From NCBI RefSeq assembly GCF_001889265.1, contig NZ_CP018151.1, forward strand, positions 1,116,001-1,180,000: a stretch of DNA of 64,000 bases. Direction: 5' to 3'. This document shows, one piece after another, positions 1-64,000 of the stretch (positions are counted from its first letter, which is position 1; the number at the start of each line of letters is the position of its first letter). Both the position numbers and the translations under genes were made by a program. The DNA is from Microbacterium sp. 1.5R (lineage in GTDB: Bacteria > Actinomycetota > Actinomycetes > Actinomycetales > Microbacteriaceae). The notes under the pieces were generated by a model that saw only the letters and a list, made by a program, of their open reading frames with translations, did not search any database and was not told the origin of the DNA.

Positions 1-1
1 G

Positions 2-613
2 GCGCCATCGGCCGTCGACGCGTTCGAAGTCTTCCTCCTGCGCCCGCAGACCATGGAGTACAACCCCTTCGGCGAACGTCAGATCCGCAAGGCGCTTCCC
101 GACGGTGCCCCGGACGAGATCGTCGGACACCTCGTCGCGATCGGCGAGGCCGTCGCCGCCGGCCGAGGCGCGACCGACATCCCGCTGGTCTTCGACCCGT
201 TCCTCGTGCGCGGCATGGGCTACTACACGGGCACGATCTTCGAGCTGGCCCACCCTTCGGTGTCGTACTCGCTCGGCGGCGGCGGTCGCTATGACGGCAT
301 GATCGGCCGCTTCCTCGGCCAGCAGGTCCCTGCCGTCGGGTTCTCGCTGGGCTTCGAGCGCCTCGTCGACCTCGTGACGGCGGGCGCGGATGCCGGCGAG
401 CGCGCCGTCGTGCTCATCCATGACGCCGACGTGCCGGTCGCCGAGCTCGTCATGCACAAGGCGGGTCTCGTGGGCTCCGGGGCGCGAGTGCGGCTGGAAC
501 GGCGCACGAAGAACGTGAAAGCCCTGCTCGAGCGCTCGGCCGCCGACGGATACACGGAGTTCGCGACCGTGTCGTCGGGCACCTCGCAGCTGGAGCTCAA
601 GCCCCTCTTCTGA
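2..613 (+). CDS. hisS: histidine--tRNA ligase, C-terminal part (5' end outside window)
   Basis: Charges tRNA-His with histidine in the cytoplasm. The frame is open from base 2, giving the last ~203 residues of a protein that normally has 410-430. Visible are the histidine-binding loop RGMGYYTGTIFE, class II motif 3 (GGGGRYDG ... PAVGFSLGFERL, the arginine of FERL being the ATP-binding motif-3 Arg) and the C-terminal anticodon-binding alpha/beta domain (VVLIHDADV to the end). RGMGYY in place of the E. coli RGLDYY is, as I recall, usual in actinobacterial HisS. The stop is TGA at 611-613. HisZ, the HisS paralogue of histidine biosynthesis, is less likely because the tRNA-binding tail is present. 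Confidence 0.93.
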   Translation, partial: APSAVDAFEVFLLRPQTMEYNPFGERQIRKALPDGAPDEIVGHLVAIGEAVAAGRGATDIPLVFDPFLVRGMGYYTGTIFELAHPSVSYSLGGGGRYDGMIGRFLGQQVPAVGFSLGFERLVDLVTAGADAGERAVVLIHDADVPVAELVMHKAGLVGSGARVRLERRTKNVKALLERSAADGYTEFATVSSGTSQLELKPLF

Positions 614-666
614 GTTCGGCGGATGCCGTTCACTCGGCGTTCACGCCGTTCCGGTCGAATCGGGAC

Positions 667-1479
667 ATGAGCCGACCGTCGTTCGTCGCCGTCGCGGCGG
701 TGGGTGTCGCGACCGCGGTGGCCGCCGCCGGAGTCCAGGTCGTCCTCACCCGACAGGCCGCGATCGCGCGTCGACGCATCGGCAAGCCGCTCGGTGAGGA
801 GTCGATCGACGCCGACCGCGTCTGGCGTCGTTCGCTCGACGGCATGCCGATCGATCTGCTCGTGCTCGGAGACTCGCTGGCGGCGGGCCTCGGCGCCGAG
901 CGGCGCAAGGAGACACTGGGCGGACGACTCGCCAAGGGTCTGGCGCGACGGATGCGACGACCGGTCCATCTGCGCACGGCCGCCGTCGTCGGGTCCGAAT
1001 CGCCCGACCTCGCCGCCCAGCTCGACGCGCTGCCCGAGGACTACGCCCCGCATGTCGCCGTGATCGTGGTCGGGGGCAACGACGTGACGCACCGCATCCC
1101 CGTCGCCGTCTCGACGCAGCACCTGCGGGAGGCCGTCCGACGGCTGCGTGCTCGGGGTACGGAGGTCGTGGTCGGCACCTGTCCCGATCTCGGAGCCCTC
1201 CGCCCCGTACCGCAGCCTCTGCGGCGCCTGATGTCGAGCATGTCCCGTCGACTCGCCAGGGTACAGGCCGAGACCGCTCGTGCCGAGGGCGCGCACCCCG
1301 TCGACCTCCGCCGCGCCGTCGGCCCGATGTTCTTCGACGACCCGGAGGCGATGTTCAGCCTCGATCGCTTCCACCCGAGTCCGCTCGGCTATCGGCGCAC
1401 GGCGGAGGCACTGCTCCCGGCCGCGTGTCGGGCTGCCGAGACCGCGCTCAGCTCGCGCCGTCAGACGGGGCAGCACTGA
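667..1479 (+). CDS. SGNH/GDSL-type esterase with N-terminal membrane anchor
   Basis: Probable secreted or membrane-anchored serine esterase; substrate unknown. 270 residues. Residues 6-27 are a hydrophobic Ala/Val segment acting as signal anchor. GDSL block I is LVLGDSLAAG with nucleophile Ser70, block III is VVGGND (Asn138 for the oxyanion hole), and block V is LDRFHPSPLGY with catalytic Asp233 and His236, so the enzyme looks active. ATG 667 follows hisS by 53 bases; a weak GGGAC precedes it. The 3' end overlaps the convergent VOC gene by 32 bases (1448-1479). Confidence 0.87.
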   Translation: MSRPSFVAVAAVGVATAVAAAGVQVVLTRQAAIARRRIGKPLGEESIDADRVWRRSLDGMPIDLLVLGDSLAAGLGAERRKETLGGRLAKGLARRMRRPVHLRTAAVVGSESPDLAAQLDALPEDYAPHVAVIVVGGNDVTHRIPVAVSTQHLREAVRRLRARGTEVVVGTCPDLGALRPVPQPLRRLMSSMSRRLARVQAETARAEGAHPVDLRRAVGPMFFDDPEAMFSLDRFHPSPLGYRRTAEALLPAACRAAETALSSRRQTGQH

Positions 1480-1972
1480 AGGACGCCGCCCAGTCGGCGA
1501 CCCGCCGTGCGCTCTCCTCGTCCGAGAGGTCTTCGACCCGGGTCATCACCGACCATCGCACGCCGAACGGATCCCGGATGCTGGCGAATCGGTCTCCCGA
1601 CACGAACGCCGACGGAGCCTCGCGCACGGTTGCGCCCGCGGCGACGGCACGCTCGACGACGGCGTCGACGTCCGAGACATAGAGGCCCATTGAGTAGCAG
1701 TCGTCGTCTCCCGACGGCGCAGAAACCAGATGATAGTCGGGGCTCGGCTCGCCCAGCTGCAGGTGGCCGAACCCGAAGTCGAGGTCCGCATGGGCGACGA
1801 CACCGCCGAACTCCGTGACATCGATGACGCGAGCGCCGAAGACGTCCCGGTAGAACTCGATCGCCTCCCGCGCCCGGGGGACCGCGAGGAAGGGAGTGAG
1901 GGAGGTCGCGCTGTTCGGTCGGCCGTCCGTCGTGTGCTCGCCGGTCACGCCGGTCCTGTTCTCGGTGCTCAT
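1448..1972 (-). CDS. VOC family (glyoxalase/bleomycin-resistance fold) protein
   Basis: Single-domain vicinal-oxygen-chelate protein, 174 residues from ATG 1972. An upstream in-frame GTG at 2023 would add 17 residues of low-complexity, unconserved look, so the inner start is preferred. The domain begins TPFLAVPRAREAIEFYRDVFGA and ends with DPFGVRWSV, the arrangement of the PhnB/glyoxalase-like subfamily, in which RDPFG is followed by a Trp. The function (often a small-molecule-binding or resistance protein) cannot be told. It converges on and overlaps the GDSL gene tail. Confidence 0.82.
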   Translation of the reverse strand: MSTENRTGVTGEHTTDGRPNSATSLTPFLAVPRAREAIEFYRDVFGARVIDVTEFGGVVAHADLDFGFGHLQLGEPSPDYHLVSAPSGDDDCYSMGLYVSDVDAVVERAVAAGATVREAPSAFVSGDRFASIRDPFGVRWSVMTRVEDLSDEESARRVADWAASFSAAPSDGAS

Positions 1973-2041
1973 GCACCCACAATAAGGAGCAGTCGCAGAC
2001 GCGCGCTTGAACTTGCGCGACACGATCGTGCGCCGGGGTCA

Positions 2042-2125
2042 TAGGGTCGAGGCATGGACGTCGACGACCTCGGACCGACCGTGTCCGCCATGCGGGTCAC
2101 CGTGGCGATCCTCGCCGGCGGCTAG
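2042..2125 (+). CDS. possible leaderless 23-codon ORF ahead of the araC-type gene (CDS 2054-2125)
   Basis: TAGGGT at 2042-2047 is a good actinobacterial -10 and lies exactly six bases before ATG 2054, the spacing of leaderless transcripts here. The ORF runs 23 codons (MDVDDLG ... AILAGG) to TAG 2123-2125, and the regulator's ATG follows after two bases (2128) with no clear Shine-Dalgarno. The likely role is a leader peptide that delivers ribosomes to the regulator by termination-reinitiation. It shows no likeness to known proteins. It could equally be a chance frame, with the regulator starting elsewhere. Confidence 0.45.
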
Positions 2126-2127
2126 CG

Positions 2128-2931
2128 ATGCGTGCGACCCGCGGTGTGCTGTATCCGGCCCGGCTGCCGGACTTCCATCGTCTGCCGCCTGCGACCGCCG
2201 CGCGGGACCTCGCGGTGTGGTTCTGGATCCCCGAGTGGAGCATCGAGCCCGCTCGATCGTCTCGCCAGGAGATCGTCGGCTACCCGGCGCTGAACCTCGT
2301 CGTCGAGAACGGTGACGTGAGTCTGTCCGGGGCGACGACACGGGCTTCGCATCGCGAGCTGACCGGCACGGGCTGGGCAGTGGGCGCCCTGCTGCGACCC
2401 GCAGCTGTCGCGGCCCTCATCGACGACCCTGCCGCACTCGTCGATTCCGAGCAGCCGGTCGTCGCTCCCGAGCTCGCGGACGGGGTCAGTGCTGCGATGG
2501 CGTCGGGGGAGGGGCATCGCGAACGCGCCGTCGCGGTGTTCTCGGAGTGGCTCGCTCGTCGGGTCGGACCCCTCGACGACAGTGCGAGGCATGCGAACGC
2601 GCTGGTCGAGGTGCTCATGGAGGAGGGCGCGGCCGACTCGGTCGAGGAGGCCGCGACCCGACTCGCGGTCTCGCTGCGCACGCTGCAGCGCCTCGCCCAT
2701 CGTCACGTCGGAGTGTCGCCGGCCGCCATGATCCGGCGCCGCAGGCTGCAGGAGGCCGCGGAGCACCTGCGTCTGCACCCATCGGTCGATCTGGCGGATC
2801 TCGCCGCCGACCTGGGGTACGCGGATCACGCCCATCTCACCCGCGACTTCCGGAACGTGCTCGGAATCGCGCCCCGCGCGTACCGGGCGTCCTCCGCGCA
2901 GGACGTTCGGAGCGCTGCCGCGCCACCCTGA
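2128..2931 (+). CDS. AraC family transcriptional regulator
   Basis: DNA-binding regulator of 267 residues. The N-terminal ~130 residues (RGVLYPARLPDFHRLPPA ... DLAVWFWIPEW) match the DUF6597-type sensor seen in actinobacterial AraC proteins. The C-terminal ~95 residues form the double helix-turn-helix: RLAVSLRTLQRLAHRHVGVSP, then DLAADLGYADHAHLTRDFR and GIAPRAYR. Ligand and targets are unknown; the convergent permease is a possible target. Its stop codon (2929-2931) abuts the permease stop (2932-2934), with no bases between. Translation probably depends on the short ORF at 2054. Confidence 0.88.
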   Translation: MRATRGVLYPARLPDFHRLPPATAARDLAVWFWIPEWSIEPARSSRQEIVGYPALNLVVENGDVSLSGATTRASHRELTGTGWAVGALLRPAAVAALIDDPAALVDSEQPVVAPELADGVSAAMASGEGHRERAVAVFSEWLARRVGPLDDSARHANALVEVLMEEGAADSVEEAATRLAVSLRTLQRLAHRHVGVSPAAMIRRRRLQEAAEHLRLHPSVDLADLAADLGYADHAHLTRDFRNVLGIAPRAYRASSAQDVRSAAAPP

Positions 2932-4158
2932 TCAGCGCGCGAGCCGCAGCCGGATCATCCGATAGAGCACACCGACCAGCACGACCGCGGTACCCACCAC
3001 CGAAGCCACCACCGGCAGCGTGTTCACGAGCACGAGGCACCCGAGCGCACCGACGACCTGCAGCACCCGCGGATAGCGGCGAGCCGCAGTGCGCTGGCGG
3101 AATGCCGCCGCATTGGCGATGAGGTAGTACAGCAGCACACCGAACGAGGAGAAGCCGATCGCGTCGCGCAGATCGGCGACGAGCACGATCATCACGATGA
3201 TGACCGCGATCGTGATCTCGGCCCGACGGGGTACGTGCCAACGCTCGTCGACCTTCGCGAGGAAGCGCGGCAGATCCTCTTCGCGGGCCATCGCCAGTGT
3301 CGTGCGACCGATGCCGGTCAGGAGGGCGAGCAGAGCTCCGAGCGAGGCGGCGGCCGCGGCCACGCGGACGACAGGAGTGAGAGCCGTCCACCCCGAGGCC
3401 GTGACGACATCGGCGAGAGGGGTGGTGCTCGTGACCGCGTCGCCGCCGAGCACGACGACGACCGTGATCGCGACGAGCGTGTAGACGACGACCGTGCCGC
3501 CGAGGGCCAGGGCGATCGCCCGGGGGATCGTCCGGGCGGGGTCGACGACCTCTTCGCCCATCGTCGCGATGCGCGCGTATCCCGCGAACGCGAAGAAGAG
3601 CAGGCCTGCGCCCTGCAGCACCCCGTACGCGGAGGCATCCGGAAGGGGAGCCGGGGCGGTAGACGAGGAACCGCCGAGGCCCACCGCGACCACCACGGCG
3701 AGTCCGAGCAGCGAGCACACGCCGAGGATGCGCGTGACGAGGGCGGTTCGCGTCACGCCGAAGCAGTTGACCGCCGCGAGAGCGACGACGGCAGCGACGG
3801 CGACCGGCACCTCCCAGCCGTCCGGCGCGGCGTAGGCGGCGAAGGTCATGGCCATCGCCGCGCAGCTGGCGATCTTGCCGATCACGAAGCTCCATCCGGC
3901 GACGAAGCCCCACCACGGGCCGATCTCGGCGCGGGCGTACGCGTAGGTGCCGCCGGCGACGGGATGCGCGGCGGCGAGCTGCGCCGAGGCGGTCGCGTTG
4001 CAGTAGGCGACGATCGCGGCGATCGCCAGGGCGATCAGGATGCCGCTTCCGGCGACTCCCATGGCCGGTGCCCACACGGAGAACACGCCGGCGCCGATCA
4101 TCGAACCGAGACCGATCGCGACGGCGTCGACCAGCGTCAGGCGGCGGGCGAGGGGCAT
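2932..4158 (-). CDS. APC family amino acid permease
   Basis: Integral membrane amino-acid/polyamine/organocation transporter, 408 residues, about 12 transmembrane helices. It starts MPLARRLTLVDAVAIGLGSMIGAGVF, the typical APC first helix whose GSMIGAGVF loop binds the substrate carboxylate. PVAGGTYAYARAEIGPWWGFVAGW is the conserved TM2-TM3 region. The soluble tail is very short. Substrate unknown. ATG 4158 is the first in-frame start and sits 48 bases from the DUF4442 gene that precedes it on the same strand, so the two may be co-transcribed. Confidence 0.9.
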   Translation of the reverse strand: MPLARRLTLVDAVAIGLGSMIGAGVFSVWAPAMGVAGSGILIALAIAAIVAYCNATASAQLAAAHPVAGGTYAYARAEIGPWWGFVAGWSFVIGKIASCAAMAMTFAAYAAPDGWEVPVAVAAVVALAAVNCFGVTRTALVTRILGVCSLLGLAVVVAVGLGGSSSTAPAPLPDASAYGVLQGAGLLFFAFAGYARIATMGEEVVDPARTIPRAIALALGGTVVVYTLVAITVVVVLGGDAVTSTTPLADVVTASGWTALTPVVRVAAAAASLGALLALLTGIGRTTLAMAREEDLPRFLAKVDERWHVPRRAEITIAVIIVMIVLVADLRDAIGFSSFGVLLYYLIANAAAFRQRTAARRYPRVLQVVGALGCLVLVNTLPVVASVVGTAVVLVGVLYRMIRLRLAR

Positions 4159-4206
4159 CCCGTCATCGTGTCACGTCCGGGTGAACGTCCGGTATCGCCG
4201 TCGCCG

Positions 4207-4677
4207 TCAGCTCCGAGCGGCGGTGACGCGCTGCTTCTCGCGGATGTAGACCTGTCGGCGGACTCTGGCGACGACGTCTCCGTCGCGGTCGGTGATGACG
4301 GTCTCGAACCACTCGAGCACCTTCGCACCGCCGTGCGCCCGCTCGCGGATCTCCTCGGCCCGCTCGCGGCTGACCTCGAACTCGGCCGTCAGCACCCCGC
4401 GCCCGGGCTTGAGGAACTCGATCTCGCCCCGGGTGTCCCAGACGACATAGTCCCGGCCGAGCTGATGCATCACGAGCATGAAGAAGTACGGGTCCGTCAT
4501 CGCGGACATCGAGCCGCCGAATGCCGTCTTCACGTAATTGCGGGTGAACACGTTGACGTGCAGCTCGACCGTGGCGTGCGTCCAGTCCTCGCTGAAGCGG
4601 CGGATGCGGATGCCGCTGAACAGATTGGGGACCCACAGGCTCATGCCCGTGGCGAGACGACGGGGAGTGATGCGCAT
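4207..4677 (-). CDS. DUF4442 (PaaI-like hotdog-fold) protein
   Basis: 156 residues of hotdog-fold thioesterase type (DUF4442). RNYVKTAFGGSMSAMTDP carries the helix with small residues that lines the acyl-CoA pocket in this superfamily, and the strand order VELHVNVFTRN ... VVWDTRGEIEFLKPG ... LTAEFEVS fits the fold. Activity is not established for DUF4442, and a catalytic acid is not obvious. ATG 4677. It is divergent from gntR, with the AT-rich operator/promoter region between them (4678-4777). Confidence 0.78.
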   Translation of the reverse strand: MRITPRRLATGMSLWVPNLFSGIRIRRFSEDWTHATVELHVNVFTRNYVKTAFGGSMSAMTDPYFFMLVMHQLGRDYVVWDTRGEIEFLKPGRGVLTAEFEVSRERAEEIRERAHGGAKVLEWFETVITDRDGDVVARVRRQVYIREKQRVTAARS

Positions 4678-4738
4678 GAGGTCAGTGTGGCCGACGGCCT
4701 GATCCGGACAAAGCTCGCTGGAGGGTTGCGACAGTTGT

Positions 4739-4759
4739 TATAGTTTATGTAGAACTACT
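4739..4759. promoter_or_regulatory. promoter and probable GntR (YtrA-type) operator
   Basis: The most AT-rich patch of the neighbourhood. It holds TATAGT (4739-4744) as a -10 and an inverted repeat TAGTT (4741-4745), 7-base spacer, AACTA (4753-4757). It sits 20 bases before the GGAGG ribosome site of gntR. YtrA-type regulators commonly bind such a palindrome over their own promoter, so autoregulation of the gntR-DUF1648-CPBP operon is inferred. Confidence 0.5.
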
Positions 4760-4777
4760 AGAAGATTGGAGGACGGG

Positions 4778-5128
4778 ATGCTGATCCGCATCGACGCCGA
4801 CAGCGCTCGGCCGCTCTTCGATCAGGTCGCGGCATCCGTTCGCGCCGATGTCCTGGCCGGACGTCTCGTGCCGGGTGACCGGCTGCCGGCCGCCCGTGAA
4901 CTCGCCGAGGCGCTCGAGATCAACCTGCACACCGTGCTCCGTGCCTATCAGCAGCTGCGCGACGAGGGGCTGATCGATCTGCGCCGTGGCAGGGGAGCGG
5001 TGGTGTCCGCTGCTGCATCTCCGCTCGCCGAGCTCTCACAGGACATCGCCGCGCTCGTCGCCCGCGCCGCATCCCTCGGACTCTCTTCCTCGACACTGGC
5101 CGCGCTCATTAAGGAGACCGACGCATGA
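4778..5128 (+). CDS. GntR family transcriptional regulator, YtrA-type (short)
   Basis: Winged-helix DNA-binding protein of 116 residues. The HTH is RLPAARELAEALEINLHTVLRAYQQLRDEGLI followed by the wing RRGRGAVV; the remaining ~40 residues are a short dimerisation helix pair, as in the YtrA subfamily, rather than a ligand-binding domain. ATG 4778 is chosen because GGAGG lies five bases upstream; the frame could begin at TTG 4766 but that would swallow the ribosome site. The stop overlaps the next ATG (ATGA 5125-5128). It heads an operon with DUF1648 and CPBP proteins, typical of cell-envelope stress operons. Confidence 0.9.
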   Translation: MLIRIDADSARPLFDQVAASVRADVLAGRLVPGDRLPAARELAEALEINLHTVLRAYQQLRDEGLIDLRRGRGAVVSAAASPLAELSQDIAALVARAASLGLSSSTLAALIKETDA

Positions 5129-6144
5129 CCCCCGAGATCCGCCGCGCCCGCACCGCCTTCTGGTGGGTCGGGGTCATCGTCCCCGCCGCTCTGATCGTGC
5201 TCGCCGCCGTCATCGTCCTGGCGTGGCTGCCCGACATCCCCGATCCTGCGGCGATCCACTGGGGCCTCGACGGGGCCGATGGCTTCGCGCCGCGGTGGAC
5301 GCCACTGGTCATGCTGATCGGCCTGGGCGGAGGGATCGTGGCGATGTTCGCGATCATCGTCCTGGTCTCGCACAGGCTGCCCCCACGGGGCTCGGGCGGG
5401 CCGCTTCCTCAGTCGCAGTGGTCGACGACCGCCCGTCTGCTCGGAGCGGCCGGCCTCGCGATGGCGGGCCTGATGTCCATGCTCGCGATCACGACGACCG
5501 GCTCCCAGCGAGGGCTCTCCGATGCGAACGAGGCGCCCGACATCACCCTCTGGGTCCCGGTCATCGTCGCGATCGCCGCCGGCCTCGGGGTGATCGGATG
5601 GTTCGCGCAGCCGAAGGTGCCCGTCGCGTCCGTCGCGTCCGCGGATCCGGCGGCACCTCTCCCTCTCGCCGACCACGAGCGCGCCGTGTGGATGAAGACC
5701 GTGAACGTGGCCCGCAGTGGCCAGGTCGTCCTCGGGATCAGCGTCTTCTTCACGGTCGCCGTGAGCGTGCTGCTGCTCGCCCGGGGCATCGCCGCCGGGT
5801 GGATCGTGGCGGGCATCACTGTGGTCCTCGTCATCGTCGTGGCGACGGGGCTGTCGTTCCGGGTGCGGGCGAGCACCGCTGGCCTTCGGGTGCGCTCCGT
5901 CGCCGGATGGCCGCGTCTCGAGATCGCCGCGGCCGACATCGCCAGCGCTCGCGCGGTGCAGGTCGACCCGTTCGCGGAGTTCGGCGGCTGGGGCTACCGA
6001 ATCGGCACCGACGGGCGGCGCGGATTCGTGCTGCGCACCGGCGAGGCCCTCGAGATCACCCGCACAGACGGTCGCGTGTTCGTCGTCACCGTCGACGACG
6101 CCTCCACAGCGGCATCCGTCCTCGCTTCCGCAGCATCCCGATGA
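5125..6144 (+). CDS. DUF1648 domain membrane protein
   Basis: 339 residues, about five to six transmembrane helices. The first ~80 residues form the DUF1648 unit (helix, then PDPAAIHWGLDGADGFAPRWT, helix), also found in SdpI-type immunity proteins. The C-terminal part is a soluble beta-rich stretch after the last helix pair (VRASTAGLRVRSVAGWPRLEI to the end). Translationally coupled to gntR upstream and to the 26-codon ORF downstream by ATGA overlaps. Function unknown; a role in envelope stress or immunity is only suggested by the family. Confidence 0.82.
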   Translation: MTPEIRRARTAFWWVGVIVPAALIVLAAVIVLAWLPDIPDPAAIHWGLDGADGFAPRWTPLVMLIGLGGGIVAMFAIIVLVSHRLPPRGSGGPLPQSQWSTTARLLGAAGLAMAGLMSMLAITTTGSQRGLSDANEAPDITLWVPVIVAIAAGLGVIGWFAQPKVPVASVASADPAAPLPLADHERAVWMKTVNVARSGQVVLGISVFFTVAVSVLLLARGIAAGWIVAGITVVLVIVVATGLSFRVRASTAGLRVRSVAGWPRLEIAAADIASARAVQVDPFAEFGGWGYRIGTDGRRGFVLRTGEALEITRTDGRVFVVTVDDASTAASVLASAASR

Positions 6145-6221
6145 TCGCACCGCACATCGACACCGAACAGCACATCGACACCGAACAGCACATCGACACC
6201 GAACCGGGAGTCAATCCATGA
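6141..6221 (+). CDS. 26-codon relay ORF made of HIDTE(Q/P) repeats
   Basis: ATG 6141 overlaps the DUF1648 stop (ATGA 6141-6144) and the TGA 6219-6221 overlaps the CPBP start (ATGA 6218-6221). The peptide begins MIAP, has HIDTEQ, HIDTEQ and HIDTEP in tandem, and ends GVNP. It is too small to fold. It probably serves to carry ribosomes from one gene to the next, since no Shine-Dalgarno precedes the CPBP ATG apart from a weak GGGAG at 6204-6208. Confidence 0.6.
   Translation: MIAPHIDTEQHIDTEQHIDTEPGVNP
6153..6206 (+). repeat. 18-bp tandem repeat, three copies
   Basis: Unit CACATCGACACCGAACAG at 6153-6170 and 6171-6188; the third copy at 6189-6206 differs only at its 17th base (C for A). Eighteen is a multiple of three, so copy-number change would leave the relay ORF in frame. 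Confidence 0.95.
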
Positions 6222-7168
6222 CCCGCATCAGAGCCGCATCCGTCGTCCTCTTCGTCGCGCTCGCGTGCGGGCTCGCCTGGCTCGTCGCCCTGCCGCTGTG
6301 GCTGGGCGACGGCCTCGCCGAGCCCAGCACCTGGTTCCTGCTGCCCGTGATGATGCTGACCCCCGCGCTCGCCGCGCTCGTGGTCACCTTCGCCCTGCGT
6401 GTGCCGGCACCGGGGGAGCGACTCCGCTTCCTGGGCATCTGGCCCCTGCGCCCGGCCAGGCGGGTCGTCTGGCTGATGGTGGCGGGCTGGCTCGTCCCTC
6501 CGGTTCTCGTCGCGCTCGGCATCGTGGTCGCGGCGGCCTTCGGATGGGTGCAGCTCGACCCGACGTTCTCGGCGTTCTCCGCTGAGATCGCGAGGTCGCT
6601 GCCCGCCGGTGCGCCGATGCCCCCGATCGAGCTCATCGTGATCTCGCAGATCGTGATGATCCCTGTCGGCGCCCTGATCAACAGTGTGCTGGCGTTCGGC
6701 GAAGAACTCGGCTGGCGCGGGTGGCTCGTCCCGGCCCTGCGACCGCTCGGCACGTGGCCGGCACTCCTCATCAGCGGAGCGATCTGGGGCTTCTGGCACA
6801 GCCCGGTGATCCTGCTGGGCTACAACTTCGGGCGCACCGACATCACCGGCGTGCTGTTCATGATCGGCGGCTGCATGGCCTGGGGTGTGCTGCTGGGCTG
6901 GCTGCGTCTGCGCTCCGCATCGGTCTGGCCCGCCGTCCTCGCGCACGGCTCGCTGAACGCGGCCGCCGGACTCGTCCTCATCTTCGCCGCATCGCAGCCC
7001 GATCTCGCACTCGCCGGACCTCTCGGCGTCGCGGGATGGATCGTCGCGGCGGCGGTGATCGCCGCATTGGCCCTCACGGGCCAGTTCCGTCGTCAGCCCG
7101 AGCTCGCGGGCGCGCCCGGGCGGCTGCTGTCCGCTCCCCGAGCCGGGAGGGGTCCGCAACCCTCTTGA
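6218..7168 (+). CDS. CPBP family intramembrane glutamic endopeptidase
   Basis: CAAX-protease/bacteriocin-processing (Abi) family membrane protein, 316 residues, about 8 helices. The three catalytic motifs are present: EELGWR (Glu162, Glu163, Arg167), FWH (Phe192, His194) and HGSLN (His243, Asn247), so it looks catalytically competent. Bacterial members act in bacteriocin immunity, protein processing or anti-sigma cleavage; the substrate here is unknown. Last gene of the GntR operon, coupled through the relay ORF. Confidence 0.88.
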   Translation: MTRIRAASVVLFVALACGLAWLVALPLWLGDGLAEPSTWFLLPVMMLTPALAALVVTFALRVPAPGERLRFLGIWPLRPARRVVWLMVAGWLVPPVLVALGIVVAAAFGWVQLDPTFSAFSAEIARSLPAGAPMPPIELIVISQIVMIPVGALINSVLAFGEELGWRGWLVPALRPLGTWPALLISGAIWGFWHSPVILLGYNFGRTDITGVLFMIGGCMAWGVLLGWLRLRSASVWPAVLAHGSLNAAAGLVLIFAASQPDLALAGPLGVAGWIVAAAVIAALALTGQFRRQPELAGAPGRLLSAPRAGRGPQPS

Positions 7169-7193
7169 CGCTCTTCGGGGCTCACGGTTTGCT
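7165..7193 (+). promoter_or_regulatory. promoter of the O-methyltransferase gene (leaderless)
   Basis: TTGACG (7165-7170), a 17-base spacer, then TTTGCT (7188-7193); the ATG at 7200 follows six bases later, where transcription should begin. This is the only gene here with a recognisable -35, a 17-base spacer and leaderless spacing together. Confidence 0.55.
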
Positions 7194-7199
7194 GAGGGC

Positions 7200-7859
7200 A
7201 TGGAATCCACTCCCGCCGCCTGGTCGAATGCCGACGCCTATCTCGCTGATCTCCTCGTCGGCCATGATCCGCAGCTGGAGGCGGCGCTGGCCGCTCAGCA
7301 CGATGCCGGTCTTCCCGAGATCGAGGTCGCGCCGGTCGGCGGCAAGCTCCTCAACCTCCTGGCCCGCATCAGCGGCGCTCGCCGCGTGCTGGAGATCGGA
7401 ACGCTCGGCGGCTACTCGACGATCTGGCTCGCACGGGCGGTGGGTCCCGAGGGGCGGGTGATCACCGTCGAGGCCGAAGCGGACAACGCCGCCGTGGCCC
7501 GCGCGAGCATCGATGCCGCCGGCGTCGGAGACCGCGTCGACATCCGGATCGGCCGAGGTGCCGACGTGCTCCCCACGCTGGTCGGCGGCTTCGACCTGGT
7601 CTTCATCGACGCCGACAAGGAGTCGAACACGGTCTACCTCGACTGGGCCGCGAAGCTGGGCCGTCCCGGAACCGTGATCGTGCTCGACAACATCGGACGG
7701 GAGGGTGAGATCGTGCGCGACGATGCGACCGACCCCAAGGTCGTCGGCACCAGGGATGCACTGCGGATGCTGGGCGAGGACCCGCGCTTCGACGCCACCG
7801 CGCTGCAGACGGTCGGTGTCAAAGGCTGGGACGGCGTCGCGCTCGCTGTCGTCGTGTGA
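7200..7859 (+). CDS. O-methyltransferase (class I SAM-dependent, Methyltransf_3 family)
   Basis: 219 residues. SAM-binding motif I is VLEIGTLGGYSTIWLA (residues 63-78); acidic motif II VEAEADN binds the ribose; VFIDADK (Asp137, Asp139) is the metal-binding site of the cation-dependent catechol/caffeoyl-CoA O-methyltransferase family; a further metal ligand pair is in DNIGREG. It methylates a hydroxyl on a small, probably catechol-like substrate that is unknown. Probably leaderless (promoter at 7165-7193). No operon partner. Confidence 0.85.
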   Translation: MESTPAAWSNADAYLADLLVGHDPQLEAALAAQHDAGLPEIEVAPVGGKLLNLLARISGARRVLEIGTLGGYSTIWLARAVGPEGRVITVEAEADNAAVARASIDAAGVGDRVDIRIGRGADVLPTLVGGFDLVFIDADKESNTVYLDWAAKLGRPGTVIVLDNIGREGEIVRDDATDPKVVGTRDALRMLGEDPRFDATALQTVGVKGWDGVALAVVV

Positions 7860-7943
7860 ACCTCCGGCCCCGACCCGGGTGCTGAGGGCCGGGCGGGCTA
7901 GACTGGGCGCGGATCGACGACGCTCCACACACCTTTTCTCTGA

Positions 7944-9239
<1,296 letters not shown>

Positions 9240-9292
9240 ACACAGCTGAGACAGACAGAAGCCGCCTGAGCGGCTCGAACGGAGGAGGAGCC

Positions 9293-9856
9293 GTGGCACG
9301 ACGACCGGCTCCTCCTTCGGCGTCTCCGGGGGCGACCCGGCCCGCCTCAGCGCCGCCGTCGCCCGCACAGCGCACCGCGGGTCGGACGCCCCGGGGTGCG
9401 GCGAGCAGAGGCGCGCAGGACCGCAGGGTCGATGTGCGCGAGTGGGCCTCCGGCATCCGCCTGTCGGCCTTCTCGGTCATCATGCTGTCTCTCGTGGTCC
9501 TCGGCGCATGGGTGCTGGTGCCGACCCTCGGCACCTTCATCGATCAGAGGCAGAAGATCTCGGCTCTGGAGCAGTCGATCCAGGTCTCCGAAGACCAGAT
9601 CGCCGCGCTCGAGAAAGAGCGTGAACGCTGGAACGACCCGGCGTACATCACCACCCAGGCGCGTGAGCGCCTGTATTACGTCAAGCCCGGCGAGGTCGTG
9701 TACCTGATCGACAACGACCTCGACCCCGCCGCGCTTCCGCAGCAGCAGGGCCCGGTCAGCGACACGCTCGAGGAGACGCCCTCCGACTGGATGCCGCAGC
9801 TCCTGCGCACTCTGACGTCCGCCGGACTCAGCGACACGGCCGCAGTCGCCCGCTGA
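9293..9856 (+). CDS. septum formation initiator family protein (FtsB/DivIC-like)
   Basis: Bitopic division protein linking FtsQ and FtsL at the septum. 187 residues: a disordered Pro/Ala/Arg-rich cytoplasmic N-terminus (1-60), one transmembrane helix (about 62-82), then a coiled coil (DQRQKISALEQSIQVSEDQIAALEKERERW) and the family signature NDPAYITTQARERLYYVKPGE. The GTG start has a very strong GGAGGAGGAG at 9281-9290. The gene after enolase is this protein in many actinobacteria (Rv1024 in M. tuberculosis, as I recall). Confidence 0.9.
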   Translation: MARRPAPPSASPGATRPASAPPSPAQRTAGRTPRGAASRGAQDRRVDVREWASGIRLSAFSVIMLSLVVLGAWVLVPTLGTFIDQRQKISALEQSIQVSEDQIAALEKERERWNDPAYITTQARERLYYVKPGEVVYLIDNDLDPAALPQQQGPVSDTLEETPSDWMPQLLRTLTSAGLSDTAAVAR

Positions 9857-9924
9857 CCTGCGCCGCCGCCGCACGGGGCGTGTGCTCCGAGCATCCTCCC
9901 GGTCGGCTCCCGTACGCTGGTCGG

Positions 9925-10467
9925 GTGACCACGCCGCCATTCCCCGCCCCCACGACCGCCGAACTCGCCGTGGTGTCGGCCCAGTTGGGGAGAACCGCTC
10001 GCGGCGTCGTCGGCATCGCAGCCCGTTGCGTCTGCGGCAACCCCACGGTCGTCGCCACCACGCCGAGGCTGCCGGACGGAACGCCGTTCCCCACCTTCTA
10101 CTACCTCACCCACCCTGCCGCGACTGCGGCCATGTCGACTCTCGAGGCCGCGCAGGTCATGCCGGAGCTCGCGGCGCTCCTCGCCGAGGACGACGGGGTC
10201 GCGGCGGCCTACCTCGCGGCGCACGAGGCCTACCTCGCCGACCGTGCGCAGTTCGGCGAGGTCACCGAGATCGACGGCATCTCGGCCGGCGGCATGCCCA
10301 CGCGCGTCAAGTGCCTGCACGCTCTGGCCGGTCACGCTCTCGCGGCCGGCCCCGGCGTGAACCCGATCGGCGACGTGGCGCTCGAGCGTTCGACGTGGTC
10401 TCCCGAGAAGTGCCGGTGCGACGCCCCGGGCGCGGCGCTGCGCGACGTCGAGGCGTCGACCGAATGA
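9925..10467 (+). CDS. DUF501 domain protein
   Basis: 180 residues, unknown function, conserved after eno and ftsB in actinobacteria. Has CVCGNP, the long alanine-rich middle and the family hallmark MPTRVKCLHALAGHALA, then a closing KCRCD; the paired cysteines suggest metal or disulfide chemistry. GTG 9925 is chosen because TACGCT (9913-9918) stands six bases before it, a leaderless arrangement; the frame is open from 9880 but that would include the promoter. Its TGA overlaps the protease ATG (10464-10467). Confidence 0.87.
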   Translation: MTTPPFPAPTTAELAVVSAQLGRTARGVVGIAARCVCGNPTVVATTPRLPDGTPFPTFYYLTHPAATAAMSTLEAAQVMPELAALLAEDDGVAAAYLAAHEAYLADRAQFGEVTEIDGISAGGMPTRVKCLHALAGHALAAGPGVNPIGDVALERSTWSPEKCRCDAPGAALRDVEASTE

Positions 10468-11756
10468 GGCCGCAGCGGATGCTGCGCAACGGCGTCGCGG
10501 TGGCGACGATCGTGGCATCCGTCCTGCTCCTCGGCGCAGCGGCGACGCCGCCGCCGGTGCCTGATGATCCTGCCGATCCGGTGCGCGCCGCCGAATACTG
10601 GCTCGATGGCGCCGGGATCCGAGACGCCTGGCAGACCACCCGCGGCGACGGAGTGACCATCGCCGTCATCGACACCGGGATCGCCAAGGTCCCGGGAGTG
10701 TTCGACGGGGCCGTCGTCGGCGGCACGGACGTGTCCGGCACCGGGACACCCGACGGGCGCACCCCGGTGGGTGCCATCGACGGCAATCACGGCTCGTGGG
10801 TCGCATCCCTCGCCGCCGGGCGCGGCGCGGCCGACGGCAAGGGCATGATCGGCGTTGCCCCCGAAGCCGATCTGCTCTCGATCTCCGTGGGGTTCGGCGC
10901 AGCTGCCGCCGTGCCGTTCACCGAGCAGGTGGCGAAGGCGATGCGCTGGGCGGTCGATCACGGGGCGGACATCATCAACCTCTCGTTCACCACGAACACG
11001 CTGGACTGGGACAAGAGTTGGGACGACGCGTTCCTCTACGCCTTCGAGAACGACGTCGTGGTCGTGGTCGCGGCGGGCAATCGGGGGAGCGGCACCGACA
11101 TCATCGGCGCCCCCGCGACGATCCCCGGCGTGCTCACGGTCGGCGGAGTCGATCAGACGGGCACGGCGAGCATCGAGGCCTCGACGCAGGGGATCACCAT
11201 CGGCATCGCGGCACCCAGCGAGGGCCTGCGCGGCGTCTCGGCGGACGGCACGGTCGTGCCCTGGAGCGGCACCAGCGGTGCGGCGCCCATCGTCGCGGGC
11301 ATCGCGGCCCTCGTCCGGTCCGCGCATCCCGAGCTCGATGCCGCCAACGTCATCAACCGCATCATCAAGACGGCGATCGAGGTCCCCGGCATGGCGGATC
11401 CTCCCGACCCCCTCTACGGCTACGGTCTGGTGGATGCCGAGGCGGCGATCAGCGGGGACGTGCCCAAGGTCTCCGAGAACCCCATGGGAGACCTCGCCGA
11501 GTGGGTCCGCCTGTTCCGTCGGGCGGAGACCGTCCCGCAGCCGGAACCCACCGCCGCGCCGGTCGAGGTCCCGCCTCTGCCGGATGCGGACGCGCCGACG
11601 GAAGCCGGTTCACCGCTGCTTCCCAGCGCTGAATCGCTGCGCTACGGTACCCTGCCGCTCATCGCGCTCACAGTCCCTGGTATCCTGATAGCGCTTGGCG
11701 TCACCGCAGCTGCCCGGCGCATCCGATCGGCGCGCGCACGCACGCCACATTCCTGA
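10464..11756 (+). CDS. S8 family (subtilisin-type, mycosin-like) membrane-anchored serine peptidase
   Basis: Secreted subtilase of 430 residues. Signal peptide at 1-28; catalytic Asp70 (AVIDTGI), His109 (DGNHGSWVA), oxyanion Asn206 (AAGNRGS) and nucleophile Ser271 (GTSGAAPIVAG); a Pro-rich linker (about 355-385) and a C-terminal transmembrane helix (about 395-415) with an Arg-rich cytoplasmic tail. This is the architecture of mycosins, but no type VII secretion gene lies nearby. Coupled to DUF501 by ATGA overlap. Target unknown. Confidence 0.88.
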   Translation: MRPQRMLRNGVAVATIVASVLLLGAAATPPPVPDDPADPVRAAEYWLDGAGIRDAWQTTRGDGVTIAVIDTGIAKVPGVFDGAVVGGTDVSGTGTPDGRTPVGAIDGNHGSWVASLAAGRGAADGKGMIGVAPEADLLSISVGFGAAAAVPFTEQVAKAMRWAVDHGADIINLSFTTNTLDWDKSWDDAFLYAFENDVVVVVAAGNRGSGTDIIGAPATIPGVLTVGGVDQTGTASIEASTQGITIGIAAPSEGLRGVSADGTVVPWSGTSGAAPIVAGIAALVRSAHPELDAANVINRIIKTAIEVPGMADPPDPLYGYGLVDAEAAISGDVPKVSENPMGDLAEWVRLFRRAETVPQPEPTAAPVEVPPLPDADAPTEAGSPLLPSAESLRYGTLPLIALTVPGILIALGVTAAARRIRSARARTPHS

Positions 11757-11777
11757 CTCCCGAGGAGTTGTCCCCCT

Positions 11778-13265
11778 GTGCCTCAGAACAGCACTGTGCC
11801 CAAGATTCTGATCGTCGGTGGAGGCTATGCAGGCTTCTACACGGCGTGGAAGCTGGAGAAGCACCTTCGCAAGGGTGAAGCAGACGTCACCATGGTCGAC
11901 CCGCTGCCGTACATGACGTACCAGCCGTTCCTCCCCGAGGTGGCCGCCGGCTCGATCGAAGCCCGACACTCCGTCGTCGCCCACCGCCGTCACCTCAAGC
12001 GCACGAACGTGCTCACCGCCAAGGTGACCGGAATCAACCACGCCGAGAAGGTCGCGACGATCACGCCTCCCGTGGGTGAGCCGTACGAGTTCGCGTACGA
12101 CCAGATCGTGGTGACCGCGGGTGCCGTCTCGCGCACCTTCCCGATCCCGGGCATCGCAGACAACGCGATCGGCCTGAAGACGATCGAGGAGGCCGTCGCG
12201 ATCCGTGACCGCCTGATGTCGAACTTCGACAAGGCGGCGTCGCTGCCTGCGGGCCTCGCGCGTGATCGCCTGCTCTCCGTCGTCGTCGTCGGCGGTGGCT
12301 TCGCCGGCATCGAGGTGTTCGCCGAGCTGCGCTCGCTCGCCTCGTCGCTGGTCAGCAAGTACCCGCAGCTGACCTTCGACGACACCCACTTCCACCTCAT
12401 CGAGGCGATGGGGCGCATCATGCCCGAGGTCTCGCTGCAGACGAGCGAGTGGGTGCTCAAGGACCTCGCGAAGCGCGGCGCCAACGTGCACCTCGACACG
12501 CAGCTCACCAGCGCGGTCGACGGCAACGTCGAGCTGTCGACGGGTGAGGTCATCCCCACCGATCTGATCGTCTGGACCGCCGGTGTCATGGCGAACCCGA
12601 CGGTGGTGCGCGGTGGCGACCTCCCGATCGAGGAGCGCGGCCGCATCCAGACCCGTGCAGACCTCCGTGTCGGCACCCCCAAGGCCTTCGTTCCCGGGGC
12701 CTGGGCCGCCGGTGACGTCTCTGCCGTCCCCGACCTGTCCGGTGGTGGCGTCGGCGGCTTCTGCGTGCCGAACGCCCAGCACGCCGTCCGTCAGGCGAAG
12801 CTCCTCGCGAAGAACATCGTCGCCGTGCTGCGTGGCGAGGACCCGAAGGAGTACTTCCACAAGAACCTCGGCGCCGTCGCGGGCCTCGGGCTCTACAACG
12901 GTGTCTTCCAGTCCGGCAAGATCGCCCTCAAGGGGTTCGTCGCCTGGGTCGCCCACCGTGGATACCACGGCCTCGCGATGCCCACGTGGGAGCGCAAGTT
13001 CCGCGTGGTGTGGGGCTGGTGGAACAACCTGTGGCTCGGTCGCGACCTGGTGAACCTCGAGACGGTCCAGAACCCGCGCTATGTCTTCGAGGAGTTCGCC
13101 GCTCGCCCGCGTCCGGCCGCCGATGCGCCGGCTCCCGCCGTCACGGCTCCGGCCGCGCAGGCGACCGCCGTCGACAAGGCTGCTGACGAGAAGCCCGCCG
13201 GCCAGAAGACCGGTGCCAAGAAGCCGGCCGCCAAGAAGACCGCCGAGACGGCTGCCGCCAAGTAG
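11778..13265 (+). CDS. ndh: type II NADH dehydrogenase (NDH-2)
   Basis: Peripheral membrane flavoenzyme passing electrons from NADH to quinone without proton pumping. 495 residues. FAD Rossmann motif VGGGYAGFYTAW near residue 11-22, NADH-binding VVVGGGFAGIEVFAEL in the middle, FAD/quinone region AAGDVSAVPDLSGGGVGGFCVPNAQHA. The C-terminal ~55 residues are an unusual Ala/Pro/Lys-rich tail (KKPAAKKTAE), likely disordered. GTG 11778 has GAGGAG at 11763-11768. Ends in the terminator hairpin at 13275-13309. Confidence 0.94.
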   Translation: MPQNSTVPKILIVGGGYAGFYTAWKLEKHLRKGEADVTMVDPLPYMTYQPFLPEVAAGSIEARHSVVAHRRHLKRTNVLTAKVTGINHAEKVATITPPVGEPYEFAYDQIVVTAGAVSRTFPIPGIADNAIGLKTIEEAVAIRDRLMSNFDKAASLPAGLARDRLLSVVVVGGGFAGIEVFAELRSLASSLVSKYPQLTFDDTHFHLIEAMGRIMPEVSLQTSEWVLKDLAKRGANVHLDTQLTSAVDGNVELSTGEVIPTDLIVWTAGVMANPTVVRGGDLPIEERGRIQTRADLRVGTPKAFVPGAWAAGDVSAVPDLSGGGVGGFCVPNAQHAVRQAKLLAKNIVAVLRGEDPKEYFHKNLGAVAGLGLYNGVFQSGKIALKGFVAWVAHRGYHGLAMPTWERKFRVVWGWWNNLWLGRDLVNLETVQNPRYVFEEFAARPRPAADAPAPAVTAPAAQATAVDKAADEKPAGQKTGAKKPAAKKTAETAAAK

Positions 13266-13274
13266 TCCTCTCCT

Positions 13275-13309
13275 CGAACGCCCCGATTCCTCCGGAGTCG
13301 GGGCGTTCG
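13275..13309. terminator. hairpin terminator after ndh
   Basis: 16-bp stem CGAACGCCCCGATTCC with its near-perfect complement (one G-U pair), 3-base loop TCC. No long U-tract follows (TCGTC), as usual in this genome. It separates ndh from the riboswitch. Confidence 0.75.
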
Positions 13310-13370
13310 TCGTCTCCGCCGACGGGGCGTGTCTCGCACCCCGTTCATAGGCGCGCTTGCTACCGTCGGC

Positions 13371-13470
13371 AGCGCAAGGGGAGTACTCCCGTCTGCGGTG
13401 GTGTCGTCATTACGGATACGAGGTCGTGTCCCGGCCCACCGGCCCGTGAGGGTGGAGGAGACCTGGCGTC
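13371..13470 (+). promoter_or_regulatory. yybP-ykoY-type manganese riboswitch
   Basis: Carries the conserved blocks of the Mn2+ riboswitch in order: AAGGGGAGTA (13376-13385), GTCGTCATTACG (13403-13414) and GAGACC (13458-13463). The ends pair as P1: CGCAAGG (13373-13379) with CCTGGCG (13462-13468), one mismatch. A small hairpin CGTCCG-TATCCG-CGGACG (13467-13484) overlaps the 3' strand of P1 and could be part of the expression platform. It lies ~80 bases before the ATG at 13552. Recognised from memory of the family's conserved blocks; a covariance-model search would settle it. Confidence 0.85.
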
Positions 13471-13551
13471 CGTATCCGCGGACGGCCAAGGACCCCTCAC
13501 CGCACCGCTGTCGAGACCCGTGGTCGTCCACACCACGAAGGAATCGTCACC

Positions 13552-14367
13552 ATGGGAAAACTCAACCGACTGCTCGGGATGGCCGCTCGCGCCCTCGATC
13601 TCGACGAGAGCGGATCCCGCACGGATCGCGACGGCTCGCGGGGGCAGACGCCTCCCGCGCCCGGACGGCGTCACCCGGAGAATGATCGATACTCTCCTCC
13701 GCCGGTGCACCGGACGTCGCGTGACCCGTACTCTCCGCCTCCTGCCGGTGCCGCCTCCGCCTCCCGTGCAGCCGGATCGGGGTCGGACGCCGACCGGGCC
13801 GCGATCGCACGGTACGACTACCTGCTCGAGACCGCCGATCCGCACCGCGTCGAGCAGATCCATCGCGAGGCGTTCGCGCGGCTGACGCCGGCGCAGCGCG
13901 CGCAGGTGCAGGAGCGCATGAACACGGAGCTCGCGCCCGGCGAACGCCCGACCTCGTCCTCGCCGGAGGATCTCGCACGCGCGGCCGGGCGCTCCGAGGC
14001 GGCGCACCCCGGACGCATGCGCGGCATCCTGTCGCGGGTGCGCGGGTTCGGCGCTGCCGGTGCCGTCGGCGGCGCCGCCGTGGGCGCGTTGGGCATCGTG
14101 GCGGTCGGCGCCGTCGGCAGTGCCGTCGCCGCCCCCCTTCTCGAGCAGGCGGCCGGGCTCGGTGTCGACTTCGACGCGCTCGCGCAGGGTGTCGACGTCG
14201 AGGCGATCGCGAGCGGACTCGGCGGCGAGGAGCTCGCGGGAGCCGCTGAGGGTGTTCTCGGATCGGCCGGTGAGACCGTCTCGGGCCTCGGCGACGCCGC
14301 GAGCGAATGGGGTCAGCGGCTCGGCGACCTGGGCATCCCCGGAATCGGCGATCTGTTCGGCCGATGA
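13552..14367 (+). CDS. Mn2+-riboswitch-controlled protein of unknown function, glycine/alanine-rich
   Basis: 271 residues. Start ATG 13552 with AAGGAA eight bases upstream. Residues 1-80 are disordered (Pro/Ser/Arg-rich, two SPPP-like repeats YSPPP). Residues ~82-150 form a helical unit (RAAIARYDYLLETADPHRVEQIHREAFARLTPAQRAQVQERM). Residues ~165-200 are a Gly/Ala hydrophobic segment, likely one or two membrane helices, followed by an acidic Gly-rich tail. I think such proteins are sometimes annotated as cation-transporting ATPase, but no ATPase motif is present. Riboswitch control and ATGA coupling to the DedA gene suggest a role in Mn2+ handling. Confidence 0.8.
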   Translation: MGKLNRLLGMAARALDLDESGSRTDRDGSRGQTPPAPGRRHPENDRYSPPPVHRTSRDPYSPPPAGAASASRAAGSGSDADRAAIARYDYLLETADPHRVEQIHREAFARLTPAQRAQVQERMNTELAPGERPTSSSPEDLARAAGRSEAAHPGRMRGILSRVRGFGAAGAVGGAAVGALGIVAVGAVGSAVAAPLLEQAAGLGVDFDALAQGVDVEAIASGLGGEELAGAAEGVLGSAGETVSGLGDAASEWGQRLGDLGIPGIGDLFGR

Positions 14368-15074
14368 GCGGCGCGATCATGGCGGCCGCCGAGTCATCGC
14401 CGTCGGATCACGGATTCTCCGGCCTCACCGGGTTCGCCGCCGACGTCCTCACCCAGCTCGGCGACATCGGGGTGGGCGTGCTGGTGTTCCTCGAGGTGCT
14501 CGTCCCGCCCATTCCGAGCGAGGTGATTCTCCCGTTCGCCGGCTACCTGAGTCAGAGCGGCGACCTCACGCTCGGCTGGCTGATCGTGTGGAGCACCCTC
14601 GCCTCATGGATCGGGGCGCTCCTGCTCTACTGGCTCGGGGCGGCCATCGGCATCGAGCGGGCCGTGCGGCTTCTCGCGGCCACCAAGCTGGTCAGCCGCG
14701 GCGATCTGGACCGGGGAGTGGCCTGGTTCCAACGAAGCGGAGGGTGGACGGTGCTCGTGGGGCGGATGGTCCCCGGAGTCCGCAGCCTGATCTCGATCCC
14801 TGCGGGTGCCACGCGGATGAACCTGGCGCGATTCAGCGTCTACACCATCGTGGGCAGCGGCCTGTGGAACACTCTGCTCATCGGGGTGGGTGCCCTGCTG
14901 GGAACCCAGCACGAGCAGCTCGAGCACCTGCTCGGGTATCTCGACTACGCCGTGTATTCAGCGCTGGCGATCGCCGTCGGTGTGCTGGTCCTGCGCCGAA
15001 TCCGTGAGGCGCGCGGGTCGGCATCCGCGAACGGACAGACCCGCGGCGCGGCAGATGGACGCGCGGATGGCTGA
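14364..15074 (+). CDS. DedA family membrane protein
   Basis: 236 residues, DedA/SNARE-associated (VTT) fold. Two halves with re-entrant loops: FLEVLVPPIPSEVILPFAGYLSQSG carries the conserved Pro/Glu pair, and FQRSGGWTVLVGRMVPGVRSLISIPAGATRMNLARF the conserved Gly-R-x-x-P-x-x-R. Family members move phospholipids or affect membrane potential and antibiotic resistance. ATG 14364 overlaps the preceding stop (ATGA), so it is probably co-expressed from the Mn2+ riboswitch; ATG 14379 is an alternative start. Confidence 0.88.
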   Translation: MSGAIMAAAESSPSDHGFSGLTGFAADVLTQLGDIGVGVLVFLEVLVPPIPSEVILPFAGYLSQSGDLTLGWLIVWSTLASWIGALLLYWLGAAIGIERAVRLLAATKLVSRGDLDRGVAWFQRSGGWTVLVGRMVPGVRSLISIPAGATRMNLARFSVYTIVGSGLWNTLLIGVGALLGTQHEQLEHLLGYLDYAVYSALAIAVGVLVLRRIREARGSASANGQTRGAADGRADG

Positions 15075-15085
15075 GAAGCGCGCTG

Positions 15086-15158
15086 TGCCCCCGCTGGGAC
15101 TCGAACCCAGACTGAAGCGATTTTAAGTCGCCTGCCTCTGCCATTGGGCTACGGGGGC
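15086..15158 (-). tRNA. tRNA with anticodon UAA (Leu), class-I size
   Basis: Read on the minus strand: acceptor GCCCCCG (15158-15152) pairs with CGGGGGC, then discriminator A at 15086; D arm GCC/GGC; anticodon stem GGCGA/TCGCT with loop CTTAAAA giving anticodon TAA; five-base variable loop TCAGT; T arm CTGGG-TTCGAGT-CCCAG. CCA is not encoded. Anticodon UAA reads UUA (Leu), and A73 fits leucyl-tRNA synthetase, but the long variable arm of ordinary tRNA-Leu is missing (73 nt in all), so identity is less certain than tRNA status. Confidence 0.9.
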
Positions 15159-15482
15159 TCCATGTGACTGGCTCAGATTACACGGGTATATCGGCCGCTC
15201 CGGCGCCGCATCCCGCACGGACAGGGCGAAGGGAGACGGGCGTCCCAGCGCCCGTCTCCCTGTGATGCTGCTGAGACAGCATCGCTACCCCCCGGCAACC
15301 GGCCGGGCACGGCCGGTGAGCCGCCACGAATGACGGCCTCAGTGATAGAGACGGCGACCGTGGATGTTCATTACGAGCATTGCGGCTAAAGTACCGGGAT
15401 TCCGGACGTGGCCGTACGACTGCGCTGCGACTCGATCTCAGAAAGCATGAATCCGCGTCCGCGCTGGTCATAGGGTGGGGGA
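15159..15482. other. 324-base gap with three perfect hairpins; no convincing gene
   Basis: Holds GGGAGACGGGCG/CGCCCGTCTCCC (15231-15260, loop TCCCAG), GATGCTG/CAGCATC (15264-15283, loop CTGAGA) and ACCGGCC/GGCCGGT (15298-15317, loop GGGCAC), with an unpaired CCCCCC run at 15288-15293. TACTTT on the minus strand (plus TAAAGT, 15387-15392) could be a -10 for either direction. On the minus strand a 10-codon ORF (15371-15339) precedes the hairpins and the strongest hairpin is last, as in a leader or small RNA ending in a terminator. The tRNA promoter and the downstream gene's own -10 (15471-15476) bracket it. Confidence 0.5.
15175..15180 (-). promoter_or_regulatory. -10 element of the tRNA gene
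   Basis: TAATCT on the minus strand, 17 bases before the tRNA 5' end; no clear -35. Confidence 0.4.
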
Positions 15483-16730
15483 GTGCTCGACCTCATCGCC
15501 GATATGAGCCCCGATCAGGGACGAAACGCAGTCTCCCCCGAGTGGCACGACCCGTCACGGTACTGGCCGCGCCTGTCTGCGGCGACCGGCCACCTCTCTG
15601 CTCCCGTGGCGGTGATCGACAGAGAAGCGCTCCGGCACAACGCCCTGGATCTGCTGGTCCGTGCGGGCGGACTGCCGATCCGCGTCGCCTCGAAGTCGGT
15701 GCGCGTGCGCTCGGTGCTCGACGCGGTGCTGCAGCTTCCCGGCTACCGGGGGATTCTCGCGTTCACCCTCGCCGAAGCGCTCTGGCTCGCCGAGACCCAT
15801 GACGACATCGTGATCGGCTACCCGACGGTCGATCGCGCGGGACTCGCGCAGCTCTTCGAATCCGAAGAGGCGGCGCGGCGCATCACGCTCATGGTCGACG
15901 ACCCGGCGCATCTCGACATCGTCGACAGCGTCGCGCCTGCCGGCCATCGCCCCGACATCCGTGTCGCGATCGACGCGGACGCCTCACTGCGATCGGCGGC
16001 GCTCGGTCATATCGGCGTCCGCAGGTCCGCGCTGTTCACTCCGGGAGAGGTGGCGGCCTTCGCTCGCACGATCGTCCGCCGCCCCGGCTTCACGCTCGTC
16101 GGCCTGCAGATGTACGAGGCCCAGATCGCCGGGCAGGGCGACAACGCGGGACCGGACGCGCCGGTGATCCGTCTGATGCAGGCGCGCTCGCGGTCAGAGC
16201 TGCGAGACCGACGAGCCGCGATCGTCGGCGCACTCTCGGAGATCGCCCCTCTCGAGTTCCTCAACGGCGGAGGGACCGGCTCCCTCGAGTTCACCGGCAG
16301 CGACGAATCGCTGACCGAGGCGAGTGCCGGCAGCGGACTGCTCGGAGGGCACCTCTTCGACGGGTATCGATCCTTCCGCCCGGCACCGGCGTCCGCGTTC
16401 GCGTTCGACGTGGTGCGGCGGCCGGCCGCCGACATCGCGACCGTGCTCGGTGGCGGATGGATCGCCTCGGGCCCCGCCGTGGCGTCGCGACAGCCGTCGC
16501 CCGTCTGGCCGCAGGGACTGCGCACTCTGTCGCGCGAGGCCGCGGGCGAGGTGCAGACACCGCTGCAGGGGCGAGAGGCCCAGCACCTCGGAGTGGGCGA
16601 TCGGGTCTGGTTCCGCCACGCGAAGAGCGGCGAGCCTGCCGAGCGCATCGACAGCTACCAGCTCGTCTCCGGCGACGAGATCGTCGACGAGCTTCCCACG
16701 TATCGCGGCGAGGGGAAGGCGTTCCTGTGA
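15483..16730 (+). CDS. PLP-dependent alanine-racemase-fold enzyme (amino acid deaminase/aldolase type)
   Basis: Fold-type III PLP enzyme, 415 residues. N-terminal TIM barrel with the PLP lysine in RVASKSVRV (Lys71), then VIDREALRHNALDL and a C-terminal beta domain (GDRVWFRHAKSGEPAER) resembling D-threonine aldolase and D-serine dehydratase, where C-terminal His/Cys bind metal. Substrate probably a D-amino acid. GTG 15483 lies six bases after TAGGGT (15471-15476), so it is leaderless. Its TGA overlaps the lactone oxidase GTG (16727-16730); this pairing is, as I recall, common in actinobacteria. Confidence 0.82.
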   Translation: MLDLIADMSPDQGRNAVSPEWHDPSRYWPRLSAATGHLSAPVAVIDREALRHNALDLLVRAGGLPIRVASKSVRVRSVLDAVLQLPGYRGILAFTLAEALWLAETHDDIVIGYPTVDRAGLAQLFESEEAARRITLMVDDPAHLDIVDSVAPAGHRPDIRVAIDADASLRSAALGHIGVRRSALFTPGEVAAFARTIVRRPGFTLVGLQMYEAQIAGQGDNAGPDAPVIRLMQARSRSELRDRRAAIVGALSEIAPLEFLNGGGTGSLEFTGSDESLTEASAGSGLLGGHLFDGYRSFRPAPASAFAFDVVRRPAADIATVLGGGWIASGPAVASRQPSPVWPQGLRTLSREAAGEVQTPLQGREAQHLGVGDRVWFRHAKSGEPAERIDSYQLVSGDEIVDELPTYRGEGKAFL

Positions 16731-18040
16731 CCCGGATCGGCGGAACCTGGCAGAACTGGGGGCGGTCGGCGCAGGTGAAGCCGCTCCGCGTCGAGCGCCC
16801 GCGCACGCCGGAAGGCGTGCAGCGCGCCGTCCGGGCGGCTGTGTCGCAAGGTCTCACCGTGAAGGCGGTCGGAGCGGGGCACAGCTTCACGGGCATCGCC
16901 GTCGCCCCCGGGGTGCTCCTGGAACTCGACGACATGCAAGGACTCGTATCGGCCGACGCGTCCACCGGCCGCGCGACCCTGCTCGCGGGAACCCGGCTGC
17001 ACCGCATCCCCTCACTGCTTGCGCCGTTCGGTCTCGCCATGGAGAACCTCGGCGACATCGACCGTCAGTCCATCTCCGGCGCGATCTCGACAGGGACGCA
17101 TGGCACCGGGTCCGGGTTCGGGGGACTCGCCACACAGGTCGTCGCGGCGACCATGGTGACCGCAGCCGGCGAGTTCCTGAGAGTGGACGAGAGGCAGAAC
17201 ACCGATCTGCTGCCCGCGGTCACGCTGGGGCTCGGCGCACTCGGGATCCTGGTCGACATCACGCTGCAGTGCGTGCCGAACCTCCTCATGGAGGCAGTCG
17301 ACGAGCCAGCGCCTCTCGACGACGTTCTCGAGACCCTGCACAGTCGGGTCGAGGAATCGGACCACTTCGAGTTCTACTGGTTCCCGCACACGGACATCGC
17401 TCTGACCAAGAGACAGACCAGACTGCCGGAGTCGACACGGCGGCAGCCTCTCCCCGTCGTAGGGCGCTGGATCGATGAGACCCTGCTCTCGAACGGCGTG
17501 TACCGGGCGGTATGCGCCGCCGGGCAGGTGGCACCCGTCATCACTCCGCCGTTCAACAGGCTCGCGGTGAAGCTCACGGGCGACCGGCGCTACACCGAGC
17601 TGTCGCACCGCGTCCTGACACAGAGCCGCACGGTGCGGTTCCGCGAGATGGAGTACGCGCTGCCCGTCGAGAACGTCGTGCCGGCCTTCCGCGCTGTGCG
17701 CGAGCTCATCGAGCGACGAGGATACCGCATCGAATTCCCTATCGAGGTGCGCTTCGCGGCGGGCGACGACAGGTGGCTGTCGACGGCGTACGGCAGGGCC
17801 ACGGGGTACATCGCGGTCCACCGCTACTGGCGCGCCGATCCGTCGGTGTACTTTGAGGCCGTGGAGCAGATCATGCTCGAGCACGGCGGACGGCCCCACT
17901 GGGGCAAGCTGCACACGCTGAACGCCGAGCAGCTGCGAGAGCGCTATCCGCGGTTCGACGACTTCACCGCCGTGCGCGACCGGCTCGACCCGGATCGCCG
18001 ATTCACGAACCGATACCTGGATCGCGTTCTCGGCGCATGA
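16727..18040 (+). CDS. D-arabinono-1,4-lactone oxidase family FAD oxidase
   Basis: 437 residues from GTG 16727, which overlaps the previous stop (GTGA). VAO-type FAD domain: AVGAGHSFTGIA, with His52 at the position that often binds FAD covalently, NLGDIDRQSISGAISTGTHGTG pyrophosphate loop, and LGLGALGILVDITL. The C-terminal ALO domain ends with the hallmark GRPHWGKLHTL and RFDDFTAVRDRLDPD. It oxidises an aldonolactone or sugar alcohol with O2; the natural substrate is unknown. Coupling to the PLP enzyme suggests one pathway, not identified. Confidence 0.88.
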   Translation: MTRIGGTWQNWGRSAQVKPLRVERPRTPEGVQRAVRAAVSQGLTVKAVGAGHSFTGIAVAPGVLLELDDMQGLVSADASTGRATLLAGTRLHRIPSLLAPFGLAMENLGDIDRQSISGAISTGTHGTGSGFGGLATQVVAATMVTAAGEFLRVDERQNTDLLPAVTLGLGALGILVDITLQCVPNLLMEAVDEPAPLDDVLETLHSRVEESDHFEFYWFPHTDIALTKRQTRLPESTRRQPLPVVGRWIDETLLSNGVYRAVCAAGQVAPVITPPFNRLAVKLTGDRRYTELSHRVLTQSRTVRFREMEYALPVENVVPAFRAVRELIERRGYRIEFPIEVRFAAGDDRWLSTAYGRATGYIAVHRYWRADPSVYFEAVEQIMLEHGGRPHWGKLHTLNAEQLRERYPRFDDFTAVRDRLDPDRRFTNRYLDRVLGA

Positions 18041-18127
18041 CGGGGCTGCAGCTGACCGTCGCACACCCAGTCGACGCGCAGGCTGCGCCGATAGGATGAG
18101 ACAAACACGAGGAAGGGTGGGCCTCTG

Positions 18128-18694
18128 ATGGAATGGCTCGTGCCGGTACTGATCGTCGTCGGTGTGATTCTGCTCATCGGAATCTACCTCTGGGCGACCT
18201 ACAACTCGCTGGTGCAGCTCAACGTCCGCGTCGACGAGGCCTGGAGCGGCATCACGGTTCAGCTGAAGCGCAGAGCGGATCTGATACCCAACCTCATCGA
18301 GACGGTGAAGGGCTACGCCTCGCACGAGAAGGCGGTGTTCGAGAACGTCACGCGTGCGCGAGCGGAAACGCTGTCTGCCGGCAGCCCCGGCGAGGCGGGC
18401 ATCGCCGAAGGTCATCTGCAGCAGGCGCTCCGCAGCCTGTTCGCGGTCGCCGAGGCCTATCCGCAGCTGCAGGCGAGCCAGAACTTCCTTCAGGTGCAGC
18501 AGGCCCTCGTCGACACCGAGGACAAGATCCAGGCTGCGCGCCGCTTCTACAACGGCGGGGTCCGCGAGCTGAACACCAAGATCAAGGTCTTCCCCAACAA
18601 TCTCTTCGCCAAGGGACTCGGATTCACCGAGCGCGAGTTCTTCGAGGTCGCCGACAGCGGCGCGATCTCCGAACCGCCACGCGTGCAGTTCTGA
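18128..18694 (+). CDS. LemA family protein
   Basis: 188 residues: N-terminal transmembrane helix (residues 3-25), then the LemA helical bundle: YNSLVQLNVRVDEAWSGITVQLKRRADLIPNLIETVKGYASHEKAVFENVTRAR and RRFYNGGVRELNTKIKVFPNNLFA. Function of LemA is unclear; often paired with TPM-domain proteins, which are not seen here. RBS AGGAAGGG about 11 bases before ATG 18128; -10 candidate TAGGAT at 18092-18097. Ends in the terminator at 18703-18734. Confidence 0.92.
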   Translation: MEWLVPVLIVVGVILLIGIYLWATYNSLVQLNVRVDEAWSGITVQLKRRADLIPNLIETVKGYASHEKAVFENVTRARAETLSAGSPGEAGIAEGHLQQALRSLFAVAEAYPQLQASQNFLQVQQALVDTEDKIQAARRFYNGGVRELNTKIKVFPNNLFAKGLGFTEREFFEVADSGAISEPPRVQF

Positions 18695-18702
18695 TGTGTC
18701 AC

Positions 18703-18734
18703 AAGGCCCGATGCGCACCAGCGCATCGGGCCTT
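18703..18734. terminator. bidirectional hairpin terminator
   Basis: Perfect 14-bp stem AAGGCCCGATGCGC, loop ACCA, followed on the plus side by CTTCTG. It sits between convergent lemA and the small membrane protein gene. Confidence 0.85.
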
Positions 18735-18784
18735 CTGCATGTCCGGCTGCCCGTGGCGAGTCGATCGCGGGGCCTGAGCGACGC

Positions 18785-19270
18785 TCACCAGACGTCGAGC
18801 TCCACAGCGTCACCCTCGACGGTCACGCCACCGCGGAGCGTCCAGGAGTCCGTGCGATACGTCTCGGTCCTCGGACTGCCGTCCTGACCTGTGCCAGACA
18901 CGGTGGCGACGAGGACGCCCCCGTCGGCGACGAATCCACCGTCCGTGAGCTCCAGGACCGGCAGCTGCTCTATGCGGAACCGGACGTCGTCGACCGAGGC
19001 GAACTCGGTGCCCCAGGGGATCCTGATCCCGCATCCGTCGGGAACGGCGTCATCGGAGGCCTCCGCAGACGTGCACTCCTCGAGGTGGTCGTCCAGCGCC
19101 TGCTGTGCGGTCGTGCGCACATCGATCTCAGGCGTCGGTGCGCTGCTCGTCGCCGGGGGACCGGCAGCAGGGGACACATCGCCGGATGACAGCCACAGCC
19201 ATGATGCCGCCACCACGACGACGAGAGCGGCACCGACGCCGCCGATCGCCCATGCCCTGCGGCGGTTCAC
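18785..19270 (-). CDS. hypothetical membrane-anchored protein
   Basis: 161 residues from GTG 19270, which overlaps the stop of the upstream glycosylase gene (GTGA). One transmembrane helix (about 8-27), a Pro/Ala/Ser linker, then an extracytoplasmic domain of ~110 residues with two cysteines (LEECTSAE ... VPDGCGIRIPWG) that may form a disulfide, ending in a beta-rich part. It resembles the many small actinobacterial DUF4878/NTF2-like exported proteins but I cannot assign a family. Co-transcribed with the YcaQ-like gene. Confidence 0.75.
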   Translation of the reverse strand: MNRRRAWAIGGVGAALVVVVAASWLWLSSGDVSPAAGPPATSSAPTPEIDVRTTAQQALDDHLEECTSAEASDDAVPDGCGIRIPWGTEFASVDDVRFRIEQLPVLELTDGGFVADGGVLVATVSGTGQDGSPRTETYRTDSWTLRGGVTVEGDAVELDVW

Positions 19271-20529
19271 GAGGGCACCTCTCTCGCGTGCACATGGCGA
19301 CGCACGGACGTGTCCGGGCGAACCGAGAGTGCGGCGTGAAGAGCCTCTGCCGCGGTGCCCCACCGCGAGACCGAGACATGCGCGAGGCCCTGCCATTCCG
19401 CTGCGAGGGCCAGCTCTGCGGCGATCCGCTCAGCGTCGGCGTCAGGCCTGGCCTGAGGTTCCCACCAGGCCGACTGCACCTGAAGCGTCGACGTCGCGCG
19501 GTCGGCCTTCAGATCGACGCGGGCCACGATCCGGTCGCCGACGAGCACGGGCAGCGAGTAGTAGCCGTATCGCCGCTTGTCGGCGGGGACGTAGATCTCG
19601 ATCCTGTAGTCGAGCTCGAAGGCGCGCAGCGCTCTGTCGCGGAACCAGACGACGGGATCGAACGGTGTCAGCAGCGCTGACGCGTCGATGCGGCGCGGCA
19701 GCACGGCATCCCGATGTCGCCAGCTCGGGAGCGGGCGCCCACCGCGGTCCCAGCCCCGCACCGACACCGGGAGCAGCTCGCCCGTGTCGACCAGATCGGC
19801 GATCGACTGCGAGACCGCCGCGCGATCGCGGATGCGGTGGTAGTCGGCGAGATCCGACTGCGTCGCGACTCCCGACGAGCGCGCCGCCCGACGTGTGAGC
19901 TCGCGGATCGCATCGTCCCGCGGCACGTGGCGCGACAGGATGGCGTCGGGGATCACCTGCTCGGCGAGAGCGTAGCTGCGCTCGAAACCCTTCCGACCGC
20001 TGATCGCGACGTCCCCGGTGCGCCACAGGTGCTCGAGCGCGAGCTTGACGTCATCCCAGTCCCACCATGTGCCGCGCTCGCGGGGCGCATCTTCTCGGAG
20101 ATCCGCCGGTCGCAGTGGGCCCCGCGCCCTGAGCTCGTCCTGCACCCAGCGCAGCGTCCGCGTGTTCAGGCTCATCCACGAGTCGGCCGCCGCCCATCGA
20201 GCGCGGAAGCGATCCATCCGGAATCGCCACAGCGGCCAATCCTCGATGGGGATGAACGTCGCCTCATGAGCCATGTACTCGACGTAGTGGGTGGTCCGGG
20301 AGTGGAACACCCGATCGAACAGCGCCGGATCGTAGGCTCCCAGACGCGAGAACAGCGGCATGTAGTGCGACCTCGCGAACACGTTGACCGAGTCGATCTG
20401 CAGCACGCCCAGCCGATCCATCACCCGGTGGATGTGCCGGGCCGACACCGATGCGGGGCGTGCGCGGGAGAAGCCCTGCGCGGCCAGCGCGATGCGACGG
20501 GCCTGGGCGGAGCTGAGGGTCTCGGTCAC
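19267..20529 (-). CDS. winged-helix YcaQ/AlkX-type DNA glycosylase family protein
   Basis: 420 residues, HTH_42 family. N-terminal conserved GVLQIDSVNVFARSHYMPLFSRLGAYD, then HYVEYMAHEATFIP, winged-helix repeats and a C-terminal beta region (LLTPFDPVVW ... RRYGYYSLPVL). YcaQ-type enzymes excise bulky alkyl adducts and unhook interstrand crosslinks; QID here matches the Q-hydrophobic-D variant of the catalytic motif (YcaQ/AlkX clade) rather than the QxQ of AlkZ. GTG 20529 is chosen because conserved sequence starts a few residues later; the frame is open much farther upstream. Confidence 0.87.
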   Translation of the reverse strand: MTETLSSAQARRIALAAQGFSRARPASVSARHIHRVMDRLGVLQIDSVNVFARSHYMPLFSRLGAYDPALFDRVFHSRTTHYVEYMAHEATFIPIEDWPLWRFRMDRFRARWAAADSWMSLNTRTLRWVQDELRARGPLRPADLREDAPRERGTWWDWDDVKLALEHLWRTGDVAISGRKGFERSYALAEQVIPDAILSRHVPRDDAIRELTRRAARSSGVATQSDLADYHRIRDRAAVSQSIADLVDTGELLPVSVRGWDRGGRPLPSWRHRDAVLPRRIDASALLTPFDPVVWFRDRALRAFELDYRIEIYVPADKRRYGYYSLPVLVGDRIVARVDLKADRATSTLQVQSAWWEPQARPDADAERIAAELALAAEWQGLAHVSVSRWGTAAEALHAALSVRPDTSVRRHVHAREVPS

Positions 20530-20608
20530 CTCGTCAGGGTATCTCCGAGCGCCGACATCCGGGCCTCGTACGTCCGGACGCGCGGCGCCCGCGCCGTAGA
20601 CTTGGGCG

Positions 20609-21805
20609 ATGAGCGAAGAGCTGCGTCCACGGCTGAGAGACCTCTTCCGTCCGCGCCCGGTCTCGCCGGATCGCACGGTGACCACCGAGGCCGATGAAGC
20701 CGTCCCGCGAGGACTCCGCATCACGGCCGCATATTCCTGGCGCATCCTGCTGATCGCAGCGGTGGTGGCCGGATTCATCTGGCTCGTGATCGAGCTGAAG
20801 CTCCTCGTGATCCCGCTCATGGTCGGCATCCTCATCACGGCTCTGCTGTGGCCGGGATTCCAGTGGATGCTGCGCCACCGGTTCCCGCGCTGGCTGGCAG
20901 TGGCGCTGTCGATCATCGGCACGCTCGCGATCGTCTCCCTACTGCTCTGGCTCGTCATCTGGCAGGTCCGCGCCCAGCTGCCCGACGTGCAGGCGCGGAG
21001 TTCCCAGGCGATCGAGGAATTCCGGCAGTTCCTTCTCAACGGACCGCTGCACCTGAGTGAGACGCAGATCCAGGACTACATCGATCAGGGCCTCGGCATC
21101 ATCAACGAGCAGACGCAGACGCTCCTCAACGGGGCTCTCGCGGTCGGCACGACCGCCGCGCATGTGGTGACCGGAGCGGTCCTCTCACTGTTCATCCTGA
21201 TCTGCCTGCTCGCCGACGGTCGGGGGATCTGGCGCTGGACGCTGCGCCTGTTCCCGCGCGCGGCGCGACCTGCCGCCGACGCGGCCGCGAGCAACGGCTT
21301 CGCGACGATCGTCAACTACGCCCGCACGCAGCTGCTGGTGGCCGCGATCGACGCGGTCGGCATCGGCGTGGGTGCCGCTCTGCTCGGCGTCCCGCTGGCG
21401 ATACCGGTCGCCGTGCTCGTCTTCCTCGGATCCTTCGTGCCGATCGTCGGTGCGGTCGTGACCGGCGCGATCGCGGTCCTGCTGGCCCTCGTCTACAACG
21501 GGCCGTGGATCGCTCTGGCGATGCTGGCCGTCGTGCTCGGCGTGCAGCAGCTCGAGGGGCACATCCTGCAGCCGATCCTGATGGGCTCCGCGGTGAAGGT
21601 GCACCCGCTCGCGGTCGTGCTCGTCGTCGCCGGCGGCTCGATGGTCGGCGGCATCCCCGGAGCGCTGTTCGCGGTGCCTCTCGCAGCGTTCGTCAACGTC
21701 GCAGCGGTGACCGTCAGCACGGGGTCGTGGAAGACCGGCGACGTCCCGAACGCAGACCTAATCTGGAGCACAGTTCCGCGCGAGCGGAGACGGAGGAATC
21801 GATGA
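20609..21805 (+). CDS. AI-2E family transporter (UPF0118)
   Basis: Membrane protein of 398 residues, 7-8 helices, a family proposed to export AI-2 or other small solutes or exchange Na+/H+. Typical: paired N-terminal helices separated by a short turn, a long extracytoplasmic helical stretch (residues ~110-170), and VYNGPWIALAMLAVVLGVQQLEGHILQPILMG, the signature QxxEG-x-xLxPxxxG near the end. ATG 20609 is six bases after TAGACT (20597-20602): leaderless. Coupled to ilvA by ATGA overlap (21802-21805). Confidence 0.9.
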   Translation: MSEELRPRLRDLFRPRPVSPDRTVTTEADEAVPRGLRITAAYSWRILLIAAVVAGFIWLVIELKLLVIPLMVGILITALLWPGFQWMLRHRFPRWLAVALSIIGTLAIVSLLLWLVIWQVRAQLPDVQARSSQAIEEFRQFLLNGPLHLSETQIQDYIDQGLGIINEQTQTLLNGALAVGTTAAHVVTGAVLSLFILICLLADGRGIWRWTLRLFPRAARPAADAAASNGFATIVNYARTQLLVAAIDAVGIGVGAALLGVPLAIPVAVLVFLGSFVPIVGAVVTGAIAVLLALVYNGPWIALAMLAVVLGVQQLEGHILQPILMGSAVKVHPLAVVLVVAGGSMVGGIPGALFAVPLAAFVNVAAVTVSTGSWKTGDVPNADLIWSTVPRERRRRNR

Positions 21806-23031
21806 GCGCAGTCCCCAGCCTGGACGAGTTCGAGAAGGCAGCTCAGAGTCTGGCTGAGGTGATCACGCGGACGCCGACGTTGCCTTCGCGCGCTCTGTCG
21901 GATGTCCTCGGAGCGCCGGTCGTACTCAAGATGGAGAACCTGCAGCGAACGGGGTCCTTCAAGATCCGGGGATCCGCATATCGCCTCTCCCAGCTGAGTG
22001 CCGAAGAGCGCGCGCGCGGCGTGGTCGCGGCCTCCGCCGGCAATCACGCGCAGGGCGTCGCCCTCGCGGCGCAGACCCTCGGAATCCCGGCGACCATCTT
22101 CGTGCCGATCGGCATCCCGGTGCCCAAGCTGCTGGCGACCAGGAGCTACGGCGCCGAGGTCGTGCTCGAGGGAGAGACGGTCGCGACGTCGCTGCGGCTC
22201 GCCGCCGAGTTCGCCGAGCGCACGGGAGCGGTGATCATCCATCCGTTCGACCACCGCGATGTCGTCATCGGCCAGGGCACGCTCGGACTCGAGCTGCTCG
22301 AGGATGCTCCGGACGTCGACACGATCGTGCTGGGGATCGGCGGGGGAGGCCTGATCGCCGGTGTCGCCGCTGCGGTGAAGGCGAAGGCCGCCGAGATGGG
22401 CCGCACCGTCCGCATCATCGGCGTCCAGGCCGAGAACGCCGCGGCGATGCTTCCCTCGCTCGAAGCGGGATACCCGGTCGACATCGAGACGAAGCCCACG
22501 ATCGCTGACGGCATCCTGGTCGCGCGCCCCGGCGCCATCCCGTTCGAGATCATCAAGGACCTCGTCGACGAGGTCGTCACGGTGACGGACGACGACCTCG
22601 CACGCGCCATCCTCGTGCTGCTCGAGCAGTCCAAGGTGATCGCGGAGCCGGCGGGTGCCGTCGGAGTCGCCGCGATCCTCGCCGGTAAGGTGAAGGCCAG
22701 CGGCAAGACCATGGCCGTGGTCTCCGGTGGCAACATCGACCCGCTGCTGCTGCAGCGCGTGGTCTCTCACGGTCTGGCGGCATCCGGCCGGTACCTGACG
22801 ATCCGCATCCCGCTGCCCGACCGTCCCGGTCAGCTGGCGCGGGTGTCCGAGCTGATCGCGGAGGCCGGCGCCAACGTGATCGAGGCGATGCACACCCGTC
22901 ACGGGCACGGGCTGCAGATCAGCGAGGTCTTCCTCGAGCTCAGCGTCGAGACGCGGGGCACCGAGCATTCCGAGCACACCCTCGACACCCTCCGTCGTGC
23001 CGGCTTCCAGCCGATGATCGTTCCGGACTGA
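21802..23031 (+). CDS. ilvA: threonine ammonia-lyase (threonine dehydratase)
   Basis: Deaminates threonine to 2-oxobutanoate, the first step to isoleucine, or a catabolic route. 409 residues. PLP lysine in RTGSFKIRGS (Lys54), phosphate-binding VLGIGGGGLIAG, ASAGNHAQGVA substrate loop; a single C-terminal ACT domain (about 333-409, LTIRIPLPDRPGQLARVSELIAEAG). One ACT domain and ~400 residues fit the shorter form rather than the two-ACT E. coli biosynthetic enzyme. RBS GGAGGAA before ATG 21802. Ends in a 22-bp hairpin. Confidence 0.94.
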   Translation: MSAVPSLDEFEKAAQSLAEVITRTPTLPSRALSDVLGAPVVLKMENLQRTGSFKIRGSAYRLSQLSAEERARGVVAASAGNHAQGVALAAQTLGIPATIFVPIGIPVPKLLATRSYGAEVVLEGETVATSLRLAAEFAERTGAVIIHPFDHRDVVIGQGTLGLELLEDAPDVDTIVLGIGGGGLIAGVAAAVKAKAAEMGRTVRIIGVQAENAAAMLPSLEAGYPVDIETKPTIADGILVARPGAIPFEIIKDLVDEVVTVTDDDLARAILVLLEQSKVIAEPAGAVGVAAILAGKVKASGKTMAVVSGGNIDPLLLQRVVSHGLAASGRYLTIRIPLPDRPGQLARVSELIAEAGANVIEAMHTRHGHGLQISEVFLELSVETRGTEHSEHTLDTLRRAGFQPMIVPD

Positions 23032-23034
23032 CCC

Positions 23035-23082
23035 GCGACGACAGAAGGCCCCGTCCATTCGGACGGGGCCTTCTGTCGTCGC
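23035..23082. terminator. bidirectional hairpin terminator between ilvA and greA
   Basis: Perfect 22-bp stem (23035-23056 with 23061-23082), loop ATTC; the inner arm is AAGGCCCCGTCC. Serves convergent ilvA and greA. Confidence 0.9.
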
Positions 23083-23107
23083 GGAACGCGCGCGTGATCG
23101 GAGCGCG

Positions 23108-23596
23108 TCAGCCGGTGTAGGTCTCGACGTTCACGATCTCGACCGAGATCGCGCGGCCGTTCGGCGCCTCGTACGAGGACTTCTCGCCGACCTTGAGTCC
23201 GAGGATCGCCTGTCCGAGCGGGCTGGCCTCGCTGTACACGTCGAGGTCGCTGCCCACGGCGATCTCACGGCTGCCGAGGAGGAAGACCTCTTCGCCACCG
23301 GCGACCACGGCGGTCACGACCGTGCCGGGCTCGACGATGCCGCGGCTCGCGGGCGCCTCGCCGACCTTGGCGGTCTTGAGAAGGTTCTCGAGGGTGCGGA
23401 TCCGCGCCTCCTGCTTGCCCTGCTCGTCCTTGGCGGCGTGGTACCCGCCGTTCTCCTTGAGGTCGCCCTCTTCGCGTGCCGCTTCGATGCGCTTGGCGAT
23501 CTCTTCGCGACCGGTGGTGGAGAGGTGCTCGAGCTCGGCGACGAGCCGGTCATACGCTTCCTGCGTGAGGAAGGGAACCTGAGCGTCAGTAGACAT
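23108..23596 (-). CDS. greA: transcription elongation factor GreA
   Basis: Rescues backtracked RNA polymerase by stimulating transcript cleavage. 162 residues. N-terminal antiparallel coiled coil with the acidic tip region REEGDLKENGGYHAAKDEQG, then the C-terminal FKBP-like domain ending SPLGQAILGLKVGEKSSYEAPNGRAISVEIVNVE. RBS AAGGAG lies 7-12 bases before ATG 23596. Downstream of DUF4307 on the same strand, with a hairpin at 23649-23675 between them, so probably separately transcribed. Confidence 0.96.
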   Translation of the reverse strand: MSTDAQVPFLTQEAYDRLVAELEHLSTTGREEIAKRIEAAREEGDLKENGGYHAAKDEQGKQEARIRTLENLLKTAKVGEAPASRGIVEPGTVVTAVVAGGEEVFLLGSREIAVGSDLDVYSEASPLGQAILGLKVGEKSSYEAPNGRAISVEIVNVETYTG

Positions 23597-23648
23597 GACG
23601 AAGCTCCTTCGTTAGGTACCCGGCGACGTTCCGCGGGGGATATGCCAA

Positions 23649-23675
23649 GACGCCCCGGCACGGTGCCAGGGCGTC
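23649..23675 (-). terminator. hairpin between DUF4307 gene and greA
   Basis: GACGCCC/GGGCGTC outer stem with an inner GGC/GCC pair; minus-strand flank rich in T (CTTGGCATAT). Probably ends the DUF4307 transcript. Confidence 0.55.
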
Positions 23676-23692
23676 ATCTGTCTGGCTCGAGT

Positions 23693-24079
23693 CTAAGCGA
23701 CCCAGCAGCTGTTCACCAAACCTGTCGTGGCGCTCGAGACGGTGGGAACCGTGGCAGAGAGCGCCTGCGAATGGGCATCTCCGGCGGGGATCTCGACGAC
23801 CTTCCAGCCGACGACCCCGAACTCCTCGTCCAGCGCCTCGACGATGCAGGCAACGTCCTTGCCCTGCACCCCGGTGATCTGGAAGCGCACGGTGACGCTG
23901 TGCTCATCCACCAGATCGAAGCCGAGATCGTCCGAGTCGACCGCGTTCATCTGCGCCGCGACGATCATCCAGCCGAACGCGCCGACGAGAAGTGCCGCGA
24001 TGGCGATCAGGACGATCCATGGCCCCCGGCGGGAGCGGGCGCGACCGTAGCGGTCATCGAGCTGTTGTGCGGTCGTCAC
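23693..24079 (-). CDS. DUF4307 domain membrane protein
   Basis: 128 residues: a short basic N-terminus (LDDRYGR, a family hallmark), one transmembrane helix (about 20-42), then a ~85-residue extracytoplasmic beta domain (VTVRFQITGVQGKDVACIVEALDEEFGVVGWKVVEIPAG) with two cysteines. Unknown function; in many actinobacteria it sits beside greA, as here. ATG 24079 chosen as the first start with the family-typical MTTAQQLDDRYGR. Confidence 0.88.
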   Translation of the reverse strand: MTTAQQLDDRYGRARSRRGPWIVLIAIAALLVGAFGWMIVAAQMNAVDSDDLGFDLVDEHSVTVRFQITGVQGKDVACIVEALDEEFGVVGWKVVEIPAGDAHSQALSATVPTVSSATTGLVNSCWVA

Positions 24080-24148
24080 GGGGTGGGTCTTCCGGTCGTT
24101 AGGCTGGTAACTCCAGGTTATGCGACCTGCGCATGAAAGGCAGACTCC

Positions 24149-24433
24149 ATGCTCGCTCTGACCGAGACACCGATGCCGACGCCCACGATGACGGTGGCAC
24201 CGGAGCTGGTCACGCCCGGATTCGTCGGCTTCGCCGCCGTCGTGATCATCCTGATCGCGGTGATCCTGCTGATCCTCGACATGAACCGTCGCATCCGTCG
24301 GGTCCGCTACCGCGAAGAGGTCAGGGATGAGCTCGACGCCGAAGAGGCCGCGCGGGCGGCTGACGAGGCGACCGAGACGGATGCCGACCTGCCGATCGTG
24401 CGCGAGGGCGACGACGACCCCGAGAAGCGCTGA
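24149..24433 (+). CDS. small one-TM membrane protein (Rv1083-like position)
   Basis: 94 residues: short N-terminus, one strong transmembrane helix (about 26-45, AAVVIILIAVILLILD), a basic RRIRRVRYREE stop-transfer region and an acidic disordered tail. Function unknown. RBS GAAAGG 8-13 bases before ATG 24149; -10 candidate TAGGCT at 24100-24105. Occupies the same place as Rv1083 in M. tuberculosis, next to the hemolysin III gene, but the mca gene expected upstream is absent. Confidence 0.75.
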   Translation: MLALTETPMPTPTMTVAPELVTPGFVGFAAVVIILIAVILLILDMNRRIRRVRYREEVRDELDAEEAARAADEATETDADLPIVREGDDDPEKR

Positions 24434-24449
24434 CCGAGCCTTCGGCGGG

Positions 24450-25178
24450 TCAGGCCCCGAGTGACGGGGACAGCGGTGCGAGGGCGATGAGCAGACACGC
24501 GACCCAGTGGCACAGGAAAGCGAGCACCGTGCATACGTGGAAGATCTCGTGGAACCCGAAATGGCCGGGCCACGGGTTGGGCTTCTTGATCGCGTAGACG
24601 ACCGCGCCGCCCGTATAGAGGAGCCCTCCGACGATGACGAGCACCATCATCGTGGCGTTCGCGACGAAGAGGTCGGCGAGGTACATCACCGCAGCCCAGC
24701 CCAGAAGCAGGTAGAGGGCGACGTACAGCCACCGCGGAGCATTGATCCAGAACACCCGGAACAGGATGCCGAGAAGCGCCCCGCTCCACACGAACACGAG
24801 CAGCAGGGCGCCCTTCTGAGGGGGCAGAGCGAGCACGGCGAGCGGCGTATAGGTGCCGGCGATCAGCAGCAGGATGTTCGCGTGGTCGATCCGCTTGAGG
24901 ATCACCTTGACCTTCGGGCTCCAGTCGATCCGGTGATAGAGAGCGGAGTTGCCGAAGAGCAGGAGCGAGGTGGCCATGAACACGGCGGCGGCCCACTTGG
25001 CCGCGCCGCCCTGCGCGACGGTGATCAGCACCACCCCGGCGACGATCGCGACGGGGAACGTGGCCGCGTGGATCCAGCCGCGCCAGGTCGGCTTGATCTC
25101 GACGGCGGCGTCGTGCGCCGCCTCCTCCAGGAGGGGCAGCTGGGGGACGTCAGGTACCGAGGAGTCGGGAGTGCTCAC
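24450..25178 (-). CDS. hemolysin III family / PAQR membrane protein (TrhA-like)
   Basis: 242 residues, seven transmembrane helices. PAQR metal-site motifs: SALYHRIDW (first His region), RIDHANILLLIAGTYTP and the C-terminal FHEIFHVCTVLAFLCHW. Bacterial members influence membrane fluidity/energetics, and the hemolysin name is historical. GTG start 25178. Divergent from the cis-prenyl transferase gene with ~93 bases between, the Rv1085c/Rv1086 arrangement of mycobacteria. Confidence 0.92.
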   Translation of the reverse strand: MSTPDSSVPDVPQLPLLEEAAHDAAVEIKPTWRGWIHAATFPVAIVAGVVLITVAQGGAAKWAAAVFMATSLLLFGNSALYHRIDWSPKVKVILKRIDHANILLLIAGTYTPLAVLALPPQKGALLLVFVWSGALLGILFRVFWINAPRWLYVALYLLLGWAAVMYLADLFVANATMMVLVIVGGLLYTGGAVVYAIKKPNPWPGHFGFHEIFHVCTVLAFLCHWVACLLIALAPLSPSLGA

Positions 25179-25271
25179 GCCTTCACTCTATGCGGGCGCC
25201 CATGCAGGCGAGCGTACATATCCTGAGCGTCGGCCCTGGGTCCGCCGACGCCGACGCGATAGCGTAGGGAG

Positions 25272-26054
25272 GTGATGACACGCGATGGTCAGGGGCGGGG
25301 GCCGCTGTACCGCCTCTACACCAGCCGGCTGCGCCGCCATCTCGATCCGGCGACCGTTCCCCATCACGTCGCCATGATGATCGACGGCAATCGGCGCTGG
25401 GCCAGGCAGCTCGGCTACGAGACTCCCGCGGAGGGACACAGGGCGGGTGCCGCCAAGATGCGCGAGTTCCTCGGCTGGTGCGACGAACTCGGGGTTCGGG
25501 TCGTGTCGCTGTATCTCCTGTCCAGCGACAACCTGCGAAAGCGCGACTCCGCCGAGCTCGCCGATCTGATCGAGATCATCGCCGAGCTCGCCGAGGCACT
25601 GTCGCGCGAGGGCAATTGGCGTGTGAAGCACGTCGGACGCTCCGACATCCTTCCCGCGGAGCTCGCGAAGGTGCTGGACGACGCACAGGAGCGCACGCGC
25701 GACCACACCGGCCTCCACGTCAACCTCGCGGTCGGCTACGGCGGACGCAACGAGATCGTCGATGCGGTGCGCAGCATCGTCACGGCGCATCAGGCGTCCG
25801 GCGGCACGATCGAGGACCTCGCCGCTCATCTGACCCCCGAGATGATCGGGGAGCATCTGTACACCGGCGGCCAGCCGGACCCCGATCTCGTCATCCGCAC
25901 GAGCGGCGAGCAGCGTCTGAGCGACTTCCTGCTCTGGCAGAGCGCCCACAGCGAGTTCTACTTCGTGGAGGCGCTCGGGCCGGACCTGCGACAGGTCGAC
26001 TTCCTCCGCGCGATCCGCGACTTCGCCGACCGTGACCGGCGCTTCGGCCGCTGA
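25272..26054 (+). CDS. isoprenyl transferase (cis-prenyl diphosphate synthase, Rv1086-like)
   Basis: Condenses isopentenyl diphosphate onto an allylic diphosphate in cis. 260 residues. Catalytic aspartate Asp38 in HHVAMMIDGNRRWAR; LYLLSSDNLRKRD; HVNLAVGYGGRNEIVDAV; DLVIRTSGEQRLSDFLLWQSAHSEFYFVE. Residues such as LLSSDNL and context next to hemolysin III resemble mycobacterial Rv1086, which makes Z,E-farnesyl diphosphate, more than the long-chain UppS; product length is not provable here. GTG 25272 is six bases after TAGCGT (25260-25265): leaderless; ATG 25275 is the alternative. Confidence 0.9.
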   Translation: MMTRDGQGRGPLYRLYTSRLRRHLDPATVPHHVAMMIDGNRRWARQLGYETPAEGHRAGAAKMREFLGWCDELGVRVVSLYLLSSDNLRKRDSAELADLIEIIAELAEALSREGNWRVKHVGRSDILPAELAKVLDDAQERTRDHTGLHVNLAVGYGGRNEIVDAVRSIVTAHQASGGTIEDLAAHLTPEMIGEHLYTGGQPDPDLVIRTSGEQRLSDFLLWQSAHSEFYFVEALGPDLRQVDFLRAIRDFADRDRRFGR

Positions 26055-26152
26055 CCTCGCCGACGACGCCACCCCGCGTTAACCAACACGTAACGAACTC
26101 GTGGCGTGTCGAGTCCGTCAAATGTCGGCGGCTGGTCGTAGCTTCTAGGCAT

Positions 26153-26251
26153 CGGGCAAGGTGCCCGTCGGGTCGGCCTCAGGATGACGACTCGTGACCC
26201 CCTGGTCGACTCGTTCGAATAACCGGGAGTTCCCCGGGTCGGGAGTGGGTC
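26153..26251 (+). promoter_or_regulatory. structured 5' leader of phoH
   Basis: TAGCTT (26139-26144) could be the -10, giving a ~100-base leader. It starts with hairpin CGGGCA-AGG-TGCCCG (26153-26167), contains a 12-codon ORF (26183-26221) and a second hairpin CCGGG/CCCGG (26223-26237) just before the RBS GGGAG. No known family recognised. Confidence 0.35.
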
Positions 26252-27634
26252 GTGACCTCACGTACAGCGCAGCAGTCCACCAGCACCGCGCAGCAGTCCA
26301 CCCGTAAGACGACGATGCGAGCGGGGGCGGAGGGTCCTGATCAGGATCTTCGGACCTATGTGCTCGACACGTCCGTCCTGCTGAGCGATCCGCAGGCGTT
26401 CTTCCGGTTCGCCGAGCACTCGGTCGTCCTTCCGGTGGTGGTCATCACCGAACTCGAAGGCAAGCGGCACGACCCGGAGATCGGATACTTCGCCCGTCAG
26501 GCGCTTCGCCACCTCGATGACCTTCGTGTCGAGCACGGACGGCTGGACTTCCCCGTCGAGGTCGGCGAGGGCGGCACGCTTCGGGTCGAGCTGGCCAACA
26601 CGGACTCCTCGGTGCTCCCGGCCGGCATCCGGCTGAGCGACAACGACACCCGCATCCTCTCGGTCGCGATGAACCTCGCGCAGGACGGTCAGGACGTCAC
26701 GATCGTCTCGAAGGACCTCCCGATGCGCGTCAAGGCGGCCTCGCTCGGTCTGCGTGCCGAGGAGTACCTCGCCGAGCAGGCCGTCGATTCGGGATGGACC
26801 GGAATCACCACCCTCGACCTGTCCGGTGACGAGATCAGCGATCTCTACGAGAGCGAGGTGGGCATCAGCGAAGATGCGAGGGGCCTGCCGGTGAACACCG
26901 GGCTCATCATCCACTCCGAGCGCGGTTCCGCACTCGGCAGGATCACGGGAGACGGCGAGTACAAGCTCGTCCGCGGCGACCGCGACATCTTCGGCATGCA
27001 CGGGCGGTCCGCCGAGCAGCGGATCGCGATCGACCTGCTCACCGACCCGGACATCGGCATCGTCTCGCTGGGCGGGCGCGCGGGCACCGGAAAGTCCGCC
27101 CTGGCTCTCTGCGCCGGCCTCGAGGCGGTGCTCGAACGACAGCAGCAGAAGAAGATCATCGTCTTCCGCCCGCTGTTCGCCGTCGGAGGCCAGGAGCTCG
27201 GCTACCTGCCCGGCGATCAGGGCGAGAAGATGGGCCCGTGGGGGCAGGCGGTGTTCGACACGCTCGGTTCGGTCGTGTCAGGCAACGTCATGGAGGAGGT
27301 CGTCGAACGGGGCATTCTCGAGGTGCTCCCGCTCACGCACATCCGCGGTCGGTCGCTGCACGACGCGTTCGTGATCGTCGACGAGGCGCAGTCGCTCGAG
27401 CGCAACGTGCTGCTGACCGTCCTCAGCCGCATGGGGCAGAACTCGCGCGTGATCCTGACCCACGACGTCGGCCAGCGCGACAACCTCCGTGTCGGCCGTC
27501 ATGACGGCATCGCCAGTGTGATCGAGACGCTCAAGGGGCATGACCTGTTCGCCCACGTGACGCTGATGCGGTCCGAGCGCTCCGCGATCGCCGCCCTGGT
27601 GACCGAGCTTCTCGAAGGGGGCGAACTCAGCTGA
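26252..27634 (+). CDS. PhoH family protein with N-terminal PIN domain (PhoH2-type)
   Basis: Probable RNA helicase-ribonuclease. 460 residues: disordered N-terminus with a duplicated TAQQST, PIN RNase domain (about 33-170: [44 protein letters not shown], with the four acidic metal ligands), linker beta region, then the PhoH P-loop ATPase ([15 protein letters not shown], Walker [11 protein letters not shown]). GTG 26252 has GGGAG upstream; ATG 26315 would give a shorter form. In mycobacteria PhoH2 has an upstream antitoxin gene; none is visible here. Confidence 0.92.
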
Positions 27635-27646
27635 CCTGAGTGGTCC

Positions 27647-27682
27647 GACAGCGGATGCCGTGGTGTCACGGCATCCGCTGTC
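27647..27682 (+). terminator. hairpin terminator after phoH
   Basis: Perfect 16-bp stem GACAGCGGATGCCGTG, loop GTGT. Shares the core CGGATGCCG with the stems at 30225 and 52006. Confidence 0.8.
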
Positions 27683-27777
27683 GCATGTTCCGGCGGATGC
27701 GTCGGCGATTCGCTTCCGTCGACGTGGTCGTCGGATTACGCTCGTGGCACCGAACGCAGACGATGGAGTGATGCGCC

Positions 27778-30009
27778 ATGAGTGACACAACGAAGACTGT
27801 CGAAGACCACTCGCTTCCCCCGGTGGCTGTCGATGAGAAGCCGCGCTGGACACCGCTGAAGATCGTCCTCTGGGCGGCGATCGCGCTACTGGGCGGTGTC
27901 GCCTGGACGATGCTCGCCATCGTCAGAGGCGAGACGGTGAACGCGATCTGGTTCGTGTTCGCGGCGGTCTGCACCTATCTCGTCTTCTACCGTTTCTACT
28001 CGAAGTTCATCGAGCGCAACCTCGTCAAGCCGAACGACCGACGCGCGACACCCGCCGAGTACAAGGCGGACGGCAAGGACTACGTCGCGACCGACCGTCG
28101 AGTGCTGTTCGGACACCACTTCGCCGCGATCGCGGGTGCCGGCCCTCTCGTGGGACCCGTGCTCGCCGCGCAGATGGGCTACCTGCCGGGCACGATCTGG
28201 ATCATCGTCGGAGTCGTCCTGGCGGGTGCCGTGCAGGACTACCTCGTGATGTTCTTCTCGATGCGCCGGGGCGGGCGCTCTCTCGGCCAGATGGCCCGCG
28301 ACGAGCTCGGTCGATTCGGCGGCACGGCGGCCATCGTCGCCACACTCCTCATCATGATCATCATCACGGCGATCCTCGCTCTCGTCGTGGTGAACGCCCT
28401 CGGCGAGAGCCCCTGGGGCGTGTTCTCCGTGGCCATGACGATCCCGATCGCCCTGTTCATGGGTGCGTACCTCCGGTGGATCCGACCAGGCAAGATCACC
28501 GAGGTGTCGCTCATCGGGTTCGTGCTCCTGATGGCGGCGATCATCGGCGGCGGGATGGTCGCCGAGACCGACTGGGGTCAGGCGGTCTTCACCCTCGACC
28601 GCACGACGATCGCGTGGGGGATCATCATCTACGGCTTCATCGCCGCGGTGCTGCCGGTGTGGATGCTGCTCGCTCCGCGCGACTACCTCTCGACCTTCAT
28701 GAAGATCGGCGTGATCGTGGCACTCGCCGTCGCGATTCTTTTCGTGCGGCCCGAGATCACCGTCCCGGCCTTCAGTGAATTCGCTGCGGGGGAGACGGGG
28801 CCGGTCTGGGCGGGTTCCCTCTTCCCGTTCCTGTTCGTGACGATCGCCTGCGGGGCGCTGAGCGGATTCCATGCGCTCATCGCGTCGGGCACCACGCCGA
28901 AGATGATCGAGAAGGAGAAGCAGACCCGCTTCATCGGCTACGGCGGCATGCTCATGGAGTCGTTCGTCGCGATCATGGCGCTCGTCGCCGCGATCTCGAT
29001 CGACCGTGGTCTGTACTTCGCGATGAACTCCTCGCCGGCCGCGACCCTCGGCACCGTCGAAGGCGCCGTGCAGTTCGTCAACAGCCTCGGGCTGACGGGG
29101 GTGAACCTGACCCCCGAGATGCTCACGAGCACGGCCGAGGCTGTGGGGGAGGAGTCGATCGTCTCCCGGACCGGCGGTGCGCCGACCCTCGCTCTCGGCC
29201 TCGCGCACATCATGCAGCAGTGGATCGGCGGCACCGGGATGATGGCGTTCTGGTATCACTTCGCAATCATGTTCGAGGCGCTGTTCATCCTGACCGCGGT
29301 GGATGCCGGCACCCGTGTCGCGCGATTCATGCTGCAGGACTCGGTCGGCAACGTCATCCCCCGTTTCAAGGACACGTCGTGGCGGGCCGGGGCCTGGATC
29401 TGCACGGCGGTGATGGTCGCGGGCTGGGGCGCGGTGCTGATCATGGGCGTCACGGACCCTCTCGGCGGCATCAACACCCTGTTCCCGTTGTTCGGCATCG
29501 CCAATCAGCTGCTGGCGGCCATCGCGCTCGCCGTGGTGCTCACCATCGTCGCCCGCAGGCGCACGTTCACGGTTCTCTGGGTGGTCGCTCTGCCGCTGGC
29601 ATTCGTGACGGTCGTCACCGTCACGGCGTCGCTGCAGAAGATCTTCTCGAGCGTGCCGCAGGTCGGCTACTTCGCCAATCACGTCGCCTTCCGCGACGCG
29701 CTGGCTGCGGGCGAGACGTCGTTCGGCACGGCGACCAGCGTCGCCGCGATGGAGGCGGTGGTGCGCAACACGATGATCCAGGGCATCCTGTCGGTGACTT
29801 TCCTCGTGCTGTCTGTGATCGTCATCACGATCTCGATCGTCAAGGTCATCCAGGCGGTGCGACCCGGGCCGATCATCGATCACGAAGACCCGGAGGTGCC
29901 GTCGCGTCGGTTCGCTCCGGCAGGACTCATCGCCTCACCGGAGGAGCGCGCGGTCGAGAAGGAGTGGAACGCGCTGCCCTCGTCCGCCCAGCCGACGAGG
30001 GGGCACTGA
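27778..30009 (+). CDS. cstA: carbon starvation protein A family (peptide/pyruvate transporter)
   Basis: Large membrane protein, 743 residues, 16 or more helices. CstA hallmarks: HFAAIAGAGPLVGPVLAAQMGYLPGTIWIIVG, VQDYLVMFFSMRRGGRSLGQ, and LFVTIACGALSGFHALIASGTTPKMI. Family members import pyruvate or peptides during carbon limitation. The C-terminal ~60 residues are cytoplasmic. ATG 27778 follows GGAG at 27763-27766. The stop TGA 30007-30009 shares its A with the ATG of the YbdD-like gene, so the two are coupled, as in E. coli cstA-ybdD. Confidence 0.94.
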   Translation: MSDTTKTVEDHSLPPVAVDEKPRWTPLKIVLWAAIALLGGVAWTMLAIVRGETVNAIWFVFAAVCTYLVFYRFYSKFIERNLVKPNDRRATPAEYKADGKDYVATDRRVLFGHHFAAIAGAGPLVGPVLAAQMGYLPGTIWIIVGVVLAGAVQDYLVMFFSMRRGGRSLGQMARDELGRFGGTAAIVATLLIMIIITAILALVVVNALGESPWGVFSVAMTIPIALFMGAYLRWIRPGKITEVSLIGFVLLMAAIIGGGMVAETDWGQAVFTLDRTTIAWGIIIYGFIAAVLPVWMLLAPRDYLSTFMKIGVIVALAVAILFVRPEITVPAFSEFAAGETGPVWAGSLFPFLFVTIACGALSGFHALIASGTTPKMIEKEKQTRFIGYGGMLMESFVAIMALVAAISIDRGLYFAMNSSPAATLGTVEGAVQFVNSLGLTGVNLTPEMLTSTAEAVGEESIVSRTGGAPTLALGLAHIMQQWIGGTGMMAFWYHFAIMFEALFILTAVDAGTRVARFMLQDSVGNVIPRFKDTSWRAGAWICTAVMVAGWGAVLIMGVTDPLGGINTLFPLFGIANQLLAAIALAVVLTIVARRRTFTVLWVVALPLAFVTVVTVTASLQKIFSSVPQVGYFANHVAFRDALAAGETSFGTATSVAAMEAVVRNTMIQGILSVTFLVLSVIVITISIVKVIQAVRPGPIIDHEDPEVPSRRFAPAGLIASPEERAVEKEWNALPSSAQPTRGH

Positions 30010-30215
30010 TGTCTGCGGCGGTGGCCGAGGCGGCGCGCAGGATCTGGCACTCCGTCGCCTGGTACATGAACGGCGTGACAGGGCAGTCGCGGTACACGGC
30101 CTACGTCGCGCACGAACGGGAGCGGCATCCCGAGCGAGAGCCGCTCACCGAACGCGAGTTCTGGCGGGCGCACTACGCCCAGCAGGATGCCGACCCCGGA
30201 GCCCGCTGCTGCTGA
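30009..30215 (+). CDS. YbdD/YjiX family (DUF466) small protein
   Basis: 68 residues. Family features: a short amphipathic N-terminus (RRIWHSVAWYMNGVTGQSRYTAYVAHERERHPERE), then LTEREFWRAHYAQQD, and a C-terminal Cys pair. YbdD/YjiX partners CstA-type transporters and is needed for pyruvate uptake in E. coli. Start ATG 30009 overlaps the cstA stop as TGATG. Followed by the 19-bp hairpin shared with convergent fumC. Confidence 0.92.
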   Translation: MSAAVAEAARRIWHSVAWYMNGVTGQSRYTAYVAHERERHPEREPLTEREFWRAHYAQQDADPGARCC

Positions 30216-30224
30216 GGGGCAGAG

Positions 30225-30267
30225 ACGACGGATGCCGCAGGGAACCAGTCCCTGCGGCATCCGTCGT
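30225..30267. terminator. bidirectional hairpin terminator
   Basis: Perfect 19-bp stem ACGACGGATGCCGCAGGGA, loop ACCAG. Between convergent ybdD and fumC. Confidence 0.88.
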
Positions 30268-30282
30268 GTCAGCGTCCGGTGA

Positions 30283-31698
30283 TCAACCCGGGTGGGTCAT
30301 CGACAGCAGGTCGAGCTTCTCGTCGAGCTGCTCGAGCGTCAGGTCTCCGCGCTCGACATAGCCGAGGTCGATCACGGCGTCGCGCACCGTGATGCCCTTC
30401 GCGACCGAGTGCTTGGCGATCTTCGCCGCAGCCTCGTAGCCGATGAGCTTGTTGAGCGGGGTGACGATCGACGGGCTCATTCCGGCGAAAGCCGCCGCGC
30501 GGTCGAGGTTCGCCTGCAGTCCGTCGACGGTCTTGTCGGCGAGCACGCGCGAGGCGTTGGCGAGCAGACGGATCGACTCGAGAACGGCGGTGCCCATGAC
30601 CGGGATCGCGACGTTGAGCTCGAACGAGCCGGATGCTCCGGCCCAGGCGACGGTCGCGTCGTTGCCGATCACTCGTGCGCACACCATCAGCACGGCCTCG
30701 GGGACGACCGGGTTCACCTTTCCGGGCATGATCGAGGAACCCGGCTGCAGGTCGGGGATGTGCAGTTCGCCGAGTCCGGTGTTGGGGCCGGAGCCCATCC
30801 AGCGCAGGTCGTTGTTGATCTTGGTCAGCGAGACGGCGATCGTGCGCAGCGCGCCGGACGCCTCGACGAGACCGTCGCGGTTGGCCTGTGCCTCGAAGTG
30901 ATCCTTGGCCTCGGTGATCGGAAGCTCGGTCTCGGCTGCGAGCAGCTCGATGACCTTCTGCGGGAATCCGAGCGGGGTGTTGATGCCGGTGCCGGTGGCG
31001 GTGCCGCCGAGCGGGACCTCGGCGACGCGGGGGAGCGCCGACTGCACGCGCTCGATGCCGAGGCGCATCTGACGGGCGTAGCCGCCGAACTCCTGGCCCA
31101 GGGTGACGGGCGTGGCGTCCATGAGGTGCGTGCGACCCGACTTCACCGCGTCCTTCCACAGCTCGGCCTTCGCCTCGAAGGCGACGGCGAGGTGGTCGAG
31201 CGCGGGGATGAGGGTGTCGATGAGCGCCTGCGTGACAGCGATGTGCACCGAGGTCGGGAACACGTCGTTCGACGACTGCGAGGCGTTCACATGGTCGTTC
31301 GGGTGCACATCCGCACCGAGGATGCGCGTCGCGAGCGTCGCGAGCACCTCGTTCATGTTCATGTTCGACGACGTGCCGGAGCCCGTCTGGTAGGTGTCGA
31401 CGGGGAACTCGCCGTCATGTGCACCGGATGCGACCTCGTCGGCGGCCTGGGCGATCGCGTCCGCGATGGCCCCATCGAGCGTGCCCAGCTCCTTGTTCGC
31501 GAGCGCGGCGGCCTTCTTGATGCGCGCGAGGGCGGCGATCTGCGTGGATTCGAGGCCCTTGCCCGAGATCGGGAAGTTCTCGACGGCGCGCTGCGTCTGT
31601 GCGCCGTAGAGCGCGTTCACGGGAACACGCACCTCGCCCATCGTGTCGTGCTCGATGCGGTAGCCCTGCGCGTCTGCGCCGCTGTGCTGGTCGGTCAT
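30283..31698 (-). CDS. fumC: class II fumarate hydratase
   Basis: Interconverts fumarate and malate in the TCA cycle. 471 residues. Fumarase/aspartase superfamily: [57 protein letters not shown] and the signature [11 protein letters not shown] containing the catalytic serine loop. Oxygen-stable, no Fe-S cluster. ATG 31698 overlaps the carbonic anhydrase stop (ATGA). Last gene of the five-gene minus-strand operon xseA-xseB-DUF4245-carbonic anhydrase-fumC; the same fum/DUF4245/xse grouping occurs in mycobacteria. Confidence 0.96.
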
Positions 31699-32384
31699 TC
31701 CGAACCCTCCTTGGTTGCGGGGCTGTGCCCCTCGGTGTCGTTTCCGTCTGTGTCGAGTCCGACCGTGATGACGGGAATCGCGGTTCCCTCGGCCAGACGG
31801 TAGTTGGCGCCGACGATGCCCAGACGACCCTCGGCGACGGCGTGGGAGATCACCTCGGACGACTGCAGCAGGTCGCGGACCGTGTTGCGCAGGTGCTCCT
31901 GGCCGACCAGGTCGGCGTCGATCTCGGCGACCGTGGTCCCGCCGCTCTCGACGAGCACCTTCCGGGCCGCAGGCACGATCGGTGCGATGAGCTTCCAGAT
32001 GTGCGGCGGCAGCGGCGCCGCGTCGATCGCGGTGCCGTCGATGGCGGCGCGCACAGCACCGCACGAGTCGTGTGCGAGCACGACGATCAGGGGGACGTTC
32101 AGCACCGCGACCGCGTACTCGAGGCTCGCGACGATCGACTCGCCGATCACCTGACCGGCATTGCGGACGACGAACAGGTCGCCGAGCCCCAGGTCGAAGA
32201 TGATCTCCGCGGCCAGCCGGGAGTCGGAGCATCCGAACAGGGTGGCGACAGGATGCTGCGCCGCAGCCAGGTGCTTGCGTCGGGCGACATCCTGATTCGG
32301 GTGCCGCGGGGCGTCATCGACGAATCGCTGGTTGCCCTCCTGCATCTGCTTCCAGGCGGCGGCGGGCGTGAGCGTGTCTGTCAT
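31695..32384 (-). CDS. beta-carbonic anhydrase
   Basis: Zinc enzyme interconverting CO2 and bicarbonate. 229 residues. Zn ligands Cys52 (FGCSDSR), His105 and Cys108 ([10 protein letters not shown]); Asp54-Arg56 dyad of the catalytic site. [26 protein letters not shown] is the usual C-terminal strand. The acidic tail is nonconserved. ATG 32384 is five bases after the DUF4245 stop; ends overlapping fumC. Supplying bicarbonate next to a TCA gene is plausible but not shown. Confidence 0.93.
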
Positions 32385-32389
32385 GAGGG

Positions 32390-33028
32390 CTACTCCGAGA
32401 GGTCGCGGATCTGGGGGACGAGGGACTCGGCGAGCTCGGCGGTGGAGTCGGCGGAGCGTGAGCCGTAGAGCAGCAGGTAGTCGTCACCCGCCTGGGTGCC
32501 GATCGCATAGGTGATGTTCTGCTTCGCACCGGCATCGCCGAGGTCGTAGACGTCCCACTCCAGCCCGCCGATCGACGTCGTGTCCGTCGGCGCGGTTCCG
32601 TTGAGGCGCTGCGGGGCCCAGGCTGCGTCAGCATCGAAGGCCTGTGCCAGCTTGATGAATCCGCGCTCATCCTCGGCTGACGGGGCGAGGGTGACATCCC
32701 AGACCGTCGTCGCGCCGCTCGTGAGCTCGGCCGTGTTGACTCTCCAGAAGTCGGCCAGGTCGGGCACGATCACCGGGCGATCCATGGTGGACTCCACGTC
32801 CGCGGCTACGCCGACCACGTCGATCTTCTGGGCGGTCGCGGGTTCGCCACGGGGAACTGCGAGCACGATCACCGTGACGATGGCCAGCGTGACGATCAGA
32901 GCGGCCACCAGGCTGCGCACCGTCTGGCTCGAGCGATAGGCCTTGCTCGACGCGGCCTTGCGGGCCGCCGTCTCTTCGGGGGTCTCCGGCCGGCCCAGTT
33001 CGGCGACGATGGGAGCGGGCTTGCTCAT
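32390..33028 (-). CDS. DUF4245 domain membrane-anchored protein
   Basis: 212 residues from ATG 33028, which overlaps the xseB stop (ATGA). Acidic N-terminus ([37 protein letters not shown]), one transmembrane helix (about 40-60), then an extracytoplasmic ~150-residue domain ([46 protein letters not shown]). The N-terminal [13 protein letters not shown] segment is the family's conserved cytosolic motif. Unknown function; conserved between xseB and fum in actinobacteria. Confidence 0.88.
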
Positions 33029-33264
33029 GAGTCGTCTCCGTCGGCGGCACCGGTCGACGTCGCACGGGCGGCCTCGAGGCGACGCTTGGCGCCGAGCAGC
33101 CATTCCTCACAGCGGGCCGCCAGGGCCTCGCCGCGCTCCCAGAGAGCGAGCGACTGCTCGAGGGTCGGAGCGCCCTGTTCGAGCTCGGAGACGACCTTCA
33201 CGAGCTCATCGCGAGCGGCCTCGAATGACAGCGTGTCCACAGGGGTGTCGTTCGGCGCACTCAC
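33025..33264 (-). CDS. xseB: exodeoxyribonuclease VII small subunit
   Basis: 79 residues, a two-helix bundle: [44 protein letters not shown], the standard XseB core that coats the XseA stalk. Acts with XseA on single-stranded DNA. GTG start 33264; gap of 31 bases to xseA. The tail past residue 65 is acidic and variable. Confidence 0.95.
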
Positions 33265-33295
33265 GCCTCCATCCTACGCGGTACGCGGGACCCGC

Positions 33296-34588
33296 TCATC
33301 CGGAGCGGGGCACCGGTGCTTCCGCGATCTCGCCCTCGGAACGGGCCGCGACGGAGCCGCGGTCGACCGTGATCGTCAGGCTGCTGCCGGCCGGAGCGTC
33401 GGCGGCGTCGCGGAGGATCACTCCGCCCTCGAGATGGGCGATCGCATAGCCGCGCGACAGCGTGGCCGCGGGGGAGAGCGCCCGCAGTGAGGCTCGCAGC
33501 TCGCTCGTCGCACGGCCGGCCGCATCGTGCTGACGGGTGATCGTGTCGCGTCCCCGCGAAAGCAGCAGCCACACGTCCTGAGAACGCGACTCGATGATCG
33601 GGTCGGGGGAGCGCAGCGAGGGACGGGACCGCAGCTGCTCGAGCTGTGCGATGTCGTGCGACAGCCGCTGCGTCAGTCGGGTCGTGGCTCGGGATCGCAG
33701 CTGCGCGATCAGCGCCCGCTGCTCGCTGACGTCGGGTACGACGCGCTTCGCGGCATCCGTCGGAGTCGATGCGCGCAGGTCGGCCACGTCGTCCAGAAGC
33801 GGATGATCGTTCTCGTGTCCGATCGCGCTGACGATCGGAGTCGTTGCCGCGGCCACAGCCCGGACGAGTCGTTCGTCACTGAATCCGAGCAGCGTCTGCG
33901 GATCGCCGCCGCCGCGGGCGATGACGATCACGTCGACATCCGGGTCGGCGTCCAGTCGTGCCAGAGCGGCGAGGGTCTCGGGGACGCACCGGTCGCCCTG
34001 AACAGCCGCATACTCCGTGCGGAAGCGCACCTGGGGCCAACGCAACTCGGCGTTGCGGTGCACGTCCTTCTCGGCATCCGACTTCTCTCCCGTGATCAGG
34101 CCGATCACATGGGGGAGGAACGGGAGGCGCTTCTTGCGCGAGGCGTCGAACAGGCCCTCCTGGCGCAGCTGCAGTCGCAGCTTCTCCAGCTTCTCCAGCT
34201 GATCGCCGAGGCCCACGTGCTTCATCGCCGAGACGGCGAAGCTGAAATCGCCGGCCTTGACGAAGTAGTCGGCCTTGACGGCGGCGACGACATGGTCGCC
34301 GACAGCCAGATCGCCGGGGATCCGCGGGCGCACACTCGACCAGATCCTGATGGAGATCTGCGCGTCGGAGCGGGTGTCCTTGAGCCGGGCGAAGATGTTG
34401 CCCCCGCGCACGTTCCAGGAGGTGATCTCGCCTTCGACCCACACCGTGTTCCAGCGCGCCACGAAGTCGCGGATCGTCGCGTTCAGGCGTGCGACCGAGG
34501 TCGGTGCGTCGGCCGAGGAGTCGCGCGGGGCGACCGCATCCGCCGGCGGAGTCTCGCCAGGACGCGTCGATGCTTCGAAGACCGTCAT
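33296..34588 (-). CDS. xseA: exodeoxyribonuclease VII large subunit
   Basis: Catalytic subunit, 430 residues. N-terminal OB fold (WVEGEITSWNVRGGNIFARLKDT), catalytic core (LPHVIGLITGEKSDAEKDV, VIVIARGGGDPQTLLGFSDERLVRAVA, PIVSAIGHENDHPLLDDVADLRASTPTDAAKRVVPD, which holds the conserved GHExDxxxxDxxAD motif with Asn-Asp here), then the long coiled-coil stalk. ATG 34588 heads the operon. The start of divergent ispH is 54 bases away. Confidence 0.95.
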   Translation of the reverse strand: MTVFEASTRPGETPPADAVAPRDSSADAPTSVARLNATIRDFVARWNTVWVEGEITSWNVRGGNIFARLKDTRSDAQISIRIWSSVRPRIPGDLAVGDHVVAAVKADYFVKAGDFSFAVSAMKHVGLGDQLEKLEKLRLQLRQEGLFDASRKKRLPFLPHVIGLITGEKSDAEKDVHRNAELRWPQVRFRTEYAAVQGDRCVPETLAALARLDADPDVDVIVIARGGGDPQTLLGFSDERLVRAVAAATTPIVSAIGHENDHPLLDDVADLRASTPTDAAKRVVPDVSEQRALIAQLRSRATTRLTQRLSHDIAQLEQLRSRPSLRSPDPIIESRSQDVWLLLSRGRDTITRQHDAAGRATSELRASLRALSPAATLSRGYAIAHLEGGVILRDAADAPAGSSLTITVDRGSVAARSEGEIAEAPVPRSG

Positions 34589-34642
34589 GCGCTCGGTGCC
34601 CCTTCCCGCTCCTGCTCAGGTTCTCGGCGGTAGAATTCAAGG

Positions 34643-35722
34643 GTGACCTCGACTGCCGTTCATCTGCCTCTGCCGCGCATCCCCCGAGTACGTGGGGCGG
34701 CCGGGCGGCTTCAGGATAACCCGGTCGTCGGCAACAAGCGTGTTCTGCTCGCCGCTCCGCGCGGATACTGCGCCGGCGTCGACCGGGCTGTGGTCGCCGT
34801 CGAGAAGGCGCTCGAGCGCTACGGCGCGCCGGTCTACGTGCGCAAGCAGATCGTGCACAACATCCACGTCGTCACCGAGCTCGAGGAGAAGGGCGCGATC
34901 TTCGTCGAGGAGGTCGACGAGGTTCCCGAGGGCGCTCACGTCGTCTTCAGTGCGCACGGAGTCTCGCCCGCGGTCGTCGAGGCGGCGTCGGACCGCGGCC
35001 TGCACGCCATCGACGCGACCTGCCCGCTGGTCACCAAGGTTCACCGCGAGGCAGTGCGTTTCGCCCGCGACGATTTCGAGATCCTGCTCATCGGTCACGA
35101 GGGGCACGAGGAGGTCGAGGGCACCGCGGGAGAGGCTCCCGAGCACGTGACCATCGTGAACTCGCCCGCCGAAGCCGACACCGTGCAGGTGAAGGACCCC
35201 TCGAAGGTGGTCTGGCTCTCGCAGACCACGCTCTCGGTCGACGAGACCATGGAGACCGTGAACCGACTGCGGGCCCGGTTCCCCGAGATGCACAATCCGC
35301 CGTCCGATGACATCTGCTACGCCACGCAGAACCGCCAGGTCGCCATCAAGAAGGTCGCGGCGAACGCCGACCTCGTGATCGTCGTCGGTTCCTCGAACTC
35401 GTCGAATTCGGTGCGCCTCGTCGAGGTCGCGCTCGAATACGGCGCGAAGGCCGCCTATCGCGTGGACTACGCCGAAGAGGTCAAGCAGGAGTGGCTCGAC
35501 GGCGTTGCGACTGTCGGTGTCACCAGCGGCGCCTCCGTGCCCGAGGTGCTGGTTCGCGAGGTCCTCGACGCACTCGACGGAGCGGGTTACCGCGACGTCG
35601 AAGAGGTCAAGACGGCGGAGGAGGACCTCATGTTCTCCCTGCCCAAGGAGCTGCGACAGGATGCCGCGGGTCAGCGAGATGCGCGTGCGCTGGGAGGCCG
35701 TTCCTCCAGCGGGAACGCCTGA
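34643..35722 (+). CDS. ispH: 4-hydroxy-3-methylbut-2-enyl diphosphate reductase
   Basis: Last enzyme of the MEP isoprenoid pathway; Fe-S enzyme making IPP and DMAPP. 359 residues. Cluster cysteines Cys43 ([12 protein letters not shown]), Cys128 ([11 protein letters not shown]) and Cys226 ([11 protein letters not shown]); HNIHVV and SAHGVSP supply substrate-binding His; [13 protein letters not shown] 34643 is six bases after TAGAAT (34631-34636): leaderless. The C-terminal ~35 residues are disordered. The IclR gene begins two bases after the stop. Confidence 0.97.
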
Positions 35723-35724
35723 CG

Positions 35725-36516
35725 GTGGCCGCCACAGAGGCGGCGCCGACGCTGATCGGCTCGGTGCAGCGCGCGCTCCGACTCGTCGACATGGTCGCGA
35801 ACTCTCCGCGCCCGGTGCCGGTCAAGACTCTCGCCATGCGAACCGGCCTCACCCCGGGCACGACCTACAACCTCGTGCGCACACTGGTGCATGAGGGGTA
35901 TCTCGTGAGCGAGCCCGACGGTCTGGTCCTCGGCGAGAACTTCCCCGCTTTCCGGCTGCAGTCCGACGCCGGGGGCGTGTTCTTCGCGCATGTCCGCATG
36001 GCCCTGCGTCAGACCGCCGACGAGGTGGGTGCTTCCGCATACCTGTCCCGCTATCAGGACGGCGAAGTGCACCTCATCGACATCGTGGATGCCCCGCGCA
36101 GTCCTCGGCTCGATCTGTGGGTGGGTCTGGATTCGAGCGCGCATGCCACGGCGCTCGGCAAGCAGATCCTCAGCGATCTGAGCGGAGAGGAGCGTGACGA
36201 CTATCTCTCGCGGCATCCGCTGGAGGAACTCACGTCTCGCACGATCAGTGACCGGCGTGCGCTGATCGCGGAGCTCGACCGCTCTCCGGGATTCGCCGTG
36301 GACCGCGAGGAGTATGCCATCGGCAACACCTGCATCGCCGTTCCCGTGATCGCCCCGAGCGTCAGAGCCTCACTCGCCGTCTCGCTTCCTGTGGGACACC
36401 CGCGCTTCGATCGCGGCCTGCTCGGGAAGCTCAAGCTCGTGGCGAGGCGGTTGTCCATGCAGTTGGGGGCGGACGCTCTGGGCGGCGGCGCAGCCCGTCT
36501 GGCGACGCCGATCTGA
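35725..36516 (+). CDS. IclR family transcriptional regulator
   Basis: 263 residues. N-terminal winged helix (IGSVQRALRLVDMVANSPRPVPVKTLAMRTGLTPGTTYNLVRTLVHEGYL), then the IclR effector domain (GASAYLSRYQDGEVHLIDIVDAPR, VGLDSSAHATALGKQILSDL, FAVDREEYAIGNTCIAVPVI). Ligand unknown. GTG 35725 is used because the HTH begins ten residues later; no Shine-Dalgarno lies in the two-base gap, so reinitiation after ispH is likely. Bacterial IclR proteins normally sit with catabolic genes, so an ispH operon is unusual. Confidence 0.87.
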   Translation: MAATEAAPTLIGSVQRALRLVDMVANSPRPVPVKTLAMRTGLTPGTTYNLVRTLVHEGYLVSEPDGLVLGENFPAFRLQSDAGGVFFAHVRMALRQTADEVGASAYLSRYQDGEVHLIDIVDAPRSPRLDLWVGLDSSAHATALGKQILSDLSGEERDDYLSRHPLEELTSRTISDRRALIAELDRSPGFAVDREEYAIGNTCIAVPVIAPSVRASLAVSLPVGHPRFDRGLLGKLKLVARRLSMQLGADALGGGAARLATPI

Positions 36517-36596
36517 CGCAGCACGTGTCGCCCGTCTGATGCTCTTCACTATCTGAAGAAGTGCCTCTGGTGCTCGGGCACGCGCTTTCCTAACAT

Positions 36597-36742
36597 GTGA
36601 GGTGTAGTCGTCTGTGCAATCGGCGCTACAGGTGGAGGAATGTCCCCAGCGTTCCTCACCCCACTTGGATGACGAGCGTCCCCAGCGTTCCGAGTCCGCG
36701 GCCCCGAGGAGTCCCCACTCCTCCGGGGCCGCCATTCTTTTG
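36597..36742 (+). ncRNA. candidate small RNA with three CCCC-loop hairpins
   Basis: TAACAT (36591-36596) is a plausible -10. The transcript would carry hairpin 1 GAGGAATG-TCCCCAG-CGTTCCTC (36635-36657), hairpin 2 GAGCG-TCCCCAG-CGTTC (36674-36690) with the identical loop, a CACCCCAC linker, and a terminator GGCCCCGAGGAGT-CCCC-ACTCCTCCGGGGCC (36700-36730) followed by TTCTTTT (36735-36741). No coding frame explains it. C-rich loops exposed like this resemble the logic of 6C-type or anti-Shine-Dalgarno sRNAs. The coding gene after it has its own leaderless promoter. Confidence 0.65.
36700..36741 (+). terminator. intrinsic terminator of the sRNA
   Basis: 13-bp GC stem with one bulged C, loop CCCC, and a U-tract TTCTTTT after CCA. 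The only canonical hairpin-plus-U-tract terminator seen in the window. Confidence 0.85.
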
Positions 36743-36792
36743 ACGCCCGCAGTCTGTGAGTCGTGCAGAGACCGGGCGGATACCATGGCCGA

Positions 36793-37332
36793 ATGACCGA
36801 TCAGCGTCCTCAGTACGGCGAAATCGCGACCCTCGAAGAGCAGCGGAGGGCAGCAGGGCTGCCGCCGCTGGGCGAGGTGCCGGCTGTGGATGTGAGCGGG
36901 ACCGAGAACGCGCCCGCTCCCGGTGACCGAGTCCCGTCCGCATCGGCAGCGGCTCGTCCGCGTCCCGTCGATCGCTTCGTGACCATCGCACTGCTCGCCT
37001 ACGGGCTGATCAATGTCGTGATGACAGGACTGTCATACCTCGACTTCTCCACCGCGATGAATCAGATGATGACGGTGCTCGGCGTGGACGGCGAGTTCAC
37101 CAACTTCGCTGAGGGCCGGATCTGGGGAACCGTCGCGGCGATAGTGCTCGCCGTGGGCTGGTCGCTCACCGCTTTCCTGTCGATCCGCCGCCTGCGCGCC
37201 GGCAAGCTCTCGTGGTGGGTTCCGCTGGTCGGTGCGGCCGTGACCCTGCTCGTGGCGTCTGTATGCGCCGCGATTCCGCTGATGAACGACCCGGCGTTCA
37301 TCGACTTCGTCGCCAAGACGGCGGGTGGATGA
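36793..37332 (+). CDS. DUF6264-like membrane protein
   Basis: 179 residues: an N-terminal cytoplasmic stretch RPQYGEIATLEEQRRAAGLPP, typical of this Microbacteriaceae family, a Pro/Ala linker, then three transmembrane helices (about 63-85, 108-130, 140-162). Unknown function. ATG 36793 is six bases after TACCAT (36781-36786): leaderless. Ends before a hairpin shared with convergent fba. Confidence 0.8.
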   Translation: MTDQRPQYGEIATLEEQRRAAGLPPLGEVPAVDVSGTENAPAPGDRVPSASAAARPRPVDRFVTIALLAYGLINVVMTGLSYLDFSTAMNQMMTVLGVDGEFTNFAEGRIWGTVAAIVLAVGWSLTAFLSIRRLRAGKLSWWVPLVGAAVTLLVASVCAAIPLMNDPAFIDFVAKTAGG

Positions 37333-37346
37333 CCCCGTGAAACAGG

Positions 37347-37378
37347 AGATGCCCCCGGCCGTTCGGTCGGGGGCATCT
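37347..37378. terminator. bidirectional hairpin terminator
   Basis: 14-bp stem AGATGCCCCCGGCC with one G-U pair, loop GTTC, between the DUF6264-like gene and convergent fba. Confidence 0.82.
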
Positions 37379-37394
37379 GCGTTGTCAGGCTGGA

Positions 37395-38423
37395 TCAGCT
37401 CTGGGACTGGCCGTACGAGCCGAGCTGGCGCGTGGACTCGACGACGCGAGCGGCCATGGCCGTCTCCGCGATCTTGCCCCAGGCGCGCGGGTCATACTGC
37501 TTCTTGTTGCCGACCTCGCCGTCGACCTTGAGCACACCGTCGTAGTTCTTGAACATGTAGTCCGCGATGGCACGCGTGTAGGCGTACTGCGTGTCGGTGT
37601 CGATGTTCATCTTGATGACGCCGTTGGCAACCGCGAGGGCGATCTCCTCATCGGTCGAACCAGAACCGCCGTGGAAGACGAGGTCGAGCGGCTTCGCGCC
37701 GGTGTTGTACTTCTCGGCGACCTGCTGCTGGATCTCTCCGAGGAGCTCGGGACGCAGCTTCACTCCGCCCGGCTTGTAGACGCCGTGGACGTTGCCGAAC
37801 GTGAGGGCTGCGATGTAGCGCCCCTGCTCGCCGAGACCGAGCGCCTGTACGGCCTGGTCGACGTCCGCGAACGTCGTGTAGAGGGCATCGTTGGATCCCT
37901 CGTGCGCCACACCGTCTTCCTCGCCGCCGACGACGCCGATCTCGACCTCGAGGATGGCGTTGATGTTCTTCATGCGGGGCAGGAGATCCTTGGCGATCTC
38001 GATGTTCTCCGCGAGCGGCACGGCCGAGCCGTCCCACATGTGGGACTGGAAGATCGGGTTGCGTCCCGCCTTGACCTCGTCTTCGGAGGCGGAGATCAGC
38101 GGCTCGACGAAGCCGGCGAGAGCATCCTTCGGGCAGTGGTCGGTGTGCAGCGCGACGGTGATCGGGTAGTTCTTCGCGACCTCGGTCGCGAAGCGCGCGA
38201 AGGCGAGTGCGCCGGTCGCGCGGGCCTTGACCGTGTGGCCGGCGAAGTAGTCGGCGCCGCCGGTGGTGACCTGGATGATTCCGTCGGAACCTGCCTCGGT
38301 CAGGCCCTGGAGGACGGAGTTGATGGTCTGCGAGCTCGAGACGTTGAAAGCCGGGTACGCGAAGCCGCCGGCCTTCGCGCGGTCGAGCATTTCGGCGTAC
38401 TGATCCGGGGTGGCGACGGGCAT
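37395..38423 (-). CDS. fbaA: class II fructose-bisphosphate aldolase
   Basis: Glycolysis and gluconeogenesis; Zn-dependent cleavage of fructose-1,6-bisphosphate. 342 residues. HTDHCPKD (His93, Asp95, His96), EVEIGVVGGEEDGVAHEG, ALTFGNVHGVYKPG (Zn His), LVFHGGSGSTDEEI (Zn His and phosphate loop), KMNIDTDTQYAYTR. ATG 38423 with AGGAG seven to eleven bases upstream. Divergent from glpX, so opposite steps at the fructose-bisphosphate node share one 183-base control region. Confidence 0.96.
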   Translation of the reverse strand: MPVATPDQYAEMLDRAKAGGFAYPAFNVSSSQTINSVLQGLTEAGSDGIIQVTTGGADYFAGHTVKARATGALAFARFATEVAKNYPITVALHTDHCPKDALAGFVEPLISASEDEVKAGRNPIFQSHMWDGSAVPLAENIEIAKDLLPRMKNINAILEVEIGVVGGEEDGVAHEGSNDALYTTFADVDQAVQALGLGEQGRYIAALTFGNVHGVYKPGGVKLRPELLGEIQQQVAEKYNTGAKPLDLVFHGGSGSTDEEIALAVANGVIKMNIDTDTQYAYTRAIADYMFKNYDGVLKVDGEVGNKKQYDPRAWGKIAETAMAARVVESTRQLGSYGQSQS

Positions 38424-38531
38424 GAGAACTCCTGCGATTTGGGGAAGCCGGGACAGCAGTCACTCTATCGGGGCTGACTGCCGGATGCTGTCGGCGGCGA
38501 CGGGGCGAGCACGCCCTCCTACCCGTATGTT

Positions 38532-38548
38532 AAGAATCGGGATTCCTT
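38532..38548. promoter_or_regulatory. palindrome between fba and glpX, possible operator
   Basis: AAGAATC-GG-GATTCCTT: the inner GAATCGGGATTC is a 5-bp dyad with a 2-base centre. Located between divergent fba and glpX, 59 bases before glpX. No regulator recognised. Confidence 0.3.
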
Positions 38549-38606
38549 CGTCGTCACTTGACCGAAAACTGCCGTTTCAGACGTTCACGCTGGTTAGGCT
38601 GACCGC

Positions 38607-39593
38607 ATGGTTAGTCTTACAGCGGATCTCAGCCCCCTTCGTCCCGATCGAAACCTCGCGATGGAGCTGGTGCGGGCCACTGAAGCAGCCGCCATCCGGG
38701 CCGTTCCGTTCATCGGTCGTGGCGCGAAGGAGGCGGCGGACGGCGCCGCCGTCGATGCGATGCGTGCCTTCCTCGGGACAGTGGCCTTTCAGGGGCGAGT
38801 GGTCATCGGTGAGGGCGAGAAGGACAATGCTCCGATGCTCTTCAACGGCGAAGAGGTCGGCACCGGCAGCGGCCCGGAGTGCGACATCGCGGTCGACCCG
38901 ATCGATGGCACCTCGCTGACCGCAGCAGGACGTCAGAATGCGCTCTCCGTCATCGCCGTCTCCGATCGCGGATCGATGCTCGACGCGTCCAGCGTCTTCT
39001 ATATGGACAAGCTCGTCACGGGCCCTGCCGGTGTCGGAGTGGTCGACATCCGCCTGCCGATCGGCGAGAACATCCGCAAGCTCGCGGGGGCTCTCGGCAA
39101 GCCGGTGGACGAGATCGTCGTCTCGGTGCTGAACCGTCCGCGTCACGAGCAGCTGATCCAGGAGATCCGGGATGCCGGTGCCGGGACGCGACTCATGAGC
39201 GACGGCGACGTCGCCGGCGGGATCAACGCGGCGCGTCACGCGGCCCGAACCGACATGTGCGTCGGGGTGGGCGGCAGCCCCGAGGGAATCGTGACGGCGT
39301 GTGCGATCAAGGCTCTCGGCGGTCACATCCAGGGGCGGCTCTGGCCTCGCGACGACGATGAGCGCCAGCGCGGAATCGACGCCGGCCTCGACATGGACAA
39401 GGTCTACGAGGCCGACGATCTCGTGCGCGGGGACAACACGATCTTCGTCGCCACCGGCGTCACGGACGGCCAGCTGGTGGCCGGCGTCCGACGCGAGGGC
39501 GGCTACATCTACACCGAGAGCGTCGTGCTGCGCGGTGCCTCGGGAACCCTTCGCCGGATCGCCTCGGAGCACCTCGTCTCGAAGTGGCTCTGA
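38607..39593 (+). CDS. glpX: class II fructose-1,6-bisphosphatase
   Basis: Removes the 1-phosphate of fructose-1,6-bisphosphate in gluconeogenesis; the main FBPase of actinobacteria. 328 residues. Metal and phosphate sites GEGEKDNAPMLFNGE, DIAVDPIDGTSLTAAGRQNALSVIA, DMCVGVGGSPEGIVTACAIKALGG. ATG 38607 is six bases after TAGGCT (38595-38600): leaderless. The C-terminal YIYTESVVLRGASGTLRRIASEH is the conserved last strand-helix. Confidence 0.96.
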   Translation: MVSLTADLSPLRPDRNLAMELVRATEAAAIRAVPFIGRGAKEAADGAAVDAMRAFLGTVAFQGRVVIGEGEKDNAPMLFNGEEVGTGSGPECDIAVDPIDGTSLTAAGRQNALSVIAVSDRGSMLDASSVFYMDKLVTGPAGVGVVDIRLPIGENIRKLAGALGKPVDEIVVSVLNRPRHEQLIQEIRDAGAGTRLMSDGDVAGGINAARHAARTDMCVGVGGSPEGIVTACAIKALGGHIQGRLWPRDDDERQRGIDAGLDMDKVYEADDLVRGDNTIFVATGVTDGQLVAGVRREGGYIYTESVVLRGASGTLRRIASEHLVSKWL

Positions 39594-39763
39594 CTGCCGT
39601 GACCTGAGAGCGCGAGTCGGGAACGGGCCCCTCATCGTTACCGACCCGGTACCGCCTGTGCGGTGCTGAGCCGAGCTTTCTCGTGCGTTCGTGTGACAAT
39701 TGACACTGGATTTGTCGCCGTCGACGGAGCCGCCAGGCACCGCAGGCACAGGAGGGCAGACCG

Positions 39764-40060
39764 ATGACAACGCAGCACACGAATGGTTCCCAGGCCACGC
39801 CGACCAAGATCGTGACGACGCCGACCGGCCGGATCATGCGGATCAACGTCGACGAGGCCGGAGTGCCTCTGCCGATCGCGACTCCGGCGGCGCCTGTCGT
39901 CAAGACAGCTGTCTCAGATCCCGCTCGACGTGCGGACGTGCTGTTCCGCAAGCGCCTCGACGAGGGGCACGAGATCAGCTCCTGGTGGATGGTCGGAGCT
40001 TTCGTCGTGACCAGTGGCCTCGTGATCCTGCTGCTCAGCGGCGTACCGGGCGTCGCCTGA
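39764..40060 (+). CDS. hypothetical small tail-anchored membrane protein
   Basis: 98 residues. A polar Thr-rich N-terminus (KIVTTPTGRIMRINVDEAGVPLPIA), a basic helix (DPARRADVLFRKRLDEGHE) and one C-terminal transmembrane helix (about 75-95). No family recognised. Strong RBS AGGAGG (39750-39755) before ATG 39764; TTGACA at 39700-39705 may be a -35. Convergent with rmuC, two bases between stops. Confidence 0.72.
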   Translation: MTTQHTNGSQATPTKIVTTPTGRIMRINVDEAGVPLPIATPAAPVVKTAVSDPARRADVLFRKRLDEGHEISSWWMVGAFVVTSGLVILLLSGVPGVA

Positions 40061-40062
40061 TC

Positions 40063-41445
40063 TCAGCGGCGGGGCTCTTCCGCCTCGACCTGTCGGGATG
40101 CCGAATCCAAGTTCGCCGATTCGTCGTCGCTGACCCGGCCGCGAACGTCTCCGACATCGGCCTGGATCGACGTACCCGGCGCAGCGGACGCATCGTCAGC
40201 AGCATGGGGGATGCGGAGCTCGGAGCCGATCTCCGCACCGGAGCCGCTCATGAGCTCTGCCGAGGTGAAGCGTCGCGTCTGCGCGGTGATCGCCGGTGGG
40301 GCGGAGTCGAGCGTCGACGCGCTGATTCCGGGGAACTGCCTGGCCGTCACGAGCACACGGCTCTCGAGCGAACCCGCGAATCTGTTGTAGCTGTCGACCG
40401 TGCGTTCGAGTGCGCGGCGCAGATCGTCGGCGTGCCCTGCGAGGACGCCGAGTCGGTCGTAGAGCTGGGTGCCGAGATTCAGCAGTGCGCGCGCCTCGGT
40501 CGACACCTCTTGCTGCGTCCAGCTGTAGGCCACGGTCTTGAGCACGGCCCACAGATTCACTGGGGAAGCGAGCGCCACCTTCTTCGTGAACGCGTAGTCC
40601 AGCAGCGTCGGGTCTTCGTCGATGGCTGCGGCGAGCAGCGACTCGCTCGGCAGGAAGCAGATGACGAACTCAGGACTGGCGTCGAGGCCCGTCCAGTACG
40701 CCTTCTTCGCGAGTGCGTCGACGTGCGCGCGAACGGCCTTCACGTGCTTCTGCATGTGGGAGCGACGCTGGGTCTCATGCGCGTCCCCGATCGGCAGTGC
40801 CGATGCCTCGAGGTAGGCATCGAGCGGAACCTTGGCGTCGACCGCGATCGATGTGCCGCCGGCAAGACGGATCACCATGTCGGGCCGTCCCTGACCCCGG
40901 TCTGACGAGATGCTGGACTGCAGATCGAAGTCGACGTGTCGGATCAGCCCTGCGGCCTCGACGACCCGTCGCAGCTGCGTCTCACCCCAGACCCCTCGCG
41001 TGGCGGTCGAGCGCAGTGCTCCGGCGAGCGACTCGGTCGTCGAGCGCAACGCCTCGTCGGACTCCTGCGCGCGCCTGAGCTGCTCCGCGAGCGATCCGAA
41101 CTGCGCATGACGCTCCTGCTCGATCGCCGAGACCTTCTGCTGCATCTGCTGGAGACTCTCGCGCACGGGCGCGAGCGCGGTGAGCACGGCATTCTGCTGC
41201 TGCACCCGCTGGGCTTCGGCGCGCTGCTCGAGCCGTGCGTGCTCGACGGCATCCCGATACAGGTCGTACTGTCGGTCGCGATCGTCTCGAGCTGCGGCGA
41301 GCTCTGCCTCGGCGCGAGCGAGGTCTGCTGCTCCGCGCGATCCGCGGAGGAACCACCCCGCGGCGGCGCCGGCCGCGAGCGCGACCAGGAGAAGAACGAG
41401 CGTGAGAGCATCCATGTGCTCCATGATGCGCTCGGCCACGGACAT
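40063..41445 (-). CDS. rmuC: DNA recombination protein RmuC
   Basis: 460 residues. N-terminal transmembrane helix (about 13-33), a long coiled coil (about 38-115), then the PD-(D/E)XK-like RmuC core: GVWGETQLRRVVEAAGL, RPDMVIRLAGGTSIAVDAKVPLDAYLEA, FVICFLPSESLLAAA, VALASPVNLWAVLKTVAYSW. Limits DNA inversions/repeat rearrangement. The tail after residue ~400 is disordered. ATG 41445 is the longest start; ATG 41424 and 41415 are alternatives just before the helix. Confidence 0.92.
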   Translation of the reverse strand: MSVAERIMEHMDALTLVLLLVALAAGAAAGWFLRGSRGAADLARAEAELAAARDDRDRQYDLYRDAVEHARLEQRAEAQRVQQQNAVLTALAPVRESLQQMQQKVSAIEQERHAQFGSLAEQLRRAQESDEALRSTTESLAGALRSTATRGVWGETQLRRVVEAAGLIRHVDFDLQSSISSDRGQGRPDMVIRLAGGTSIAVDAKVPLDAYLEASALPIGDAHETQRRSHMQKHVKAVRAHVDALAKKAYWTGLDASPEFVICFLPSESLLAAAIDEDPTLLDYAFTKKVALASPVNLWAVLKTVAYSWTQQEVSTEARALLNLGTQLYDRLGVLAGHADDLRRALERTVDSYNRFAGSLESRVLVTARQFPGISASTLDSAPPAITAQTRRFTSAELMSGSGAEIGSELRIPHAADDASAAPGTSIQADVGDVRGRVSDDESANLDSASRQVEAEEPRR

Positions 41446-41459
41446 CCGTCCGGTGCGAC

Positions 41460-42053
41460 TCAGGCGACCGCGCGCTCCGGGGTGGCGAGGACCGGCTCGG
41501 TCACTCGCAGCGACAATGCATCCGCCAGGGAGAAGACGTCAGACGCGCCGTGTCGGCGAGTGGCGTCGATGATGATGTGGGCGCACGCGAGCGCGTCCGC
41601 AAGCGCGTCATGGTGCGAGAAGCCGGTGAAGCCCGCAGCCTCTGCGGCTTTCGGGAGTCGGTACGACTCGAGGTCGTAGGTCTTGCGAGCCACCTGCAGG
41701 CTGCACAGCGAGCGATACGGCGGGCAGTCGCCGCCGGTGGCCTCGGACGCCCGGCGGAGCACATTGAGGTCGAAGCCCGCGTTGTGCGCCACGAGCACGT
41801 CGGCGCCGGCGAAGGCGCACAGGCGGTCGAACTGATCGGCCCAGGTGGCCGCGTCGATCACGTCGTGGGCGCGGATGCCGTGGATCTTGGTGTTCCACTC
41901 CTGGAACTCGTCGTGACCGGCGGGCGGGCGGATCAACCATCCGGCGGTGGCGACGATCCTGCCGTCGCGCACCCGTACGAGGCCGACGGAGCAGGCCGAG
42001 GCGGGGCTGGAGTTCGCCGTCTCGAAGTCGATTGCGGTGAAATCCAGTGGCAC
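41460..42053 (-). CDS. 3'-5' exonuclease (DnaQ/DEDDh type)
   Basis: 197 residues, RNase T/DNA polymerase III epsilon-like. Metal ligands: AIDFETAN (motif I, Asp and Glu), LVAHNAGFDLNVL (motif II Asp), SHHDALADALACAHI (motif III His and Asp). Possibly proofreading or DNA/RNA end trimming. GTG 42053 is preferred because GGGAGAG lies upstream; ATG 42074 in frame is an alternative. Fourteen bases before rmuC and probably co-transcribed. Confidence 0.87.
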   Translation of the reverse strand: MPLDFTAIDFETANSSPASACSVGLVRVRDGRIVATAGWLIRPPAGHDEFQEWNTKIHGIRAHDVIDAATWADQFDRLCAFAGADVLVAHNAGFDLNVLRRASEATGGDCPPYRSLCSLQVARKTYDLESYRLPKAAEAAGFTGFSHHDALADALACAHIIIDATRRHGASDVFSLADALSLRVTEPVLATPERAVA

Positions 42054-42112
42054 ATCCCCACTCTCTCCCGGCATCCGAGACGCTCCAGGATGACGCGCCG
42101 TAGGCTGGCGAC

Positions 42113-42862
42113 ATGAGTACCGACCGAGCGACATCCTTCGGCGCCGAGGCCGCGAACTACGAGGCGGGAAGACCCGAGTATCCCTTCGAGGCCGTGTCGT
42201 GGATGCTCGATCCGATGCCTCACGGCTCCCGTCGCATCGCCGACGTGGGCGCGGGCACCGGAAAGCTCACACGTGTGCTCGCGCAGGCCCCGGATGCCGA
42301 GGTCGTCGCCGTGGATCCGGACGCCGCCATGCTCGCGACACTGCGGCGGAGCGTTCCCGGTGTTCCGACTTTCCAGGGAACAGCCGAACGGATGCCGCTG
42401 CCCGACGCCAGCCTCGACGCCGCCGTGCTGGGTCAGGCCTGGCACTGGGTCGAGCCGTCTGCGGCGTCCCTCGAACTCGGACGAGTCGTCCGCACCGGGG
42501 GAGTGCTGGGGCTGATCTGGAACATCCGCGACGAACGCGCGGACTGGGTGCGCCGTCTCACTGACATCATGCACAGCAGTCCGGCGGAGGACATGGTCAA
42601 CGGACCCGGCTCCGACGGCCCGCGCATCGAGGCCCCGTTCACGGGGATCGAGAAGCAGCAGTGGGAGTGGACCCGGGCGATGAACCGGACGCAGTTGCAT
42701 CAGATGGCGCGCTCGCGCAGCTACCTGATCGCGGCGTCGGACGACGAACGCTCAGAGATCACACGGCAGATGGACGAGCTGTTCGACGAGCTCGGACTCG
42801 ACGGTGAGGGGACGATCGACCTGCCCTACGTGACGCACGCATTCCGCGCCGTGCGAGCCTGA
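42113..42862 (+). CDS. class I SAM-dependent methyltransferase (type 11)
   Basis: 249 residues. FGAEAANYEAGRPEYP opening, SAM motif IADVGAGTGKLTRVLA, acidic VVAVDPDAAML, then GTAERMPLPDASLDAAVLGQAWHWVEP, a hallmark of the UbiE-like group with unknown substrate. ATG 42113 is six bases after TAGGCT (42101-42106): leaderless. Divergent from the exonuclease, 59 bases between starts. Confidence 0.87.
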   Translation: MSTDRATSFGAEAANYEAGRPEYPFEAVSWMLDPMPHGSRRIADVGAGTGKLTRVLAQAPDAEVVAVDPDAAMLATLRRSVPGVPTFQGTAERMPLPDASLDAAVLGQAWHWVEPSAASLELGRVVRTGGVLGLIWNIRDERADWVRRLTDIMHSSPAEDMVNGPGSDGPRIEAPFTGIEKQQWEWTRAMNRTQLHQMARSRSYLIAASDDERSEITRQMDELFDELGLDGEGTIDLPYVTHAFRAVRA

Positions 42863-42912
42863 CGCCGACACCCGCAGGGGCTGCGCATCTGCGACCGGTA
42901 GACTCGACCCCC

Positions 42913-43986
42913 GTGGCTCTCACTATCGGAATCGTCGGCCTGCCCAATGTCGGCAAGTCCACCCTCTTCAACGCTCTGACCAAGAACGACGTGCTCGCGG
43001 CGAACTATCCGTTCGCGACGATCGAGCCGAACGTCGGGGTGGTGAACCTGCCCGATCCTCGTCTCGACAAGCTCGCCGAGATCTTCGGCAGCGAGCGCAT
43101 CCTGCCCGCCGCGGTGTCGTTCGTCGACATCGCCGGCATCGTGCGCGGCGCGAGCGAGGGAGAGGGACTCGGCAACAAGTTCCTCGCGAACATCCGCGAG
43201 GCGGATGCCATCGCCCAGGTCGTGCGCGGGTTCGCGGATGACGATGTCGTGCACGTGGACGGTGCGGTCAATCCGGCATCCGACATGGAGACCATCAACG
43301 CCGAGCTCATGCTGGCCGACCTCGAGACCGTCGACAAGGCGATCACGCGGTACGAGAAGGAGGTGCGCGGTAAGAAGATCGAGCCCGTCGTCCTCGAGAC
43401 CGCCAACGCGGCGAAGGATGCGCTCGAGCGTGGTGTGCTGCTGTCCGTCGCGGGCATCGATCTGACGCCGATCCGCGAGCTCGGACTCCTCACCGCCAAG
43501 CCGGTCATCTTCGTCTTCAACGTCGACGAGGGCGTGCTCACCGACGACGCCCGCAAGGCGGAGCTCGCCGCGCTGGTCGCCCCGGCGAAGGCCATCTTCC
43601 TCGACGCCAAGATCGAGTCCGAGCTGATCGACCTCGACCCCGAGGATGCCGCAGAGCTGCTCGCGTCGACCGGGCAGGACGAGTCCGGTCTCGACCAGCT
43701 CGCCCGCATCGGCTTCGACACTCTCGGACTGCAGACCTACCTCACGGCTGGCCCGAAAGAGGCGCGCGCGTGGACGATCCCCAAGGGATCCAAGGCGCCG
43801 CAGGCCGCCGGAGTCATCCACACCGACTTCGAGAAGGGCTTCATCAAGGCTGAGATCGTCTCGTTCGACGACCTCGTCGAGACCGGGTCCGTCGTCGAAG
43901 CCCGCTCCAAGGGCAAGGCCCGCCTCGAGGGCAAGGACTACGTCATGCAGGACGGCGACGTCGTGGAGTTCCGTTTCAACAACTGA
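42913..43986 (+). CDS. ychF: ribosome-binding ATPase YchF (Obg family)
   Basis: Redox-regulated ATPase that binds ribosomes. 357 residues, full length. P-loop [38 protein letters not shown] (switch), NVDE for the NKxD site (NVDE gives ATP specificity), an inserted coiled coil, and the C-terminal TGS domain ([29 protein letters not shown]-like). GTG 42913 is eight bases after TAGACT (42899-42904), nearly leaderless. Last of the genes shared with the mycobacterial block. Confidence 0.96.
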   Translation: [357 protein letters not shown]

Positions 43987-44049
43987 GCGACGTTCTGCCC
44001 GAGTGCTGAGGAGATCGGCACCGGCGCGTGCGAAGCCGCGGGGTGCGAA

Positions 44050-44382
44050 TCAGATGTCGTCGCTACGTCGAGCACGCACGGTCCAGCCGACCTGCGTCAG
44101 TGCCTCCGTGAGGCGGTCGGCGGCAGCGCTCGCGACTTCGACGCTTGCGTCAGAGCAGACGTCGATGGCGATCGGCGGCGGATCGGCGAAGCGTGGGATC
44201 TGCACCTCTGCCCAGGCGTCGGGCGACAGCGGTACCCGAGGGGACGCGGTGCGGGCGTCTCGGATGGCGCTGTCCGCCGCGAAAGCGATGACGTCCAGCG
44301 CATGGAGCTTGGTGATCGGCATGTCCACCACGAGGGTGACGGCGAAAGTCGCGTCTGCGGTATCCCCGAATTCTGGCCTCAC
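44050..44382 (-). CDS. hypothetical protein
   Basis: 110 residues, soluble alpha/beta: FAVTLVVDMPITKLHALDVIAFAADSAI, then AEVQIPRFADPPPIAIDVC and an alanine-rich helix SVEVASAAADRLTEAL followed by GWTVRARRSDDI. The rhythm looks like a small domain of unknown kind. No family recognised. Start ATG 44382 has no evident ribosome site. Convergent with ychF. Coding potential judged mainly from third-position GC. Confidence 0.5.
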   Translation of the reverse strand: MRPEFGDTADATFAVTLVVDMPITKLHALDVIAFAADSAIRDARTASPRVPLSPDAWAEVQIPRFADPPPIAIDVCSDASVEVASAAADRLTEALTQVGWTVRARRSDDI

Positions 44383-44488
44383 CGCATGAAGATATCACTG
44401 CGCGGTCGGTGCGGATACGAGCGTGACAGCGACGGGCGATGATCGCCATGCCGCGGAGTCGCGAGCGAACTCGGCGCGCACAGCCGGT

Positions 44489-45268
44489 CTAGCTGCGACG
44501 CTCGACATCCTGACTCAAGAGCTCGGGCCAGGCTTCGACATCTTCAGGAGTGCGGGCGACCGCCAGGGTCGCGTGCGGGAGCAGCTCGGCAAGGGATTCT
44601 GCGGTCGACAGCGGGTGGCCGGGGTCGTCCACCCAGGCCAATATCGTCGTCGGCACATCGATCCCTGCGACCGCCTCAGGGGCGGGCAAGTCGCTGAGCG
44701 CTGCACCGCGAAGCAACGACGGCAGAAGGGCATCGGCGACGTCGGGCCATGTCTCCGGTGCCGAGACGGTGGCCGGGGGTGGCGTCGATCCGCGCGTGCC
44801 GGCGAGGTACGCCTCCACACCATCGGCTTCGATCAGCGCAGCCGCGGCTCGGTAGATGTCCGCTTGAGCGGGTCTGGTCTTCCACCCGGTGGGCGGCACC
44901 ATGAGTGTGAGTCCCGTGAAGCGGTCCGGCTCGAGCGACGCAGCGTGCAGAAGGGTCGCGGCACCCATCGAGGGGCCGACCCCGTGGACGCGCTCGCCGG
45001 GGAACCAATGATCGAGCAACCGCAGAAGATCATCCGCCAGGTTCGGCCAGCGATAGTCGTCGGCAACCTTCCGCCCGGTCGAACGGCCATGGCCGCGTGC
45101 GTCGTACCGCAGGAGTCGAGTTCCGCTCAGTCCGCGACCGAGGTCGAGATTGAGCACCCGGTCGCGGGCCCGACTCGACGTGAGGCCATGCAGCTGGACG
45201 ACGGGGTGCCCGCCTTCATCGCTCAGGGCGACAGCCAGCTCGGCTCCGGGTACCTCGAAGGTGGGCAT
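44489..45268 (-). CDS. alpha/beta hydrolase
   Basis: 259 residues. HGLTSS oxyanion loop, RLLRYDARGHGRS, nucleophile elbow GVGPSMGAATL with Ser100, and the acid strand TTILAWVDDPGHPLSTAESLAELLP. The usual C-terminal catalytic histidine (a GH after the last strand) is missing: the end reads HATLAVARTPEDVEAWPELL. The His in DPGHP may replace it. Substrate unknown. ATG 45268. Divergent from the condensation-GNAT gene. Confidence 0.83.
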   Translation of the reverse strand: MPTFEVPGAELAVALSDEGGHPVVQLHGLTSSRARDRVLNLDLGRGLSGTRLLRYDARGHGRSTGRKVADDYRWPNLADDLLRLLDHWFPGERVHGVGPSMGAATLLHAASLEPDRFTGLTLMVPPTGWKTRPAQADIYRAAAALIEADGVEAYLAGTRGSTPPPATVSAPETWPDVADALLPSLLRGAALSDLPAPEAVAGIDVPTTILAWVDDPGHPLSTAESLAELLPHATLAVARTPEDVEAWPELLSQDVERRS

Positions 45269-45352
45269 CAGGCTCCTCGATCGATGACTGAGCGAGTCTG
45301 CTCGGACAGTCGTGTTGAGTGATCAGGTTATCCGGACGATATGGTGCTACCC

Positions 45353-47125
45353 ATGCGACTGACCAACGTCACGCACCTCCGCCTCCCCTTCGGACGGCTC
45401 TGGGGGTACGACGTCAGCGCGTCCGCGCTCGGACGACCCCTGCCCGTGTCGTTCGACCAGCGACTGCATGTCGGGGCGGGTGACCGACCCGGCTCCTGGA
45501 TGGCTCTGTCGTTCCGGTTGCCCGCGCAGACCGATCGTGAATCGATCGCGGATGCGTGGCTGGCTGTCGTCGCTCGACATGGCACGCTGCGATCGGCCTT
45601 CGCACGTGGTGCGGACGGCGATCCGACGCTTCACGAGATCGAGATCAGCCCCGGAAGCTGGGTCGAGCATCAGGTGGGCCCTGGTCAGGCGGTCAATGAC
45701 GCGCTGCGCGATATCCTCGACGCGGAGTGCTCCCCGTACGGACGTCCGTCCCATCGGCTGTGCGTGCTGGAGACCGCTGCGGGGCTCACGGTCGTGATCG
45801 CGGCGGACCACGCGCACGTCGACATGTGGTCGATGCTCGTGATCGTGCGCGATCTGCTGTCCGCGCTGGACGCGGGCAAGACGGGCGCGAAACCGATGTC
45901 GACGCCGAGGTCGGCGCCGGCATTCGTCGAACACACGCAGGCGCTGCTGGACAAGGACCCTGCACCGGACCACGTGCGGCGGCGATGGGAAGCGATCATC
46001 GCGGACAGCGGCGGTGTGATGCCGCAGTTCCCCCTGTCGCTCGGCGCACCCGAGCCGCATCGCGAGCGCGTGGAAGTGCGCGATGTGTTCGATGTCGACG
46101 ACGCCGCGGCATTCGCCGCGCAGGCCCGTGACGATGGCGTCTCCACGCTCGCATCTGCGGTGGTCGCGATGACTGCGGTGACGCGCGAAGTCGCGGGTAC
46201 TGCGCTGCGAGCCGTGTTCCCCGTGCACAGTCGCTTCGAGGACGACTGGCATGACTCGGTCGGCTGGTTCATCACGAATTCCGTCCTCGAATCGGAGCTC
46301 GCCGAACCGCACGCTGCGGCAGCGGCCGTCAAGGAAGCAGTGCAACTCGGTGCGTGGCCGCTCGCAGATGTGCTCGCACCGTGGGGTGGGATGCCGGTGG
46401 CTCCAGGGATGTTCGCGATCTCGTGGCTGGATCTGCGCAGGCTGCCCGTGCGGATCGACTCCGTGGGGCTCGACGCCCAGTACGTCAGCGCGGCAACCGA
46501 CACCGACGGCGTCATGCTGTGGTTCATCCTGGACGAGTCCGGTCTGCACCTGAGATGCCGCTATCCCGACACCGCAGAGGCTCGCACCAATGTCGGCGGA
46601 TGGCTCGACCTACTCGTAGCCAGGATGCAGGCCGACGCGCGGTCCTCGGTGCGGGGACGACTGCAGGTGGCGGGCCGAACCTTCCGTGTCGAGCGGGCGA
46701 CTCGGGATGACATCGAGGCGATCGCAGCGCTGCTGTCGGACGATCGATTCGGTGCAGACCGTGAGCGTGTCGAACTCGACCGATACGAGGCGGGCTTCCG
46801 CGCCGTCATCCGCGACGCATCCAACTACCTGGGGGTCGTCCGGGACAGCGCCGACCGCATCGTCGCCACCATGCAGTTGACCGTCATCCCGGGGCTCTCT
46901 CGCGGCGGGTCGACCCGACTGCAGATCGAGGGACTGCGTGTCGCGACGGCGGAGCGATCACGGGGCCTGGGCGCGGCGATGCTGGAGTGGGCGCACGAGT
47001 TCGGTCGTGCGCGGGGGGCGACGCTGTCACAGATCACCACAGACGAGGCTCGGGATCGCACCCGCGCGTTCTACACCCGGCTCGGCTACCAGACGGCCCA
47101 CGTCGGGCTCAAACGGAACATCTAG
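45353..47125 (+). CDS. standalone condensation domain fused to a GNAT acyltransferase
   Basis: 590 residues. Residues ~1-430 look like an NRPS/PapA-type condensation fold: VVIAADHAHVDMWSMLVIVRDL is the active-site motif (HHxxxDG read as DHAHVDM, with His153 and Asp157), DSVGWFITNSV and FAISWLDLRRLPV resemble the later core motifs. Residues ~440-590 form a GNAT domain (VERATRDDIEAIAALL, LQIEGLRVATAERSRGLGAAMLEWAHEFGRARG, RDRTRAFYTRLGY). ATG 45353 is seven bases after TATGGT (45340-45345). No carrier protein, adenylation or other NRPS gene is nearby; the substrates are unknown. Confidence 0.8.
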   Translation: MRLTNVTHLRLPFGRLWGYDVSASALGRPLPVSFDQRLHVGAGDRPGSWMALSFRLPAQTDRESIADAWLAVVARHGTLRSAFARGADGDPTLHEIEISPGSWVEHQVGPGQAVNDALRDILDAECSPYGRPSHRLCVLETAAGLTVVIAADHAHVDMWSMLVIVRDLLSALDAGKTGAKPMSTPRSAPAFVEHTQALLDKDPAPDHVRRRWEAIIADSGGVMPQFPLSLGAPEPHRERVEVRDVFDVDDAAAFAAQARDDGVSTLASAVVAMTAVTREVAGTALRAVFPVHSRFEDDWHDSVGWFITNSVLESELAEPHAAAAAVKEAVQLGAWPLADVLAPWGGMPVAPGMFAISWLDLRRLPVRIDSVGLDAQYVSAATDTDGVMLWFILDESGLHLRCRYPDTAEARTNVGGWLDLLVARMQADARSSVRGRLQVAGRTFRVERATRDDIEAIAALLSDDRFGADRERVELDRYEAGFRAVIRDASNYLGVVRDSADRIVATMQLTVIPGLSRGGSTRLQIEGLRVATAERSRGLGAAMLEWAHEFGRARGATLSQITTDEARDRTRAFYTRLGYQTAHVGLKRNI

Positions 47126-47131
47126 CGCGCG

Positions 47132-48322
47132 TCACACCGCCAGGGCGTACGGGTAATCCGTCGATCGTCCCTGGAAGCTCAGGATGCTCGGGTTCTGGAT
47201 CATTCCGTCGCGGATCTCGATCGCGCGTGTGAGCGTCGAGCTCTCGGCCCACGCGTCGGGGCCTTCGAGAACAGTGCGGAGGAAAGGCAGGAGAGCTTCG
47301 CTGATGTCCCACGTGGCCGAGTTCCAGAGATACGACGGGCTGTGGTCGACGGCGTAGTAGTTCACGCCCTGACCCACCGTGAACATCGGCTCGTCGAAGG
47401 TCGTCGGGGTCGCCCACTCGAAGCCCATGCCCTCGTCGCACGACACATCGATGATCAGGCTGCTCGAGGCGAAACGGGACAGGTCCTCGGTGCGCAGATA
47501 CGTCAACGGCGCCGCGACATCCTGCAGGGTGCAGTTCACGACGATGTCGTACGTCGCCAGGAAGTCGGGGAGCAGCACGGAGCCGTCCTCCGTCTCGACC
47601 TCGCTGAGGTGCGTGGGTCCGTCGTCGGTGTTCAGCTGAGTGAGGTGCGAATTGTGGATGGGGGAGCCCACGGCGGCCGCCCCGCGCTGAGTGAGGACTT
47701 CGATGTCGTGCACCCCGTGAGCATTCAATGCCGTCACCGCGCCGCGTGCCGTCGCCCCGAAGCCGATGACGACTGCGCGCAGGCGCGGGCCGTAGTCCCC
47801 GGTCGAGCCGACGAGGCTCATCGCATGGATGACCGAGCAGTAGCCGGCCAGCTCGTTGTTCTTGTGGAAGACGTGCAGGCTCATGTCTCCCTGCGGGGTC
47901 CAGTGGTTCATGGCCTCGAAGGCGATCAGCGTGAGGCGGCTGTCGATCGCGGTCTGCGTGAGAGCGACGTCCTGCACGCAGTGCGGCCAGCCCCACAGAA
48001 TGCCGCCAGCGCTGATCTCGGCGACATCCGCGAGCTGCGGCTTGGGCAGCAGCAGCACGTCAGCGGAGGCGAGCACGTCAGACCGCGCGGCGACCCGGCC
48101 GACGCGGGACTCCACATAGCCGGGCTCCAGCTGGAAGTCGGCGCCGTACCCGTGCTCGACGATCATGCGAGCGCGCACATCCGCGTCGATGCGGTCGAGA
48201 TGGCGGGGATGGATCGGGAGGCGCCGTTCGTTCTCCATCGAGGAGTTCGCCAGCAGGCCGAGGGTCAGAAGCTCCGGGCCGGAGGTCTGGGTATGGACGG
48301 ACGAGCGTGTCGTGTCTGACAA
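47132..48322 (-). CDS. alanine dehydrogenase/PNT-family enzyme, possibly N5-(carboxyethyl)ornithine synthase-like
   Basis: 396 residues. N-terminal catalytic domain (LGLLANSSMENERRLPIHPRHLDRI, IVEHGYGADF, SADVLLLPKP), then the NAD(P) Rossmann fold (AVVIGFGATARGAVTALNAHG) and YDIVVNCTL, IIDVSCDEGMGFEWATPTTFDEP. This order matches the alanine dehydrogenase/transhydrogenase family; the ENERRLPIHP opening resembles opine-type N5-(carboxyethyl)ornithine synthase, which reductively joins pyruvate to ornithine. The start is TTG 48322, poorly supported; conserved sequence starts near residue 19. Convergent with the condensation-GNAT gene, six bases between stops. Confidence 0.72.
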   Translation of the reverse strand: MSDTTRSSVHTQTSGPELLTLGLLANSSMENERRLPIHPRHLDRIDADVRARMIVEHGYGADFQLEPGYVESRVGRVAARSDVLASADVLLLPKPQLADVAEISAGGILWGWPHCVQDVALTQTAIDSRLTLIAFEAMNHWTPQGDMSLHVFHKNNELAGYCSVIHAMSLVGSTGDYGPRLRAVVIGFGATARGAVTALNAHGVHDIEVLTQRGAAAVGSPIHNSHLTQLNTDDGPTHLSEVETEDGSVLLPDFLATYDIVVNCTLQDVAAPLTYLRTEDLSRFASSSLIIDVSCDEGMGFEWATPTTFDEPMFTVGQGVNYYAVDHSPSYLWNSATWDISEALLPFLRTVLEGPDAWAESSTLTRAIEIRDGMIQNPSILSFQGRSTDYPYALAV

Positions 48323-48470
48323 CGGGTTCCCATCTTCGGGGAACCAGAGTCAGCTCCTGGCCTGACTCTACGCCCCTGCGCGCCTGAGGTGGGGCGGGGC
48401 CGATCTCCGCCGACGGGCTCGACTACGCTGGAAAGCGATCCCTGACATCCGAACGAGGAGCCGCGCGCCC

Positions 48471-49034
48471 ATGACCGATACCCAGATCTTCGAGCCAGAG
48501 GGCCGCGCGATCCCCTTCGTGGATGAGGGAGACGGTCCGGTCAAGCTGGTTCTGATCCAGGAGCAGGGACTCGCCGCCGACGTGCTGGGCGTCGCCGCGC
48601 ACTATCTCGCCGAAGAGGCGGGTTTCCATGTGCTGCGGATCGGCCACCGCGCGGCATCCGATGCCTCGCTCGACGAGCGCGTCGACGACGTCATCGACGT
48701 GATCGATCACGTCGGAATCGAGGACACCTGGGTCGGCGGTCATGGCTTCGGCGGGACGATCGCACGCGCCCTCGTGGCAGCGCACAGCGACCGGGCAAAC
48801 GGTCTGCTGCTGCTCGGCGTCGAGGACGTCGACATCGCCGTCGCACCGGCGATCCCCGTGCTGATCGTGCAGGGAACCGAAGACACCGACACCCCCGCCG
48901 CCACTGCCGAGGCGTTGCAGGCCACGATGCCCGACCGTTCCAGCATCAAGACGATCGCCGGCGACCACCTGTTCCCGATGCACCACCCGATCGAGACCGG
49001 CGTGATCATCGAGGAATACCTGGACTGGGACTGA
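48471..49034 (+). CDS. alpha/beta hydrolase fold protein, nucleophile serine missing
   Basis: 187 residues. Short alpha/beta-hydrolase core: [13 protein letters not shown], elbow [16 protein letters not shown] and acid strand [16 protein letters not shown], last His in GDHLFPM. The elbow reads GHGFG where active enzymes have GxSxG, so position 92 is Gly and catalysis is doubtful. RBS GAGGAG before ATG 48471; -10 candidate TACGCT at 48425-48430. Next gene starts five bases after the stop. Confidence 0.8.
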
Positions 49035-49039
49035 CTCGG

Positions 49040-49576
49040 ATGCCATCATCTGGCCGCACTGTCGTCCTCGCGATCGACCTGCAGGCCGGGGTGATGCCGG
49101 GATGCTTCGACGAGCACAGTGTGCTCGCGCGTGCCGCAAGCCTCGTCGAGCGCGCTCGCGACGGTGGGGTTCCCGTGGTCTGGGTCCACCACGACCCCGT
49201 CGGAGTGGGCACACCCGAGTGGGAGCTCGCCGTGCCGCTGCGGCGGGACGAAGGAGAGCCGTTGGTTCGCAAGAGCTACCGCGACTCCTTCGCCGACACG
49301 AACCTGCGCGAGACCCTGGACGCCCTCGGCGCGACACGACTGGTGATCACCGGCGCGCAGTCCGACTTCTGCGTACGCACCACGATGCAGCGCGCGGCGG
49401 CGGAAGGCTATGACGTGACCCTCGTGAGTGACGCGCACACGACGGTCGACACGGAGTGGGACGGCGTGCCGATCTCAGGTGAGCAGATCGTCGCGCACAC
49501 GAACATGTACTTCTCGGGACTGCGGTATCCCGGGCAGGAGTTCGCGATCGCGACGCATGATCAGGTCGCGCTCTGA
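49040..49576 (+). CDS. isochorismatase family cysteine hydrolase
   Basis: 178 residues. Catalytic triad of the isochorismatase/nicotinamidase superfamily: Asp13 (LAIDLQAGV), Lys78 ([10 protein letters not shown]), Cys111 ([12 protein letters not shown]), with the cis-peptide region before the Cys. Likely an amidase or imidase (nicotinamidase-like) of unknown substrate; the metal site of true nicotinamidases (DxHxxxH) is not evident. In an operon with the preceding hydrolase-like gene (five-base gap). Confidence 0.85.
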
Positions 49577-49602
49577 CGAGAGTCGCGCTCTATAGTGATC
49601 TC

Positions 49603-49851
49603 GTGACCCAGTATGCCGCTCAGGCCAAGACGAACCTGCTCGCCCTGGTGGGCTTCATCGCCGCGTTCGTGATCCCTCTTGCGGGTGTGATCCTGTCGAT
49701 CTTCGCGCGCCGACAGCTGGACGCTCCCGGGAACACCGAGTCCGGCCGGGGCCTCGCTCGGTGGGCGATGGTGATCGGCATCCTCGGCACGCTCGCTCAG
49801 GTCACCTTCTTCATCCTCTGGTTCTCGCTCTTCTTCCGCGCCGTGGCCTGA
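49603..49851 (+). CDS. DUF4190 domain small membrane protein
   Basis: 82 residues, two transmembrane helices: TNLLALVGFIAAFVIPLAGVILSIFARRQLD then GRGLARWAMVIGILGTLAQVTFFILWFSLFF. DUF4190 proteins have unknown function. GTG 49603 lies six bases after TATAGT (49591-49596), so it is leaderless. Confidence 0.87.
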   Translation: MTQYAAQAKTNLLALVGFIAAFVIPLAGVILSIFARRQLDAPGNTESGRGLARWAMVIGILGTLAQVTFFILWFSLFFRAVA

Positions 49852-49906
49852 CGGTCACCGGGCCGGGGCGGGCGTGGACCAGCCGTGAGCCTGACAGACT
49901 GGTCTG

Positions 49907-51571
49907 ATGACCGCCACCCTCGTCGCCCAGAACCTGGCAGGCGGCTACGGCCACCGCATCCTCTTCGAGGGCCTCGACCTGACTGTCGCTCCCGGTGACG
50001 TCATCGGCGTGGTAGGTGCGAACGGCGCAGGGAAATCGACTCTGCTCCGCCTGCTCGCCGGTGTGGATGCGCCGATGGGCGGGTCGATCTCGCTCGCGCC
50101 CACCGACGCTTTCGTCGGCTGGCTGCCTCAGGAGCATGAGCGCGTCGACGGCGAGACGGTGGCGGGATACATCGCGCGCCGCACGGGCTGCGCGACGGCG
50201 ACGAGTGAGATGGATGCCGCTGCAGCGGCGCTCGGCGATCCCACGCTCGCCCCGGCGGGCACGGACCCCGCCGACACCTATTCTCAGGCGCTCGATCGGT
50301 GGCTCGCGAGCGGTGCCGCCGATCTCGAGGAGCGCATCCCTGCGGTGCTCGCCGACCTCGGACTCCCGAGCACGAGCGGCGTCGCGGAGGACGCGCTCAT
50401 GACCGGCCTGTCCGGCGGCCAGGCGGCTCGCGTCGGACTCGCCGCACTGCTGCTGTCGCGGTTCGACATCGTCTTCCTCGACGAGCCGACCAACGACCTC
50501 GACCTCGATGGGTTGGAGCGCCTCGAGGCGTTCGTACGCGGTCTCCGCGGCGGCGTCGTTCTCGTCAGCCACGACCGCGAGTTCCTGGCTCGCAGCGTCA
50601 CCCGCGTGCTCGAACTCGATCTCGCCCAGGGATCGAATCGTCTCTACGGGGGCGGCTACGACGCCTACATCGAGGAACGCGCCGTCGTGCGTCGGCACCT
50701 GCGGGAGAAGTATGACGAGTTCGCCGACAAGAAGGCGGACCTCGTCGCGCGGGCGCGCACCCAGCGAGAATGGTCGAGCCAGGGCGTCCGGAACGCGATG
50801 AAGAAGGCTCCGGACAACGACAAGATCAGGCGCAAGGCGTCGACGGAGTCGAGTGAGAAGCAGGCGCAGAAGGTGCGTCAGATGGAAAGCCGGATCGCAC
50901 GACTGGACGAGGTCGAGGAGCCGCGCAAGGAATGGCAGCTGGAGTTCACGATCGGCTCTGCGCCCCGATCGAGCAGCGTGGTCTCGACACTCAACGGGGC
51001 GGTCTTCCAGCAGGGCGCGTTCACGCTGGGGCCGCTGTCTCTGCAGGTGGACGTCGGCGACCGCATCGGAATCACCGGTCCCAACGGCGCCGGCAAGTCG
51101 ACTCTGCTCCGTGGGCTCCTCGGACGACAGCAACCCGTCGAGGGGACCGCGGCGCTCGGGAGCAGCGTGCAGATCGGCGAGATCGACCAGGCTCGGTCGC
51201 TGCTGATCGGCGATTCTGCGCTCGCCGATGCGTTCGAGGCTCTCGTGCCCGAGATGTCGTCGGCCGAGGTGCGCACTCTGCTGGCGAAGTTCGGTCTGAG
51301 GGCAGACCACGTCACGCGTTCCGTCGAAGCCCTGTCACCCGGTGAACGCACGCGGGCGGCACTGGCGCTGCTGCAGGCGCGGGGAGTCAATCTGCTCGTC
51401 CTCGACGAGCCGACCAACCACCTCGACCTGCCGGCGATCGAACAGCTCGAGCAGGCGCTCCAGTCGTACACCGGAACTCTGCTGCTGGTCACGCACGACC
51501 GACGGATGCTGGAGGCTGTCCAGACCGATCGGCGGTGGTCCGTCGAGAGCGGCCAGGTCACCGAACGCTGA
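49907..51571 (+). CDS. ABC-F family ATP-binding protein
   Basis: 554 residues, two nucleotide-binding domains, no membrane segment. NBD1: GANGAGKSTLLRLLAG, signature LSGGQAARVGLA, Walker B VFLDEPTNDLD. NBD2: GPNGAGKSTLLRGLLG, signature LSPGERTRAALAL, Walker B LVLDEPTNHLD. Between them is a charged linker (about 250-330, rich in Arg, Lys and Glu) that reaches the ribosomal peptidyl centre in this family. Acts in translation regulation or antibiotic resistance; which is not determinable. ATG 49907 lies six bases after CAGACT (49895-49900). Confidence 0.94.
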   Translation: MTATLVAQNLAGGYGHRILFEGLDLTVAPGDVIGVVGANGAGKSTLLRLLAGVDAPMGGSISLAPTDAFVGWLPQEHERVDGETVAGYIARRTGCATATSEMDAAAAALGDPTLAPAGTDPADTYSQALDRWLASGAADLEERIPAVLADLGLPSTSGVAEDALMTGLSGGQAARVGLAALLLSRFDIVFLDEPTNDLDLDGLERLEAFVRGLRGGVVLVSHDREFLARSVTRVLELDLAQGSNRLYGGGYDAYIEERAVVRRHLREKYDEFADKKADLVARARTQREWSSQGVRNAMKKAPDNDKIRRKASTESSEKQAQKVRQMESRIARLDEVEEPRKEWQLEFTIGSAPRSSSVVSTLNGAVFQQGAFTLGPLSLQVDVGDRIGITGPNGAGKSTLLRGLLGRQQPVEGTAALGSSVQIGEIDQARSLLIGDSALADAFEALVPEMSSAEVRTLLAKFGLRADHVTRSVEALSPGERTRAALALLQARGVNLLVLDEPTNHLDLPAIEQLEQALQSYTGTLLLVTHDRRMLEAVQTDRRWSVESGQVTER

Positions 51572-51574
51572 GGC

Positions 51575-51919
51575 TCAGCGACCCTGACGCTTCTTGTAGG
51601 GCTTCGGCTGACCCTTCACGATGGGCGCGCGACCTTTGCCCTTGGACGCCTTGGCCTTGCCGCCCGCCGGGCCCGCCGTCTTCGGCGCGGGCGGGGGAGC
51701 GGCGGCCACGGTCGCCTGCGCTTCAGCGAGGAACAGCTCTCCCACGTTCGTGAGTCGCGGCGTCCCTTCGCGATTGATCAGCGTGTGTCCGACCTCGTCC
51801 TCGAGCTTGTCGAGAGAGGTGTACAGGGAGGCCAGGGGAATGCCCAGCTGGGAAGCGGCTCGGGGGAAGTGCAGCGTCTCAGCGAGGACGACGTAGCGAC
51901 GGAGCAATGCCAGCTTCAT
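51575..51919 (-). CDS. truncated LysR-type HTH protein with basic tail
   Basis: 114 residues. Residues 1-60 match the LysR winged helix (MKLALLRRYVVLAETLHFPRAASQLGIPLASLYTSLDKLEDEVGHTLINRE). There is no LysR co-factor-binding domain; instead an Ala/Lys/Gly-rich tail (KTAGPAGGKAKASKGKGRAPIVKGQPKPYKKRQ) follows, suggesting general DNA binding. Start ATG 51919; a longer GTG start at 51955 is possible. Four bases from the convergent ABC-F stop. Confidence 0.75.
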   Translation of the reverse strand: MKLALLRRYVVLAETLHFPRAASQLGIPLASLYTSLDKLEDEVGHTLINREGTPRLTNVGELFLAEAQATVAAAPPPAPKTAGPAGGKAKASKGKGRAPIVKGQPKPYKKRQGR

Positions 51920-52005
51920 GCGGGGGAACGGTCCTTCTGGATCCGCGACGATCACGGGTCTCCGTCTAACCTACGCGAGGCGGATGCGCGTCAGTCCCAG
52001 ACGCA

Positions 52006-52038
52006 CGGATGCCGCGGCTCGATGAGCCGCGGCATCCG
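52006..52038 (-). terminator. hairpin terminator after the HesB-like gene
   Basis: Perfect 15-bp stem CGGATGCCGCGGCTC, loop GAT. Shares CGGATGCCG with the hairpins at 27647 and 30225. Confidence 0.82.
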
Positions 52039-52051
52039 GTGGCGGATCTCC

Positions 52052-52351
52052 TCAGGAGACCTGCGGAAGCACGGCGAAGGACACGGATCCCTCGTCATCG
52101 ACGCCGGCGTCGAGCACCTTGTCATCGAGCGCGGCTGCGGCGGTCTCATCGAGGAAGAGTCGGGTGCCCGACACCTCGACGACCTGGTCGTCGGGTTCCG
52201 GGTCCGGCGTCACGAGGACGGCGAGGCGCGCACCCCCATCCGGTCCAGGGGCGGGCGTGGAGTGGATGCGAAGCCCGGCGTCGTCAGCGTCGGTCTGACG
52301 GCTGACGAGGGTGTTCACGATTGCGGTGGCGTTATCGGTGAGGGTGAGCAC
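52052..52351 (-). CDS. HesB/IscA-like protein without cysteines
   Basis: 99 residues. The fold of A-type Fe-S carriers (TLTDNATAIVNTLVSRQ ... GLRIHSTPAPGPDGGARLAVLVTPDPEPDDQVVEVSGTRLFLDETAAAALDD ... SVSFAVLPQ) is recognisable, but the three conserved cysteines are absent, so it cannot bind a cluster in the usual way. Unknown role. ATG 52351 follows AGGAGAG in the reverse direction. Not part of a suf cluster. Confidence 0.75.
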   Translation of the reverse strand: MLTLTDNATAIVNTLVSRQTDADDAGLRIHSTPAPGPDGGARLAVLVTPDPEPDDQVVEVSGTRLFLDETAAAALDDKVLDAGVDDEGSVSFAVLPQVS

Positions 52352-52455
52352 AAGACTCTCCTTCCGGTTGCGGTCACGACGCGGGTGCGGCGTGACGGGC
52401 CACGATTCCGCACTCGGCGGGACGATTCAACCCGACGCGCCCGTTCAGAGGGGTC

Positions 52456-52965
52456 TCACACCTGATGCAGAGGTTTTCTCAGGAACACCTGCTCGGTTCC
52501 GTCGCCCTGCGGCACGCGCTCGGCCTCCTCGTATCCGCATGACTCGTACAGGCGGATGTTGGCCTCGCTCAGACTGCCGGTGAAGAGCTCGGCCACATCC
52601 GCGCTCGACGCGCGTTCGGCCGCGTCGAGCAGCGTGCGCCCGATGCCCTCTCCCTGCATGTCGGGCGCGATCGCGATCCTGCCGATCAGTAGCACGCCGT
52701 CGTCCTCGACGAACCGGATGACCCCGACCAGCCGTCCGTCCTTCCGCGCCGCGAGGCCGCTGCTGGAACGCAGCTCGGCCTCCACTTCGGGGAGCGTCTG
52801 GGTCAGCGGGGGCATATCGGCGCTGCCATAGATCTGCGCCTCCGACACGAACGCCGCGCGTTGCAGGGTGAGCACCTCACCCGCATCCGACTCCGAGGTC
52901 GGGCCGATCACCACATCCGATGCGTGGTCGTCGATCTCGGTCTGTGCTCTCTCTGATTTCGTCAC
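52456..52965 (-). CDS. GNAT family N-acetyltransferase
   Basis: 169 residues. GNAT motif A is IAIAPDMQGEGIGRTLLDAAE (acetyl-CoA pyrophosphate loop), followed by LFTGSLSEANIRLYESCGYEEAERV (motif B). The N-terminal strand-helix DVVIGPTSESDAGEVLTLQRAAFVSEAQIY is typical. Substrate unknown. GTG 52965 is chosen; a TTG at 53001 is in frame but lies within likely regulatory sequence. Confidence 0.85.
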   Translation of the reverse strand: MTKSERAQTEIDDHASDVVIGPTSESDAGEVLTLQRAAFVSEAQIYGSADMPPLTQTLPEVEAELRSSSGLAARKDGRLVGVIRFVEDDGVLLIGRIAIAPDMQGEGIGRTLLDAAERASSADVAELFTGSLSEANIRLYESCGYEEAERVPQGDGTEQVFLRKPLHQV

Positions 52966-53061
52966 TGCGCCACGATCTGATGAGACCGGGGGGACTGTCA
53001 ACCCCCTCGATACGGGCCGCGAGCGGAGCTAATCTCGCAGTTTCCAACCCCAGGAGGACTC

Positions 53062-53616
53062 ATGGCTGAGAAGAGCACGTCCAAGAGCGCGTCCAAGACC
53101 GGCACCGCATCCAAGCGCGGAGCGAAGACGACGAGAAGGCAGAACGCCGAGAAGGGATTCACGGCGTCGCCCACCCTCGCCGCGAACCTGCAGCTCGTGC
53201 TGGTCGACCTGATCGAGCTCTCACTACAGGGCAAGCAGGCACACTGGAACGTCGTCGGACGCAACTTCCGGGACACCCACCGTCAGCTCGACGAGATCAT
53301 CGACGCCGCGCGCACGTTCAGCGACACGGTCGCTGAGCGGATGCGGGCACTGCACGCGGTGCCCGACGGACGCACGGACACGATCGCGGAATCGACCTCT
53401 CTTCCCGCGTTCCCGATGGGCGAGGTCTCGACGACCGACACGATCGACCTCATCACCGCGCGCCTCGAGGCGACGATCGGGACGATCCGCGACGTGCACG
53501 ATGCCGTCGACGAGGAAGACCCCACGTCGGCCGACATCCTGCACGCGGTGCTCGAGAGCCTGGAGCAGTTCGCGTGGATGGTGAGTGCCGAGAACCGCAC
53601 TCCCGCGACCAGCTGA
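53062..53616 (+). CDS. dps: Dps family DNA-binding ferritin-like protein
   Basis: 184 residues. Lysine/serine-rich N-terminal tail (1-30) that can bind DNA, then the four-helix ferritin-like core with the inter-subunit ferroxidase ligands in QGKQAHWNVVGRNFRDTHRQLDEIID (His, Asp, Glu). Protects DNA and stores iron under oxidative stress. RBS AGGAGG about six bases before ATG 53062. Confidence 0.93.
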   Translation: MAEKSTSKSASKTGTASKRGAKTTRRQNAEKGFTASPTLAANLQLVLVDLIELSLQGKQAHWNVVGRNFRDTHRQLDEIIDAARTFSDTVAERMRALHAVPDGRTDTIAESTSLPAFPMGEVSTTDTIDLITARLEATIGTIRDVHDAVDEEDPTSADILHAVLESLEQFAWMVSAENRTPATS

Positions 53617-53625
53617 GCTGACGTC

Positions 53626-54159
53626 TCACTCTCGTTCGTCCTCCCGCGTACGTTCGGCCTCTCGCCGGACCAGGCGCGGGAGGACGAGCCAGAGGAGGAG
53701 GACGGCGACCAGTGAGGAGACGAGCGCGATGAGCCCGGCGGCGCGATCGACGGTGAAGTCGATGATGAGGGTGGTCACACCGATCGTCAGCGCGGAGATC
53801 GCCACGAGGTCGATCTTCACGATCCGAGCGGCCACCCGGACGAGTTCGGGTTTGCGGCGGCGACCGAACAGCGCCCGGTGCATGCCCACCGGCGCGAGCG
53901 CCAGGATCGTCGCCAGCGCGGCGAGTGCCACCAGCACCACGTACAGATCCCTCTGGACCTCGTCCATGTCCTCGAAGCGGGGAGTGAAGGCGACGGCCAG
54001 CAGGAATCCGGTGAGGATCTGCGTACCGGTCTGCATCACTCGCAGCTCCTGCAGGAGCTCCTCCCAGTTGCGGTCGGCGCGCTCGTTCCGAGTCTCGTCG
54101 CGTCCGTCTCGTCGGTCGTCGAGCTCGCTCGACGGTGCAGATCGGTGGTCGGGTTCCAT
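53626..54159 (-). CDS. DUF6328 family membrane protein
   Basis: 177 residues. A charged N-terminus (DDRRDGRDETRNERADRNW), then the family signature EELLQELRVMQTGTQILTGFLLAVAF and four transmembrane helices with a C-terminal basic tail. Unknown function. ATG 54159 is the likely start. Convergent with dps, 9 bases between. Confidence 0.87.
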   Translation of the reverse strand: MEPDHRSAPSSELDDRRDGRDETRNERADRNWEELLQELRVMQTGTQILTGFLLAVAFTPRFEDMDEVQRDLYVVLVALAALATILALAPVGMHRALFGRRRKPELVRVAARIVKIDLVAISALTIGVTTLIIDFTVDRAAGLIALVSSLVAVLLLWLVLPRLVRREAERTREDERE

Positions 54160-54228
54160 GCAGTCAGTTTTGCGGCACCGCTCGGAGTCTGTCCAGACTC
54201 TTGCGCAGATGCACTCGAGGAGCAGGGG

Positions 54229-54450
54229 ATGACGCTTCCACCGATCCGCGAGTGGTGGCCCGGGCTGTCGCTCGAGGCGCGAGTCGAGGTGCTCGGAGAT
54301 ACCGCGCCGCACCTCGGCGAGCGAACGCGGGATGAGATCAGGACGATCACCGGGGCTGTGGTCGGCATGGCCGAGACGCTGTCCGACGACGATCTGGAGT
54401 ACGCCCGTTCCGAGGCCCGGTCGGAGATCGAGCAGGAGGACTCGGCCTGA
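54229..54450 (+). CDS. hypothetical small acidic protein
   Basis: 73 residues, soluble, helical: IREWWPGLSLEARVEVLGDTAPHLGERTRDEIRTITGAVVGMAETLSDDDLEYARSEARSEIEQ. No family recognised. Start ATG 54229 with GAGGAG about eight bases upstream; the frame is open farther upstream. Convergent with the acyltransferase gene (10 bases). Confidence 0.65.
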   Translation: MTLPPIREWWPGLSLEARVEVLGDTAPHLGERTRDEIRTITGAVVGMAETLSDDDLEYARSEARSEIEQEDSA

Positions 54451-54460
54451 GACGGCGTTG

Positions 54461-55042
54461 TCAGCTGTCGCCGTTCGCGTGCTCCTCGCGCAGCCGCGGC
54501 ACGGTGCGGCGTTCGGGACGGAGACCGGCCTTGTCTGCGTAGAACGCCCGGATCCTGTCCATGTCAGCGGCGACGTCCCCCGTCAGCTCGATCGTGGGGC
54601 CGAGTCCGGTGGTCATCGTGGTGCGGTCGACGAAACCGAGAGTCACCGGCATCCCGGTCTCTCGTGCGATCCGATAGAAGCCGGACTTCCAGTACTCTTT
54701 GCCCCCGCGAGTGCCGTCGGGCGTGATCACGAGGCCGAAGACGCCGCCGGAATGGACCTGCTCCACGACGTCGTTGACGACCCGCGCCGGGTCGGCGCGG
54801 TCGACGGCGATGCCGCCGAGACGACGCATGATCGGACCCCGCCACCCGCGGAACAGGCTGTTCTTGCCGAGCCAGTGCACCTCGATGCCCAGTCTCCACG
54901 CGATCGCCAGCATGAGCACGAAGTCCCAATTGGACGTGTGCGGCGCACCGATGAGGATGGTGGGTCTCTGAGGAGTGGCCTCGGCGGTGAGGGTCCAGCG
55001 GCTGACTGCCCAGAAGAAGCGGGCGAGGAGTCGTTTGAGCAC
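54461..55042 (-). CDS. lysophospholipid acyltransferase family protein (PlsC-like)
   Basis: 193 residues. PlsC motif I PHTSNWDF (HxxxxD), GIEVHWLGKNSLFRG (motif II) and TPDGTRGGKEYWKSGFYRIA (motif III). No signal anchor beyond a short N-terminal amphipathic helix (VLKRLLARFFWAVSRWTL). Acylates a lysophospholipid or related acceptor, identity unknown. GTG start 55042. Confidence 0.87.
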   Translation of the reverse strand: MLKRLLARFFWAVSRWTLTAEATPQRPTILIGAPHTSNWDFVLMLAIAWRLGIEVHWLGKNSLFRGWRGPIMRRLGGIAVDRADPARVVNDVVEQVHSGGVFGLVITPDGTRGGKEYWKSGFYRIARETGMPVTLGFVDRTTMTTGLGPTIELTGDVAADMDRIRAFYADKAGLRPERRTVPRLREEHANGDS

Positions 55043-55138
55043 TCGTCCACCGTAGGGCAGAACGTCCGATGATCAGCCGCCCCCCGGCCGCCGCCGCATT
55101 TCCGCGCCATGCCGTCGCCACAGGCGTACGATCGAATG

Positions 55139-55282
55139 ATGGCCAAGACACAGGACTCCGCCGAGCAGGACGCACCGACCGTGCTTCAGCCGCTGACCGG
55201 AACTCCGAACCTGCTTGATGACGACGCCGCCGGGTACTGCAGCGGCGGCGTCTGCCACTTCCCTGCGCCGAAGACGCAGTAG
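55139..55282 (+). CDS. 47-residue protein with a CSGGVC motif
   Basis: ATG 55139 lies six bases after TACGAT (55127-55132), leaderless; runs 48 codons to TAG 55280-55282. An acidic Gln/Thr N-terminal part is followed by GYCSGGVCHFPAP: two cysteines four residues apart with an adjacent His. I think a related tail occurs in small actinobacterial proteins, but I cannot name a family. A metal- or thiol-binding peptide is plausible. Convergent with the MFS gene. Confidence 0.65.
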   Translation: MAKTQDSAEQDAPTVLQPLTGTPNLLDDDAAGYCSGGVCHFPAPKTQ

Positions 55283-55308
55283 CAGGAGACGCCGCCGCAG
55301 CGGGACGA

Positions 55309-56787
55309 TCAGTGCCCGCCGTGCGCTCCGCCGGAGACATCGTCTGCCGGCTTGCGGACGAAGGGGCTCAGCGCCACCGCAGCCAGCGAGATGATCGCGG
55401 CGATGAGGAATGCCATGCGGGCACCCGGCGCACCGGCGACCGCCGTGGGGAGCCCTTCGGCTTCTCCGGCGTGCAGGATGGCGGAGTACGTCACCGTCAG
55501 CACCGCCACGCCCGCCGCGCCACCGACCTGCTGGAGGGTGTTCAGCACAGCGGAGCCGTGTGAGTACAGCGAACGCTGCAGCGACCCGAGCGACGCGGAG
55601 AACAACGGCGTGAACGACATCGCGAGTCCGACCGACATGGCCGCCTGCACGATGATGAGGACCCACCACACGGTGTGCTCGCCGACGGTCGAGTAGTAGA
55701 ACAGCGCGGCCGACACGAGGATCGTTCCGGGGATCAGCAGCGGGCGAGTGCCGCGTGCGTCGTACACCCGACCCATGATGGGGCCGAGCAGACCCATCAG
55801 CACCGAACCGGGAAGGAGGATGAGGCCGGACTCGAGGGCGTTGAGGCCGGCGACGTTCTGCAGGTACTGCGGCAGAAGGGTCAGCGTCCCGAACATCGAC
55901 AGCGCGAGGATCGTCATGATGACGACCGAGAACGTGAAGTTCGCCGAGCGGAACACGCGCAGGTCGAGCAGTGCGTCGTCGACCCGCTGCAGCACCAGCT
56001 GGCGCCACACGAACAGCGCGAGTGCGACGGCACCCACGACGAGAGCGACGACACCGGCGGTCTCGCCGGATCCGCCTTCGCCGCCGAACTGGCTGAGACC
56101 GAAGACGATGCCGCCGAATCCGAGAGCGGCGAGCGGGATGGAGACGACATCGAGGGGGACCACGCGGGTCTCACCCAGGTTGGTCATCCACTTGACGCCG
56201 ATGAGCAGCGAAACGAGCGCGATGGGCAGGATGATCGCGAACAGCGCACGCCAGTGGAGCGTCTCGAGGACCGCACCGGCGAGCGTCGGTCCGATCGCGG
56301 GAGCGAGCGAGATGACGAGTCCGACGCGCCCCATCATGCGTCCGCGCGACTGGGCGGGGACGACGTTCATGATGGTGGTCATGAGGAGCGGCATCATGAT
56401 GCCCGTGCCGGCGGCCTGGATGACGCGGCCGGCGAGGAGGATCTCGAATCCGGGCGCCACGAGGGCGACCAGGGTTCCGAGCGAGAACGAGATCATCGCG
56501 GCGATGAAGACCTGACGGGTCGTGAAGCGCTGCAGGATGAACCCGGTCGTCGGGATGACGACCGCCATGGTGAGCATGAATGCGCTCGTCAGCCACTGGC
56601 CGAGCTCGGGCGGGATGCCCAGATCGACGTTCAGATGGGGGATCGCGATGCCCATCGTGGTCTCGTTGAGGATCGCGACGAACGCGGCGACGAGCAGGAG
56701 CCAAATCACGCGCATGTCGCTGCGGGCGATCTCGCCGCTGCGCGCGGGAGGGGGCGTGGTGATCGACCCGGTGTCGACGGCAGACAT
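55309..56787 (-). CDS. DHA2 family MFS drug exporter
   Basis: 492 residues, 14 transmembrane helices. First helix LLLVAAFVAILNETTMGIAIPHLN (motif D1), WLTSAFMLTMAVVIPTTGFILQRF (motif A region), GRVIQAAGTGIMMPLLMT (motif B), RGRMMGRVGLVISLAPAIGPTLAG (motif C, GPxLAG), typical of EmrB/QacA-type proton antiporters. Substrate unknown. RBS GGAGG before ATG 56787; -10 TACGCT on the minus strand near 56848. Confidence 0.92.
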   Translation of the reverse strand: MSAVDTGSITTPPPARSGEIARSDMRVIWLLLVAAFVAILNETTMGIAIPHLNVDLGIPPELGQWLTSAFMLTMAVVIPTTGFILQRFTTRQVFIAAMISFSLGTLVALVAPGFEILLAGRVIQAAGTGIMMPLLMTTIMNVVPAQSRGRMMGRVGLVISLAPAIGPTLAGAVLETLHWRALFAIILPIALVSLLIGVKWMTNLGETRVVPLDVVSIPLAALGFGGIVFGLSQFGGEGGSGETAGVVALVVGAVALALFVWRQLVLQRVDDALLDLRVFRSANFTFSVVIMTILALSMFGTLTLLPQYLQNVAGLNALESGLILLPGSVLMGLLGPIMGRVYDARGTRPLLIPGTILVSAALFYYSTVGEHTVWWVLIIVQAAMSVGLAMSFTPLFSASLGSLQRSLYSHGSAVLNTLQQVGGAAGVAVLTVTYSAILHAGEAEGLPTAVAGAPGARMAFLIAAIISLAAVALSPFVRKPADDVSGGAHGGH

Positions 56788-56958
56788 ACGGCCTCCAAGG
56801 CACTGAAGAGAGGGGGAGATCGCGCGAGTGCGCGGGGACCACTCAGCGTAACCACAGGTTCGGACATTTCATTCCGGATCCCTCTGAATCCGCTCTCAGC
56901 GGACGGACGCCCGCGCTGAGCGCGTCCCGGGGTCATGCGTGCTGACTACGCTGGCGAC

Positions 56959-59004
56959 ATGAGCATGGGTGGTGGACGCGGGGGATTCCGCGGTGTGGAC
57001 GAGAGCGCACAGCGTCGGCTCAACGCCGAGGCACCGCGCATCAGCGGGCTCGGATCCAGGGTGATCGCGCTGTTCCGTCCGTACCGCTGGCGCATCTTCT
57101 GGACCGGCGTATTGGTTGTGATCGGCGCCGCCATCGCCGTGATCCCGCCGCTGATCGTGCAGCGGATCTTCGACGACGCGCTCTTCCCCGTCGACGGCGG
57201 TGGCCCCCAGCTGCAGCTCCTGATCTGGCTGGTCTCGGCGATGGTCGGGCTCTTCCTCCTCTCCGCCGTCCTCGGCGTCGCGCAGACCTGGCTGACCTCG
57301 ACCGTCGGCAACAGCGTCACGGGCGACCTGCGGGTCCGGCTGTTCGAGCATCTGCAGGCCATGGAGCTCGGATTCTTCACCCGGACGAAGACCGGCGTCA
57401 TCCAGTCGCGTCTGCAGAACGACGTCGGCGGCGTCTCGGGCGTCCTGACCAACACCGTGACCAGCATCCTCGGCAATGTCGTGACGGTCATCGCCTCCCT
57501 CGTCGCGATGATCCTGATCGATTGGCGGCTCACGCTGATCGCTGTCGTGCTCATGCCGTTCCTCATCATCGTGCAGCGACGCGTGGGGCAGGTCCGTGCG
57601 CGCATCGCCGGCGAGACCCAGGAGTCGCTGTCCGAGCTCACCTCCATCACGCAGGAGACTCTGAGCGTGTCGGGGATGCTCCTGTCGAAGGCGTTCAACC
57701 GACAGCGCACCGAATCGCAGCGGTACCAGGCCGAGAACCGCAACCAGGTGAGGCTGCAGGTACGGCGGGCGATGAGCGGGCAGGGCTTCTTCGCGGTCGT
57801 CCAGGTGCTGATGGCGAGCGTCCCCGCGGTCATCTACCTCGTCTCGGGCTACCTGATCGCCGGCGGCACCGGCGCGATCACCGCGGGAACCGTCGTCGCC
57901 TTCACGACCGTCCAGGCCCGTCTGCTGCAGCCGCTGATGGGCCTCATGCGGGTGTCGCTCGACCTCCAGACGTCGTCTGCGCTGTTCGCGCGCATCTTCG
58001 AGTACCTCGACCTGGTGCCCGAGATCCAGGACGCCCCGGATGCGATCACGGTCGCTGAAGCGCCGGGGCCACGGGGACGGATCGAGTTCGCCGACGTCGT
58101 CTTCCGCTATCCGGACGCGGCACCCGATGTTCGCCCCACCCTGCAGGGCGTATCCTTCGTGGCCGAGCCCGGTCAGCACGTCGCATTCGTCGGTCCCTCG
58201 GGTGCGGGCAAGACGACGGTGCTGTATCTGGCGCCGAGACTGTACGAGGCGCATGCCGGCGCGGTGCTGTTCGCGGGAGCGGACGTGAAGACCCTCACGC
58301 AGGAGTCGATCATCGACCAGGTCGGCATCGTCTCGCAGGAGACGTACCTGTTCCACGCGACGATCCGCGAGAACCTGCTGTACGCCAGACCCGACGCGAC
58401 GGACGAGGAGATGATCGCCGCCTGCACCGCAGCAAACATCCATCACATCATCAGCGGGTTCGAAGACGGCTATGACACCGTGGTCGGAGAACGGGGATAC
58501 CGTCTCTCGGGCGGTGAGAAGCAGCGCATCGCGATCGCCCGAGTGCTGTTGAAGGATCCGCCCGTGCTGCTGCTCGACGAAGCGACGTCCGCTCTCGACA
58601 CGGTGTCGGAGCGCGTCGTGCAGGAGGCGTTGGACGAAGCGGCCAAGGGGCGCACGACGCTGACGATCGCGCATCGACTCTCGACGATCATGGGTGCCGA
58701 CGTCATCCATGTCGTCGAAGCCGGCCTGATCGTGGAGTCGGGCACTCACGCCGAGCTCCTCGCGCGGGGCGGCCTCTATGCCGAGCTCGCCGCGCAGCAG
58801 GTGGCCGCTTCGCGAGTGCTCGATACGGAGAGGGCCGTCGAGACGGCCGTCTCGGGAGGCGTGCGCGCCGCCCTCGCCCACCGTCGGGCCGACCGGGCTC
58901 CGGAGGATTCCGCCGGGGCCGATGCGGTCGACGCGCTCACCGCTCCGGTTCCGCTGCTCGACGTGTCCCGTGCCGACGAGCGGGTCTACCCGGCCGAGGG
59001 GTGA
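56959..59004 (+). CDS. ABC transporter, fused permease and ATPase
   Basis: Half-size exporter, 681 residues, homo- or heterodimer. Six-helix ABC membrane domain (about 38-330) after a glycine-rich N-terminus, then the ATPase: Walker A GPSGAGKTT, Q-loop VSQETYLF, signature YRLSGGEKQRIAIAR, Walker B VLLLDEATSALD, switch His in IAHRLSTI. The C-terminal ~85 residues are a variable tail. Type IV exporter, possibly for drug or lipid. ATG 56959 is six bases after TACGCT (56947-56952): leaderless. Divergent from the MFS exporter. Confidence 0.94.
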   Translation: MSMGGGRGGFRGVDESAQRRLNAEAPRISGLGSRVIALFRPYRWRIFWTGVLVVIGAAIAVIPPLIVQRIFDDALFPVDGGGPQLQLLIWLVSAMVGLFLLSAVLGVAQTWLTSTVGNSVTGDLRVRLFEHLQAMELGFFTRTKTGVIQSRLQNDVGGVSGVLTNTVTSILGNVVTVIASLVAMILIDWRLTLIAVVLMPFLIIVQRRVGQVRARIAGETQESLSELTSITQETLSVSGMLLSKAFNRQRTESQRYQAENRNQVRLQVRRAMSGQGFFAVVQVLMASVPAVIYLVSGYLIAGGTGAITAGTVVAFTTVQARLLQPLMGLMRVSLDLQTSSALFARIFEYLDLVPEIQDAPDAITVAEAPGPRGRIEFADVVFRYPDAAPDVRPTLQGVSFVAEPGQHVAFVGPSGAGKTTVLYLAPRLYEAHAGAVLFAGADVKTLTQESIIDQVGIVSQETYLFHATIRENLLYARPDATDEEMIAACTAANIHHIISGFEDGYDTVVGERGYRLSGGEKQRIAIARVLLKDPPVLLLDEATSALDTVSERVVQEALDEAAKGRTTLTIAHRLSTIMGADVIHVVEAGLIVESGTHAELLARGGLYAELAAQQVAASRVLDTERAVETAVSGGVRAALAHRRADRAPEDSAGADAVDALTAPVPLLDVSRADERVYPAEG

Positions 59005-59011
59005 GACGTGC

Positions 59012-59785
59012 TCAGTGCACCGACAGGCCGCCGTCGATGAACAGCGACTGCCCGGTGACGTAGCTCGAGCCGGCGCCGGCGAGGAACACGGCCGCGGCCG
59101 CGAAATCCGACGGCAGTCCGTTGCGTCCGATCATGGTCCGTGCGGCGAGGGCGGCGATCTGCTCGGGGTCCTCCTGCAGCCGGGCGTTGAGCGGGGTGAG
59201 CACGAACCCGGGGACGAGACTGTTGCTCGTGACTCCGGTGCCTCCCCATGCCTCGGCCTCCGAGCGCATCAGCGACTCCACGGCTCCCTTCGAGGCGCCG
59301 TAGACGCCGCTGCCGACGAACGCGCGGTGCGCCTGCTGTGAGCTGATGTGGATCAGGCGCCCGTAGCCCCGCTCGGCCATGCCGGTGGCATAGCGCTGGC
59401 CGAGCAGGAAAGGGGCGAGCGCATTCACGGTCATCGTCGCGTCCCAGTCGTCCTCGGTGATCTCGGAGAACGGCGGGCGGATGTTGATCCCTGCGGAGTT
59501 CACCAGGATGTCCGGCTCGCCGAACGGCGCGACGGCCGCTTCAGCGAGGGCTCGGATTCCCTCCCGCGTGCCGAGGTCTCCGACGACTCCTGCCGCCCGG
59601 CATCCGGCGCGGGTGAGCTCCGCCACGGTCTCGGCAATCCGCGCTTCACCGCGCGCCACGATCACGGTCGAGGCGCCTGCGCTCGCGAGTGCCGTCGCGA
59701 TGCCGCGTCCGATGCCCGAGCTGCCACCGGTGACGACGGCGGTGCGCCCCTCGAGCGAGAAGAGGTCGGCGAGGTACTGGTTCAT
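59012..59785 (-). CDS. SDR family oxidoreductase
   Basis: 257 residues. Classical SDR: TGGSSGIGRG NAD(P) loop, NSAGIN (NNAG site), catalytic Ser/Tyr/Lys in ISSQQAHRAFVGSGVYGASKGAV, and SLVPGFVLTPLN. Typical of 3-oxoacyl-ACP reductase- or gluconate 5-dehydrogenase-like enzymes; substrate unknown. ATG 59785 is 20 bases after the glycosyltransferase stop, so probably the same transcript. Convergent with the ABC exporter. Confidence 0.88.
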   Translation of the reverse strand: MNQYLADLFSLEGRTAVVTGGSSGIGRGIATALASAGASTVIVARGEARIAETVAELTRAGCRAAGVVGDLGTREGIRALAEAAVAPFGEPDILVNSAGINIRPPFSEITEDDWDATMTVNALAPFLLGQRYATGMAERGYGRLIHISSQQAHRAFVGSGVYGASKGAVESLMRSEAEAWGGTGVTSNSLVPGFVLTPLNARLQEDPEQIAALAARTMIGRNGLPSDFAAAAVFLAGAGSSYVTGQSLFIDGGLSVH

Positions 59786-59805
59786 CGGTCTCCAGAGTGC
59801 GGGTC

Positions 59806-60753
59806 TCACCACGCCAGCGCGGCGGTGAGGGCGGGATCGGGGCGGGCGGCGGCGTGCTCGGGGAGTGCTTCGATCTCGGCGACGAACGCGTCGACCTCGT
59901 CTGAGTAGTCCGGTTCGGTGTGCGTGCGCGCGATCTCGAGCAGCGGCGGAATGTCCATGGCCAGGATCAGCTCGAGACGGGCGGTGACGGCGGCCTGTGC
60001 CCCCGCCTCGTGCAGCACGCGGATTCCTCCGCGCAGAGCCGTGAGATAGTCGCGCAGCACGGGGAGCTTCGCACGCCCCTGCGTGATCGAGGTGCCGTCC
60101 GCGCGCAGGCGCCAGCGCACCACGGTGTCGGGGATGACATCGAAGCTGCGCGCCCGTGTGTACATCAGCTGGGCGACCACCTGATCCTCGTAGGCGACGC
60201 CCTCGGGGAACCTCAAGTCGTTCCAGAACTCGGTGCGGCTGACCTTCGACCAAGCCACGATGTTCGCGCTCGCTCGAGGGTGCTCCGCGATCGTGGTGGC
60301 GAGTCGTTCGGGCGACGTCGCTGCCGACACCCACGGCTGCACGCGCCCCGCGACGTAGCGCTCGCCGTCGAAGCGCGACCGCACGTAGGCGCCGGCGACG
60401 AAATCGCTGCCGGTCTCGGCGAGCGTCCCCACGAGTCGTTCGAGGGCAGAGGGCGTGAGTTCGTCGTCTCCGTCGAGGAAGCCGATCAGGGGAGTGTCGA
60501 CGAGGTCGATGCCGGCGTTCCGCGCGGCACCCAGGCCGCGGGACGCCTCGTGCTGCACCGCCCGGAACCGAGGATCCGATGCGGCTGCCGCGGCGAAGAT
60601 CTCCGCCGTGTCGTCTGTGGATCCGTCGTCGATGAGGATCGCGTTCCACCGCGTCTCGGTCTGCGAGCGCAGCGACTCGAGTGCGGCAGGAGCGAAGGCG
60701 CCGATGTCGCGGCCGGGGACGATCAGGGTCACGATCGGGGCGGAGGCGGTCAC
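59806..60753 (-). CDS. family 2 glycosyltransferase
   Basis: 315 residues. GT-A fold: VTLIVPGRDIGAFAPAALESLRSQT, then AILIDDGSTDDT, GLGAARNAGIDL and FLDGDDELTP (DxD metal site), and a C-terminal region with EDQVVAQLMYTRA (acceptor-side acid). Transfers a sugar to a wall or polysaccharide acceptor; the donor is unknown. GTG start 60753. Only 36 bases after the nifS-like stop, so it may share the nad operon transcript. Confidence 0.87.
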   Translation of the reverse strand: MTASAPIVTLIVPGRDIGAFAPAALESLRSQTETRWNAILIDDGSTDDTAEIFAAAAASDPRFRAVQHEASRGLGAARNAGIDLVDTPLIGFLDGDDELTPSALERLVGTLAETGSDFVAGAYVRSRFDGERYVAGRVQPWVSAATSPERLATTIAEHPRASANIVAWSKVSRTEFWNDLRFPEGVAYEDQVVAQLMYTRARSFDVIPDTVVRWRLRADGTSITQGRAKLPVLRDYLTALRGGIRVLHEAGAQAAVTARLELILAMDIPPLLEIARTHTEPDYSDEVDAFVAEIEALPEHAAARPDPALTAALAW

Positions 60754-60789
60754 GAGCCGAGTCTATGGCCGGCCGGTCGGGCTCGTCGT

Positions 60790-61929
60790 TCAGGGGTGGG
60801 TGACCGCGCGCACCGATTCGGCGACCAGCCCGGCGAGCCGTTCGGCCAGGTCGTGCGGGAGCGCCTCGCGTCCGAAGGTGAACCGCACAGAGGTCTGCGC
60901 GACCGCGGGGGAGATCCCGCATGCGAGAAGCACATGCGAGGGCTCGTCGCTTCCGGCGGCGCAGGCAGAACCGCTCGACGACACCACGCCCCGACGCTCG
61001 AGCTCGAGCAGGACAGCCTCCCCGCTGACTCCGGCGAACGTGAAGCTCGCTGTGCCGGGCAGCCGTGTCACGGGGTCGCCGGTGAGGGCCGCCTGCGGCA
61101 CGAGTGCGTGCACCGCGGCGATGAAGCGCCCCGTCGACTCAGCGACCCGGGCGCTCGCCTCCTCGCGCTCCGCGTCGGCGAGCTCCAGCGCTGTCGCGAG
61201 GGCCACCGCGCCGGCGACGTTCTCGGTGCCCGAACGGCGTCCTCGTTCCTGGCCGCCCCCGTGCATGAGCGGCTCGAGCGCGACGCGCCCTCGCACGGCG
61301 AGCGCTCCGACCCCCTTCGGAGCTCCGAGCTTGTGCCCGGCGATCGCGACGGCATCCGCTCCGAGGCCGCTGAGCGGCAGCCACCCCGCAGACTGCACGG
61401 CGTCGACATGCACCGGGACGCCTGCCTCCCTCGCGGCTGCTGCGAGGGAGGCGACGTCCTGGACCGTGCCGATCTCGTTGTTGGCGTGTCCGAAGGCGAC
61501 CAGTGCGGTGTCATCGCGCAGGGCCTGCGTCAGAGCGGCGACGGAGATCCTGCCGAGGCCGTCGACGGGGATCGGCGTCACCTCGACGTCGTGGAAGCGC
61601 CGCAGGTGGTCGGCGGATTCGAGGATCGACTCGTGCTCGATCGGCGAGACGACCAGATGCCGGCGACCGCGTGCGAGGGCTGCCAGCACGATGCCCTTCA
61701 CCGCGAGATTGTTCGATTCCGTTCCACCGGATGTGAAGATTACATCGCCCGCGCGCATGCCCAGCACTCGGGCCACCCGCGACCGTGCGTCGTCGAGTGC
61801 GCTCGCCGCGGCCTCACCGTACGTGTGGTGGCTCGACGGATTGCCGAAGACCCCGGTCAGGAACGGGCGCATGGCCTCGACGACCTCCGGTCGCACCGGA
61901 GCCGTTGCGGCGTGATCGAGATAGAGCAT
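60790..61929 (-). CDS. cysteine desulfurase (NifS/IscS-like) of the NAD operon
   Basis: PLP enzyme taking sulfur from cysteine for Fe-S assembly. 379 residues. MLYLDHAATAPVRPEV opening, TSGGTESNN, PVHVDAVQSAG, PLP lysine in IAGHKLGAPKG, and the mobile loop SSGSACAAGSDEPSHVL with the catalytic cysteine. ATG 61929 follows the nadC stop by five bases. Being in the nad operon, it probably feeds the 4Fe-4S cluster of quinolinate synthase NadA (gene not in the window). Confidence 0.92.
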   Translation of the reverse strand: MLYLDHAATAPVRPEVVEAMRPFLTGVFGNPSSHHTYGEAAASALDDARSRVARVLGMRAGDVIFTSGGTESNNLAVKGIVLAALARGRRHLVVSPIEHESILESADHLRRFHDVEVTPIPVDGLGRISVAALTQALRDDTALVAFGHANNEIGTVQDVASLAAAAREAGVPVHVDAVQSAGWLPLSGLGADAVAIAGHKLGAPKGVGALAVRGRVALEPLMHGGGQERGRRSGTENVAGAVALATALELADAEREEASARVAESTGRFIAAVHALVPQAALTGDPVTRLPGTASFTFAGVSGEAVLLELERRGVVSSSGSACAAGSDEPSHVLLACGISPAVAQTSVRFTFGREALPHDLAERLAGLVAESVRAVTHP

Positions 61930-61934
61930 CCCCG

Positions 61935-62786
61935 TCAGTCGATCCGCACGTCGAGACCGAGATCGAGCGCCCGGGCGGAGTGCGTCAGGGCGCCGACCGA
62001 GATGACGTCGACCCCGGTCGCCGCGATCGCCCCGACCGTGTCGAGAGCGACCCCGCCCGAGGCTTCGACCTGCGCGCGATCGCCGATCATCGAGACCCCG
62101 GCGCGCAGGTCGTCGAGAGTGAAGTTGTCGAGCAGCACCGTGTGCGCGCCCCCGTCGAGCACGGCGGGGATCTGATCGAGCCGGTCGACCTCGACGACCA
62201 CGTGCGTCGTGTGGGGCAGTCGGGAGAGCGCATCCCGCAGAGCCGAGGCGAGGTCGACGCCCGAGCGCTTCAGCACCGCGAGATGGTTGTCCTTGGCCAT
62301 CACCGCATCGGACAGCGAGAACCGGTGGTTGTGACCACCGCCCGAGAGCACCGCATGCCGTTCGAACGCTCGCATGCCCGGGGTCGTCTTCCGCGTGTCG
62401 GCGATCCGCGCCGATGTCCCCTCGACCGCGCGCACGTAGGCGGCGGTGGCTGTCGCGACACCGCTCATCCGCTGGGTGAAGTTCAGAGCGATGCGCTCGG
62501 CGGTGAGGATGCCGCGGGCCGAGCCGGATACCGAGGCGAGCACGTCGCCCGCATCGAAGGCGTCTCCGTCGCCCACATGCACGTCGACCGCGATCGCCGG
62601 ATCGGTGAGGTGGAACGCGGCCGCGAACACCTCGCCGCCGCTGAAGGTGCCCGCTTCGCGGGCGACGAGGTCGGCAGTGGCGGTGGCATCCGCGGGAAGC
62701 AGGGTCGCGCTCGTCAGGTCGCCCCAGGGGGCGTCTTCCTCGAGGGCTGCGCTGACGACGCGGGTGATGTGGGCGGCGGTGAGCAT
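61935..62786 (-). CDS. nadC: nicotinate-nucleotide diphosphorylase (carboxylating)
   Basis: Makes nicotinate mononucleotide from quinolinate and PRPP in NAD synthesis. 283 residues. LEEDAPWGDLTSATLL, NFTQRMSGVATATAAYV, ADTRKTTPGMRAFERHAVLSGGGHNHRFSLSDAVMAKDNHL (active site), EVDRLDQ, ASGGVALDTVGAIAATGVDVISVGALTHSARALDLGLD. ATG 62786 overlaps the nadB stop (ATGA 62783-62788 region), so it is coupled to nadB. Confidence 0.96.
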   Translation of the reverse strand: MLTAAHITRVVSAALEEDAPWGDLTSATLLPADATATADLVAREAGTFSGGEVFAAAFHLTDPAIAVDVHVGDGDAFDAGDVLASVSGSARGILTAERIALNFTQRMSGVATATAAYVRAVEGTSARIADTRKTTPGMRAFERHAVLSGGGHNHRFSLSDAVMAKDNHLAVLKRSGVDLASALRDALSRLPHTTHVVVEVDRLDQIPAVLDGGAHTVLLDNFTLDDLRAGVSMIGDRAQVEASGGVALDTVGAIAATGVDVISVGALTHSARALDLGLDVRID

Positions 62787-64000
62787 CAGACTGTCTCCAG
62801 GAGAGGTGAGGCGAGGGGTTCGCGGAAGTGCGCACCGACGGAATCGGTGCGACCGAGCGCGGCAGACGCGGTCGCGCGGGCGAGCAGGAGGAGGTTCGCA
62901 TCCTCGCGCTCGGCGACGGTGGCCGGCTCGGGAACCGCGCTGAGCCAGCGGCCGACAGTGGCTGCGACGTGTCGCAGACCCTCTTCCGAGCGCAGCAGGC
63001 CGACGTGGTCCCACATCAGGCGCTGCAGGGCGGCGCGGCTGAAGTCGTCGCCGACAGCGGTTTCGCCGGTAGATTCCGACTCCTCGGACAGAGGTGCGCG
63101 AGGCGCCGAGCCGCGCTGCGAGCTGACGGGAGGATGCTGCCAGGGCGTGCCGAGCGCGGCTGCCGCGCGGGCTCCGAAGACCGCGCCTTCGAGCAGCGAG
63201 TTCGAGGCGAGACGATTCGCGCCGTGCACGCCGGTGCGCGCGACCTCGCCCACGGCGAAGAGCCCGGGGACGGAGGTGCGCCCGTCGAGGTCGGTGACGA
63301 CGCCTCCCATCAGATAGTGGGCGGCGGGTGTCACCGGGATCGGAGTGGAGGCCCAGTCGAGACCGCGTTCCCGCGTCACGCGATCAATCGTCGGGAATCG
63401 CTGCGCGAGTCTGAGTCCGCCGATCATGGTCGCGTCGAGACGCACCGGGGAGCCCTGTCGGGCGGACTGGCGGGCGATCGCCCGCGCGACGACGTCGCGC
63501 GGGGCGAGCTCGCCGTCCGGGTGGCTGTCGAAGACGAATTGCCGGCCGTCGGCGTCCACCAGCGTCGCCCCTTCGCCGCGGACCGCTTCCGAGACGAGGA
63601 AGGCGGGACCCTCGGCCAGGATCGTCGGATGGAACTGCACGAACTCGAGGTCGGCCACCGCGGCCCCGATCCGCACGGCGGCGGCGATGCCGTCGCCCGT
63701 GGTGCCGAGGGGATTCGTGGTGTGCGCATACAGGTGCCCTGCGCCGCCCGTGGCGAGCACGACCGCGTCGGCGGAGAGCTCCGAGACCGCCCCGCCGACC
63801 TGGACCCGCACGCCGCGCACGACGCCGTCCTCGGCGATCACGTCGGCCAGAAAGGCGCCCTCCACGACGGTGACATCCGCGTCGCGGACCGAGGCCACCA
63901 TCGCCCGGGTGATCTCTGCTCCCGTGGCATCCCCTCCGGCGTGCACGATGCGTGCGTGACGGTGCGCCGCCTCCCGCCCGAGCAGCAGCCGCCCGTCGAG
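62786..64000 (-). CDS. nadB: L-aspartate oxidase (N-terminus outside window)
   Basis: FAD enzyme oxidising aspartate to iminoaspartate, the first step of de novo NAD synthesis. About 404 residues are visible; the frame is open to base 64000 and the FAD-binding start lies beyond. Seen: ARIVHAGGDATGAEI, VVLATGGAGHLYAHTTNPLGTTGDGIAAAVRIGAAVADLEFVQFHPT, PAAHYLMGGVVTDLDGRTSVPGLFAVGEVARTGVHGANRLASNSLLEG, then the helical C-terminal domain. Likely preceded by nadA in the full operon. Confidence 0.96.
   Translation of the reverse strand, partial: LDGRLLLGREAAHRHARIVHAGGDATGAEITRAMVASVRDADVTVVEGAFLADVIAEDGVVRGVRVQVGGAVSELSADAVVLATGGAGHLYAHTTNPLGTTGDGIAAAVRIGAAVADLEFVQFHPTILAEGPAFLVSEAVRGEGATLVDADGRQFVFDSHPDGELAPRDVVARAIARQSARQGSPVRLDATMIGGLRLAQRFPTIDRVTRERGLDWASTPIPVTPAAHYLMGGVVTDLDGRTSVPGLFAVGEVARTGVHGANRLASNSLLEGAVFGARAAAALGTPWQHPPVSSQRGSAPRAPLSEESESTGETAVGDDFSRAALQRLMWDHVGLLRSEEGLRHVAATVGRWLSAVPEPATVAEREDANLLLLARATASAALGRTDSVGAHFREPLASPLLETV

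Follow-up and report, generated by a model that had tools for sequence, protein, structure and literature searches.

A family of UCCCCAG-tipped small RNAs in Microbacterium and its candidate UGGGGA-bearing target leaders

The window, a stretch of 64,000 nucleotides from Microbacterium sp. 1.5R, carries on its + strand a gene for an IclR-type regulator (35724..36516, start approximate; family assigned on a first reading of the sequence and by eye), followed by a gene for a DUF6264 protein (36796..37332, +; PF19779 by Pfam match). Flanked by these two genes is sRNA A (36597-36742, +), which was delimited from sequence, fold and conservation. Its -10 element, TAACAT (36591-36596, +), is present as originally predicted, and a -10 is conserved in relatives, mostly as TATGAT with TTTCC before it, while no -35 of the TTGACA type was found ahead of the RNA. 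Upstream of this promoter lies a palindrome, TTCACTATCTGAA (36545..36557, no strand), a putative IclR-type operator. Of 32 loci compared, the 27 with iclR all carry it and the 5 lacking iclR all lack it too, and the window holds no further exact copy; it is probably the operator of the adjoining regulator. Since the palindrome tracks the presence of iclR and has no other copy in the window, we infer that the IclR-type protein would control sRNA A. The iclR gene is missing in some relatives that retain the RNA, and the DUF6264 gene is its constant downstream neighbor.

The predicted fold of sRNA A consists of four hairpins on the + strand. The 5' hairpin (36603..36630) places the transcription start probably near 36603, and its site forms a stem in about 25 of 31 short segments, each folded alone (counted by eye). 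Hairpin 1 (36631..36660) and hairpin 2 (36667..36697) carry the tip UCCCCAG at 36643-36649 and 36679-36685, respectively, and both have CGTTCC as their 3' strand; the heptamer's U and G are predicted to pair together, leaving CCCCA open. The RNA also contains a CACCCCAC linker, and it ends in a terminator hairpin (36698..36732) with the tip UCCCCA at 36712-36717, followed by a short U-rich tail, TTCTTTT (36735..36741, +). These two hairpins with a shared 3' strand, the linker and the third CCCC loop match the sequence as originally described. The folding energy is -68.3, compared to -49.3 (sd 3.7) for shuffled sequences (z -5.1), and 0 of 200 shuffles are as stable. We found no + strand ORF of at least 90 aa overlapping sRNA A, in line with the claim that it has no coding frame; two - strand ORFs of that size overlap it, and neither has support.

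The claim that this is the only classical terminator with a U-tract in the window was not confirmed: the stem is strong and conserved, but the U-tract is weak, differs among relatives and was not called by our mechanical scan of positions 25000-44999, which called six other sites (4.8 in shuffles). Counted singly, the six-mer TCCCCA shows no enrichment across the window (21 seen, 26.2 expected). Close same-strand pairs of it number two, compared to 0.04 expected, and by close-pair score it ranks only 20th of 551 six-mers in the window.

Using blastn over 58 genomes, we found nine syntenic copies of sRNA A besides that of the own genome, all in Microbacterium, together with a second match in one of these genomes (G023), which is sRNA B (see below), and a single short match outside the genus, in G046. 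A covariance model built from nine sRNA A copies (R1) matched 68 of 198 genomes of the genus at E<=0.1, of which 39 matched at E<1e-12. Conservation in relatives, whose lack had been named as grounds for giving up the small-RNA reading, is therefore present. In the best thirty R1 loci, the DUF6264 gene lies downstream in 30/30 and ispH upstream in 29/30, and every one contains at least three TCCCCA. Positions 15230 and 39370 of the window gave weak R1 matches and were rejected as family members; by eye, the former is a plain hairpin, a terminator-like GGAGACGGGCGTCCCAGCGCCCGTCTCC at 15232-15260 near a tRNA gene.

Covariation was assessed in 31 aligned copies, and since the alignment was fitted to the covariance model, the following statistics lean towards structure. 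Pair cells were paired in 94.3% of cases, compared to 88.4% in shuffles, and 55 cells had changed on both sides, compared to 18.2. The covariation score of 0.229 (0.128 shuffled) was reached by 0 of 500 shuffles and fell to at most 0.101 when the structure was slid along the alignment. Helix 1, which corresponds to hairpin 1, showed both-side changes in 7 of 9 pairs with 85% of cells paired, helices 2-3 correspond to hairpin 2, and helix 4, the terminator hairpin, was paired in 98% of cells and is the most conserved part of the RNA. The tips are kept almost without exception: UCCCCAG in 31/31 copies for hairpin 1 and 30/31 for hairpin 2 (one copy lacks the G), and UCCCCA in 31/31 for the terminator. 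When the pairs that close the tips are excluded, G-U cells number 68 and A-C cells 6, and since G-U cells would be mismatches on the other strand, we read sRNA A from the + strand. This comparison indicates that sRNA A is a conserved, structured, non-coding RNA, so that the original prediction of a small RNA showing CCCC in three loops is supported.

Beyond that prediction, sRNA A has relatives within the same genome, and its candidate targets carry several motif copies. sRNA B (contig C1:3054466-3054611, -), reached via one non-syntenic blastn match (L012), has its own -10 and a layout of two UCCCCAG-tipped hairpins within an outer stem, with UCCCCA in the loop of the terminator hairpin. A second covariance model (R2) was built from seven sRNA B copies, and matches at E<1e-12 were taken as B. 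At E<=0.01, R2 matched 115 of the 198 genus genomes, and 66 of these passed E<1e-12. A strong match occurs in 38 of the 39 genomes with a strong sRNA A (relatedness uncorrected). Across 297 genomes of the order, matches were confined to Microbacterium (9 genomes; 1 of 94 genera), and the exact B pattern in named genomes returned 37 records, 36 from Microbacterium (M. oxydans and M. maritypicum among them) and one from a "Microbacteriaceae bacterium." sRNA C (C1:56106-56247, +) is alike in layout and matches R2 with 58.8 bits; weaker R2 matches of 42-63 bits in many other genomes may be C or other family members. Candidate sRNA D (C1 about 1941590-1941690, -) matches R1 with 36.6 bits (E 1e-6) and probably belongs with A, B and C in the own genome, although its first UCCCCA is predicted to be paired in the fold of one genome. 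In A, B and C, by contrast, CCCCA is unpaired with a predicted probability near 1. Several UCCCCA tips plus a terminator at a conserved intergenic locus of the genus, the features by which we define the family, are found for A and B, and for C via R2, while D has its R1 match and a fold in one genome only. The idea that several R2 matches in a genome represent A, B and C was dropped, as the palindromic terminator of B can itself give a match on its reverse strand, and the number of R2 matches per genome was therefore not used as evidence.

Two more loci of the own genome attracted attention. Locus E (C1:2839080, L116) has UCCCCA motifs near a gntR-type gene (named by eye) and recurs in G029 and G034, three genomes in all (also L253, L248), and locus F (C1:123927, L094; also L245) has a UCCCCA/UGGGGA motif pair in two genomes, the own and G029; each is possibly a further sRNA of the family.

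Rfam searches of the window at gathering thresholds and of 36500-36800 at E<=10 returned no relevant family, and matches to sodF_sRNA, mir-28 and CcsR1 lay far below those families' own cut-offs and were discarded. The covariance check against 6C RNA (RF01066) that had been suggested gave no match at gathering in the window, nor at E<=10 in 36500-36800. RF01066 does score above its cut-off in three genomes of the genus (G013, G016 and G020), at other places (neighboring genes were read for G013); these three have no sRNA A match, and the A genomes carry sub-threshold 6C-like matches only. In the own genome, such a match (C1:56322-56382; L085 about 1823-1883) scores 28.3 bits, below the cut-off of 47, and is flanked by sRNA C and by a gene for a cold-shock-type protein (named by eye); six relatives have 6C-like matches with the same score. 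According to the available part of PMC4046766, 6C RNAs have two hairpin loops with about six C, and sRNA A instead has UCCCCAG tips and does not share the locus of 6C in relatives. By model, tip and locus, we classify A-D as a family separate from 6C; of the two options originally offered, a separate family stood and a divergent 6C relative did not. Searches of open-licence PMC literature, judged by titles and the starts of abstracts, turned up no Microbacterium C-loop sRNA family and no bacterial UGGGGA target motif.

To find candidate targets in the own genome, we searched for pairs of TCCCCA with 10-40 nt between them, using the reversed pattern as the control and sorting the rows by eye with the ORFs. 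There were 28 rows, compared to 6 for the reversed pattern: 5 are A-D, 14 are the leaders of nine genes, 2 are loci E and F, and 7 appear to be coding or chance. On the sense strand, each of the nine genes has 2-4 copies of UGGGGA that lie within its leader or overlap its start codon, with start codons being our own calls. They encode a cytidylyltransferase (PF01467), a sugar-phosphate transferase (PF02397), a glycosyltransferase 2 (PF00535; motifs at least about 70 nt upstream of the start we chose), an Ig-domain surface protein (PF17961), two secreted DUF5122-type propeller proteins (one above and one below the Pfam cut-off), a FliA-like sigma factor (PF04545; motifs about 45 and 70 nt before the start) and two products without a Pfam match. 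The suggestion that the C-rich loops could pair with GGGGA-type sites thus finds a counterpart in UGGGGA repeated across a coherent set of mRNA leaders. In the cytidylyltransferase leader, one UGGGGA overlaps the start codon, and two of the four copies are predicted hairpin tips, in which the U and A of the motif pair to close the GGGG. One propeller leader and that of a 124-aa gene likewise have a UGGGGA hairpin tip in the predicted fold, in which many other leader copies are partly paired. For all but two of the genes, the target call draws on a single genome.

Conservation of the leader motif was followed in the genus. For the sugar-phosphate transferase, 30 PF02397 matches with loci read were taken in score order. 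The first nine (at least 70% identity) have 2-3 UGGGGA at -74..-41 in 9/9 cases. Of the next eleven (47-61%), eight have at least two and up to five copies in leaders whose remaining sequence has diverged, and TGGGGA is the most often repeated six-mer among the eleven (8/11). The last ten (43-48%), a boundary drawn post hoc with the counts already known, have UGGGGA in 0/10 and may be other paralogues. UGGGGA is thus kept across species in one leader, which answers the proposed check for GGGGA in co-conserved targets. A preceding C is expected if UCCCCAG pairs with CUGGGGA, and C stands before TGGGGA in 35 of 50 leader copies, compared to 33 of 106 in the background (close relatives are non-independent). 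By eye, the close transferase group (L178-L186) also has a conserved small leader ORF, e.g. MSHWGYLRTFTAQGASA, and its stop codon overlaps the transferase start within an ATGA; UGGGGA precedes the ORF's own start, and a third UGGGGA forms the ORF codons TGG GGA in 7/9.

In three of the 30 loci, each from a different species (G025, G031 and G013), an R2-type sRNA lies divergently in the region upstream of the transferase homologue, scoring 57.4, 57.9 and 39.2 bits, respectively; the transferases of these genomes are 48-51% identical and perhaps not strict orthologues. A further locus (L187) has only a 23.4-bit R2 match. Extra UCCCCA motifs upstream of the R2 match in L194 (about 700-1100, -) and L197 (about 3280-3640, +) suggest at least two C-loop RNAs in tandem beside the transferase homologue. 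Two further species keep the cytidylyltransferase leader, which has GATC-UGGGGA-GATC-AUGGGGA at the gene start: G034, where it was read with the gene, and G029, as seen in the match rows only. For the FliA-like sigma factor, only G001 (84%) retains the motif; G021 has a degenerate form, and six genus homologues (53-56%) and seven more distant ones (36-41%) lack it. We therefore rejected it as a conserved target, with its motif upheld in the closest relative alone.

UGGGGA is not the usual ribosome site of this genome; in a sample made up of the window and 20 further stretches, each 20 kb long, that role falls to AAGGAG/AGGAGG. Gene calls in this sample are rough, with some starts misplaced, including that of one propeller gene; on these calls, TGGGGA falls within -24..-1 in 2 of 368 background genes and 1 of 29 genes in the polysaccharide stretch, so that either most copies there lie further upstream or the starts are misplaced. 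In 40 kb around the polysaccharide genes, a stretch picked because matches lie there, TGGGGA ranks 1st of 396 six-mers for close pairs (6 vs 0.11 expected), compared to 298th of 1070 in 360 kb of background, where its near neighbor TGGGGT ranks seventh (5 vs 0.17 expected).

Across genomes, UGGGGA pairs exceeded the reversed control by 221:52 (4.25-fold) in 10 genus genomes with sRNA A, one of which (G014) was counted by synteny with a weak score. The ratio was 125:45 (2.78-fold) in 9 genomes with an R2 match only, 178:96 (1.85-fold) in 16 genus genomes that lack both, and outside the genus it was 1.03-fold (23 genomes). With sRNA genes included and relatedness uncorrected, the Mann-Whitney p for A vs no A was 4e-4, and the Kruskal p was 8e-4. 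The excess in A genomes is due in part to the sRNA genes themselves: when these were removed, by subtracting five rows from each A genome and two from each genome with R2 only, the ratios became about 3.3, 2.4 and 1.85, with p values of 0.005 (A vs the rest) and 0.014, relatedness again uncorrected. There are exceptions in both directions, as G017, G012 and G019 have a pair excess despite no A or R2 match, and G004 has a strong R2 match with pairs below the control. Single motifs were not used as evidence, since a search with GCGTCCCCAGCG allowing one mismatch gave no excess, with 68 matches compared to 106 for its reversed control.

We propose, with a probability of roughly 75%, that these trans-acting sRNAs repress mRNAs for surface polysaccharides, surface proteins and motility through UCCCCAG/CUGGGGA pairing. 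sRNA A would be independently transcribed, intrinsically terminated and trans-acting, with a length of about 130-140 nt. A, B, C and probably D would display the heptamer at hairpin tips, and each could pair with the CUGGGGA repeated in leaders, at several places over the ribosome site, the start codon or the first codons. Since UGGGGA is itself a predicted hairpin tip in some mRNAs, first contact could be tip to tip. By covering the start region, such pairing would repress translation. Avidity would come from several tips facing several sites, and having several sRNAs would allow distinct signals to converge on a shared set of targets. We infer three parts of this scheme, namely transcription, in-cell pairing and repression. 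The computed energy of UCCCCAG/CUGGGGA is -11.9 kcal/mol, while the anti-Shine-Dalgarno reaches -5.5 kcal/mol with UGGGGA and -6.6 with AAGGAG; the sRNA could therefore outcompete a weak ribosome site, and by analogy with B11, RsaE and the icaR UCCCCUG element, repressed initiation is the likely result of pairing. Full seven-base pairing would require the heptamer ends to be opened, since its U and G are predicted to pair together, and activation is possible in some leaders. Judged by sequence alone, sRNA A falls in the functional class of RNAs with an unpaired C-rich loop complementary to ribosome-site regions of targets, with the caveat that several leader copies lie upstream of, not on, the ribosome site. 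We lean slightly towards the fuller picture of an RNA-only regulon, in which sister sRNAs sharing one heptamer, at least A, B and C and probably others, would act on multi-copy leaders through tip-to-tip avidity and one of the sRNAs would be tied to an IclR-type sensor.

Other readings of the same elements were weighed. Identical tips on varying stems, several per RNA, would also suit protein-binding sites, with A-D acting as sponges that titrate an RNA-binding protein as CsrB does CsrA. CsrB/RsmZ RNAs repeat GGA motifs in their loops, and the CsrA system shares with ours repeated loops with one motif, motility and biofilm targets, and motifs in leader hairpins. The own genome has a CsrA gene, and the UGGGGA hairpin tips near start codons resemble CsrA targets in layout. 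We nevertheless consider a sponge unlikely, since the sRNA loops are UCCCCA, which lacks a GGA motif and complements the leader motif exactly. Furthermore, CsrA, the one candidate protein examined, was dismissed as the common reader of the leaders because no PF02599 match was found in G005 and G034, both of which have A, a strong R2 match and UGGGGA leaders. If the motifs were instead transcription-factor DNA sites that chance to fall in hairpins, their recurrence upstream of genes with one functional theme would be explained. This is highly improbable given that orientation tracks transcription, with TCCCCA sense in the sRNAs and TGGGGA sense in the nine leaders (partly by our sorting), that several copies overlap the start or first codons and that the stems covary around the motif.

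Membership of sRNA A in a divergent branch of 6C is likewise quite improbable, even though both are actinobacterial RNAs of like design, with two C-rich hairpin loops plus a terminator hairpin, C has a sub-threshold 6C-like match just downstream of it, and the absence of A from the three genomes above the cut-off would permit mutual replacement. The tip is a fixed UCCCCAG with four C, not six, RF01066 finds no match even at E<=10, and 6C and 6C-like matches occupy other loci, that of the own genome being at C1:56322. Least probable of all is that the conserved element is a mere strong intergenic terminator accompanied by chance hairpins. Its position between iclR and the next gene and the high conservation of its last hairpin fit such a view; the conserved -10, the two further covarying hairpins, the retention of the element where iclR is absent and the unlinked sister loci with the same tips do not.

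The proposed repression by UCCCCAG-tipped sRNAs has parallels in known systems. Among C-loop sRNAs of actinobacteria, 6C/B11 (RF01066) is the best known. As PMC10470900 and PMC12395582 describe it, 6C/B11 has C-rich hairpin loops that include the terminator loop, as does A, and pairs with G tracts near start codons through partly redundant loops; either C-rich loop suffices on a G tract (PMC10470900), and the terminator loop is the seed (PMC12395582). In contrast, A has UCCCCAG at a different locus, several related RNAs per genome and candidate target leaders with repeated motif copies. RsaE/RoxS, which stands here with other C-rich sRNAs of staphylococci, resembles A in having two UCCCC motifs that bind mRNA ribosome sites, but it is a Firmicutes family and absent from the Rfam matches of the sRNA A region; repeated UGGGGA leaders go unmentioned in the accessible portion of PMC8334554, which describes RsaE. 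In the icaR 3'-UTR of S. aureus, the UCCCC of a UCCCCUG element pairs with a Shine-Dalgarno region, and exopolysaccharide and biofilm are under its control (PMC3868564); it works inside a single mRNA, unlike a trans-acting sRNA family.

Altogether, sequence alone yields a family, a seed and a coherent candidate target set in Microbacterium, a widespread genus. Few sRNA regulons have been worked out in actinobacteria. If true, the use of several sRNAs with one seed against multi-copy leaders would represent an unusual, avidity-based RNA control of surface functions.
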